A stretch of 41,250 nt of DNA from Bacteroidales bacterium. GTDB taxonomy: Bacteria; Bacteroidota; Bacteroidia; Bacteroidales; P3. The translations under genes and the position numbers were made by a program. The stretch is from positions 1 through 41,250 of the forward strand of contig JAFXMW010000073.1 in assembly GCA_017530105.1 (NCBI GenBank), written 5' to 3'. Shown piece after piece: positions 1-41,250 of the stretch (position 1 is the first letter of the stretch; every line of letters begins with the position of its first letter). The notes beneath the pieces are model-generated. The model made no database searches. It was not told where the DNA came from and saw only the letters and a list, made by a program, of their open reading frames with translations.

Positions 1-1038
1 CCTCCCGAACCTCCCATGACCACCGAGGAGATAGACGCCAGTTTCGACTTGCCCTATCTGCGCCTGCCGCACCCCAAGTACAAAAAGCGCGGCTCCATAC
101 CGGCCTTTGAGATGATTCGTTGGAGTGTGAACACCCATCGCGGCTGTTTCGGCGGCTGCTCGTTCTGCACCATCAGCGCACACCAGGGCAAGCAGATAGC
201 TAGCCGCAGCGAGGCCTCCATCCTCAACGAGGTGGAACGCATTGCGCAGGACCCCGACTTCCACGGCGTTCTCACCGACCTTGGCGGTCCGTCGGCCAAC
301 ATGTGGCACATGAAAGGGAAGAACCCCGACCTGTGCCGCAAATGCTCGCGCTACAGCTGTTCGATGCCCACCCACTGCAAGAACCTTGACAGCGACCACC
401 GTCCCATGACAGACCTCCTGCGACGGGTGGCGGCACACCCCAAGATCAAACACCTCTATGTGGGCAGCGGCATCCGTTGCGACCTCTTTGCCGAGGGCAA
501 CGGAGGCTGGAACTATTTCGGCCAGGTGGTGCTCAACCACACCTCCGGACGACTTAAAGTAGCACCTGAACACATAAGCGATAAAGTGTTATCACTCATG
601 CGTAAGCCTAAGTTTAATCTCTTTCTCGAAACCAAAAGCCGGTTCGATGCCATCTGCCAGAAAGCGGGGCTCAAATACCAACTCATCCCGTACTTTATCA
701 GTTCGCACCCCGGCTGCCAGTTGAAGGACATGGCCGACCTGGCCGTGGAGATGAAACGGCTGGGCTACCGTTTGGAGCAGATACAGGATTTCACGCCTAC
801 GCCCATGACCCTCAGCACCGAGATGTATTACACCGGCATCGACCCCGTGACCATGCAGCCCGTCTACGTGGCCACCGCCCCCGACGAGAAGAAGGAGCAG
901 AACCTGATGTTCTTCTACTATAAGCGCGAGTGCCAGCCTGCCATCCGCCAGTTGCTCCGCAAACGCCATCTGGAGGCCTATATACCTCGTTTACTGGGTG
1001 CTGACAAACCTTTCTATCCCCGTCCGCCGCGCCGATAA
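1..1038 (+). CDS. YgiQ-type radical SAM protein, C-terminal part (5' end outside window)
   Basis: The open frame is already open at base 1 (residues PPEPP precede the first ATG at 16), so this is the 3' part of a longer gene; 345 residues are visible. The radical SAM iron-sulfur motif is at HRGCFGGCSFC, the CxxxCxxC cysteines that bind the 4Fe-4S cluster. It follows the EMIRWSVNTHRGC context typical of the YgiQ/UPF0313 family. A second cysteine-rich stretch (CRKCSRYSC, then C at HCKN) and the C-terminal PFYPRPPRR tail also fit. Family members are about 600-700 residues with an N-terminal B12-binding-like half, which lies outside the window. The biochemical role is not established. The gene ends at TAA 1036-1038; no clear terminator follows, only a T-run and the palindromic repeat at 1059. 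Confidence 0.9.
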   Translation, partial: PPEPPMTTEEIDASFDLPYLRLPHPKYKKRGSIPAFEMIRWSVNTHRGCFGGCSFCTISAHQGKQIASRSEASILNEVERIAQDPDFHGVLTDLGGPSANMWHMKGKNPDLCRKCSRYSCSMPTHCKNLDSDHRPMTDLLRRVAAHPKIKHLYVGSGIRCDLFAEGNGGWNYFGQVVLNHTSGRLKVAPEHISDKVLSLMRKPKFNLFLETKSRFDAICQKAGLKYQLIPYFISSHPGCQLKDMADLAVEMKRLGYRLEQIQDFTPTPMTLSTEMYYTGIDPVTMQPVYVATAPDEKKEQNLMFFYYKRECQPAIRQLLRKRHLEAYIPRLLGADKPFYPRPPRR

Positions 1039-1058
1039 AATTATTTTTTTTCGGACTG

Positions 1059-1167
1059 CCTTCGTTCGTTATCCCTCAGTTCTCCCATATTTCTCCCATA
1101 TTTCTCCCATGCAGGATGGGAGAAATATGGGAGAACTGATGGTTAAATATGGCCGAAGGAGCGAAGC
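1059..1167. repeat. Long imperfect palindromic repeat, copy 1
   Basis: The core 1077-1138 is an inverted repeat built from the unit TTCTCCCATA: three units on the left, two complementary units on the right, with GCAGG near the centre. Outer arms CCTTCGTTCGTT (1059-1070) and GAAGGAGCGAAG (1154-1165) extend the symmetry. The reverse complement of 1077-1137 recurs exactly at 27611-27671, with weaker similarity outside the core, so this is a dispersed element rather than a simple terminator. It resembles REP- or MITE-like elements. It could also end transcription of the upstream gene, since it lies directly between two genes. Confidence 0.85.
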
Positions 1168-1296
1168 TTGAACAAAAAGAGGGTGTGACATCGTAAAATG
1201 CTGAAAGGGCTGTTGTTGTGGATGATTGTGCGGTTTTGTGAGTAAAGTTGTTTATAATTTATCGGCTTTTTGGAGAGACATGTGGCAAAAAATATG

Positions 1297-1304
1297 TATC
1301 TTTG
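1297..1304 (+). promoter_or_regulatory. Bacteroidota -7 box of the topoisomerase gene
   Basis: TATCTTTG matches the Bacteroidota -7 consensus TAnnTTTG exactly. A TTTG at 1269-1272 could be the -33 element, but the spacing (24 bases) is longer than the usual 19-20. Transcription would begin around 1308-1311, only a few bases before ATG 1314 and about 14 before ATG 1323. Confidence 0.6.
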
Positions 1305-1313
1305 CATTTTTAA

Positions 1314-4022
1314 ATGAGTATTATGGACGAAGAGCATCTCACCCCCGAAGAGCCGGATTTGAAGGCTGAAGGCAATGAGCCACAAGAAATTGAGTCGGGA
1401 AATGAATCGTACTCCCCGCTTGCCATGTCGGAAGAGCCGACAGGCGAGGGGACGACGTTGTCGCTCAACGGCATGTTCCATGACTATTGGATAGACTATG
1501 CCTCGGACGTCATCCTCGACCGCTCTGTGCCGGACATCGACGACGGCCTGAAGCCGGTGCAGCGGCGCATACTCCACGCCATGAAAGAGACCGACGACGG
1601 GCGTTTCACCAAGGTTGCCAACATTGTGGGAACGACGATGTTGTACCATCCCCACGGCGACGGCTCGATAAACGATGCGTTGGTGAAGATGGGGCAGAAA
1701 AACCTGCTGATAGACTGCCAGGGTAACTGGGGCAACATCTTGACGGGCGACGGTGCCGCCGCCGGCCGTTATATCGAGGCGCGCTTGTCGAAGTTCGCCA
1801 AGGAGGTGGTGTTCAACCCCAAGACCACTCAGTGGAAGCCAAGCTACGACGGCCGCAAGCAAGAGCCTGTGACCCTTCCCATCAAGTTCCCGCTGCTGCT
1901 GGCGCAGGGTACCAAGGGCATTGCTGTGACACTGACGTCGAACATACTGCCCTACAACTTTTGTGAGTTGCTGGAGGCATCGATTAACGTGTTGAAAGAC
2001 GAGCCTTTTGAGATTTTCCCCGACTTTCCGACAGGAGGGTTGATAGATGTGTCCAAATACAACGATGCCGCTTTGGGTGGCCGTCTGCGCATAAGGGCCA
2101 AGATGCACTACGACGAGAAACGCAAAGCCATTGTCATCACCGAGGTACCTTATACGGTGACAACGGATGTGTTGATAGATAGTATATTGAAAGCTAACGA
2201 GAAAGGCAAAATAAAATTCAAGAAGGTGGACGACAACACCGCCGCCGAGGTGGAGATAGTATGTTACCTTGCCGCCGGCATTTCGCCCGACCAGATGATT
2301 GACGCCCTCTATGCTTTCACCAATTGCCAAATAAATTTCTCGCCGCAGACGTGTGTCATTGTGGACAACAAGCCTGTCTTTATGACCGTAAGCGACATTC
2401 TGCGCCACTCCACTTACCGCACACGTGATTTGCTGAAACAGGAGTTGGAGATACTGCTTGGCGAGTTGGAGGACAGGTGGCATTGGGTGTCGTTGGAGAA
2501 GATATTCTTCGAGAAAGGGATTTATAAAATCCTGGAGCGGAAAGACTATAATACATGGGAAGACCAAGTGACTGGCATAGAGCGTGGTTTTGACCCTTAC
2601 CGAAACCTTTTCCGTAAGGAGATTACGCGCGACCATGTGTTGAAGCTGTGCGAGAAACCTGTGCGCAAAATCTCCAAGTTCGACATTAAGAAAGCCGAGC
2701 AGGAGATTGCCAATATCGAGATGGATATTGAGGAGACCAAGAACCATCTGGCACACCTGACGGAATACGCCATCAACTATTTCCAGCATATTTTGGACAC
2801 TTACGGCAAGGGGCGCGAGCGGAAGACCGAGATACGCAATTTCGAGGACATTCAGGCTGCCAACGTGGCTGTTGCCAACGAGAAACTGTATGTGAACAAG
2901 GCTACAGGCTTTGTCGGTACGGGCATGAAGAAGGACGAGGGTGCCGAGTATGCTTTTGATTGCTCCAAAATGGATGATATCATTGTGTTCCGCACCGATG
3001 GCACGATGATGGTCACCAAGGTGCAGGACAAGGCCTTTGTGGGGTCGACGTCGTGCAAGGAGTTGCTGCACATAGGGCTATTCCGGAAGAAGGACGACCG
3101 CACGGTGTACAACATGGTGTATCGCGACGGCGCGATGGGCTTTGCCTATGTGAAACGCTTTGCCGTGGTGGGTGTTACGCGCGACACGGAGTATAACCTC
3201 ACCCAAGGAACCAAAGGCACCAAGATACTCTATTTCACTGCCAACCCCAATGGGGAGGCGGAGGTGATAACCGTTCATCATGCCACAAAGGCCAAGCTGA
3301 AGAAGGTGAGTTTTGACTTCGATTTTGCCAAACTTGCCATCAAGGGGCGTAAGGCCATGGGCAATATATTGACGCGCAACGCAGTGCGCAACATCACCAA
3401 GAAAGGGGAAGGGGTGTCGACGCTCGAAGCCCGTGAGATTTGGTTCGACCCAGTGGTGAGACGGCTGAATGTGAACGGTGCAGGCGACTCGTTAGGGCGT
3501 TTCTCGGGTAAGGATAAGGTGTTCACCCTCACCCAGTCGGGCTATATGCGACTGACGGGGCACGACCTGGGTACGCATTTTGACGAGGACTTGGTGGAAA
3601 TACGCAAGTATAACCCGCGCACTATCGTGTCGGTGCTGTATCAAGAGGAGGAGACGGGCAGCTACTATCTGAAGCGTTTCCAAGCCGAGGATGACGACAA
3701 GAAGCTGGCCTTTATCGACGAGGGCGACAGGATGGTGATGTACAGCATGGACACTTACCCGCGACTGCATGTCAGCTACGACGAAGCATCGGGCAAGAAG
3801 ATACTGGAGGAGGATGTGAATGTGGATGAGTTTATCGGAGTGAAAGGCTATAAAGCCAAGGGTAAACGTCTCACCACCAACAAGGTGAAAGAGTTCCACT
3901 GGCTGGAGCCTGCACCCGAGCCAGAGCCAGAGCCTGAAGAGGAGGTGGCTGCCGAGGATTTGAACGAGGTGGACAGTGAGCGAGAGGGCTTTGCCGAGGG
4001 AATACAGACATCGCTGTTTTAG
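1314..4022 (+). CDS. parC: DNA topoisomerase IV / gyrase subunit A family (type IIA), probably ParC
   Basis: This is the DNA breakage-reunion subunit of a type IIA topoisomerase. The N-terminal domain begins near residue 50 after an acidic, poorly conserved leader. It contains DGLKPVQRRILHAM, YHPHGDGSI and GAAAGRYIEARLS, where Tyr153 is the expected active-site tyrosine that attacks DNA. The C-terminal half matches the beta-pinwheel DNA-wrapping region only loosely and ends in an acidic Glu/Pro-rich tail. At 902 residues it has the size of Bacteroidetes ParC-type proteins rather than E. coli ParC. No clear GyrA-box was found, which favours ParC over GyrA. The partner parE is not in the window. 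The start may be ATG 1323 rather than 1314, because the likely transcription start is very close to 1314. Confidence 0.85.
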   Translation: MSIMDEEHLTPEEPDLKAEGNEPQEIESGNESYSPLAMSEEPTGEGTTLSLNGMFHDYWIDYASDVILDRSVPDIDDGLKPVQRRILHAMKETDDGRFTKVANIVGTTMLYHPHGDGSINDALVKMGQKNLLIDCQGNWGNILTGDGAAAGRYIEARLSKFAKEVVFNPKTTQWKPSYDGRKQEPVTLPIKFPLLLAQGTKGIAVTLTSNILPYNFCELLEASINVLKDEPFEIFPDFPTGGLIDVSKYNDAALGGRLRIRAKMHYDEKRKAIVITEVPYTVTTDVLIDSILKANEKGKIKFKKVDDNTAAEVEIVCYLAAGISPDQMIDALYAFTNCQINFSPQTCVIVDNKPVFMTVSDILRHSTYRTRDLLKQELEILLGELEDRWHWVSLEKIFFEKGIYKILERKDYNTWEDQVTGIERGFDPYRNLFRKEITRDHVLKLCEKPVRKISKFDIKKAEQEIANIEMDIEETKNHLAHLTEYAINYFQHILDTYGKGRERKTEIRNFEDIQAANVAVANEKLYVNKATGFVGTGMKKDEGAEYAFDCSKMDDIIVFRTDGTMMVTKVQDKAFVGSTSCKELLHIGLFRKKDDRTVYNMVYRDGAMGFAYVKRFAVVGVTRDTEYNLTQGTKGTKILYFTANPNGEAEVITVHHATKAKLKKVSFDFDFAKLAIKGRKAMGNILTRNAVRNITKKGEGVSTLEAREIWFDPVVRRLNVNGAGDSLGRFSGKDKVFTLTQSGYMRLTGHDLGTHFDEDLVEIRKYNPRTIVSVLYQEEETGSYYLKRFQAEDDDKKLAFIDEGDRMVMYSMDTYPRLHVSYDEASGKKILEEDVNVDEFIGVKGYKAKGKRLTTNKVKEFHWLEPAPEPEPEPEEEVAAEDLNEVDSEREGFAEGIQTSLF

Positions 4023-4070
4023 CGTTATGAGATAAGAAACAAGAATAATGACCTGTTGACAAATGATATT

Positions 4071-5285
4071 ATGAAGATATTGGTTGTTTTGCCACGGTTT
4101 CCTTACCCCCTTGAAAAGGGTGATAAGCTCCGTGCCTATTATTTAATCAAGGAGTTGTCGAAAAACAATCAGGTGTTTCTCTTTTGTGTGTCGCATACTA
4201 AGGTGTTGCCGGAATATGTCGAGAAACTGCGTCCCTATTGTTTATCGATTAAGGTGGTACATTCTCCCCGTTTGGTCAACTACAAGAATGTGGTGAGGAA
4301 TTATCTGCATACTAAGTCGTTGCAGATAGGTTACTGGGACTCGCTGAGGGCTCGACGAAGTTATAAGAAGTTCGAGCAGGAGGTGTGCCCCGATGTGTTG
4401 TACAGCCAGATGGTGCGTACCATGCCGTTGGTGAGCCGCTCGTTGACACCCAAGGTGATGGATTTCCAGGATGCGCTGTCGATGAACATGGAGCGCAGAA
4501 TGGAGCAGTCGAAGGGGTTGTGGCATTATATCCTCCATTTTGAATTCAAGATGCTGAGGTCGACGGAGTACAACTCGTTTAAGATATTCGATGCCCTCAC
4601 CATCATTTCCGAGACCGACAGTGAGGCCATACCCCACCGCAAGAACGGGGACATCATTATAGTGCCCAACGGGGTGGATTTTGACTTTTTCCAACCCATT
4701 GAACGGGAGAAACGTTACGATATTGTGTTCTGCGGCAATATGAGGTATGAGCCGAATGTACACGCCGCCCGCTATCTGGCACAGAAAGTGATGCCCATAG
4801 TGTGGGAGTCGTGTCCCGAGGCCACACTGTTGTTGTCGGGTGCATATCCCAAGAATAATGTGAGCAATTTGGCAAACAGCAGGGTGACGGTGTCGGGCTA
4901 TGTGGATGATATTCGCGAGAGCTACGCCTCGGCACGTATCTTTGCCGCCCCGATGCTGACGGGTTCGGGATTGCAGAACAAACTGCTTGAGGCTATGGCC
5001 ATGCGGTTGCCGTGTGTCACCACCACCATAGCCAACGATGCACTGCAGGCTGAGGCAGGCAGGGATGTTCTGGTGGGTGACAGCCCGCAGGAGTTTGCCG
5101 GACATCTCGTTGACCTGTTGCGCGACGGGGAGAAGCGGGAGCAGTTGGCACGCAACGGCAACACCTTTGTGCATAACAGCTACAGTTGGGAAACCGCAGG
5201 AAAGAAGCTGGAAAAGGTGTTGGATGATGTGGTGAAACGTGGTGTCAGCAAGGTGGCGAGCGAGACCTCGTTTAATGACAGATAA
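4071..5285 (+). CDS. Family 4-type glycosyltransferase (GT-B fold)
   Basis: The 404-residue protein starts MKILVVLPRFPYPLEKGDK, the usual opening of GT-B glycosyltransferases in which the first strand and following loop receive the acceptor. The C-terminal half has IIVPNGVDFDFF, YDIVFCGNMRYEPN and GSGLQNKLLEAMAMRLP, the nucleotide-sugar binding segment with the EAMA motif. It resembles the 'sugar transferase' family often linked to exopolysaccharide loci. Here it stands alone between parC and hflX, so its sugar and acceptor cannot be deduced. A TTG at 4056 would add five residues, but ATG 4071 gives the standard N-terminus and is preferred. No signal peptide, so it is cytoplasmic or peripheral. 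Confidence 0.85.
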   Translation: MKILVVLPRFPYPLEKGDKLRAYYLIKELSKNNQVFLFCVSHTKVLPEYVEKLRPYCLSIKVVHSPRLVNYKNVVRNYLHTKSLQIGYWDSLRARRSYKKFEQEVCPDVLYSQMVRTMPLVSRSLTPKVMDFQDALSMNMERRMEQSKGLWHYILHFEFKMLRSTEYNSFKIFDALTIISETDSEAIPHRKNGDIIIVPNGVDFDFFQPIEREKRYDIVFCGNMRYEPNVHAARYLAQKVMPIVWESCPEATLLLSGAYPKNNVSNLANSRVTVSGYVDDIRESYASARIFAAPMLTGSGLQNKLLEAMAMRLPCVTTTIANDALQAEAGRDVLVGDSPQEFAGHLVDLLRDGEKREQLARNGNTFVHNSYSWETAGKKLEKVLDDVVKRGVSKVASETSFNDR

Positions 5286-5318
5286 GCCCTATCAGTCCTA
5301 ACAATTAATCAGATTTGT

Positions 5319-6620
5319 ATGGGTTGGAAGCCGAATAATCATGGCAAATGGAAGAGCCCTACGGGGGCTTGGGAGGCTGAGGGGTTGCCTAAGAAACGGC
5401 CTACACCGCAGGAACGGAACACCTTCAGCACCGAGGAGGTGCCGGAGAAGGCAATCCTGGTGAGTGTGTGCAGCAGTGGCACGACGATGGAACGGACACA
5501 GGAGTGTCTGAATGAGTTGGCTTTCCTGCTCGACACTGCCGGTGGCATACCTGTGAAACAGGTGATTCAGAAACTGGAACGCCCCGACACGCGTACCTAC
5601 GTGGGCAGCGGCAAACTGGAGGAGATTAAGGAATACAAGAACGCGTTGGATGTCGACTTCCTGGTTTTCGACGACGAGCTGTCGCCGGCACAGCTGCGCA
5701 ACTTGGAACGCGAGTTTGAGTGCCGGATACTCGACCGTACCACATTGATTCTGGACATCTTTGCCAAGCGCGCCCGTACCAGCATCGCCAAGACACAGGT
5801 GGAGCTGGCGCAGTTGCAGTATATGCTGCCCCGTTTGACCCGCATGTGGACGCACCTCGAGCGGCAGCGCGGCGGTATCGGTATGCGTGGCCCTGGCGAG
5901 ACACAGATTGAGACCGACCGCCGACTGATTACCGAGAAGATTGCCCTGCTGAAAGAGAAACTGAAGGACATCGACAAACAGAAGGTGCAGCAGCGCAAGA
6001 ACCGCGAGGCACTGGTGCGTGTGGCACTGGTGGGATATACCAATGTGGGCAAATCGACGCTGATGAACCTGCTGAGCAAGAGCGAGGTGTTTGCCGAGAA
6101 CAAGCTGTTTGCCACGCTGGACACCACGGTGCGTAAGGTGGTGCTGGGCAATCTGCCTTTCCTGCTCACCGACACGGTGGGGTTTATTCGCAAGCTGCCC
6201 CATGGACTGGTGGAGTCGTTTAAGTCGACGCTGGACGAGGTGTGTGAGGCCGACCTGCTGATGCACGTGGTGGATATTTCGCATCCAGATTACGAGGAGC
6301 AGATCAACGCTGTGAATCGCACATTGGAGGAGATTGGAGCCAACAACAAACCCACCATCCTTGTATTCAACAAGATTGACGCCTATACCTTTATTGAGAA
6401 AGAAGAGGACGACTTGACGCCCATGACCAAGGCCAACTGGACGCTGGACATGCTGAAGGACAGTTGGATGGCGCGGCAGGCTGAAGGCGGCGACCACCTG
6501 CATACCCTGTTCATCAGTGCCGCCAATAAAGAGAATATCGACGAGCTGCGCAATGTGATGTACGAAGAAGTGAAGAAAATCCACGCCGTGAGGTACCCTT
6601 ACAACAACTTCTTATATTAA
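5319..6620 (+). CDS. hflX: GTPase HflX
   Basis: This is the ribosome-associated GTPase that rescues or splits stalled 70S ribosomes under stress. The N-terminal HflX domain (about residues 40-200) contains TYVGSGKLEEI and the glycine-rich segment RGGIGMRGPGETQIETDRR. The G domain follows with G1 GYTNVGKST (from Gly239), G3 DTVGFI, G4 NKID and G5 SAANKENI. At 433 residues it is normal for the family. It starts 33 bases after the glycosyltransferase and is followed after 10 bases by a lipoprotein gene, so the three may share a transcript. No separate promoter was seen. Confidence 0.95.
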   Translation: MGWKPNNHGKWKSPTGAWEAEGLPKKRPTPQERNTFSTEEVPEKAILVSVCSSGTTMERTQECLNELAFLLDTAGGIPVKQVIQKLERPDTRTYVGSGKLEEIKEYKNALDVDFLVFDDELSPAQLRNLEREFECRILDRTTLILDIFAKRARTSIAKTQVELAQLQYMLPRLTRMWTHLERQRGGIGMRGPGETQIETDRRLITEKIALLKEKLKDIDKQKVQQRKNREALVRVALVGYTNVGKSTLMNLLSKSEVFAENKLFATLDTTVRKVVLGNLPFLLTDTVGFIRKLPHGLVESFKSTLDEVCEADLLMHVVDISHPDYEEQINAVNRTLEEIGANNKPTILVFNKIDAYTFIEKEEDDLTPMTKANWTLDMLKDSWMARQAEGGDHLHTLFISAANKENIDELRNVMYEEVKKIHAVRYPYNNFLY

Positions 6621-6630
6621 AAAAAACATT

Positions 6631-7401
6631 ATGAAGAGGATAAATGCAATATTGATGGTCGCCGTTGTGTCTGTATTCACAATGGCTTTGGCTGGATGCC
6701 AGAAAGACGAACTGCCTAAAGGTGCATTGCCTGGACTGTTTTCTGTGAGCGCCAACCAACAGGTACGATTTTCGAAGGGCAACATGCAGTACAATGAAAC
6801 TGCCCACATCTGGCGTTTTGCAGAACACCAGTATGACTATTTGGGCAAAGCCAACGATATAGAAGATATAAGCTACAGCGGATGGACAGACTTTTTGGAA
6901 TATTGGAAAAACATTAACTGGCCTATCAGCAATGGCGGAGGAAAAGATTATAGGTGGCGTATGCTTACTGCAGACGAGTGGGATTATCTCCTCAACACTC
7001 GTCCCAATGCCACGTCCTATGTTGGCATCGGCAATATCAATGGAGTGGGTGGATTGATACTCCTGCCCGACAGTATGATGTTGCCCCCTGGGTTTACCTT
7101 TGTGGCCGGATTTGCTTCAGATGACGAGGGTTGGACACGCAACAATTATACTCTTGCCGAATGGGCGATACTGGAAGCGGCAGGGGCTGTGTTCCTGCCG
7201 GCGGCGGGCGATAAAGTAGGCACGTATCTTAATGGCATAGGCACCCAAGGTGCCTATTGGACATCGACATGTGAGCTTAGTGTCCGTTTACAAGAACCCT
7301 ATATTGCACACTACTTGTACTTTTACAGCGGTTCTGCCAGCGTTGATCGCGCCCTCGTTTATACTGTCAGAAGTTCTGTACGCGCTGTGCTGGATAATTA
7401 A
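6631..7401 (+). CDS. Bacteroidales lipoprotein of the 'FSVS..QQVRFSKGN' surface family
   Basis: The 256-residue protein has a lipoprotein signal peptide with lipobox ALAGC (Cys at about residue 23). The mature part begins FSVSANQQVRFSKGNMQY and contains WRFAEHQYDYLG, GWTDFLEYW, RWRMLTADEWDYLL, GAVFLPAAGDKVG, GAYWTSTCE and a C-terminal SSVRAVLDN. This motif order recurs in many Bacteroidales lipoproteins of unknown function, distantly like FISUMP-type domains. The copy is shorter than versions I recall, lacking a glycine-rich insert before the WPISNGGG segment. It lies 10 bases behind hflX. Function unknown, presumably anchored in the outer membrane. Confidence 0.7.
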   Translation: MKRINAILMVAVVSVFTMALAGCQKDELPKGALPGLFSVSANQQVRFSKGNMQYNETAHIWRFAEHQYDYLGKANDIEDISYSGWTDFLEYWKNINWPISNGGGKDYRWRMLTADEWDYLLNTRPNATSYVGIGNINGVGGLILLPDSMMLPPGFTFVAGFASDDEGWTRNNYTLAEWAILEAAGAVFLPAAGDKVGTYLNGIGTQGAYWTSTCELSVRLQEPYIAHYLYFYSGSASVDRALVYTVRSSVRAVLDN

Positions 7402-7540
7402 AAATCCGCAGTGAGCATCCATTACAGTAATGTAAAATAGGCGGTTATAAAGCTATTGGGAAAAAGAAGGAAAAATGTAGTATTTTATGTTTTGATATGT
7501 GAAAAATACTTCCGTCAGTCGAGATGTTCTCGTTGTTGAT

Positions 7541-7563
7541 GTGGCGGATTTGCAATCCGCCAC
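7541..7563. repeat. REP-like hairpin 1
   Basis: Perfect 10-bp arms GTGGCGGATT / AATCCGCCAC around the loop TGC. The same stem tip (GGATT-TGC-AATCC) is reused in the second hairpin 9 bases downstream. The pair is the most structured part of the 255-base gap 7402-7656, which otherwise holds nothing I recognise. Confidence 0.8.
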
Positions 7564-7572
7564 AGTTTAGAA

Positions 7573-7589
7573 ATGGATTTGCAATCCAT
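7573..7589. repeat. REP-like hairpin 2
   Basis: Perfect 7-bp arms ATGGATT / AATCCAT around the loop TGC, sharing GGATT-TGC-AATCC with the hairpin at 7541-7563. It lies about 67 bases before the DUF2442 gene. Confidence 0.75.
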
Positions 7590-7656
7590 ATATAATTATT
7601 AAAGACTGATTGGGATTGAATGTTGGTGATATCCATAAACTGCCACCCTTAAAATA

Positions 7657-7953
7657 ATGAATACTCTTCCACGCATAAAAAACATAGAGGCTTTGCCGAA
7701 TTATATCCTCTCCGTTGTGTTTGACGATGGGAAGGCGGTGGTGTATGATGTTGGTGAGGATATTGAGCAGATTGAGGAGTTTCGTGTGTTGAAGCAGATA
7801 CCTCATCTATGGGAGCAGGCACAGGTGGATATCAGCCGTACTTGTGTCTATTGGAATGACCGCATAGACCTGCCATCCGACACGTTGTATGAGTATGGTG
7901 TGCCTCAATATTCTGTAAGTGATGAGGCTTTGCCCCACGTCGCTGAGGAATGA
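7657..7953 (+). CDS. DUF2442 family protein
   Basis: This 98-residue protein has the DUF2442 layout: an opening segment PRIKNIEALPNYILSVVFDD, then GKAVVYDVGEDIE, and a hydrophilic second half with VYWNDRIDLPSDTLYEYG. DUF2442 proteins are small and often paired with DUF4160 proteins in toxin-antitoxin-like modules; their activity is not established. Here no DUF4160 partner is adjacent, unlike the pair at 27831-28345. The two DUF2442 proteins differ strongly, so this is not a recent duplication. It converges on uvrC with a 27-base gap. Confidence 0.75.
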   Translation: MNTLPRIKNIEALPNYILSVVFDDGKAVVYDVGEDIEQIEEFRVLKQIPHLWEQAQVDISRTCVYWNDRIDLPSDTLYEYGVPQYSVSDEALPHVAEE

Positions 7954-7980
7954 TTACAAAAATAGAGGAAACAGGATTGA

Positions 7981-9801
7981 CTATTGCTGTGTGGCGAAAT
8001 AGGCGAGGATGGCTTTGGCTTTGGCGGGGCCTACAACCTTGGCGAGGTCGGCTTCGGTCTGTAGGCGTACCTCTTTCACGCTGCCGAATTTCAGGAGCAG
8101 GTCGCGGGCGGTCTTGTCGCCGATGCCGGGGATGTCGGTGAGGGCGGTGCGGAAGGTGCCTTTGCTGCGTTTGTCTTTGTGGAAGGTGATGGCAAAGCGG
8201 TGCACTTCGTTCTGTATCTGTTCCAGCAGGTGGAAGAGGGGGTCGGTGGGTTTGAGACCGACGACTTGCGGAGGGAAGCCGTAGAGCAGTTCGGAGGTGT
8301 GGTGGCGGTCGTCCTTGGCAAGGCCGGCAATGGGGATGTCGAGGTGCAGCTGGTCTTGGATTACCTGTCGTGCCACTTCCATCTGTCCGGCACCGCCATC
8401 GACCACCAGCAGTTGGGGTAGGGGCTGTCCCTCTTCGGAGAGGCGTTTGTAACGTCTAAAGATGACCTCTGCCATTGAGGCGTAATCGTCGGGGCCTTCG
8501 ACGGTTTTGATGTTGAACTTTCGGTATTCCTTGCGGTTGGGTTTGCCGTTGGTGAAGCGCACCATGGCGGCCACGGGGTAGGCACCTTGTATGTTGGAAT
8601 TGTCGAAGCACTCGATGTTGATTGGCAGCATAGGGAGTTTCAACGCCTTCTGAATACGTTCCAGCAGGTGCTGGTGCTTGCGCTGAGGCTCACCCTCATC
8701 GGGATTGACCAAGGCGCGTTGATGGCGGCATTGCAGCTGGTAAGCCTTGACGTTGCGCATGGAGAGTTCCAGCAGTTGGAGACGGTCGCCACGTGTTGGG
8801 ACGGTCTGTTTGAGATATTCTTCGGGCAGGTCGGAAACGCGCAGGGGCAACACCACCTCGCGGGCGGTGCTTTCGGTGCGCTCGTGAAGGGTGGGGATGG
8901 CGGTGGAGAGAATCTCCTCGTCGGTCTCGTCCAGCTGTTTCTTCACCTCGTGTGAGAAGCTGTAGATGATGCTACCGTTCTTGATACGCATCATGTTGAC
9001 ATAGGCATACTTATCATCGGAGACGATGCCGACGACATCCACGTCCTTGACAGAGGTGTTCACCACTGTTGAGCGGCTTTGGTATTCCTCGAGGCGGCGG
9101 ATGCGGCGTTTCACTATTTCGGCCTCCTCAAAACGCAGTTGGTCGGCCAAAGAAAGCATCTCGTGCTTCATCTCCTCCACAATGTCGGAGAAATTGCCTT
9201 TGAGAATGTTACGGATGCCGTTGATGTCGGCCATGTACTCTTCGTGAGACTGCAGCCCGGCGCAAGGTGCCTTGCAGAGACCTATCTGGTGTTTGATGCA
9301 GGGTTTCTTCTGCATCTTGTTGCATTTGCGGTAAGAAAAGAGATTGTCGATGATGTCTTGCAGTTCGCGCAGGATGCGCTGGTTGGGGTAGGGGCCGAAA
9401 TATTGCCCTTTGATATTGCGGTTTCGGGTGAAGAGCAGGCGAGGGTATTCCTCATCGGTGATGCAGAGGTAGGGGTAGGACTTGTCGTCCTTGAGCATAC
9501 TGTTGTAGCGTGGTTGGTAGCGTTTGATGAGGTTGTTCTCCAGCAGAAGGGCGTCGACCTCGGTGGCCACCACCGTGACGCGGATGTCGTAGATGTGGCG
9601 CACCAGCATCTTGATTTTAGCGCTCTTGTCCTCGTAATGGGAGAAGTAGGAACTGACGCGTCGCTGCAGGTTGCGGGCCTTGCCCACATAAATAACCGTC
9701 CCCGATTCGTCGAGGTGCTGGTACACTCCGGGGTTCTCGGGGATGGTCTTCAACCGCAAGGCTATGCGGTCGATATTCTTGTTGATTGAACTGTCAATCA
9801 T
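7981..9801 (-). CDS. uvrC: Excinuclease ABC subunit C
   Basis: UvrC makes the two incisions flanking a lesion in nucleotide excision repair. The order of domains is complete: N-terminal GIY-YIG nuclease (GVYQHL...VIYVGKARNLQRRV, about residues 25-50), a cysteine cluster (CNKMQKKPC...CKAPC), the UVR motif that contacts UvrB (about 205-240), the RNase H-like nuclease domain (IECFDNSNIQGAYPVA, LVVDGGAGQM), and a C-terminal helix-hairpin-helix (DIPGIGDKTARDLL). Length 606 is normal. Its start abuts the stop of the GldH-like gene without a gap, so it is the last gene of a minus-strand block. Confidence 0.97.
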   Translation of the reverse strand: MIDSSINKNIDRIALRLKTIPENPGVYQHLDESGTVIYVGKARNLQRRVSSYFSHYEDKSAKIKMLVRHIYDIRVTVVATEVDALLLENNLIKRYQPRYNSMLKDDKSYPYLCITDEEYPRLLFTRNRNIKGQYFGPYPNQRILRELQDIIDNLFSYRKCNKMQKKPCIKHQIGLCKAPCAGLQSHEEYMADINGIRNILKGNFSDIVEEMKHEMLSLADQLRFEEAEIVKRRIRRLEEYQSRSTVVNTSVKDVDVVGIVSDDKYAYVNMMRIKNGSIIYSFSHEVKKQLDETDEEILSTAIPTLHERTESTAREVVLPLRVSDLPEEYLKQTVPTRGDRLQLLELSMRNVKAYQLQCRHQRALVNPDEGEPQRKHQHLLERIQKALKLPMLPINIECFDNSNIQGAYPVAAMVRFTNGKPNRKEYRKFNIKTVEGPDDYASMAEVIFRRYKRLSEEGQPLPQLLVVDGGAGQMEVARQVIQDQLHLDIPIAGLAKDDRHHTSELLYGFPPQVVGLKPTDPLFHLLEQIQNEVHRFAITFHKDKRSKGTFRTALTDIPGIGDKTARDLLLKFGSVKEVRLQTEADLAKVVGPAKAKAILAYFATQQ

Positions 9802-10299
9802 TTATTCGGGATATTCCAGCTTGGCTTTTTCAATCTTGAAGTTGAGAGACTTGATGCCATGGATTTCGTACTTGCTGGTACGCTGACTCAGGTTGATGGA
9901 GTGGCTGCCCGTGGTGTTGAAGAAATAAAATTGTCGCACAGGGTGAGTGATGGAGAGCGTGCCATCGTCATTCCAGTGTCCAACCCAGTTGCCCTCGGCG
10001 TTGCGGAGAACCATGGTGGCGAACATGGTGCGTTTTTCGTGCGAGGGACTTTCAACCTCAAGCATGATGGGGATGGCAGGCTGGTGATAGCGGGAGGTGT
10101 CGACGGTGAGGTTTACGGTGAAGTTGTAGCAGTCTTCGGTATTGGCGACCTCGACGGAGTAATGCTCGGGGGTGAAGCGCAGCCACGTGTCGTTGGCGAA
10201 AGTGCGAGTCTCGTCGAGCAGTGTATTGTTTTTGCATGAACAAAGCAGTGCCGTGGTCATGACGGCCAAAAGGGTCAGGAGGGAAATGTTTTTTCTCAT
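9802..10299 (-). CDS. GldH-like lipoprotein
   Basis: The 165-residue product begins MRKNISLLTLLAVMTTALLCSC, a lipoprotein signal with Cys22 the likely lipidated residue. The ORF is open to 10410, but only this start gives a signal peptide, and it follows asd by 35 bases. The mature part has NTEDCYNFTVNLTVDTSRYH, MVLRNAEGNWVGHWND, HPVRQFYFFNTTGSHSINL and a final GIKSLNFKIEKAKLEYP. This follows the beta-rich plan of GldH, a gliding-motility and type IX secretion-associated lipoprotein. The overall match is inferred from motif order and is not certain. The CHU_C-ended protein two genes upstream fits a type IX-related context. Confidence 0.5.
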   Translation of the reverse strand: MRKNISLLTLLAVMTTALLCSCKNNTLLDETRTFANDTWLRFTPEHYSVEVANTEDCYNFTVNLTVDTSRYHQPAIPIMLEVESPSHEKRTMFATMVLRNAEGNWVGHWNDDGTLSITHPVRQFYFFNTTGSHSINLSQRTSKYEIHGIKSLNFKIEKAKLEYPE

Positions 10300-10334
10300 G
10301 TTGAAAGATATGACAGAATAAAAGGATTGATAGA

Positions 10335-11375
10335 TTACTTTGTGAGTTGTTGAAGAATCTGAATGGCATTGGTGGCGGCACCCTTGCGCAGGTTGTCCGA
10401 CACTACCCATAGGTTCAGTGTGCGGGGTTGCGAGGGGTCGCGGCGTATGCGTCCCACAAACACATCGTCTTTGTTATGGGCCATAACGGGAGTGGGGTAT
10501 AGGTTGTGGGCGGGGTCGTCACACAGTGTCACCCCCGGGGTCTCAGCCATCAGGCGGCGTGCCTCGTCGAGGTTGTATTCCTCGCAAAACTCCACATTCA
10601 CCGACTCGCTGTGACCGCCCACCACCGGCACACGTGCCACGGTGGCACTCACCATAATGTCCGGAGCGCCCAGTATCTTGCGGCTTTCGTTCACCAGTTT
10701 TTCCTCCTCGGTGGTGTAGCCGTCGGGCAGGAAATCGCCCCCGTGGGGGAACAGGTTGCGGAATATCTGGCAAGGGTAGGCGGGCTGGTAGCTCTCACCC
10801 AGTTCCTTCTCTATAGTGGGACGTAACTGCGAGCTGGCCACCTCGTTGCGGAAGAAATAGTCCTCCTCGGCTTCAAGCTGGCGCACAGCCTTGATGCCTG
10901 TGCCGGTGATACTCTGGTAGGTGGACACCACCATGCGGCGGATGCGCCACCGACGGTGCAGCCTCGACACGGCCAATACCAGCTGTATGGTGGAGCAGTT
11001 GGGGTTGGCGATGATGCGGGTGTCGGGGGTAACGGTGTCGATGTTAATCTCCGGCACCACCAACGGCACGTCGTCGTGCATACGCCAGCAGGATGAATTG
11101 TCAATCACGGTGCAGCCCACTGCTGCAAACTGTGGGGCGTATTGGCGCGAGGTGGAGGCACCAGCCGAGAAAATGGCATACTGCGGGTGAGCGGCGATGG
11201 CATCCTCCACACCCATCACCCTTAATTTTCGTCCGGCAAAGTCAATCTCTTTCCCCACCGACTTGGGCGAGGCGGCAGCAAGGATTTCACATTCCGCGAA
11301 GCCTCTTTCCTGCAGCACCTTCAGCATCACTCCGCCCACGAGCCCTGTGGCTCCTACAACAGCAATTTTCATCAT
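10335..11375 (-). CDS. asd: Aspartate-semialdehyde dehydrogenase
   Basis: It reduces aspartyl phosphate to aspartate semialdehyde with NADPH, the branch step to lysine/diaminopimelate, threonine and methionine. The N-terminal Rossmann motif is VVGATGLVGGVML. The active-site cysteine is Cys127 in NPNCSTIQ, and the substrate-binding/catalytic region VVGGHSESVNVEF is present. Length 346 is normal. Two ATGs in tandem (11375 and 11372) are equally plausible starts. It begins five bases after the stop of the CHU_C protein gene and is probably cotranscribed with it. Confidence 0.95.
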   Translation of the reverse strand: MMKIAVVGATGLVGGVMLKVLQERGFAECEILAAASPKSVGKEIDFAGRKLRVMGVEDAIAAHPQYAIFSAGASTSRQYAPQFAAVGCTVIDNSSCWRMHDDVPLVVPEINIDTVTPDTRIIANPNCSTIQLVLAVSRLHRRWRIRRMVVSTYQSITGTGIKAVRQLEAEEDYFFRNEVASSQLRPTIEKELGESYQPAYPCQIFRNLFPHGGDFLPDGYTTEEEKLVNESRKILGAPDIMVSATVARVPVVGGHSESVNVEFCEEYNLDEARRLMAETPGVTLCDDPAHNLYPTPVMAHNKDDVFVGRIRRDPSQPRTLNLWVVSDNLRKGAATNAIQILQQLTK

Positions 11376-11380
11376 GGTCT

Positions 11381-13723
11381 TTATCTCAATAATGTAATGG
11401 TCCCTTTCAGTTCTTGGGTCATCAGTGGTTCAAGCGAGTTGCGGTAGCGGATAATATACACATAGGTGCCTTGGGCGCAAGGGCGACCCTGCATGTCGGT
11501 GCCGTCCCAATAGCCTCCGGGGCACTCGAAGAACGCCACTTGTTCGCCCCTCCGGTTGTATATCCACACCAGTATCTCGGTCACATTTCCCTGAATAAAT
11601 GGTTCGAAACGGTTGTTCGATTCCTTCCCCGGAGTAAAGACGTTGGGGATAAACTCCGAGATGCGGTGCAGCGGGATGACCGATTTCGCCGTGTCGTCGC
11701 AGCCGAAGTCGTTGTGTACAGCCAGCCGCACGTCCACACTGTCCACCCCGCTCAAGGGGAAGATGAAACTGGTTTGGGGCTGGGTGCTTGTACGGCCGTC
11801 GGGGAACAGCCACATGCGGCTGTCGTGGCCGTAGCTCAGGTCGGTCAAATCAATAGTCAACTGGTCGATAGTAGCCACTTCGGGCGAATGGCCGATGATG
11901 GCCTTCATAGGTACAAAGGTGAAGTCGAGGGTGACAATGCTGTCGCAGCCCCATTCGTTTTTCAGGTGTACGGTATCGCTCTCGCGGGTGTCGGTGTTGT
12001 CCTGGCTGTAGGTTTTGCCGTTAAGCCAGGTGTAAGGTTTGCAGTCCATCACCTTGTCGGTGTTGTAGCTCAAGTCCGACACCACAAGGTGCAGGTGACG
12101 GGTGCTGTCGCACTCGGTGACGGAGTAGAAGTGTTTGCTTGTGTCGACAGGAGTGCGGAAGGTCATATTATTCCATGTGTACGACTCGCCTTGGCAGATT
12201 CCGGCAGTGTCGTAAAAATGGTAGTTGGGGTAGGTGACGATAAGCAGACTGTCGAAGTTCATGCAACCATTATGGAACGAGGCGGTGCAGAAAATCCATG
12301 TCGAGTCGATATGGTTTTGTGTCAAGGTGCCTGTCTGGTCGTTCAAAACGGCCTCGATGCCGTTCACCGTCAAGGCACTGGGGGGCATGAGTATTCGTTG
12401 CCCGTTGAACTCCTTCACTGCACTCCAGCCGCAGGAGTCGAGGGTTTGGATGTCGGAGGGGTATTGCAGCGAGATAGTAGTGCGTTCGCCCTCGCATAGT
12501 ATAATGTCGTCCGAAATCAAGTTCATGCTTCGCGAAGTGTCCATACCCACGGTAATGGTGTCGCGCATACTTTGTCCGTCCAAGCCGTACCAATAACCGT
12601 TGGCGCCGCGATAGACACATTTCACCAAGTATTTTGTAGTGCGGGTGGGGGTGATACTGACAATGGAATTGTCGGCTGAGAGGTAGTACCCATTAGTGTC
12701 GTTGGGGTCTTGTGTGAACTGAACCGAGTCGATGATATTGCCGTCGGCGTCCTCAAACAGCCTCCACCAAGTGGTGTTGCTTGACGTCTCGCCCTGCGGG
12801 GTGAAACGCCAAGCCTCGTAGGAACACGTGTCTAACCAGAAGCCTGTCTGGTTTCCCCGATTCGGGGCAACAAATGCCCCCGGTGAGTTGGCTTCGATGT
12901 AGTAGGAGGGGTCACCAATGTAATTGAAATCGTGATAGTGAGAGACCTGTGTTGTTCCTGTTGCATTCTGTATGCCTACAAGACCCTCACCCTGGTTGGC
13001 TGTGGCACAACAACTGCGTCTTTTAATATGTACCTCGATGATGTTGGTACCCTCGTAACACACTATTTGGTATGTGGAACGTTGGTTTGCAGCCTGATGT
13101 GAGGAAGCCGGATACAATGGAACTTCGTTTACACTGGCACAAAGATAACGGCATGGATATTCGCCTCCCACATAGCGGAACATACCCTGCGTGGTACTTA
13201 GTCCTGAGCCAGGGTCGATATCCTCGTAAACACCGTAAATGGCATTTCTCTCAGGGAAAGTAGTGTTGGGAATGGGCAGCTTGTCATAAAAACGATATTC
13301 GCAACGTTGTCCCACTTTTGACAAATCGAATGATACAAGACCGTTTGAGCCTACCACAGCTTGAGTGTATGGGAGGCCGAAAAACATGAAAGTGAATGGG
13401 AAAGAAATAGCCGAATTCTCCCATGCATCATCAGAGCTGATGTTCAGTCGCGACCCGGCGTGGAAGGTGGGGTCAACAGGGTTGTAGGGTATGGAGTCGA
13501 TAATGTATGATTCGTTGAAGTGTTGTGTGGTGATGAATGCATCGCAATGCAATGTCAGGCTGCCGTTCTTGCAGTTCACCAAGGTGTCCCAGCCGTTTTG
13601 ATGGCATATTGGCGAGAGTTCGTGGTCGTATTTGGCATCAATCGTTATTTCGGGGCATTGTGCATGGCTGCCTGTGGCAGCCATAATGAAAAGGGATAGT
13701 GTCAATAGTATTTTTCTTCTCAT
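11381..13723 (-). CDS. Large secreted protein with gliding-motility-type (CHU_C) C-terminal domain
   Basis: The 780-residue protein has a signal peptide (MRRKILLTLSLFIMAATG, cut probably after HAQ). The long extracellular part is rich in Cys, Asp, Thr and aromatic residues, with repeated beta-sandwich-like stretches. An early segment (SFPFTFMFFGLPYTQAVVGS, NGLVSF) resembles nidogen-like or similar adhesive modules. The last about 90 residues (FIPNVFTPGKESNNRFEPF ... LVWIYNRRGEQVAFFE ... YWDGTDMQGRPCAQGTYVY) are the CHU_C / gliding motility-associated C-terminal domain, a sorting signal for type IX secretion with surface attachment. It heads the minus-strand block and likely acts on the cell surface; its ligand is unknown. 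Confidence 0.85.
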   Translation of the reverse strand: MRRKILLTLSLFIMAATGSHAQCPEITIDAKYDHELSPICHQNGWDTLVNCKNGSLTLHCDAFITTQHFNESYIIDSIPYNPVDPTFHAGSRLNISSDDAWENSAISFPFTFMFFGLPYTQAVVGSNGLVSFDLSKVGQRCEYRFYDKLPIPNTTFPERNAIYGVYEDIDPGSGLSTTQGMFRYVGGEYPCRYLCASVNEVPLYPASSHQAANQRSTYQIVCYEGTNIIEVHIKRRSCCATANQGEGLVGIQNATGTTQVSHYHDFNYIGDPSYYIEANSPGAFVAPNRGNQTGFWLDTCSYEAWRFTPQGETSSNTTWWRLFEDADGNIIDSVQFTQDPNDTNGYYLSADNSIVSITPTRTTKYLVKCVYRGANGYWYGLDGQSMRDTITVGMDTSRSMNLISDDIILCEGERTTISLQYPSDIQTLDSCGWSAVKEFNGQRILMPPSALTVNGIEAVLNDQTGTLTQNHIDSTWIFCTASFHNGCMNFDSLLIVTYPNYHFYDTAGICQGESYTWNNMTFRTPVDTSKHFYSVTECDSTRHLHLVVSDLSYNTDKVMDCKPYTWLNGKTYSQDNTDTRESDTVHLKNEWGCDSIVTLDFTFVPMKAIIGHSPEVATIDQLTIDLTDLSYGHDSRMWLFPDGRTSTQPQTSFIFPLSGVDSVDVRLAVHNDFGCDDTAKSVIPLHRISEFIPNVFTPGKESNNRFEPFIQGNVTEILVWIYNRRGEQVAFFECPGGYWDGTDMQGRPCAQGTYVYIIRYRNSLEPLMTQELKGTITLLR

Positions 13724-13919
13724 AAAATATAGTTTTAATAATTAACGCGTCTTTTATAATATTATTGTATATTGTTTCATTATAAGACACACAACATGCC
13801 TTTTTGTTGCACTTTATTAACATTATTTATGATTGTTCATTTGCCACAATGCCCTGTCCGTCCGGGTACGCATTGGTGTCGCAGTTTGTCAATGGGTTTT
13901 ACTATGGTTGTGTGGCAGT

Positions 13920-13978
13920 TGTATATTCATTCGATATATAACGAATATATATATGATATATAGGTGATATATATGTAA
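13920..13978. repeat. AT-rich stretch of repeated GATATAT units
   Basis: The segment includes an inverted repeat ATTCG / CGAAT (13929-13933 and 13942-13946) and several GATATAT or ATATAT units. It sits in the 400-base gap between the CHU_C gene and hppA. Apart from the hppA terminator I see no gene in this gap. Confidence 0.5.
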
Positions 13979-14040
13979 TGGGGAAAAGGCTGGTTTGCAG
14001 CGTTGTGGGAATTGCTTTGGTTGGGGGTGGCAGCCCGTTG

Positions 14041-14097
14041 ACAAAAATATAACGTCCGTGTTCAAACCTGCTTGAAGGGTTGTTGCACGGGCGTTAT
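14041..14097 (-). terminator. Rho-independent terminator of hppA
   Basis: On the minus strand, ATAACGCCCGTG (14097-14086) pairs with CACGGACGTTAT (14060-14049), one mismatch in 12, and the stem is followed by ATTTTTGT. It lies about 25 bases behind the hppA stop. Confidence 0.75.
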
Positions 14098-14122
14098 AAC
14101 AATCTGATTCCGATGTTCTATG

Positions 14123-16519
14123 CTATTCGATTCTCATTTTGTAGAATGAGCGGTAGGCGAAAAAGATGGCGATGGCCAGGAAAACGAGTCCGAACCAGGG
14201 CGCAATGTGGCGGAAGCCTTCGCTGATGGCTATCTCCATGGCCAGCACACCGAAGAGGGTGGTGAACTTGATGATGGGGTTGAGAGCCACTGAGGAGGTG
14301 TCCTTGAAGGGGTCGCCCACGGTGTCGCCCACAACGCTGGCTTCGTGGAGGGCGGTGTTTTTGGCGTGCATGTCCACTTCCACCACTTTTTTGCCATTGT
14401 CCCAGGCGCCGCCGGCGTTGGCCATGTAGACGGCTTGGAAGAGTCCGAAGACGGCAATGCTGATGAGGTAGCTGATGAAGAGGCACACGGCATTCTGGCC
14501 GCCGATGCTTTCGGGCGAGGAGAAGCAGGCGAAGGCCAGCGCGAAGCAGAAGATGGCAATGAAGATGTTAATCATGCCTTTCTGGGCGTAGTCGGTGCAG
14601 ATTTTCACCACTTCCTGGCTCTTTTCGGTATCGGCTTTCTTGGGAGCGTCGGCGTCGAGTTTGATGTTGCCTTCGATGTATTTGACGGCGCGGTTGGCAC
14701 CGGTGGTGACGGCCTGCATGGAGGCGCCTGTGAACCAATAGATGACGCATCCGCCAAGGATGAAGCCTATGATGCTATAGGGGTTGAGCAGGTTGAGGAT
14801 GGTGGCGGGTTCGATGCCGAGGGTTTTCTGTATGAGCAGGATGAGGGAGAAAATCATGGTTGTGGCACCCACCACTGCGGTGCCGATGAGCACGGGTTTG
14901 GCGGTGGCTTTGAAGGTGTTGCCTGCGCCGTCGTTGGCTTCGAGGTAGTATTTGGCTTTTTCGAAGTCGGGGGTGAAGCCGAACTCCTGTTTGATTTCGC
15001 GCGTGGCTTTCTCTTTGTCGTCCTCAATGAGCGAGAGTTCGTAGACACTTTGTGCGTTGTCGGTGACGGGGCCGTAGCTGTCGACGGCAATGGTGACGGG
15101 ACCCATACCCAACATGCCGAAGGCCACGAGGCCAAAGGCGAAGATGGTGTAGTAGCTGCCGAAAACGGGGGAGAGGTCGAAGGCGGTGGAGGTCATGTAG
15201 GCGATAATCATGAGGACAACAAAGACCAGACCCGTCCAGAAGGCTCCCATGTTGCCTGCCACGATACCGCTGAGGATGTTGAGCGAGGCACCGCCTTTGT
15301 CGGAGGCTTTGACCACCTCTTTAACGTGCTTGGAGGTGGGGGAGGTGAAGAACTTGGTGAATTCGGGGATGAGGGCGGCACCCAGGGTGCCGCAGCTGAT
15401 GATTACTGCCAGGGCAAGCCAGTAGCTGTGGCCCAGCGGAGCAAGGAGGTAGTAGCTGGCAAGGAAGGTGCCGGCAATGCTGAGGAGCGAGGTAATCCAC
15501 ACCAGGCTGGTGAGGGGCTTTTCGAAGTCGAGGTTGTCGGCGTGGCCGTAGCGTGCGCGGGCAATGGCTCCGTTGATGTAGTAGGCAAGCACTGAGGCAA
15601 TGATGCCGAGGATACGCATGACGAAAATCCACACCAGCAGGCGCACTTGGTATTCGGGCGGGACGGCCAGGAGGATGAAGCTGACGAGGGCCACACCGGT
15701 GACGCCGTAGGTTTCGAAACCGTCGGCGGTGGGTCCGATGCTGTCGCCGGCGTTGTCGCCTGTGCAGTCGGCAATGACACCGGGGTTGCGCGGGTCGTCC
15801 TCGCCGATATGGAACACCACTTTCATCAGGTCGCTGCCGATGTCGGCAATCTTGGTGAAGATGCCTCCGGCAATGCGCAGGGCACTGGCGCCCAAGCTTT
15901 CGCCGATGGCAAAGCCGATGAAGCAACTGCCAGCCAGGTGTTCAGGCATGAAGAGGAGGATGACAAGCATAAGGACAAGCTCGATGCAGATGAGAACGAT
16001 GCCGATGCTCATGCCGGCCCGCAGGGGGATGTTGAGGAGGTCGAGGGGTTTGCGGCGCAGTGAGGCGAAGGCCATGCGGCTGTTGGCGTAGGTGTTCATG
16101 CGGACGCCGAACCAGGCCACGCCATAGGAACCGAGGATGCCGATGACGGTCCAGGCCAGCACCAGGCATACGGCTCCGGCCGACATGTGGCTGAGCACCC
16201 CAAAATAGAGAGCGATGGCAGCGCCAATGAAAACAAACAGAACGACGAGGAATTTGCCTTGCTGCTTAAGGTAGGTGGAGCAGGTCTTGAAAATCACGTT
16301 GCCAATTTCAAGCATCGACTGGTGGGCTTTGAGACGGCGCACTTTGAAAAATTGCCAAAGACCGAAGGCAAGGCCAATGACTACAATAAGAAATCCCCAA
16401 TAGAGAATTTGGGTGTCGGGATTGTGAGCGAACCCGCTCGGCATTTCTAAATCTGCTTCGCTTGCGTGAACAAAAAATGGGAGGGCAAGGGAGGCCAATG
16501 CAGTTGCTAATTTTTTCAT
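14123..16519 (-). CDS. hppA: Membrane-bound ion-translocating pyrophosphatase
   Basis: It hydrolyses pyrophosphate and pumps Na+ and/or H+ across the inner membrane. The 798-residue protein opens with a hydrophobic segment (MKKLATALASLALPFFVHA) and has many transmembrane helices. The active-site loops appear as EDDPRNPGVIAD, TGDNAGDSIGPTADGFETYG and, near the end, DTVGDPFKDTSSVALNP. This set is typical of Bacteroides-type pyrophosphatases, some of which are described as pumping both Na+ and H+. The signature GNTFKAT has Lys537 at the position often used to predict potassium dependence. The frame is open to 16582, but that start would lie upstream of the predicted transcription start, so 16519 is preferred. 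Confidence 0.93.
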   Translation of the reverse strand: MKKLATALASLALPFFVHASEADLEMPSGFAHNPDTQILYWGFLIVVIGLAFGLWQFFKVRRLKAHQSMLEIGNVIFKTCSTYLKQQGKFLVVLFVFIGAAIALYFGVLSHMSAGAVCLVLAWTVIGILGSYGVAWFGVRMNTYANSRMAFASLRRKPLDLLNIPLRAGMSIGIVLICIELVLMLVILLFMPEHLAGSCFIGFAIGESLGASALRIAGGIFTKIADIGSDLMKVVFHIGEDDPRNPGVIADCTGDNAGDSIGPTADGFETYGVTGVALVSFILLAVPPEYQVRLLVWIFVMRILGIIASVLAYYINGAIARARYGHADNLDFEKPLTSLVWITSLLSIAGTFLASYYLLAPLGHSYWLALAVIISCGTLGAALIPEFTKFFTSPTSKHVKEVVKASDKGGASLNILSGIVAGNMGAFWTGLVFVVLMIIAYMTSTAFDLSPVFGSYYTIFAFGLVAFGMLGMGPVTIAVDSYGPVTDNAQSVYELSLIEDDKEKATREIKQEFGFTPDFEKAKYYLEANDGAGNTFKATAKPVLIGTAVVGATTMIFSLILLIQKTLGIEPATILNLLNPYSIIGFILGGCVIYWFTGASMQAVTTGANRAVKYIEGNIKLDADAPKKADTEKSQEVVKICTDYAQKGMINIFIAIFCFALAFACFSSPESIGGQNAVCLFISYLISIAVFGLFQAVYMANAGGAWDNGKKVVEVDMHAKNTALHEASVVGDTVGDPFKDTSSVALNPIIKFTTLFGVLAMEIAISEGFRHIAPWFGLVFLAIAIFFAYRSFYKMRIE

Positions 16520-16561
16520 AGACAGTTTTATTGATGAATAAATCCTATTTTTACGAAAATA

Positions 16562-16591
16562 CAAATATACTAATTTTCGCAATGATACAAA
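16562..16591 (-). promoter_or_regulatory. Promoter of hppA (-33 TTTG, -7 TATATTTG)
   Basis: On the minus strand TTTG (16591-16588) is followed after 18 bases by TATATTTG (16569-16562), a good match to the Bacteroidota consensus. Transcription would start near 16556, leaving a leader of about 36 bases before ATG 16519. A CGAAAAT / ATTTTCG inverted repeat (16554-16560, 16573-16579) is centred on the -7 box. Confidence 0.75.
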
Positions 16592-16600
16592 AAAAAATTG

Positions 16601-16608
16601 TAATTTTG
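16601..16608 (+). promoter_or_regulatory. -7 box upstream of argS
   Basis: TAATTTTG matches TAnnTTTG; no good -33 element is present at the expected distance. Transcription would start near 16613, about 45 bases before the argS ATG. It is back to back with the hppA promoter. Confidence 0.55.
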
Positions 16609-16657
16609 CATTTTAATTTATGCTTTAGAACATACTTGAGAAAACGTACAAATTACT

Positions 16658-18448
16658 ATGATAGAACAGAGTCTTCAACAGGCAGTGGCCGATGCCTTGA
16701 AACGGCTGTACGGGATGGAGGTCGCCGCAGGCGATGTGGTGCTTCAGACTACCAAGAAGGAGTTTACCGGCGACTACACCGTGGTGGTGTTCCCTTATGT
16801 GAAGCAGGCCCGCAAGTCGCCCGAGAAGGTGGCCGACGAACTGGGTGCAGCGGTGAAAGAGAGTGTGGCCGAGGTGGCCGAATACAATGTTATTAAAGGT
16901 TTCTTGAACTTTGTGGTTGACGACAGCTATTGGACTGGCTTTGTCGCCGACAAGGCAGAAGACGACTCCTTTGGCCTGAAGAAGGTGCGCGAGGGCGAGA
17001 ACCCCGTGGTGGTGGAGTATTCGTCGCCCAACACCAACAAGCCCCTGCATTTGGGACATATACGCAACAACCTGCTGGGTTGGTCGGTGAGCGAACTGCT
17101 GGCCGCCAATGGCTCAAGTGTGAAGAAGGTGAACCTGGTGAACGACAGGGGTATCCATATTTGCAAGTCGATGCTTGCATGGTTGCGCTATGGCAACGGC
17201 GAGACCCCTGAAAGCAGCGGAATGAAAGGCGACCACCTGGTTGGCAAGTACTACGTTGAGTTCGACAAACATTATAAGGAAGAGATAGGTCAGCTCGTCG
17301 CCCAGGGTATGGACGAGGAAGAGGCCAAGAAACAGGCTCCCTTGATGCAGGAAGCCCAGCAGATGCTCAAACGCTGGGAAGAGGGCGACAAGGAAATCCG
17401 CGACCTGTGGACCAAGATGAACGGATGGGTGTATGCCGGTTTTGACGAGACTTACCGCAAGTTGGGCGTCGGTTTCGACAAGATTTATTACGAGTCCAAC
17501 ACCTATCTTCTGGGCAAGGAGCTTGTGCAGAAGGGTCTGGACATGGGCGTGTTGTTCCGCAAGGAGGACGGCTCGGTGTGGTGCGACCTGACAGGCGACG
17601 GCCTCGACCAGAAGCTGTTGCTCCGCAGGGACGGCACGTCGGTATACATGACCCAAGACCTTGGCACCGCCTTGTTGCGCCACAATGAATTCGGCGCCGA
17701 GCGCCTGATTTATGTGGTGGGCAACGAGCAGGACTACCACTTCAAGGTGCTGAAACTTATCTTAGGCAAGTTGGGCTTCGACTGGGCCGACAAGGTGTAC
17801 CACCTTTCGTATGGCATGGTGGAGCTGCCCAACGGCAAGATGAAGTCGCGCGAGGGCACAGTGGTGGATGCCGACGACTTGATTGCCGAAATGGAGGTGA
17901 CCGCCGAGGAGATGTGCCGCGACCACGGCAAGAACGACGATATGTCGGCCGAGCAACAGAAGGAGTTGTACCATATACTGGCACTGGGTGCATTGAAGTA
18001 TTTTATTCTCAAGGTCGACCCGACAAAGAATATGCTGTTCAACCCCGCCGAGAGTATCGACTTCAACGGAAACACCGGCCCCTTTATCCAATACACCCAT
18101 GCCCGCATCCGCAGCATCGTGCGCAAGGCCGAGGAGCAGGGAATGGACTTGCAGGCAGCGACGACGGGACGTCTGGCCTTGACCGACAAGGAGCGCGCCG
18201 TGGTGAAGAGCCTGCACGACATGCCGGGAGTGGTGGCTTCGGCTGCCGAGAACTACAGCCCGGCAATGGTGGCCAACTACGCCTACGATTTGGCTAAGAA
18301 TTTCAACAGTTTCTACCAGGATACGCCCATCCTGCGCGAAACCGACGAGTCGCTTCGCCTGTTCCGCGTGAAGCTCTGCTCGCTGGTTTCCTATGCGCTT
18401 AAGAACGCGATGCACATCCTCGGTATCGAGGTGCCTGAAAGGATGTAA
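16658..18448 (+). CDS. argS: Arginyl-tRNA synthetase
   Basis: This class I synthetase charges tRNA-Arg. The N-terminal Add1 domain (about residues 1-100) for tRNA D-loop recognition is followed by YSSPNTNKPLHLGHIRNN with the HIGH-type motif HLGH at 131-134. The KMSKS-equivalent is MKSREG at 395-400, the variant usual in ArgRS. The C-terminal DALR-type anticodon-binding domain includes NTGPFIQYTHARIRSI and the final YALKNAMHILGIEVPERM. Length 596 is normal. The thioesterase gene follows after 12 bases. Confidence 0.97.
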   Translation: MIEQSLQQAVADALKRLYGMEVAAGDVVLQTTKKEFTGDYTVVVFPYVKQARKSPEKVADELGAAVKESVAEVAEYNVIKGFLNFVVDDSYWTGFVADKAEDDSFGLKKVREGENPVVVEYSSPNTNKPLHLGHIRNNLLGWSVSELLAANGSSVKKVNLVNDRGIHICKSMLAWLRYGNGETPESSGMKGDHLVGKYYVEFDKHYKEEIGQLVAQGMDEEEAKKQAPLMQEAQQMLKRWEEGDKEIRDLWTKMNGWVYAGFDETYRKLGVGFDKIYYESNTYLLGKELVQKGLDMGVLFRKEDGSVWCDLTGDGLDQKLLLRRDGTSVYMTQDLGTALLRHNEFGAERLIYVVGNEQDYHFKVLKLILGKLGFDWADKVYHLSYGMVELPNGKMKSREGTVVDADDLIAEMEVTAEEMCRDHGKNDDMSAEQQKELYHILALGALKYFILKVDPTKNMLFNPAESIDFNGNTGPFIQYTHARIRSIVRKAEEQGMDLQAATTGRLALTDKERAVVKSLHDMPGVVASAAENYSPAMVANYAYDLAKNFNSFYQDTPILRETDESLRLFRVKLCSLVSYALKNAMHILGIEVPERM

Positions 18449-18460
18449 AGACTCTATTTT

Positions 18461-19255
18461 ATGTATTACACCGATACCGTAACAATACCCAATTACCTTT
18501 GCGACTGCCGCGACACGCTCACCATGTGGGGGCTGGCGCGGTTGTTGCAGGAGTCGGCCGGACACCATGCCGAGACCGCCCAGATGGGTTTCCGACAACT
18601 GATAGAGCGCGGCAAGGCGTGGGTGCTGTGCCGCATGTATTACGAGGTGAACCGTTTGCCAATGGAAGGGGAGACGGTGACTGTGAGGACTTGGTCGCGC
18701 GGCACCGACGGGCTGTTTGCGTTCCGCGAGTTTCAGCTGCTCGACGACAAAGGGGTGGCGGCGACATGCTCCACCTATTGGGTCATTATCGACATGGCTA
18801 CCCGCAAGGCAGTGCGTATCCGCGACTATTGGGCAGGGATTGACACCCACGCGGATTGCGCCACAAGCCGCGAAAGCCTTGACCGTTTGCGTATCCCAAG
18901 GGATGCCGGCGAGGCGGTGACAATGGCTCAGTTCCCCGTCAAACCATCGATGCTGGACCATACCTTCCATGTCAACAATGCGGAGTACATCAAATGGGTG
19001 TTCGACAATCTGCCCCCGACCGAGGCCACGCCCGGCAAGGCGGCGGAATCGGTGCAGGAGAGCCATTTGTGGCAGTATCCGGGCATGAACCCGTTCCGTT
19101 TCGCCATAGAGTTTTTGACCGAAACACAGCCCACCGAATCGGTGCAGGTGGATGCCTACGGCACTCCCGCCGAGGGCGGCACATGCTTTTTCAAAATCTC
19201 CAACACACGCACCGTGGCAGTGGTAGCATCGTTCGAATCGGTAATCGCGAAATAA
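18461..19255 (+). CDS. Acyl-ACP thioesterase
   Basis: The 264-residue protein has two hotdog-fold halves like plant FatA/FatB and their bacterial relatives, which release fatty acids from acyl carrier protein. The first half carries ARLLQESAGHHAE and WVLCRMYYEVNRLPMEGE. The second has MLDHTFHVNNAEYIKWVFD, where the HVNNAEY segment holds the conserved Asn/His region associated with catalysis. It is cytoplasmic (no signal peptide) and 12 bases behind argS, so probably cotranscribed, although the functions are unrelated. Confidence 0.88.
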   Translation: MYYTDTVTIPNYLCDCRDTLTMWGLARLLQESAGHHAETAQMGFRQLIERGKAWVLCRMYYEVNRLPMEGETVTVRTWSRGTDGLFAFREFQLLDDKGVAATCSTYWVIIDMATRKAVRIRDYWAGIDTHADCATSRESLDRLRIPRDAGEAVTMAQFPVKPSMLDHTFHVNNAEYIKWVFDNLPPTEATPGKAAESVQESHLWQYPGMNPFRFAIEFLTETQPTESVQVDAYGTPAEGGTCFFKISNTRTVAVVASFESVIAK

Positions 19256-19320
19256 GAATCATGTTCCCACTTATTTGTAATTTCATTCAGTAAACAATTC
19301 ATCAATTTCTATTCTGAGAC

Positions 19321-20958
19321 TTGAAACGTTTTGTCATTCTTTCCATTTTGCTGTCGTTGGCGGTAGCTCCTGCTCAGGCACAGCTTTTCAAGGGTCTTTT
19401 GGGTAAGAAAAAAGTCACCGTGGCCGACAGCGTCCCCGGCATGGAACGGCTGGGGCAGGTGATGAACCTGCTGCAGACCCAGTATGTGTCGGATCCCAAT
19501 ACCGACAAGTTGAGCGAGGAGGCTATACGCCATATTCTCCGCACCCTCGACCCCCACAGCATCTATATCCCTGCCAAGGAGGTGCAACGCACCAACGAGG
19601 CTTTGCAGGGCAATTTCGAGGGGGTTGGAATTTCTTTCTCGGTGGTGGACGACACCATCCGTGTGCAGGAGGTCTTGGCCGGTAGCCCTGCCGAGAAAGT
19701 GGGTATGCTTTCCGGCGACAAGTTTCTGCGCATGGACGGCATCAACGCCACGGGCGACAGTGCTGTCAATTCCTTTGTCTTTAGACATCTGCGTGGTAAA
19801 AAAGGCACCATAGTGGTGACGGATGTGTTGCGTGGCAAAGACTCCATCACTTTCTATATCGAGCGCGACAAAATCCCCATCCATTCCATCGAGGTTTATT
19901 TCATGGAGGACGACTCGATTGGCTATATCAGCCTGTTGCGCTTTGCCCGCACGTCGGTGACCGAGTTCCGCAAGGCGTTGAACGAGTTGAAAGACCAGGG
20001 TATGAAATCGCTGATCTTGGATTTGCGTGGTAATTCGGGCGGTTTTCTGGATATAGCCTGCGGCATGGCCAACGAGTTTCTGAAGAGGGGACAACTGATA
20101 GTGTACCAAGAGGGCCGGTCGCGTCCGCGGCAGGATTTCCGTGCCAACCGTTTCGGATCCTTCCGCAGCGGCAATCTGGTGGTGCTGATTGATGAGGGCA
20201 GCGCCTCGGCATCGGAGATTGTCAGCGGGGCTATGCAGGACTGGGACAGGGGTTTGATAATAGGCCGCCGCAGCTATGGCAAGGGATTGGTGCAAACCAT
20301 GTTCAACCTTGTCGACGGCTCGCAGGTGCGCATCACCACGGCACGCTATTTCACCCCCTCGGGCAGGTGCATCCAGCGCTCCTACGAGGACGGCACCGAC
20401 GAATACAACAAGGACATCCAACGCCGCTACAAGCATGGCGAGCTCTTTACGGCCGATTCTATCCAGTTCCCCGACTCGTTGAAGTTCAAGACTTCGGGAG
20501 GACGCACAGTGTATGGCGGGGGAGGCATCATGCCCGACATCTTCATTCCCCTCGACACCACTCCGGCATCATCTTATTATCAGGACTGCCGCCGCAAGGG
20601 CATCCTCGGCCAGTTCCCCCAGTATTGGGCCGACCTGTACCGCGGGGACTCGCTGGTGAGGGACTACGACACATTCCTGTCCAACTATGAAGGGTTGAAT
20701 GTCGATTCGGCGTTCATAGCCTATGCCGCCGGCAAAGGTGTGGCGATTGACTCGGTGCAAGACTCCTCTTATCGGACGCTCACAATGCAATCCAACGCCC
20801 TGCGCCAGTCCGACTATTTCCTTCACCAGCAGTTGAAAGCCTTGGTGGCCGACCGCCTTTTCGGACGTGGGCATTACTACCGCATCATGAAGGAGGAAGA
20901 CCCCGTTTACAAGGCCGCCATCAACACCCTCCGCACCATGTCGGCGAAGGCAAAGTAG
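19321..20958 (+). CDS. S41 family C-terminal processing peptidase
   Basis: The gene starts with TTG at 19321. An in-frame TGA lies just upstream, and the next ATG (19441) would remove the signal peptide MKRFVILSILLSLAVAPAQA, so TTG is well supported. A PDZ domain (about residues 85-170, including GVGISFSVVDD and GSPAEKVGMLSGDKFLRMD) precedes the S41 protease domain. The catalytic Ser is Ser296 in GSASASE and the Lys partner Lys321 in SYGKGLVQT, the normal 25-residue spacing. The 545-residue enzyme should act in the periplasm, cleaving protein C-termini. Its substrates are unknown; it could process secreted or lipoprotein clients. Confidence 0.92.
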   Translation: MKRFVILSILLSLAVAPAQAQLFKGLLGKKKVTVADSVPGMERLGQVMNLLQTQYVSDPNTDKLSEEAIRHILRTLDPHSIYIPAKEVQRTNEALQGNFEGVGISFSVVDDTIRVQEVLAGSPAEKVGMLSGDKFLRMDGINATGDSAVNSFVFRHLRGKKGTIVVTDVLRGKDSITFYIERDKIPIHSIEVYFMEDDSIGYISLLRFARTSVTEFRKALNELKDQGMKSLILDLRGNSGGFLDIACGMANEFLKRGQLIVYQEGRSRPRQDFRANRFGSFRSGNLVVLIDEGSASASEIVSGAMQDWDRGLIIGRRSYGKGLVQTMFNLVDGSQVRITTARYFTPSGRCIQRSYEDGTDEYNKDIQRRYKHGELFTADSIQFPDSLKFKTSGGRTVYGGGGIMPDIFIPLDTTPASSYYQDCRRKGILGQFPQYWADLYRGDSLVRDYDTFLSNYEGLNVDSAFIAYAAGKGVAIDSVQDSSYRTLTMQSNALRQSDYFLHQQLKALVADRLFGRGHYYRIMKEEDPVYKAAINTLRTMSAKAK

Positions 20959-21000
20959 GGGATGTATTGCGGCTTGCTTCTCCGATTATTGAAAAAAAAG

Positions 21001-21030
21001 TTGTGGAATAGAAAATATTCTGTATATTTG
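21001..21030 (+). promoter_or_regulatory. Promoter of leuS (-33 TTG, -7 TATATTTG)
   Basis: TTG (21001-21003) and TATATTTG (21023-21030) are separated by exactly 19 bases, the cleanest Bacteroidota promoter in the window. The leader of about 120 bases to ATG 21160 contains a short hairpin GCGGAT/ATCCGC (21132-21145). No T-box features were recognised in it. Confidence 0.8.
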
Positions 21031-21159
21031 CAATAAGTCATATTTTACGGATAGTATTGTAAATTGTTTTGACACAGCATATAAAAGGCGGAGAGTGTCC
21101 GCAGACAATGGGAAAAATAAAAAAGTGAGTGCGGATATATCCGCAGGTAATATATTGAT

Positions 21160-24006
21160 ATGGATTACTACTTTAACGAAATTGAATCTAAGTGGCAGGA
21201 ATATTGGCGTGAGAACCACACCTATCGTTGCCTGAATCAGTCGGACAAACCTCATTACTATGTCCTCGACATGTTCCCTTACCCTTCTGGTGCAGGTTTG
21301 CATGTGGGTCACCCGTTAGGTTACATCGCCAGCGACATCTTTGCCCGCTACAAGCGTTTGAGGGGCTTTAACGTTCTGCACCCCATGGGGTATGACGCCT
21401 ATGGCCTTCCTGCCGAGCAGTATGCTATCCAGACGGGTCAGCATCCCGCCATCACCACCGAGCAGAATATCCAACGCTACCGCGAGCAGCTGGACAAGAT
21501 TGGATTCAGTTTCGACTGGGAGCGCGAGGTGCGTACCTGCGACCCCAAGTATTATAAATGGACACAGTGGACTTTCATCCAACTCTTCAATCATTATTAT
21601 GACAAGGAGCTCGACAAAGCCTGCCCCATTAGCCAACTGGTGAAAAAACTCGAGCAGAGCACGGAGCCTACCGAGAGCGGCAAACTTTGGTCGGAAATGA
21701 CCGAAGGCGAGCGCGAAGACTATCTGATGAACTTCCGTCTGGCCTATCTTGCCGACATCCCGGTCAACTGGTGCCCCGACCTGGGCACGGTGCTGGCCAA
21801 CGACGAGGTGGTGAACGGACTGAGTGTCCGTGGCGGCTACCCCGTCGAGCGCAAGCTCATGCGCCAGTGGAGCCTCCGCATCACCGCCTATGCCCAGCGT
21901 CTCATCGACGGCTTGGAGGATGTGGAATGGACCGACTCGCTCAAAGAAATACAGCGCAATTGGATAGGCCGCAGCGAAGGTGCCGCCGTATGGTTCCCCT
22001 TGGACGTCAAAGCCAATGCCGATGTCCTTCCGGGTGCTCAGGCTTATATCAACCAGGGCGTACCCCAGCCTGTCGACAGTTTCGAGATTTTCACCACCCG
22101 TCCCGACACCATCTTCGGGGTCACCTTCATGGTTCTCTGCCCCGAGCATGAGATGATTGACCAGATTACCACCCCCGCACAGCGCGAGGAGGTGCAGGCC
22201 TACGTCAACTGGGCCAAGAACCGCTCCGAGCGTGAACGCCAAGCCGAGGTGAAGAAAGTCAGCGGTGTCTTCACAGGCGCCTTTGCCGTCAACCCCCTCA
22301 CTCAGGAACGCATCCCCATCTGGGTCTCCGATTATGTCCTTGCAGGCTATGGCACCGGTGCCATCATGGCCGTCCCCGCTCACGACAGCCGTGACTTCGC
22401 CTTTGCACGCCATTTCAACCTTCCCATACGCCAAGTTGTCGCCCTCGACCCCAACAACCTCACCGATCCCGACACTTGGGAGGAGAGTCTTGACAGCAAG
22501 ACCGGCTACAGCGTCAACAGTGGTTTCATCAGCGGCATGACAGTCAAGGACGCCATGAAAGCCGTCATTGACAAAATCGAGGAAATGGGTATCGGCTACC
22601 GCACAATCAACTACCGCCTGCGCGATGCCATCTTCAGCCGTCAGCGCTACTGGGGCGAACCTTTCCCTGTATATTATAAGGACAACCATCCTTACACCCT
22701 CCCCGAGGAGTGCCTGCCTCTCTGTCTCCCCGAAGTCAAAGACTTCAAGCCCACTGCCACCGGTGAACCCCCATTAGGCCACGCCACCCGTTGGGCTTGG
22801 GACGAGAAGAACCGCTGCGTGGTGGACAACAGCCTTATCGACAATGTCAATGTCTTCCCACTCGAACTCAGCACCATGCCCGGCTTTGCCGGCTCCAGCG
22901 GCTATTACCTGCGCTATATGGATCCGTGGAACGACAACGCCTACTTCAGCCACGAGGCTGTCAACTATTGGCAGAATGTCGACCTCTATATCGGAGGAGC
23001 CGAACACGGCACCGGCCACCTTATCTATGCCCGTTTCTGGAACAAGTTCCTTTACGATATCGGACTCAGTGTCAAGCAGGAGCCTTTCCAAAAGCTCATC
23101 AACCAAGGCATGATCCAAGGCCGTTCCAACTTCGTCTATCGCAGTAAGGAAGACAACAACCTCTTCCTTTCCAAGAATATCCCCGGACGCGAAGAAACCA
23201 CTGTCCCCATCCATGTCGACATCAACATTGTCAACAACGACATCCTCGACATAGAGAAATTCAAAGCCTGGAGGCCCGAGTTTGCCGATGCACGCTTCGA
23301 ACTTGAGGACGGCAAATATGTCTGCGGATGGGAAATCGAGAAGATGTCCAAGTCCATGTACAACGTCCAGAACCCCGACGACCTCGTGGCACGCTATGGC
23401 GCCGACACCCTCCGACTCTACGAAATGTTCCTCGGCCCCGTCGAGCAGGCCAAACCCTGGGACACCAACGGCATAGAAGGTGTGTTCCGCTTCCTAAAGA
23501 AGTTCTGGAAACTCTTCGAAAGCCGCACCGACGCCGAACCCGACAAGGCAGAACAGAAAATACTCCACCAGACCATCAAGAAGATTACCGACGACATCGA
23601 GCGTTTCTCGTTCAACACCTCCGTCAGTACCTTCATGATTTGCGTCAACGACCTCCTTGCCAAAGGAACGGTCTCCAGTCAGGTGGTTGACTGCCTGTCC
23701 ATACTCCTGGCACCCTTCGCCCCCCACATTGCCGAAGAGGTCTACCACCAGCTTGGCCACGACACCTCCGTCTGTCAGGCCTCCTGGCCCGAGTACGACG
23801 AGAAGATGCTTGTTGAAGACAGTTTCACCTATCCGGTCTCCTTCAACGGCAAGATGCGTTTCACCCTCGACCTCCCCATGGGCATCTCCCAGCAGGAGGC
23901 CATCGCCGCCGTCAAGGCCGACGGCCGTGGTCAGAAGTGGCTCGATGGCAAAGAACCCAAACGCATTGTGTTTGTACCCAACAAGATTATCAATATCGTA
24001 GTCTAA
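21160..24006 (+). CDS. leuS: Leucyl-tRNA synthetase
   Basis: This class I synthetase charges tRNA-Leu and edits mischarged tRNA. The HIGH-type motif is HVGH (residues 48-51) in [19 protein letters not shown]. The CP1 editing domain includes [15 protein letters not shown] and [16 protein letters not shown]. The KMSKS motif is intact at 728-732 (KMSKSMYN). The anticodon-binding domain and a short C-terminal domain ([11 protein letters not shown]) follow. At 948 residues it is longer than E. coli LeuRS (about 860), as in other Bacteroidetes. The nusB gene begins 58 bases later. Confidence 0.97.
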
Positions 24007-24064
24007 CGCAATCCCTCCATTGTGAATTGCCCATTAGTGAACAATATCAAATTTTCCGTATAAG

Positions 24065-25048
24065 ATGTTAAGCCGTCATTTCCTCCGTTCCAAAGTGCTT
24101 CAGATTGTCTATGCCGTCCATGCCGACCCCGTAGACCTTGCCGTTGCCGAAAACAATTTCAAACATTGTATCTCACGCTTCAACGACTTGGGAACCATCC
24201 AGCTCTCCTCCATGGTTCATTTCGTCGAAGTGGCCGACTCCATGATTAACGAGGCAAAGCACAAATACCTCCCCACCGAGGCCGAGCTCAACCCCAACCG
24301 CCGACTCCCCAACAACCTCTTCATCCAAAAGTTGGCGCAAAACTACGACTATCGGCAGCACTGCAAGGATGCCAATGTCAACTGGGGTGGGGTAGAGTAC
24401 GACGAGGTTTTCCGTCAGGCTTATGTCAATTTCGTCAAACTCCCCGATTATGCCGAGTATCTTGCCACCGAGCAGACTTTCGAGGCCGACCAGCAATTCA
24501 TCCTCAAGCTCTTCAAATTCTTGATGAACCATGAGATGCTCCGCGAACTTATCTGCCCCCAGAGCCTCATGTGGGAGGACGACTTCGACCAGATAGCCCA
24601 GTACAACTTCATGATGATGAAAACCCTCGACGAAACCCTCGACGAGGCCACCGTCATCCCCCTCATGCACGACGACCGTTTTGAGAAGGATGTCGAAGCC
24701 TTCGAATTCGCACGTCAACTGCTCCTGTTCACCCTGCGGCGCGGCAACGAAGTGGAGGAAATGATTCGACGCCATCTCCGCGGCTGGGAGTTTGAGCGCA
24801 TCGCCGGCATGGATGTCCTGCTGCTCAACATGGCTGTCGCCGAACTCACCGAGTTCCCCTCTATCCCCGAGCGCGTCACCGTCGACGAATATATCGAACT
24901 CTCCAAAGAATTCAGCACCGAGCGCAGCAAACTCTTCATCAACGGCATCCTCGACAAATTCATCATCGAGTTGCGTTCCGCCGGTCGCATCAACAAATCA
25001 GGCCGCGGCCTCATCGACCCCACAATGTTAGAGGAGGGCAATAAATGA
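24065..25048 (+). CDS. nusB: NusB family transcription antitermination factor
   Basis: The 327-residue protein carries the RNA-binding NusB fold in its C-terminal part: GWEFERIAGMDVLLLNMAVA, then ERVTVDEYIELSKEFSTERS and FINGILDKFI. It begins with LSRHFLRSKVLQIVYAV, also typical. It is about twice the length of E. coli NusB because of an N-terminal and central insertion, as expected for Bacteroidetes members. NusB with NusE binds boxA in rRNA leaders and supports antitermination. Its stop overlaps the start of the next gene by four bases (ATGA). Confidence 0.9.
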   Translation: MLSRHFLRSKVLQIVYAVHADPVDLAVAENNFKHCISRFNDLGTIQLSSMVHFVEVADSMINEAKHKYLPTEAELNPNRRLPNNLFIQKLAQNYDYRQHCKDANVNWGGVEYDEVFRQAYVNFVKLPDYAEYLATEQTFEADQQFILKLFKFLMNHEMLRELICPQSLMWEDDFDQIAQYNFMMMKTLDETLDEATVIPLMHDDRFEKDVEAFEFARQLLLFTLRRGNEVEEMIRRHLRGWEFERIAGMDVLLLNMAVAELTEFPSIPERVTVDEYIELSKEFSTERSKLFINGILDKFIIELRSAGRINKSGRGLIDPTMLEEGNK

Positions 25049-25500
25049 GGAAAACACTGTTCACCCCCATCTTCCTGCTCCTGCTCCTGTGTCTCGCCTC
25101 GTGCGGCGGACAGTCTCCTTCAAGCGACATCGATGTCGACCTCATCAACAACCCCAACAGTGCCACAGGCTACGACCAGTCTGCCTCCATTCCCGCCATC
25201 ACTTTCGACTGCGACATGCACGACTTCGGCCGTATCACCCAAGGCGAAAGCATCTCCTACAGTTTTCATTTCCGCAACACCGGCTCTGCCGACCTCGTCA
25301 TCAGCGGTTGCTCTGCCACCTGCGGATGCACAGTGGCCGACTACCCGCGCGGACGTATCGCCCCGGGCAAAGACGGCTACGTCACCGTCTCCTTTAACTC
25401 GCAGGGCAAGACAGGGCAGCAATACCAGGAGGTCACCGTAAACTCCAACGCCCAGCCCAGTCGCAACATCCTTAAAATTACCGCACAGGTATCTTATTAA
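25045..25500 (+). CDS. DUF1573 domain lipoprotein
   Basis: The 151-residue protein has a lipoprotein signal MRKTLFTPIFLLLLLCLASC with Cys20 lipidated. The mature domain is DUF1573: FDCDMHDFGRITQGESISYS, FHFRNTGSADLVISG, CSATCGCTVADYPRGRIAPG and FNSQGKTGQQYQ. This immunoglobulin-like fold with the CxxxCGC motif is very common in Bacteroidetes envelope proteins; its role is unknown. It overlaps nusB and precedes yajC, a conserved Bacteroidetes order. Confidence 0.9.
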   Translation: MRKTLFTPIFLLLLLCLASCGGQSPSSDIDVDLINNPNSATGYDQSASIPAITFDCDMHDFGRITQGESISYSFHFRNTGSADLVISGCSATCGCTVADYPRGRIAPGKDGYVTVSFNSQGKTGQQYQEVTVNSNAQPSRNILKITAQVSY

Positions 25501-25541
25501 ATCAGTAATTTAAATTTATTATCACAAACTCTTAATTCTTA

Positions 25542-25859
25542 ATGCAAATGAACACACTCTTAGTATTACTTCAAGCCCAAGGTGGAGCAGGCGGCAGCAT
25601 GTTGATTTGGCTCATCCTCATCGTTGTTATCATGTGGCTGCTCATGATTCGTCCGCAACAGAAACAAGCCAAGAAGGAAAAACTCTTCCGCGAAAGCCTT
25701 AAGAAAGGCGACCGTGTCAGCTTCAGCGGCGGCATCTATGGCAAAGTCCACGAAGTGGCCGAACATACCATCGATGTCGAAATCTCCAACGGTGTTGTCG
25801 TCACAGTGGAGAAATCCATGGTACAGCCCATCCCCGAGCAGCCCGCTGACAGAAAGTGA
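25542..25859 (+). CDS. yajC: Preprotein translocase accessory subunit YajC
   Basis: The 105-residue protein has one N-terminal transmembrane segment (MLIWLILIVVIMWLLMI) followed by RPQQKQAKKEKLFRESLKKG. The small cytoplasmic domain has GDRVSFSGGIYGKV and GVVVTVEKSMVQPI. YajC associates with SecDF and the SecYEG translocon. SecD/SecF are not in the window. The start MQMN at 25542 could equally be the second ATG six bases later. Confidence 0.93.
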   Translation: MQMNTLLVLLQAQGGAGGSMLIWLILIVVIMWLLMIRPQQKQAKKEKLFRESLKKGDRVSFSGGIYGKVHEVAEHTIDVEISNGVVVTVEKSMVQPIPEQPADRK

Positions 25860-25981
25860 GCCGACTGCCGACGGTTGTGAAATCTTGAGTTATGAGCATT
25901 GCGTGAATAAGCGATAGCCATCGTTTATCATTTCCACTTTTTTCATAATTCAAAATTCATAATTCCTAAACCCCTGAACCC

Positions 25982-26902
25982 ATGTTCCGTCACAAGTCGT
26001 TCTGGATAATACTCATCATCACGACTATTGTCTGGCTCATGGCCACCATGTCCGAACACGACGACTACCCCCTCGACGTGCCCCTGCAATGGAGTGGGTA
26101 CGACGCCTCGAGCTATGTGGCCACCAGTGCCGACACCGTCCTGCCGGTAGTCGTCAACTCCAACTGCTTCCAAGCCATTGCGCGACACTACATTGTGCAG
26201 CGGACACCCTATGTGATTCATACCTCCTCCGACACCGTCATAAAAGTGAACAGCGTGTTGCTCGGCGATGTGGTCAAACAGATGGGATTCGTCGGCACCC
26301 ATGGCATCTCCTCCCCAGCCGAAAGCCTGCACCTTACCCTCACCAGCCGTGTGCGCAAAGCCTATGTCCCGCGCCTGCACAATGTCACCTTCCACTTCTC
26401 CGACCAGCGGGGGCTCTCCGGCATCCCCGTCATCGAACCCGACACCGTTTGGCTCTTCGGCGACCCCGAAAAAATGGATAAAATCACCGAAATCGTCACC
26501 AAACCATCCGAACTCAACGGCATCCGCGACAGCGGCTGGCATACCCTTGCCCTCGAACCCGTGTGGCGTGAGTATAGCAACGTACACTCCACCACCGACA
26601 GCATCCGCATCTTCCTCCCCGTCGAGCAGTATGTCGAGAAAACCATAATGGTAAATGTCACCCCCCAAAGCCCCGACAGCCGTGTCAAACTCCGTGTCAT
26701 ACCCGAAAGAGTCAACGTAACCCTCTGGGTACCCGTCAACAGCTACGACCTCCTCACCACCGGACAAGTCGAGGCGGAAGTCACCTACAACTCCGACGAC
26801 AAGAGCGGTGAACTCCCCGTGCGCATCACCCGTTTCCCCGACAACACCCGTGTCAAAGCCGTCTCGCCCTCCTCGCTGCAATACGTAATCATCAAAAACT
26901 AA
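25982..26902 (+). CDS. YbbR/CdaR-like domain protein
   Basis: The 306-residue protein has one N-terminal membrane anchor (FWIILIITTIVWLMATM) followed by an extracytoplasmic beta-rich region with YbbR-like repeats, for example FGDPEKMDKITEIVTKPSEL and EYVEKTIM-type strands. YbbR proteins in Firmicutes (CdaR) modulate diadenylate cyclase. The Bacteroidetes version sits instead between yajC and coaE, as here, and its role is unknown. It lies 122 bases behind yajC and 7 before coaE. That 122-base gap is AT-rich with several ATAATTC copies and no evident promoter. Confidence 0.75.
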   Translation: MFRHKSFWIILIITTIVWLMATMSEHDDYPLDVPLQWSGYDASSYVATSADTVLPVVVNSNCFQAIARHYIVQRTPYVIHTSSDTVIKVNSVLLGDVVKQMGFVGTHGISSPAESLHLTLTSRVRKAYVPRLHNVTFHFSDQRGLSGIPVIEPDTVWLFGDPEKMDKITEIVTKPSELNGIRDSGWHTLALEPVWREYSNVHSTTDSIRIFLPVEQYVEKTIMVNVTPQSPDSRVKLRVIPERVNVTLWVPVNSYDLLTTGQVEAEVTYNSDDKSGELPVRITRFPDNTRVKAVSPSSLQYVIIKN

Positions 26903-26909
26903 CCCCTCC

Positions 26910-27524
26910 ATGAACCCCACAGGCAGTCCCCTGCTCGTAGCCCTCACCGGCGGCATCGGGTGCGGCAAAACCACCGTACTCCACGAGTTCCTTAAACTCG
27001 GTGTCCCCTGTTTTGTGGCCGACCAAGTGGCGGGAGCCTATTACAGCGACCCTGACTTCCTGCAGCAAATCCGCGCCCTCTTCGGCAACGATGTTTTCCG
27101 TCCCGACGGCACCGTCGACAAGCAGGCCATAGCCCGCATCGTCTTCGCCGACCCCGAAGCCCTGCAACGCCTCAATGCCCTCATCCATCCGCGGGTGTGG
27201 AACGACTTCCTCCTCTTCGCCTCGCAGCACCCCGCAGCCCCCTACCTCCTGTTCGAGAGCGCCATCGTCTACGAATACGACTTCGACCGTTTAGTTGACA
27301 AAGTCGTCTGCGTCTATGTCGAACTCGAAGAACGCCTGCGGCGGCTCGAGCAGCGCGACCATGCCACCCGTGCCCAGCTCCAGGCCCGCATCGCCAACCA
27401 ACTCTCCGCCGAAGACAAGATGCTTCGTGCCGACTACGTCATTCTCAACTACGAAGGCAATCCCCGCGCCCGCCAGGTAGCCCACATCCACAGTCTCCTC
27501 CTCCGGCAGGCCCACCAGCGGTAA
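26910..27524 (+). CDS. coaE: Dephospho-CoA kinase
   Basis: It phosphorylates dephospho-CoA in the last step of coenzyme A synthesis. The P-loop is GGIGCGKTT at residues 14-22. The acceptor-binding region VPCFVADQVAGAYYSD, the helix HPRVWNDF, the ESAIVYE segment and the lid RLRRLEQRDHATRAQLQARI are as in the family. Length 204 is normal. It ends the leuS-to-coaE run; the following 306 bases contain only repeats. Confidence 0.95.
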   Translation: MNPTGSPLLVALTGGIGCGKTTVLHEFLKLGVPCFVADQVAGAYYSDPDFLQQIRALFGNDVFRPDGTVDKQAIARIVFADPEALQRLNALIHPRVWNDFLLFASQHPAAPYLLFESAIVYEYDFDRLVDKVVCVYVELEERLRRLEQRDHATRAQLQARIANQLSAEDKMLRADYVILNYEGNPRARQVAHIHSLLLRQAHQR

Positions 27525-27581
27525 TTCCCCCGGCAAATCATTCTCCCCAAGACCCCCTCCCGTCCGAGCAACGGCAGGGCA

Positions 27582-27687
27582 CCTTCGCTCGTTCACCCTA
27601 TCTTAACCCTCAGTTCTCCCATATTTCTCCCATCCTGCATGGGAGAAATATGGGAGAAATATGGGAGAACTCACGCCGAACGAACGG
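27582..27687. repeat. Long imperfect palindromic repeat, copy 2 (inverted relative to copy 1)
   Basis: Bases 27611-27671 are the exact reverse complement of 1077-1137, and the outer arms (CCTTCGCTCGTT on the left, CGAACGAACGG on the right) are also related. The pair lies 26.5 kb apart in opposite orientation. It follows coaE by about 60 bases. Confidence 0.85.
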
Positions 27688-27725
27688 ACAAACAGAAAAA
27701 CCAGCCCTCCCCTCCGCCCCAACCA

Positions 27726-27744
27726 CCCTCTCCGTAGGAGAGGG
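27726..27744. repeat. Perfect hairpin of REP type
   Basis: Arms CCCTCTCC and GGAGAGGG around the loop GTA. It lies 16 bases before the 55-bp direct repeat, whose own hairpin (CCCCTCT-ATC-AGAGGGG) is similar, so the two may form one composite element. Confidence 0.7.
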
Positions 27745-27760
27745 AATGAAGAAAGGCCAA

Positions 27761-27815
27761 CGACAACAGTCCCCTCTATCAGAGGGGCAGGGGTGTGCTA
27801 CCTGCTGGCGGAGCC
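27761..27815 (+). repeat. 55-bp direct repeat, copy 1
   Basis: Matches 28420-28474 at 51 of 55 positions in the same orientation. It includes the hairpin CCCCTCT-ATC-AGAGGGG (27771-27787). The two copies bracket the DUF4160/DUF2442 pair. Confidence 0.85.
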
Positions 27816-27830
27816 AGCGCAAACCGCGTG

Positions 27831-28088
27831 TTATGCCGCAGTGCTGTGGTCGTATAAGAATTCGGGGGCGAAATCAACCCCGTTGAACCATTCCAAAGTC
27901 CAATCTGTAAGTCCAAACTGAATAAACTTATGTTTATCAAGTAAATCCTCTTTGTATTTACCGTGCAAGAATGGCTCAAAGTCGACAATACGGCGTTCAC
28001 CATTACTGAACTCTAATTCCATAACATAATCATGCAGGTATTCCACATCAACTACTCTAATAGGTTCAAAATGTTCCATATTCATCAT
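27831..28088 (-). CDS. DUF2442 family protein (partner of DUF4160)
   Basis: The 85-residue protein has the DUF2442 pattern IRVVDVEYLHDYVMELEFSN then GERRIVDFEPFLHGK and FNGVDFAPEFLYDHS. Its start overlaps the stop of the DUF4160 gene by four bases, so the two are translated together. Such DUF4160-DUF2442 pairs are widespread in bacteria and proposed to be toxin-antitoxin-like, without proof known to me. A second ATG (28082) could be the start. The pair stands alone between two direct repeats. Confidence 0.8.
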   Translation of the reverse strand: MMNMEHFEPIRVVDVEYLHDYVMELEFSNGERRIVDFEPFLHGKYKEDLLDKHKFIQFGLTDWTLEWFNGVDFAPEFLYDHSTAA

Positions 28089-28345
28089 TTTTCTAAAGGT
28101 TCTATTGGTAATGGCTCTTCGCCCTTTTTCAAACGCTCCCAGTTAGCCATAAGTTCATCGTAATGCAAGTCCAACCATTGGTAAACCCTGTTTAACTCCT
28201 TACGAGGGAATCGACCTTCCACATCTCCCTTATTGATGTATATGAGAGCTTTGTAGTTACCATACTTCGCATGGAAATGCGGAGGGTTGTGGTCATCGGG
28301 GAACATCAAAATGATGATACCAAAAAATCTACATATCTCAGGCAT
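28085..28345 (-). CDS. DUF4160 family protein
   Basis: The 86-residue protein begins MPEICRFFGIIILMFPDDHN, then PPHFHAKYGNYKALIYINKG and EGRFPRKELNRVYQWLDLH: the DUF4160 signature with the conserved HxPPHFHA segment. The His-rich motif suggests metal binding or a catalytic site, but function is unknown. It is the first gene of the pair with DUF2442 and has its own -7 box just upstream. Confidence 0.85.
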   Translation of the reverse strand: MPEICRFFGIIILMFPDDHNPPHFHAKYGNYKALIYINKGDVEGRFPRKELNRVYQWLDLHYDELMANWERLKKGEEPLPIEPLEK

Positions 28346-28361
28346 GACTAACTTTTTTTTG

Positions 28362-28369
28362 CAAAGATA
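28362..28369 (-). promoter_or_regulatory. -7 box of the DUF4160-DUF2442 pair
   Basis: TATCTTTG on the minus strand matches TAnnTTTG. Transcription would start near 28356, about ten bases before ATG 28345. A clear -33 element is not visible. Confidence 0.6.
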
Positions 28370-28419
28370 CGAATTTTTTTTGAGATGTCAGAAAAATTAG
28401 AAGTTGCATGAAACATCAT

Positions 28420-28474
28420 CGACAACAGTCCCTTCTATCAGAGGGGCAGGGGTGTGCTACATGCTGTCTGAGCC
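28420..28474 (+). repeat. 55-bp direct repeat, copy 2
   Basis: Four differences from 27761-27815. The hairpin CCCTTCT-ATC-AGAGGGG (28430-28446) keeps pairing through a G-T pair where the sequence differs. From here to 28785 I see no gene or other recognisable signal. Confidence 0.85.
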
Positions 28475-28785
28475 AAAGCAATTACAAGAAGTCATTTTGT
28501 CCGAGAAAAGGTTTCACCTGTCGAGAATCACATAATAAAGCACCATTTTGACACGGACACGTTCACTGGTACAAATCCTATTTCGTTATTCCAGTAAACG
28601 GTATAGGGACCAAGAGTATGATGGGAAAATGTGAAGAAAAAGGAAGTGTGTTTTCCCATGTGAAATAAAGTCAGAGCAGCACTTTGCCGGCATTATAATT
28701 GCATAAAAGAAAAAATAATCCAACTGATAGTAAGTGTTTTATAAAGAACCTTATTAAAAAAAGGCGTTAGTATTGAAAAAATGTG

Positions 28786-28793
28786 TATATTTG
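28786..28793 (+). promoter_or_regulatory. -7 box upstream of the tubulin/actin-like cluster
   Basis: TATATTTG, the same sequence as in the leuS promoter, with an imperfect -33 region. Transcription would start near 28797, immediately before a 7-bp hairpin. It is the only good promoter match seen ahead of the cluster. Confidence 0.6.
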
Positions 28794-28796
28794 CAC

Positions 28797-29046
28797 TCGA
28801 TTTCGGCGCAAGTCACGCCGAACGATGCGAAAAAAGCATTTGTAAGGTCCGAAAACTGAAATTTCGCCAAAAATTCAACCCAAGGACTCTGATACTAATG
28901 CCTTTTGCTTTGCCTTTATGTTGGCCGTTCTGGCTTCAGCATACTGGGGGCATAGGATAAGGTTCAATCAGTTTCTATTTGGGTAAGGCGTTTGGCGATG
29001 CCTCAGTTTCATAGGACTGCACAACACGAGTTCTATGCTTTTTTAT
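28797..29046 (+). ncRNA. Candidate structured leader or small RNA with its own terminator
   Basis: From the predicted transcription start the sequence forms a perfect stem TTCGGCG / CGCCGAA (28802-28808, 28816-28822), a short stem ATGC / GCAT (28825-28828, 28836-28839) and an AGGC / GCCT stem (28986-28989, 29000-29003). It ends in a terminator-like hairpin. It contains a 20-codon reading frame from ATG 28898 to TAA 28960 that begins MPFALPLCWP and could be a leader peptide. It matches no RNA family that I recognise. Either a separate small RNA or an attenuator for the downstream cluster would fit. Confidence 0.35.
29010..29046 (+). terminator. Intrinsic terminator / attenuator ahead of the cluster
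   Basis: CATAGGACT (29010-29018) pairs with AGTTCTATG (29029-29037) over nine positions including one G-U, with CTTTTTT directly after. It lies about 50 bases before ATG 29098, so transcription of the cluster must read through it or start after it. Confidence 0.6.
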
Positions 29047-29097
29047 TGTAGTTTAACGCCACCCGCTGGGAACTCAGGAAGGCAAAAAGTAATCAGT

Positions 29098-30519
29098 ATG
29101 AATGCAAAATATAAAATAGGGAAAGAATTATCTAATAAGAGAATACATCTAATTCCATTCTTTATTGGAATCCTCTGTACGTTCTTTTTGATAAGCTGCT
29201 GCATCGATGGTGACTATATGGATGACAGCAAGATAGACGATTTCAGTGCTGTGTATTTTGGGAAACAATTGGATAAAATTGAGATGCAGAAGGTCGCCTT
29301 ATATGTTGATAATTCTACGTGTATTGCTAATGCCATGAATGATGGGTCTAAGTTTTATAACGATATGGTAGCCGTATTGACCAGCGACAATATCGGAGAG
29401 TATTATTCAATAAAAGGAAAAGATATTATACCGGAAGAAGGTGATAAATACCAATTACTTAAATCTGTGTCGGAAATAAATTATGCAGATATTAAAACAG
29501 CTGCTGAGAGAATTGCCAACGGGAATTGTGAAGGAATTTTGCTTACAGATGGCGAGTATTATCAACCCACCATTTCTGGAAGCAATCCAAATAATCCATG
29601 GATGGAAACGGCAATTGTAAAATGGTTAAGTCGTGGTCACGAAATATTTGTGTTTTCCGAACCATACAAAGAAAGGTATAAAGGGAAAACATACAATAAA
29701 AAACGCTTTTATTTCATTTTCACTGATACCAAATATCAAGGAAATATATATGATTTTATTGTGAGTACCGTATCGTTGAAAAGCCATCCCTTGATTGGTC
29801 AATATCGTCTAACAGCTAATCACTTTACATTACTCACGGAAGGGAACAACAATTCGTCTACCCCAAATGAAAACTTTATGTGTAGTCCAACCCATTGTAA
29901 TGGATGGTCGGAGGTTCAAATATGGGATCAGTTGACATGGAAAGATATTTACAAATACATTGCTTGTGCAACTACTGATGATGGTGCGCCTTTGCCTGAT
30001 GGTGAAGCTGTACTGTCGCTTGTTCTTGACCGAAATTCAGGAGGTAGCTGTTTCCGCATTAGTGATGTGGATGTAAGAATATGCAATATTAGTGAGGAAT
30101 ACCAGAACTTTTGTATGATGATGGATAATGGTCAGAAGCCCTTGCAAATTGCTTTAAACAACCCTATTTCCATAATTTACCAAGACAATTTTATTAAGTT
30201 GGATAAAAAAGAATTTAATAATCATGGCAGATTGGATGTATATTTTGATGTCAATAATTTTGACCCATCCTTTCTTAACACAAAAGACGAGAATTTGCTA
30301 AAATTAGATTTTGTTGTTAGCGGGTATAATAATAATTTCAAGGATAAATCCCAAGCAGAAGAAATGTTTGTCTTCCCCGCAATAAATAAACCAGGAGAAA
30401 TGAATACATCTCTTGTGGCAAGTATTAGAAATGCTTTGGGCAATCCAAATGTCAAAAATTTAATGAAAGACCAGGTTATATATTCCGTGTATATCTTTTC
30501 TGGAAAAAATAATATGTAG
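29098..30519 (+). CDS. Lipoprotein with degenerate von Willebrand A-like pattern
   Basis: The 473-residue product starts at ATG 29098. An ATG at 29035 would put the start inside the terminator hairpin and spoil the signal peptide. A hydrophobic stretch (PFFIGILCTFFLISC) ends in a lipobox with Cys34. The mature part has VALYVDNSTCIANAM (Asp71-Asn-Ser73-Thr-Cys75), like the DxSxS metal site of vWA domains but with Cys for the last Ser. About 75 residues later comes CEGILLTDGEYY (Asp151-Gly), like the second vWA motif. The rest is not recognised. First gene of the cluster; probably displayed in the periplasm or on the outer membrane. Confidence 0.7.
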   Translation: MNAKYKIGKELSNKRIHLIPFFIGILCTFFLISCCIDGDYMDDSKIDDFSAVYFGKQLDKIEMQKVALYVDNSTCIANAMNDGSKFYNDMVAVLTSDNIGEYYSIKGKDIIPEEGDKYQLLKSVSEINYADIKTAAERIANGNCEGILLTDGEYYQPTISGSNPNNPWMETAIVKWLSRGHEIFVFSEPYKERYKGKTYNKKRFYFIFTDTKYQGNIYDFIVSTVSLKSHPLIGQYRLTANHFTLLTEGNNNSSTPNENFMCSPTHCNGWSEVQIWDQLTWKDIYKYIACATTDDGAPLPDGEAVLSLVLDRNSGGSCFRISDVDVRICNISEEYQNFCMMMDNGQKPLQIALNNPISIIYQDNFIKLDKKEFNNHGRLDVYFDVNNFDPSFLNTKDENLLKLDFVVSGYNNNFKDKSQAEEMFVFPAINKPGEMNTSLVASIRNALGNPNVKNLMKDQVIYSVYIFSGKNNM

Positions 30520-30547
30520 AAACAATAAAATTTTAAAAACAATCGAT

Positions 30548-30943
30548 ATGAACAAAATCACAACAATCCAAAAATTGGAATCCCTGCAGGGCAGTACCTA
30601 TGTTTATGCCGTAATCGCTATGTTGGTGGCTTTTTCCATTTCGGTGATTGTGGCGCAGATGATTGCATATCAGCCAAGAAATGACCGCTCGTATGTAAGG
30701 CGCAGGCTGTGGTCAGCTATTATTTGTGTTGTTTTTGCATTGGGTTTTTGGCTATACAATCAGCTGGTTGTTATTGGAACAATAACCAAGATGCCTTTGC
30801 AAGATAAGTTTGCCATGACCAATCTATTGTGCTTGGTAATAATTGTGATAGGGTATGCCTTGCTTGGGTTGATTGGTTCTTTGGTGTTTCGCAAATCAAA
30901 ATTTGCGACCATATTCTTCAAATCTGCAAACAAGAAAAAATAG
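30548..30943 (+). CDS. Small membrane protein, three predicted transmembrane segments
   Basis: The 131-residue protein has hydrophobic spans at about residues 18-40 (TYVYAVIAMLVAFSISVIVA), 55-75 (SAIICVVFALGFWLYNQLVV) and 92-114 (NLLCLVIIVIGYALLGLIGS), with basic loops and a Lys-rich end. No family was recognised. It lies between the vWA-like lipoprotein (28 bases before) and the tubulin-like protein (6 bases after), so it may recruit the cytoplasmic components to the inner membrane. Confidence 0.75.
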   Translation: MNKITTIQKLESLQGSTYVYAVIAMLVAFSISVIVAQMIAYQPRNDRSYVRRRLWSAIICVVFALGFWLYNQLVVIGTITKMPLQDKFAMTNLLCLVIIVIGYALLGLIGSLVFRKSKFATIFFKSANKKK

Positions 30944-30949
30944 TCTGAT

Positions 30950-32551
30950 ATGGAATACTTTGTTTTAGGTATCGGCGGAACTGGAATGAGATGCATTGAG
31001 TCATTCATTCATCTCTGTGCCATGGGAATGCTTGATGACACCACTGTACATTTATTGGCACTTGACACGGATAAAAACAATGGCAATTTTGCCAGACTTA
31101 AAGCCGTTAAAGATGCATATTTGAATGTGAAGGATTTAGATTCTTCCAACAGGACTACAGGAAAGGACTGTTTCTTTTCCGCCAATCTAAAATACTATGA
31201 GTTTAGTCCGAATTACGAACAAAAAAGCACATTCAAGGACGTTTTCGGCTATGATGACACACATTATAATAATAGGAATGCATCCGATTTGGCAGATTTG
31301 GTATTCTCTGGCGATGTTGAAGAATTTAATTTACGTCATGGATACCGTGCACAAACGCATTTGGGTTCAATGATGATGTACCACTCAATCATTGAGGCTG
31401 TGCAAAGCGATTTCAATAATGATTTGAAAAGGTTTCTCCAAAGTCTTATTGCAGCATCCAGCAATGGTAAGCCACGTGTGTTTATTTTAGGCTCTGTGTT
31501 CGGTGGTACTGGTGCGTCGTCCATTCCTATTATTCCGCAGGCCATCGCAAAAGCAGCAGGTATTATCTCCAAGGGTGCTTCCAATGTAATGCAAAATGCT
31601 TACTTTGGTTCAACGTTACTCACCGCATATTTCAAGTTTAACCTCCCGTCGGCAACAGAACGTAAGGAACAAAAGATAATTGCGACTTCGGATAAGTTTG
31701 CGCTTAACTCTCAAGTCGCAATGATGTTCTATCAAGATGATGCTACCGTTCAGACAACATATCAGAAATTCTACATGATTGGAACTCCTGGGATGGATTG
31801 GGACCCAATGCCTCAAAAAACGGAATCGGGTGCAAAAACCATTACTGGAGGTTCGGAACAAAAGAATGACTCACACTACATTGAATTGTTTGCCGCTTGT
31901 GCAGCGCTTGATTTCTTGAAAGTTGAGGAAGATGTGTTGCAGACAAATAAGACAAACAAAAAAGCCGACTATCAGTATCGTTCCATTAATGATAATGGCA
32001 AGATGGAATTTCAGGACTTGGTGGGACAAGCGAGAGCGGAAGAATTTGCCAAGAAGATGTCCATGTTGACCATTTTATCAATACTTTGCAACAACCCTGT
32101 CTATGATTTTGTGTCTTCATTACAGAACGGTGCGGCTAAAATTTCCGGTTTTGAGGACGTAAATCCGGAACAGATTAAAAATCTTAAGGACTATTTCGCT
32201 CTATACCATTTTAAGGCGGGAGGCGATGATGTCTTGAGTGAAGGTTGGCTGCGACAACTACATCGTTCTGCAGGAGGAAGTGACAAATTTCTTTTCGCTG
32301 CAGAAATGTTTGCGCCACAAACGGTAAAAGAGCAGACAAAATCCGATTGGAATCAGCCATTCCGCAACGAAGGTGTTTGCCGCGACAATGGTTTTTCTGT
32401 GAAACTGTTTGGGAACAAATACGACAAGATAAAAGAGAACTTTTTGAAGGTTTATGATGGGAAAGACGACATGTCTGCTTCATTCACAAATCGACATGAG
32501 CAGATGTTGAAACGTATCTATGATACACTAATTTCTGTCTATAAGTTCTAA
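30950..32551 (+). CDS. Tubulin/FtsZ-like GTPase-fold protein
   Basis: The 533-residue protein opens MEYFVLGIGGTGMRCIESF, a nucleotide-binding glycine loop at residues 7-12. It has ILGSVFGGTGASSIPIIPQA with GGTGAS at 185-190, the tubulin signature. The order resembles tubulin-like (Tubulin_2-type) proteins found in operons with vWA proteins. The second half (residues about 300-533) is not recognised, and I did not find a clear T7 synergy loop (NxDxxD) that would complete a GTPase site in a filament. It could polymerise or act as a switch. The gene begins 6 bases after the membrane protein. Confidence 0.75.
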   Translation: MEYFVLGIGGTGMRCIESFIHLCAMGMLDDTTVHLLALDTDKNNGNFARLKAVKDAYLNVKDLDSSNRTTGKDCFFSANLKYYEFSPNYEQKSTFKDVFGYDDTHYNNRNASDLADLVFSGDVEEFNLRHGYRAQTHLGSMMMYHSIIEAVQSDFNNDLKRFLQSLIAASSNGKPRVFILGSVFGGTGASSIPIIPQAIAKAAGIISKGASNVMQNAYFGSTLLTAYFKFNLPSATERKEQKIIATSDKFALNSQVAMMFYQDDATVQTTYQKFYMIGTPGMDWDPMPQKTESGAKTITGGSEQKNDSHYIELFAACAALDFLKVEEDVLQTNKTNKKADYQYRSINDNGKMEFQDLVGQARAEEFAKKMSMLTILSILCNNPVYDFVSSLQNGAAKISGFEDVNPEQIKNLKDYFALYHFKAGGDDVLSEGWLRQLHRSAGGSDKFLFAAEMFAPQTVKEQTKSDWNQPFRNEGVCRDNGFSVKLFGNKYDKIKENFLKVYDGKDDMSASFTNRHEQMLKRIYDTLISVYKF

Positions 32552-32558
32552 ATTAATT

Positions 32559-32564
32559 AAGGAG
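32559..32564 (+). promoter_or_regulatory. Strong Shine-Dalgarno before the actin-like gene
   Basis: AAGGAG lies nine bases before ATG 32574. Such a strong site is unusual among the genes in this window, most of which show none. Confidence 0.55.
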
Positions 32565-32573
32565 AATGTAGCA

Positions 32574-35500
32574 ATGGCAAAGGCATTACTAATAAAGAGT
32601 TATACACAAAAGACAGGGTCACAGGGTGTGTGGAACACACTTGATGATGCCGTGTCTTATGTACAGGGAATAAATACTGGCAAGTTATTGGAAAATTTGA
32701 CTGCTGACAAAATAAACGCCTTAATATCAGGCGTACCGTCGCCCTGGGCGAGAGCAAAACTGTTCAAGTTTGCATTTGATACAATAACGCATCCAGACCC
32801 AAACATTGAGGAGGCTGGTTTGACTCAATTTTACCAGATACTTGTAGGTGAGTGGAAGGGATTAGTTGCTGTTCTGGGGTTATTTGGAGACCGTATTAGA
32901 ATCTCCGACCCAATCTACATGCCGTTGAATGGAGATGAATACAACATAGTTTCAGCTTTTGGCAGAATGCTATTCTCCGACAAGGACTTGTGGAGTAACC
33001 AAGAGGCTCTTGCTGCATCGCCGGATGCACAACCATACATCCAATTAATCTACTATAATGACACTCTTATTGGAGGAACATCTCCAATGACAGCTTTCTT
33101 TACGGGAGTTGATTATTCTAATCTCTCCGGTGACACAACAGATATTCCATGGTACCGCAATGGAGTTTTTGAAGACCCTACCAAATATTTGGATCCTTCG
33201 AGTTTGCAAAAAGTATATCTTTTTGTGAAAAACATGAACTCCAATGCTGCGTCTTTTGAAAAGATGCTTAATTCCCAACGTAATGGAAATCCAAAATTAA
33301 GTATCGATGGATTCAAGAAATTGAGCCGTGATTGGGAATCTGAGCTAAAGAAAAAAGGTGGCAATACATTATCGGAGCGTGGCCCAATCGCTCAATACGA
33401 CAACCTTCAATGTCCATTCTCAATCTTGCTTAAAAGCGAAGTGCCGGTTTATCTAAAACCTGATTTTACATTTAGCTATTCTGATGGAGAGGGCTACAAA
33501 CAGGTTGGCGATATTCAAGGACTGCTTAGTTCGGAGCGATTTGTTGTCGGTTGGACGGAAGAGAAAGACACTAATCCAAAATTAAGTGATAGTGTCATGC
33601 ATTACCTTACGGTCAAAGATATTCGTGATGGTAGTTGCAGCTATTTCACATTGCCATTGTCTGAACGAGGTCTGGAGATATTTCAAAACAAGCTTGGCGG
33701 TTTGTTGGGACAACGCAATGATGGCAATGCGAAATTATCGGCCGAAATAACTGATGCGGGCAAACTGGCTGTTACAATGGAGGTGGAGATAGATGGAGAA
33801 TGGACAAAATTGAACAAGCGTGAATATACTATAAGTTGGCAAGTTATTCCTGCAAAGGTCATTATGTGGCCGAATTTCGTTTCGGAAAATTGGAATAAAT
33901 ATTACGTTTATTCCGAGTTTACAAATGAGGCCAAACAGAAGTTTGTTCCCATGTTTAAGGTTGGTGGACAGTTGATTAAGACTATTGATGGCGAAATACT
34001 GACCGCTGACTATGAGCCTCGTGCGGGAGAGACAAAACAGGTTGAGGTAAAACAACTTGTTAAATATCAGTCGGGTATTGACGAGTCTCTTCCTAAATAT
34101 AATATATCTGAATTTGATAAACCAATTTTTGGTTTGGTCGCCACAGCTAAAGATGGTGGCAAAGACTATCGGGCGGGATATCTCGTTTTACGCAGCGATA
34201 AGGTTAAAGACCTCTCCTCTGTCGATATGAAGAGCAATGCTATTATTGGTTTCGATTTTGGAAGCAATAATACTTGCGTTTTTTTCAATGCGGACAACCG
34301 TGGACCAGAACCAATAAAATTCGAGAATTATCGTGCGGTTATGGTCGGACGGGAAAATATGGATATGCGCTCGCTGGCTACAAATGATGAACTGCTATTC
34401 TTTAGCAATTATCCGTCACTTGATGGACAGGTGAAATCGTGGTTGCACGAACATGATTCCAGATTTAACCCGTATAGTCAGTCTGATGAGATTTCAGGAG
34501 GTGTTCCCGTTTATCGCCCCAACGTTCAAGTCCGTGAAATGACAGAATATGTCATTACCACACAGGCTGGAACTATGCATTACAATATGAAATGGCTTGA
34601 TGATGATAAAGGGTTGATGAAAAAACGAGCCTTCCTTAAGACAGTATGGGTTCAAGCATGTGCATATCTTTACACACATCAGATAAGACCTACGCAGATA
34701 GGATGGGGTTACCCTGGCTCTATGATGGAATCCGACAGGAATATTCTTGAGCAGACGTTTAACATGTTATGCTCTCTTACCCCAATTTCGGGGAAAAAGC
34801 CGACACTTTTGCCCACACTCACAACAGAATCCGAAGCCGTTTGCAGCTTTGCTTTAGGACAAAAATACGCTCTGGGAACAAATAATATAATGTTGGGTAT
34901 TGATGTTGGAGGAAGTACAAGCGACATTTTGTTACTTGCAAAGGGACATGATAGCTCTGACACTCTGATGCGCGAAAGTAGCGTGCGAATGGCTGCAGGT
35001 ATTTTCTTTGGTGCTGTTACCCGTTCAGATGAGTTCCGGAAAGCATTGGTGACATTCCATGAGAGCGGTAAAGTGAAGAATCTCCATGTGGAGAATATCC
35101 AGGAAATATTAAGTAGTAAAGAAAAGGCTCCGTACTATTTGAATAATATTTTCGATCAATTGAAGACATCAGATGAGTATGAAGCCCTGTATACCTCTCT
35201 TAGTGAGCGAGCGAAGCGTGTGTTCACTATACCAGCATATGTGACAGGAATGCTGCTTTTCTACTCCGGTATGATGATAGGAAGAGCAATAAAAGACAAT
35301 CAACTTTCCAGCGTACAAAATGTTGACATCTTCTCGTTTGGCAAGGGAGGTCGATTATTCCATTGGCTTTCCAACGCTACGGCACCAAGAGTTGTAAGTC
35401 AGTATTATGCTGATTGCGTTAATGCAGGCATAGCTTGCGTGTCCGAGAGTCTGCACTTGACCGTTACATACGACAATTCAACGAGCGAATTTAATAAGTC

Positions 35501-35945
35501 TGAGGTGGCCCGTGGTCTATGTGATATGAAGATGTTGAACAAAGCCCCACAAGCTGCCGATTGTGATATTTGCGGTGAACGGAATGTGCAGTATACCGAT
35601 GGACAAGGTACTCGTGTTATAAATGTCGATGAGGAATTGAGTGGTGATTATTTTGCCAATAGCATGAATAACTTTAATTTTGGTAGAGCTGAGAATTTGG
35701 AGAAATTCATGCAAATATTCTTTGATTTTGTTTCGACAAAGACTGATTTGTGCAAAGATGCCAAAAATCTGTTAAGTGATGCCATTTCCTCGCTGCCAAA
35801 TCATTTCAAGACTAATATAACAAATCACGACACAGAATACAAGAAAGCGTTACGCAACAATTCTGACGGGTTCCATTATCACCAACCTATCATTATCGCG
35901 GAAGCACTTTATTTGCAAAATGTGTTAATAGAAAAAGTGTTCTAA
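32574..35945 (+). CDS. Very large actin/Hsp70-like ATPase-domain protein
   Basis: The 1123-residue protein has an unrecognised N-terminal region (about 1-550) and an actin/Hsp70-type ATPase domain behind it. Phosphate-1 motif GFDFGSNNTC begins at Gly559, phosphate-2 GIDVGGSTSDILLL at Gly775, and an adenosine-type motif FSFGKGG at about 920. A WGYPGSMMESDRN segment between them is like the connecting region in such ATPases. No signal peptide or membrane span, so it is cytoplasmic. The C-terminus (residues about 980-1123) contains CDICGER but no recognised domain. It lies between the tubulin-like gene (22 bases) and the repeat protein (7 bases), and may be the ATP-driven motor or chaperone of the system. 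Confidence 0.8.
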   Translation: MAKALLIKSYTQKTGSQGVWNTLDDAVSYVQGINTGKLLENLTADKINALISGVPSPWARAKLFKFAFDTITHPDPNIEEAGLTQFYQILVGEWKGLVAVLGLFGDRIRISDPIYMPLNGDEYNIVSAFGRMLFSDKDLWSNQEALAASPDAQPYIQLIYYNDTLIGGTSPMTAFFTGVDYSNLSGDTTDIPWYRNGVFEDPTKYLDPSSLQKVYLFVKNMNSNAASFEKMLNSQRNGNPKLSIDGFKKLSRDWESELKKKGGNTLSERGPIAQYDNLQCPFSILLKSEVPVYLKPDFTFSYSDGEGYKQVGDIQGLLSSERFVVGWTEEKDTNPKLSDSVMHYLTVKDIRDGSCSYFTLPLSERGLEIFQNKLGGLLGQRNDGNAKLSAEITDAGKLAVTMEVEIDGEWTKLNKREYTISWQVIPAKVIMWPNFVSENWNKYYVYSEFTNEAKQKFVPMFKVGGQLIKTIDGEILTADYEPRAGETKQVEVKQLVKYQSGIDESLPKYNISEFDKPIFGLVATAKDGGKDYRAGYLVLRSDKVKDLSSVDMKSNAIIGFDFGSNNTCVFFNADNRGPEPIKFENYRAVMVGRENMDMRSLATNDELLFFSNYPSLDGQVKSWLHEHDSRFNPYSQSDEISGGVPVYRPNVQVREMTEYVITTQAGTMHYNMKWLDDDKGLMKKRAFLKTVWVQACAYLYTHQIRPTQIGWGYPGSMMESDRNILEQTFNMLCSLTPISGKKPTLLPTLTTESEAVCSFALGQKYALGTNNIMLGIDVGGSTSDILLLAKGHDSSDTLMRESSVRMAAGIFFGAVTRSDEFRKALVTFHESGKVKNLHVENIQEILSSKEKAPYYLNNIFDQLKTSDEYEALYTSLSERAKRVFTIPAYVTGMLLFYSGMMIGRAIKDNQLSSVQNVDIFSFGKGGRLFHWLSNATAPRVVSQYYADCVNAGIACVSESLHLTVTYDNSTSEFNKSEVARGLCDMKMLNKAPQAADCDICGERNVQYTDGQGTRVINVDEELSGDYFANSMNNFNFGRAENLEKFMQIFFDFVSTKTDLCKDAKNLLSDAISSLPNHFKTNITNHDTEYKKALRNNSDGFHYHQPIIIAEALYLQNVLIEKVF

Positions 35946-35952
35946 AACGTAT

Positions 35953-38439
35953 ATGGAACAATTGGTTCTATATGTGGATAAGTATTATATCATTGGAGTT
36001 CGATGTTCCGATGGTATTTGCCGCACCATTCGATTGCCTAATGGAGAGGACCGTATCTGGCTGTATTTCTACGAAGATCTAGCCCACAATGAGGTGACTT
36101 ATGGTAAGCAATACGAAACCTCATGCCTTAATCGTGACATACACTATTACGGTGATATCTTTGAGAATATTTGTGATAGTCGAATGATGTTCACTCAGTA
36201 TGACCACCAAAGCGAACTACGGGACATATTCTCTGTCTCAGGTCTTTTTGATCATTTGAAGAGCCCATTCAAAGAAAAGGATAACATTAATTCATATATC
36301 TCCTTTTCTCAGAATATCGGGCCTGCAGCACGTTCAATTTTCATTGAAGAATTGGAAGAATCAGGGGTCAGTGTAAAACTTCGTGTTGCTTGGCCAGAAC
36401 AACTTGCATTAGAATCGCTGCAGCGAAAATCACGGCTTGATTTATCGGGAGACCTTCTTGTGCTTAATGCATTGGGAGACAACATGTATTTCTCTACTTA
36501 TCGTTTTAGTGATGATTTGTTTGTTAGAATGAATGCTGATTGTCTTCCAGGAATGGGTATGGATGTGAGAGTTCGTGCATTAGTCGAAGATGTGGTTGAG
36601 AAAGCGAATTGGAATGATGCGTATCTTAAAACCAAGGAAGAAAAAGAATATGAACGTCAGCGATTAAAAAGACTCTTTGGCACGGAATGGATACAGAGAC
36701 TTGATGCCACACGTCAAGGGAGGCCACTTTGTATTGGTAATTTCTATTTTGCAAACGCAAAATACAATACATTAAGCGTTACAATACAATCCTCGGATAT
36801 AGACAGACGCACCGATGCGGTTGTGAATGACATTGTAAGAGAAGTTTCGCGTACAATCTCGAAATATTCAGTTAAGAATATCGTAATGCTCGGCGATACT
36901 TTCACCAACAGCATGTTTGAGCAGGCGATTAGAGGAAAACTTACAGTAAACAACGAAGCAGTACTCCGTATTCCGACCTCATCATTGTATGAAATCCTCG
37001 GAGTGTATCCTATCATTGATGATGTCCAATTCTCTTCCATAGAAAAGAGGTTTGTGAAAGATGCGGATGCAGAACGTATTCGTATTGAAAATGCCATACG
37101 TGAAGAGGAGGAACAAAAAAATGCAGAGTTAGAGCTGAAAAGAAAAGGAGAGGAGGAAAAGGCGCGTACAGAAGCTGAGAAATGGTATCGAACAGAAATG
37201 CAGAGTGCTTATGAATATGAGGGAAAACAAGAATACCAAAAGATGCTTGATGCTTGCGAGCAGGCATTAAAACACAAACCAGGGGACGAAGAAGCGGAAA
37301 AGAAGAAAATTGATGCAATCGGCTATCTGAAAAAGGAGGAATTATCAAGCAAACAATATACTGATTCGATTACCAAAGCGAAAGAATATTATTCCAACTC
37401 ACGGTACCAAGAAGCCCTTGCTTTAAGTGAGGTGGCACTTAATTTTTGTCCGGATTCTGCGGAAGCAAGCCGCATAAAAACAGATGCACTAACTGCCTTA
37501 AATAGAGCATCACGCATTCAAGATTTTGTTACGAGTGCCAATGTTTACATTAAGCAGCAGATGTATGAGAGTGCGGAGAAGGAATTGAATAAGATTCTCA
37601 ATTTGGATAGTCAAAACGAGGACGCTTTAAGATTGATGGAACATTTAGCAGAACGGAAATCTTTTATTGATGGCTTATCCGCACAGTTTTCCAAGGCGGA
37701 GAAGGAAGAAGACATGGAAGTCCTTCAATCTTTATATGAGAAAATTAAAGATACTGATTCTTCGCTTGCAAAGTCATGGCTAAACAGAATTAATGCAGTC
37801 AAACGACTAATAGAGAGTAAACGGAAGACTTTAACGCAGTTGTCGGAAATTCGAGAACAAATTGACTCTGCAGAATTTAATGACGACTGGGAGCAAGTTG
37901 TTTCTCTCTGTAAGAAAAGCCTTGCAATAAAGAGCCAAAAGGATATTAATGAGAAACTGGTTAGAGCACAACGGAAGGTTGAAAAAATAAAAGAAAAAAG
38001 AGATTATCAACAAAAGATAGACCTAATACAATTGCTTATTAATGATAGTAAATTAAGTGATGCGAAAAAAATATTAACGGATTTTCAAGAACAATATCCA
38101 GATAAGCAGACGGTATCTAAGAAATTTTTGGGGGCAATTTTTAAGGCAGAAGAGGTATTAGAGATGGAACTTCGCAAAAAGAAGACAGTATCTCACAGAA
38201 AAGAACCAGAATCGAAAGAAAATAAGAGGAAAGAACCTAAAGAAAAAACTAAGCAAGCAAAACCTGATTTCTTTGAGGATGACACGACTTCGCCAACAAA
38301 GAAGACATCAAGTAAAAAAGATGATACAAAACCACACCCTACGATAAAAAACAATCCCAAAACTGGAATTGACTTTTTCGATAATGAAACCCAACCAGAG
38401 GAAATAAAAAAGATAAGTATAAACGATTTCAAATTTTAA
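35953..38439 (+). CDS. Repeat/coiled-coil protein with possible degenerate actin-like N-terminus
   Basis: The 828-residue protein has three parts. Residues 1-365 show a pattern like a degraded actin/Hsp70 fold: LYVDKYYIIGVRCSDG near the start, DLLVLNALGDNMYF (from 167) and NIVMLGDTFTNSMFEQ (from 309), with the usual catalytic residues missing. Residues about 368-420 are a Glu/Lys/Arg coiled coil. From about 405 to 720 are TPR-like helical repeats, such as YEGKQEYQKMLDACEQALKH and NSRYQEALALSEVALNF. The tail is basic and low-complexity, with PDFFEDDT and IDFFDNET near the end. The family was not recognised. It probably scaffolds the large ATPase encoded 7 bases upstream. Confidence 0.65.
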   Translation: MEQLVLYVDKYYIIGVRCSDGICRTIRLPNGEDRIWLYFYEDLAHNEVTYGKQYETSCLNRDIHYYGDIFENICDSRMMFTQYDHQSELRDIFSVSGLFDHLKSPFKEKDNINSYISFSQNIGPAARSIFIEELEESGVSVKLRVAWPEQLALESLQRKSRLDLSGDLLVLNALGDNMYFSTYRFSDDLFVRMNADCLPGMGMDVRVRALVEDVVEKANWNDAYLKTKEEKEYERQRLKRLFGTEWIQRLDATRQGRPLCIGNFYFANAKYNTLSVTIQSSDIDRRTDAVVNDIVREVSRTISKYSVKNIVMLGDTFTNSMFEQAIRGKLTVNNEAVLRIPTSSLYEILGVYPIIDDVQFSSIEKRFVKDADAERIRIENAIREEEEQKNAELELKRKGEEEKARTEAEKWYRTEMQSAYEYEGKQEYQKMLDACEQALKHKPGDEEAEKKKIDAIGYLKKEELSSKQYTDSITKAKEYYSNSRYQEALALSEVALNFCPDSAEASRIKTDALTALNRASRIQDFVTSANVYIKQQMYESAEKELNKILNLDSQNEDALRLMEHLAERKSFIDGLSAQFSKAEKEEDMEVLQSLYEKIKDTDSSLAKSWLNRINAVKRLIESKRKTLTQLSEIREQIDSAEFNDDWEQVVSLCKKSLAIKSQKDINEKLVRAQRKVEKIKEKRDYQQKIDLIQLLINDSKLSDAKKILTDFQEQYPDKQTVSKKFLGAIFKAEEVLEMELRKKKTVSHRKEPESKENKRKEPKEKTKQAKPDFFEDDTTSPTKKTSSKKDDTKPHPTIKNNPKTGIDFFDNETQPEEIKKISINDFKF

Positions 38440-38458
38440 TCTTAAAAAAATTAATGTT

Positions 38459-39037
38459 ATGGCAGAAGTCCAATTAAAAAAGAAAGTAACCCTTAAACGT
38501 AAAGGGGAATCCGCAGCTTTTACCTTCAATGGCAAGCTGAAAGTCAAACTTATATGGGGAACAGATACTGACCAGGATCTCTGTATCTTCTTCAAAAAGA
38601 AGAATGGTGAGGTCGGCGGCGTGTTCAGCAATGAGTATCGCAACAAAAAAAGCGACTTGGGTAATCTGAACGAGTTCCCGTATATGCTTCACATGGGCGA
38701 CAATAAAGAACCCCAACCTGGTGGAGAGGAAGTCGAGCAGATCAATGTTGCTCGTCTTGATGAAATCGACACAGCCTATGTCTGTGTTGTGAACTATGGC
38801 GCTGCAATCGACGGAGAGGATGTAACTTTCGCTCAAGACCATGCTCGAATTGAGTTGCAAAGTGACTCCGGTGATTATCTGGAAGTGTTGGCAAATTCGG
38901 AAGACCATGGCCACGTCTATTGTGTATGCTCCATCAAGAATGCCAATGGGGAAAATTCGCTTATGAACGAAAGCCGTGTTATGGACCTTAACACAGCATT
39001 CGAGGAGATTCCTGGCTTCTCCCTGATTTGCAATTGA
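38459..39037 (+). CDS. TerD-family protein (tellurium-resistance/stress domain)
   Basis: The 192-residue protein has the TerD domain. VKLIWGTDTDQDLCIFFKKK (Asp36, Asp38, Asp40) gives the acidic calcium-binding cluster. GVFSNEYRNKKSDLGNLNEF, YMLHMGDNKEPQPGGEE and INVARLDEIDTAYVCVVN follow, then a C-terminal MDLNTAFEEIPGF. TerD domains bind Ca2+ and occur in stress, tellurite and phage-related systems. The first residues VQLKKKVTLKRKG are shared in spirit with the next gene. No TerB, TerC or TerZ companion is in the window. Cytoplasmic. Confidence 0.88.
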   Translation: MAEVQLKKKVTLKRKGESAAFTFNGKLKVKLIWGTDTDQDLCIFFKKKNGEVGGVFSNEYRNKKSDLGNLNEFPYMLHMGDNKEPQPGGEEVEQINVARLDEIDTAYVCVVNYGAAIDGEDVTFAQDHARIELQSDSGDYLEVLANSEDHGHVYCVCSIKNANGENSLMNESRVMDLNTAFEEIPGFSLICN

Positions 39038-39049
39038 TTTGATTGAATT

Positions 39050-39673
39050 ATGGCACAGATTAAGAGAAAAGTTTCACTTCGCCAAAAAACTACTGGCAAC
39101 GAGGTGACGGCTGCACCCTTAACACCAACTAAGCCCAAGAAACCATGGTGGCCATGGTTATTGGTCGGAGTTTTAGTGTGTGGTGTCATCATTTTCTTGA
39201 TGACTCGTGGTAAAGGTGATGCCAATGACATTTTGGAACAGTCTACAGAACAAATAGAAGAAGACGTGCCCGCACAGGATGTTCCTAACGTGGCAGAACC
39301 AGAGTCTAAAGAGAATGGTACAGGAGAATCAACCGATGAGCAATCAACGGTACAAAACGAAACTCTTACGCCAGAACCTTCCCAGAAAGCCTCTGACATG
39401 AATACTTCGCCACAGCAAAACCAAGGCTCTCCAGCTAACAAGCAGCAAGCTACGCCGAAGACTCAAGTTCCTCAATCCACTGTACAAAACAACGCATCTG
39501 CCTCACGTAGTATGACTATGTCTGAAGCAAATGGTACAATAGAGGAGGAGGCTTGGCGTACCATCCGTGGCAATTATGGAAATGGAGCTGCTCGCAAAAA
39601 GGCTTTGGGAAGCAGATATGAAGAGATTCAGGCAAAAGTCAATGATTATTATCGCGAAGGGAAAGTTTATTAA
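39050..39673 (+). CDS. Single-span protein with Cpl-7-like (CW_7) wall-binding motif
   Basis: The 207-residue protein starts MAQIKRKVSLRQKTTG, a basic N-terminus similar to the start of the TerD protein. A Pro/Trp-rich segment and one transmembrane helix follow (residues about 34-52, WWPWLLVGVLVCGVIIFLM). The region 55-160 is polar and disordered (Glu, Gln, Pro, Ser, Thr). The last 45 residues (TIEEEAWRTIRGNYGNG, ARKKALGSRYEEIQAKVNDY) match the pattern of Cpl-7/CW_7 peptidoglycan-binding repeats: a GNG motif followed by RK..LG.RY..IQ..VN. Topology would place the N-terminus inside and the wall-binding part in the periplasm, linking the cytoplasmic components to the cell wall. Confidence 0.7.
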   Translation: MAQIKRKVSLRQKTTGNEVTAAPLTPTKPKKPWWPWLLVGVLVCGVIIFLMTRGKGDANDILEQSTEQIEEDVPAQDVPNVAEPESKENGTGESTDEQSTVQNETLTPEPSQKASDMNTSPQQNQGSPANKQQATPKTQVPQSTVQNNASASRSMTMSEANGTIEEEAWRTIRGNYGNGAARKKALGSRYEEIQAKVNDYYREGKVY

Positions 39674-39682
39674 CCCTATATC

Positions 39683-39721
39683 AAGGGTGTTACCACGATG
39701 CTTACTGATGGTAGCACCCTT
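39683..39721 (+). terminator. Intrinsic terminator or attenuator inside the cluster
   Basis: AAGGGTGTTACCA (39683-39695) pairs with TGGTAGCACCCTT (39709-39721), all 13 positions including one T-G pair, followed by a short TT. With few Us after the stem it may only partly end transcription, lowering expression of the downstream genes. Confidence 0.65.
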
Positions 39722-39747
39722 TTAAAAATGAAATACGATAAGTAAAA

Positions 39748-39927
39748 ATGATGACAGGAATAGTAATTAAAATAATTCTGTCTTTGTTCATAATATTGGT
39801 ATTACCGACCCTAGTGAATGCCAAATTAAAGAAGCACTGGCATAAATTCATAAAATGGACATGTTACATTATAGGTGCTCTATTACTTTTCTACGCTTTG
39901 ATTGACCTTATACATATCATAATATAA
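39748..39927 (+). CDS. Small two-span membrane protein (59 residues)
   Basis: From ATG 39748 (or the adjacent ATG 39751) to TAA 39925-39927 the frame reads MMTGIVIKIILSLFIILVLP, then a basic loop KLKKHWHKFIKW, then CYIIGALLLFYALIDLIHII. This gives two hydrophobic helices around a positively charged turn. It is only 59 residues, which is why a 60-residue cutoff would hide it. It fills the gap between the terminator and the next lipoprotein, seven bases before its ATG. No family recognised; small two-helix proteins often modulate larger membrane complexes, here possibly the P-type ATPase. Confidence 0.6.
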   Translation: MMTGIVIKIILSLFIILVLPTLVNAKLKKHWHKFIKWTCYIIGALLLFYALIDLIHIII

Positions 39928-39934
39928 ACCAACG

Positions 39935-40501
39935 ATGAGAAAAAAATCAATCTTGCTCACCATTGTATTACTCATGTCGTGTATTACTCATACTAACACA
40001 AATGAGTCATCCAATGAACCGACAATCTATCAACAGCAGCTGCTGGATGATGGATGGAGAATGGGAAATCCGAGAAAAGGGGATATGCCGGAAGAGTATG
40101 GTGTTACTGCCCAGTTGGGAATAGTAGATAACTACTTTGATATTGAATTGGGTGGAGATGCCGATATGGTTATTAAGATTGTTGACATACAAACTGGAGA
40201 GACTGTAAGGTACATGTTTGTGCAACATAATTCCCACACCACAATTAACGAAATACCCGCCGGGAAATACTATTTGAAATTTGCCTACGGTAATGATTGG
40301 ATGTCTCACAGTGATGGCCACCATGCAGAAGGTAAATTTACAAGAAATGTTGTATACGAGAAATCCAATGATTTCTTTGACTTCGGGAATGTAGGTTCGT
40401 TAGAGTCCGTTTCATTCAGTTTGCGGATTAAGGTCGAAAGAGACCAACGCTATGAAGATTTTTCCACAAGTATTATTACAGAAGAAGAATTTAATGAATA
40501 A
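39935..40501 (+). CDS. Lipoprotein of unknown function
   Basis: The 188-residue product has a short lipoprotein signal MRKKSILLTIVLLMSC with Cys16. The mature part contains PTIYQQQLLDDGWRMGN, DADMVIKIVDIQTGETVRYM, HTTINEIPAGKYYLKFAYGN and VSFSLRIKVERD. The middle looks like a small beta-sandwich (the GKYYLKF pattern is common in carboxypeptidase-regulatory-like or similar folds). No family was assigned. It is 20 bases before the P-type ATPase and could be a periplasmic or outer-membrane partner of the system. Confidence 0.65.
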   Translation: MRKKSILLTIVLLMSCITHTNTNESSNEPTIYQQQLLDDGWRMGNPRKGDMPEEYGVTAQLGIVDNYFDIELGGDADMVIKIVDIQTGETVRYMFVQHNSHTTINEIPAGKYYLKFAYGNDWMSHSDGHHAEGKFTRNVVYEKSNDFFDFGNVGSLESVSFSLRIKVERDQRYEDFSTSIITEEEFNE

Positions 40502-40521
40502 ATCACAAAAGGAATAATACA

Positions 40522-41250
40522 ATGGCACAGAAACATCATTACACAGGTTTGACGGATGCCGAAGTATTGGATAGCCGTCTAAAGCATGGTGTCAACATCC
40601 TGACACCTCCCGAAGAACAGTCCACTTGGGACAAAATCAAGGACTGTATGCATTATTGGTTGCTCAAACTCATTCTTGGGTTATTCGTGGCTTCAATAAT
40701 AGTAGTGTTTACTCTAAAAGTAGTGGGAGTAAGTATGCCCCATAATGTCCGGATTGGGCCAATTATTCTTGTTGTGCTTTTTTTCCTCACCTACTTGGTG
40801 GCTTATCTTGGTGGTGACTGGGACGATGAGGAACGGAAGTTCGACATGGACCCGCTTATTACTATACTGCTTGCAGCGTTGGTATTGAGTGGAGCTATCT
40901 CTTTTTATCAAGGTGTGTTTGGCGGTGAAACTGGATTTACACCATATTTTGAACCAGTGGGTATTGCTTTTGCTGTGTTATTGGCTACTGGAGTAGCACA
41001 CATACTTGAAGCCAAGAATGAAAAGACTTTTCAGGCTTTAAATGAAGTAAATGACGAGACACTTGTTAAAGTAATACGCAACAACAATGTCTGCCAAGTG
41101 GAACGGAAGGATATTGTTGTGGGAGACATTGTTCTTCTTAATGCAGGTGAAGAGGTGCCAGCAGACTGCATCCTATTAGAAGCTGAGCGTCTTAGCGTTA
41201 ATGAATCGTCGTTGAATGGAGAATCCCTTGCTTCTCATAAAACTACAATA
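40522..41250 (+). CDS. P-type cation-transporting ATPase, calcium type (3' end outside window)
   Basis: The frame from ATG 40522 is open to the window end (243 residues). It begins LTDAEVLDSRLKHGVNILTP, the N-terminal cation-ATPase pattern. The actuator domain follows (VKVIRNNNVCQVERKDIVVG, DIVLLNAGEEVPADC, LSVNESSLNGES at 225-235). The conserved TGES motif reads NGES, keeping the catalytic Glu234. The pair before the actuator (about 111-131 and 145-163) fits M1-M2. An additional hydrophobic pair (about 47-67 and 79-97) with a charged loop (GGDWDDEERKFD) precedes it. The phosphorylated DKTGT motif is beyond the window. With a TerD gene nearby, calcium is a plausible ion. Confidence 0.88.
   Translation, partial: MAQKHHYTGLTDAEVLDSRLKHGVNILTPPEEQSTWDKIKDCMHYWLLKLILGLFVASIIVVFTLKVVGVSMPHNVRIGPIILVVLFFLTYLVAYLGGDWDDEERKFDMDPLITILLAALVLSGAISFYQGVFGGETGFTPYFEPVGIAFAVLLATGVAHILEAKNEKTFQALNEVNDETLVKVIRNNNVCQVERKDIVVGDIVLLNAGEEVPADCILLEAERLSVNESSLNGESLASHKTTI

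Follow-up and report, generated by a model that had tools for sequence, protein, structure and literature searches.

A probable attenuator-type leader RNA of Bacteroidales, common to horizontally variable operons, precedes an FtsZ-like-1 operon

Operons of the vWA/FtsZ-like-1 type were already described in 2010 by Makarova and Koonin, who proposed a role in membrane remodelling and named members from Bacteroides (PMC2875224, available to us in excerpts). The window analyzed here, a stretch of 41,250 nt from a Bacteroidales bacterium, contains such an operon. As in the systems of those excerpts, a tubulin-superfamily GTPase gene shares one operon with genes for a vWA-like protein and for membrane proteins; the locus is a Bacteroidales variant that adds Hsp70-like, TPR, TerD-like, wall-binding (CW_7) and calcium-type P-type ATPase genes in a conserved order. 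The excerpted main text of the 2010 paper, its supplement aside, mentions no TerD, calcium or Hsp70 and describes no leader RNA, and we found no earlier description of the full gene set in open-licence PMC papers. What changes the novelty of the locus is a leader RNA absent from the initial annotation: it probably represents a new attenuator-type leader of Bacteroidales, common to horizontally variable operons and here placed before an acquired FtsZ-like-1 operon.

All genes of the operon lie on the forward strand. The vWA MIDAS pattern is DxSxS...T...D, and in the vWA-like lipoprotein (29098–30519), which has no Pfam vWA match, DxSTC and TDG motifs are invariant in 11/11 sequences. It is followed by a three-span membrane protein (30548–30943) and a tubulin/FtsZ-like GTPase of the FtsZ-like-1/Tubulin_2 type (30950–32551), whose predicted structure has the FtsZ/tubulin GTPase fold with a GGTG-type loop; Foldseek on its own yielded no tubulin match at E ≤ 0.001, and PDB sequence-profile searches returned nothing useful for the tubulin-like or TerD-like profiles, the latter having no solved-structure match. 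The next protein, a 1123-aa ATPase with a large extra N-terminal region (32574–35945), had been called actin/Hsp70-like; its predicted structure retains the Hsp70 part and narrows "actin-like" to the Hsp70 fold. Its best Foldseek matches are DnaK/Hsp70 (E = 4.5e-10; 191 matches at E ≤ 0.001) with low TM-scores (0.17–0.20 by query, 0.29–0.47 by target), Hsp70 sequence profiles match weakly (E = 0.01–0.3), and an Hsp70-type nucleotide-binding domain is supported. The N-terminal ~390 aa of the TPR protein (35953–38439) have no family assignment, and inspection by eye suggests a degenerate Hsp70-like look. The protein at 38459–39037, present in two copies in several relatives, had been annotated as TerD, an identity that may hold, and then solely as a distant relationship: 0/17 homologues match Pfam TerD (PF02342), as do 0/21 genomes including its own, against 2/14 control genomes. 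Profile–profile comparison with TerD gives a probability of 95.7 (E = 8.5e-9) with one side consisting of only 4 sequences, and the 8 plasmid matches listed, annotated as TerD family or TerA, cover residues 1–184 at 25% identity with weak E-values of 0.09–0.1. The remaining genes encode a wall-binding protein (39050–39673; CW_7 match, E = 3.4e-10) with an N-terminal hydrophobic segment read off the sequence, a 58-aa membrane protein (39751–39927), a lipoprotein (39935–40501), and a calcium-type P-type ATPase (40522–41250) that is cut by the contig end and whose relatives run longer (960 aa at L055, 894 aa at L004).

The cluster is real, and its gene order is kept across other genomes, with the vWA-like and three-span genes 5' of the tubulin-like gene in 11 of 12 loci; at the twelfth, the contig begins at the tubulin gene. 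The initial annotation had staked its idea of a single system beforehand on the genes being kept together and on the tubulin-like and actin-like folds, and neighbourhood comparison and structure prediction (FtsZ/tubulin and Hsp70, of the actin superfamily) bear out both. The operon was probably acquired horizontally and probably encodes an envelope-associated stress or conflict machine, for which an envelope-linked, nucleotide-driven mode of action would be a reasonable, if putative, proposal; nothing in the data points to calcium sensing. PADLOC gave two weak matches among nine window proteins (E = 2.2e-4 and 2.3e-3), both to unrelated models, and no convincing defence model.

Between promoter and operon lies a structured RNA of ~250 nt (28790–29044, forward strand). 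The sequence TATATTTGCA (28786–28795), which we take to be a Bacteroidota-type promoter −7 element marking a putative start site, sits inside a conserved promoter-plus-RNA block (28739–29053). The leader itself runs for 255 bases from TTTGCA to the U-run; its length is 246–268 nt across 42 aligned copies, in all of which (42/42) TTTGC is invariant. It contains a candidate antiterminator 5' arm, AAAAAGCAU (28831–28839), whose complement is formed by the terminator 3' arm together with the U-run, followed by the 5' strands of three helices: K1 (AAACUGA, 28854–28860), pairing over a long range with UCAGUUU at 29003–29009; K3 (UCGCCAAA, 28865–28872), pairing with UUUGGCGA at 28991–28998; and K2 (ACCCAA, 28879–28884), pairing with UUGGGU at 28979–28984. 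The terminator hairpin is formed by GCAUAGGA (28950–28957) and a 3' arm, UUCUAUGC, which with the U-run occupies 29031–29044. None of the 4227 models of Rfam 15 matched the leaders of 11 sources, namely the window (27400–41250), L006, L008, L010, L012, L120, L123, L134, L135, L140 and L141; elsewhere in those stretches, Rfam reported two tRNAs, along with miRNA and Thr_leader matches below threshold. As searches of open-licence PMC papers also yielded no such RNA, it appears to be undescribed, within a comparison that does not extend to the 3161 RNA candidates reported from human microbiomes in PMC8040213 (seen in excerpt), and it is probably switch-like.

In two clades, each aligned on its own, the column pairs ranking highest for covariation lie in the long-range helices, by a weighted, APC-corrected measure in which phylogeny is not modelled. 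Across 42 host-clade leaders, ranks 1–11 all fall within K1 (ranks 1, 2, 4, 5, 6, 8 and 9; 92.5% of cells paired) and K2 (ranks 3, 7, 10 and 11; 88% paired), and K3 is paired in 96.4% of cells with little variation. Across 48 Prevotella-group leaders, ranks 1–5 fall in one long-range helix; its pairs, with four or five pair types, are canonical in practically all sequences. Ranks 7 and 10 belong to column pairs in which canonical pairing is not the rule. Doubly changed paired cells number 262, compared with 110.1 ± 7.9 in shuffles and 49–110 in slid controls; further pair types, one of five measures, are no higher than in shuffles (115 versus 112.2; 144/500). Conservation is poor at the apex of the window's rod, where helices 10, 15 and 16 are paired in 49, 30 and 45% of cells. 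A kissing-loop (pseudoknot) arrangement of the K helices, our first model, was dropped because the window's minimum-free-energy structure and the RNAalifold consensus show K1, K3 and K2 nested, together with an outer arm, in a single rod; the pair evidence is identical for both models, which differ in topology. We also considered the K helices as copy-specific "addresses", for which 18 comparisons are too few to support a claim; within genomes, cross pairing averages 0.55 (K1) and 0.69 (K2) of pairs versus 0.93 and 0.88 for own strands.

Such strong compensatory covariation indicates selection on RNA pairing, and it bears on a second property of the block. Over 317 columns, 28739–29053 is 93.7% identical to a block in a genome of the same genus (G080:C49); the flanks are unrelated, and the operon behind that block encodes a tubulin-like protein with ~26% identity to that of the window. 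This pattern would be expected of a recombination or gene-conversion cassette that chiefly swaps acquired operons under a common promoter, with RNA structure secondary, but the selection on pairing argues against that account, which we regard as highly improbable and which may in any case add to, rather than replace, a leader RNA.

The attenuator-type reading that we favour draws on the terminator 3' arm, which has two conserved, mutually exclusive partners: the terminator hairpin and the upstream arm that closes the long rod. Across the 42 leaders, a terminator and a candidate antiterminator exclude one another, as in attenuators and riboswitches. The terminator helix (6 pairs) is paired in 99.6% of cells with 5/6 pairs never varying, and the antiterminator helix (9 pairs) in 97.3% with 5/9 never varying; since these pairs are near-invariant, the exclusive arms display conservation rather than covariation. 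The RNAalifold consensus of the 42 leaders is the rod, and when each fold is forced, 38/41 leaders favour the rod over the terminator, with a mean difference of −7.6 kcal/mol. In the Prevotella clade, minimum-free-energy folds use a far-upstream partner in 24/48 leaders and neither simple state in 24/48; the AAGGCGU-like count of this analysis relies on a loose pattern. The antiterminator stem abuts the U-run and could itself terminate, so that either state may be the one that reads through.

The RNA precedes unrelated operons, including those for BspA/LRR surface proteins, UpxY/NusG, restriction, caspase-like proteins and several tubulin-like systems. An ORF of ≥70 aa begins on the same strand within 100 nt of the RNA end in 49/80 inspected copies (28/40 Prevotella-group, 21/40 host-clade), and the next called ORF is on the opposite strand in 5/80 (2/40 and 3/40). 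ORFs came from a simple longest-ORF script rather than a gene finder, and copies were chosen from high positions in ranked lists rather than at random: the host-clade set from 93 DNA matches outside the window, passing over a few and adding the second copy in the window's own genome, and the Prevotella-group set leaving aside copies known to precede a tubulin operon. The RNA lies <4 kb upstream of a tubulin-like gene on the same strand at 6/19 places, window included. That count used 64/94 DNA matches, the weakest being dropped except one at the G041 tubulin locus (on the same contig as that of L012), whose retention makes it 6 rather than 5; we attach no P value to it, as the nominal one takes no account of relatedness. 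At L073, which has a close operon, no such RNA lies just 5' of the vWA gene, and the genome's sole match to the covariance model R1 is elsewhere. The opposite-strand copies fit a stand-alone, trans-acting sRNA that brings a promoter and terminator of its own, with the operon served by read-through or a separate promoter, as does the constant length of the promoter-to-terminator unit (246–268 nt, 42 copies). Multicopy Bacteroides sRNAs are known, such as FopS (PMC11697453, in excerpt), but the published picture of that RNA is a terminator hairpin preceded by a single-stranded 5' stretch; with same-strand starts close behind 49/80 copies, and an exclusive 5' arm for which a plain sRNA would have no obvious need, we think a stand-alone RNA improbable.

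UpxY acts on its own leader. A UpxY/NusG-like protein is the first called ORF in 7/40 Prevotella-group loci, all in one blast cluster, and Pfam NusG is matched by 5/69 proteins encoded downstream. The window cluster has a low GC content, and long operons follow several copies of the RNA. The RNA might accordingly be a platform recruiting NusG-family processive antitermination, bound by UpxY or a trans-acting paralogue, so that terminators are crossed in long, low-GC acquired operons. Precedents, as far as excerpts of the sources go, are LoaP (PMC12691694) and EAR (PMC2864571), and ops/RfaH is a likeness. We consider this unlikely, as the first gene is not UpxY in most inspected copies and simple recruitment does not need a conserved terminator of the RNA's own with an exclusive partner arm.

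As a multicopy RNA, the leader occurs in 177/249 Prevotella-group genomes (covariance model) and 54/189 host-family genomes (DNA match), and it is found in about 37/218 genomes drawn from the order. There, 197/218 genomes lack a match to model R1 and 193/218 to model R2, each model being trained on the clade where it scores best. Copy numbers are lower bounds because covariance searches score at most 16–18 candidates per genome, and matches at the weak end, around E = 1e-3, may be spurious. Phage records gave no DNA match to the window leader or a Phocaeicola dorei leader, and no match to the TerD-like or tubulin-like protein. P. dorei/vulgatus and Bacteroides finegoldii plasmid records carry the RNA, so tractable hosts exist, and the operon itself occurs in the culturable Xylanibacter rarus (L008).

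For the attenuator-type leader, we propose that transcription would start shortly past TATATTTGCA, at about 28797, and that the nascent RNA could fold an intrinsic terminator from GCAUAGGA, UUCUAUGC and the U-run. Alternatively, the 3' arm and U-run may pair with upstream AAAAAGCAU while helices K1, K3 and K2 draw the RNA together as the long rod, a state that would permit read-through into the operon in cis. As the same RNA class stands before many unrelated operons, a single cellular signal (a small molecule, a NusG-family protein, or the rate of transcription or translation) could switch the whole set of variable operons. A broader proposal, tentative and in our estimate somewhat short of even, is that a Bacteroidales-wide RNA switch class serves as a common control port, with exchanged surface, stress and defence operons, several tubulin/Hsp70 machines among them, inserted behind one promoter–RNA cassette and jointly switched by one signal or NusG-type factor. 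If so, gut, oral and rumen Bacteroidales would share a regulatory RNA linking UpxY, BspA-type, restriction, caspase-like and cytoskeleton-like conflict loci, and a long-standing question, how their many acquired and variable operons are coordinated, would become directly testable. FtsZ-like-1 operons, proposed in 2010 and apparently without known function, would gain a regulatory context and a route to the conditions of their expression.

Among other known systems, Ter stress and conflict systems (PMC7824862 and PMC11090510, in excerpt) share with the window a putative TerD-like domain, a vWA-like protein, membrane components and a probable conflict context, whereas in the window cluster Pfam recognizes no TerB/TerC, phosphoribosyltransferase or HAD genes and misses the TerD-like protein with its TerD model. 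In Jug phages of gut Bacteroidota, TerD genes occur alongside a gene for a calcium P-type ATPase; the excerpts of PMC12363816 treat the terD regions apart from the ATPase and the small gene that partners it, and mention neither tubulin nor Hsp70. On the RNA side, attenuators and riboswitches, the LoaP hairpin and the EAR/epsC leaders likewise place a leader RNA with an intrinsic terminator before long operons, but the window RNA has no Rfam match and, across many families of Bacteroidales, stands before operons that are unrelated to one another. The FopS family of Bacteroides thetaiotaomicron is likewise a multicopy Bacteroidales RNA with a terminator; as excerpted, it is an sRNA with a single-stranded 5' seed, whereas the RNA described here is a ~250-nt rod/terminator structure standing before operons.

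All ten cluster genes listed in the initial annotation are present from 29098 onward, encoding a vWA-like lipoprotein, a three-span protein, tubulin-like, Hsp70-like, TPR, TerD-like and CW_7 proteins, a small membrane protein, a lipoprotein and a P-type ATPase. They are tightly packed on one strand, and the contig (G000:C53) terminates within the P-type ATPase gene. Because GC content falls from 0.57–0.62 in two genes at 25982–27524 to 0.35–0.45 in the cluster, base composition suggests that the cluster is acquired DNA. Just ahead of this acquired-looking region lies a near-perfect palindrome made of GGGAGAAATATGGGAGAA (27606–27666), whose Rfam matches are sub-threshold miRNAs only. An intergenic stretch, CGACAACAGTCCC...CAGAGGGGCAGGGGTGTGCTAC, is present twice in near-identical form (27758–27806 and 28418–28463), and its copies bracket two small minus-strand genes (27831–28345) that we take to resemble a DUF2442/DUF4160 pair.

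The proposal that these genes form a conserved unit is borne out in other genomes. A scan with the window's tubulin-like protein yielded 12 loci (Prevotella, Porphyromonas uenonis, Xylanibacter rarus and other taxa). Wherever the contig permits, these preserve the gene order vWA, three-span, tubulin-like, Hsp70-like, with the vWA and three-span genes upstream of the tubulin-like gene in 11/12 and the Hsp70-like gene downstream of it in 11/12. The TPR, TerD-like and CW_7 genes come next in all seven sufficiently long loci (L002, L003, L004, L008, L009, L010 and L013); the lipoprotein gene then follows in six and the P-type ATPase gene after it in four, with the contigs of L002 and L010 stopping short of the ATPase position and L004 carrying that gene upstream of vWA. 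Among 20 further loci whose tubulin-like protein is ~35–49% identical (L045–L054, L056–L059, L062, L063 and L075–L078), blastp (E 1e-3) finds the Hsp70-like gene in 16 and not in L045, L048, L053 or L063. Distribution is sporadic: counting the window's own genome, the system occurs in 18/190 host-family genomes (E ≤ 1e-3) and 13/393 drawn from the order (E ≤ 1e-20), and it occurs in 8/299 genomes of a Prevotella group (E ≤ 1e-20). The operon is real and conserved, a variant of the known but uncharacterised FtsZ-like-1 kind, whose function we infer. At one locus, L069 (G821:C50:7848–9353), the tubulin-like gene has a single in-frame TGA.

Between promoter and operon lies a ~250-nt leader RNA (28790–29044, plus strand), and the data strongly support a structured, widespread RNA. 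Comparison of upstream regions shows that, in Prevotella-type relatives, the operon is preceded by a conserved leader ending in a terminator; such a leader also stands ahead of one distant tubulin system, L075. In another distant system, L077, a small hydrophobic ORF upstream of 5977 precedes the vWA gene where others carry the leader RNA; by eye, it is like the window's 58-aa membrane protein. The stretches scanned gave no Rfam family match for the leader, and no earlier description was found in Rfam or the open-licence PMC papers searched. R1, a Prevotella-type covariance model built on the 3′ domain of 8 sequences, matches 177/249 Prevotella-group genomes, one of them at least 16 times (16 being the candidates scored), and missed the window's own leader in the sources scanned. 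Used as a DNA query, that leader has copies in 54/189 host-family genomes. In an order-wide draw of 218 genomes, a host-type model (R2, 30 sequences) matches 25 and R1 matches 21, with 9 handles common to both lists; if the two draws comprise identical genomes, which the listed handles point to, the combined figure is about 37/218. At least six copies are present in the host genome, on contigs C53, C10 (twice) and C132 by R2 and C63 and C81 by R1. Plasmid records from Phocaeicola dorei, P. vulgatus and Bacteroides finegoldii also contain matches to the 3′ domain; in the P. dorei and B. finegoldii plasmids the remainder of the RNA, with long-range complementarity by eye, lies ahead of a CDS.

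Covariation was measured as APC-corrected mutual information over all column pairs. In 48 Prevotella-group leaders, ranks 1–5 form one helix, pairing a mid-RNA strand with a strand ~200 columns downstream through canonical pairs of four or five types. Two more long-range helices hold ranks 6 and 9 and ranks 8 and 11–13, respectively; at ranks 7 and 10 are column pairs in which canonical pairing does not predominate. In a separate alignment of 42 host-clade leaders, ranks 1–11 all fall within two long-range helices, K1 (28854–28860/29003–29009) and K2 (28879–28884/28979–28984). The rod that nests these helices within an outer arm has 81.6% of cells paired in these 42 leaders versus 75.2% in shuffles, and 262 doubly changed paired cells versus 110.1 ± 7.9 (0 of 500 shuffles) and 49–110 in slid controls. 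Further pair types show no excess over shuffles (144 of 500; 42 leaders), and the apical helices are weak.

The terminator 3′ arm (29031–29038 plus U-run) can pair with 28950–28957 (99.6% of cells paired) or with 28831–28839 (97.3%), and these pairings are each nearly invariant and mutually exclusive. We therefore read the RNA as a cis attenuator, with fair confidence, and infer which state permits read-through. Pairing with 28831–28839 is the consensus fold of the 42 leaders and the more stable state in 38 of 41 tested, one having been missed by the motif search. Analogous pairs are seen by eye in the Prevotella clade (AAAGGCGU with ACGCUUUU versus GCGUGGG with CCCACGC), where a loose AAGGCGU-like pattern occurs in 45/48 leaders and the MFE fold uses a far-upstream partner in 24/48 and another arrangement in the remaining 24, none of the 48 folding as the terminator alone.

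Downstream genes were surveyed for 40 Prevotella-group and 40 host-clade copies chosen among the higher-ranked matches; a same-strand ORF starts <100 nt from the RNA in 28/40 and 21/40, respectively. First and second downstream proteins include BspA-type LRR (11/69) and NusG (5/69) in the Prevotella group, and Tubulin_2 (3/65), caspase (3/65) and dynamin (2/65) in the host clade, with single matches to type I restriction, kinase, LytTR and others. By blastp, window-related tubulin-like systems lie downstream of L181, L183, L185 and L207 (host clade) and L121 and L145 (Prevotella group). Of 19 tubulin-like places in the host family, six, one of them the window's own, carry a same-strand copy of the RNA less than 4 kb upstream. 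The promoter–RNA block recurs in the same-genus genome G080 with 93.7% identity over 317 columns and unrelated flanks. There it fronts an operon encoding a tubulin-like protein with 26% identity to the window's over the aligned part, so leader and cargo appear, from these alignments, to have been re-paired. A second leader copy in the window's genome, L180 (G000:C10:46719–46947), fronts the gene for a type I restriction methylase (HsdM, N6_Mtase E 1.1e-108). At L182, L195 and L196 the leader fronts operons with ~1030–1050-aa proteins that start like long Tubulin_2 proteins (GLGGTGG), apparently another FtsZ-like-1 class. Four Prevotella-group loci (L114, L116, L124 and L139) share a run of about eight genes downstream of the RNA, several with apparent signal peptides.

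A membrane-remodelling role was proposed for FtsZ-like-1/vWA operons in 2010 (PMC2875224), Ter components are summarised as conflict systems (PMC7824862), and genes for TerD and for calcium P-type ATPases are found in jumbo phages of the gut (PMC12363816). LoaP (PMC12691694) and EAR (PMC2864571) provide precedents for leader-based antitermination. FopS (PMC11697453) is a multicopy RNA distinct from the leader RNA here.
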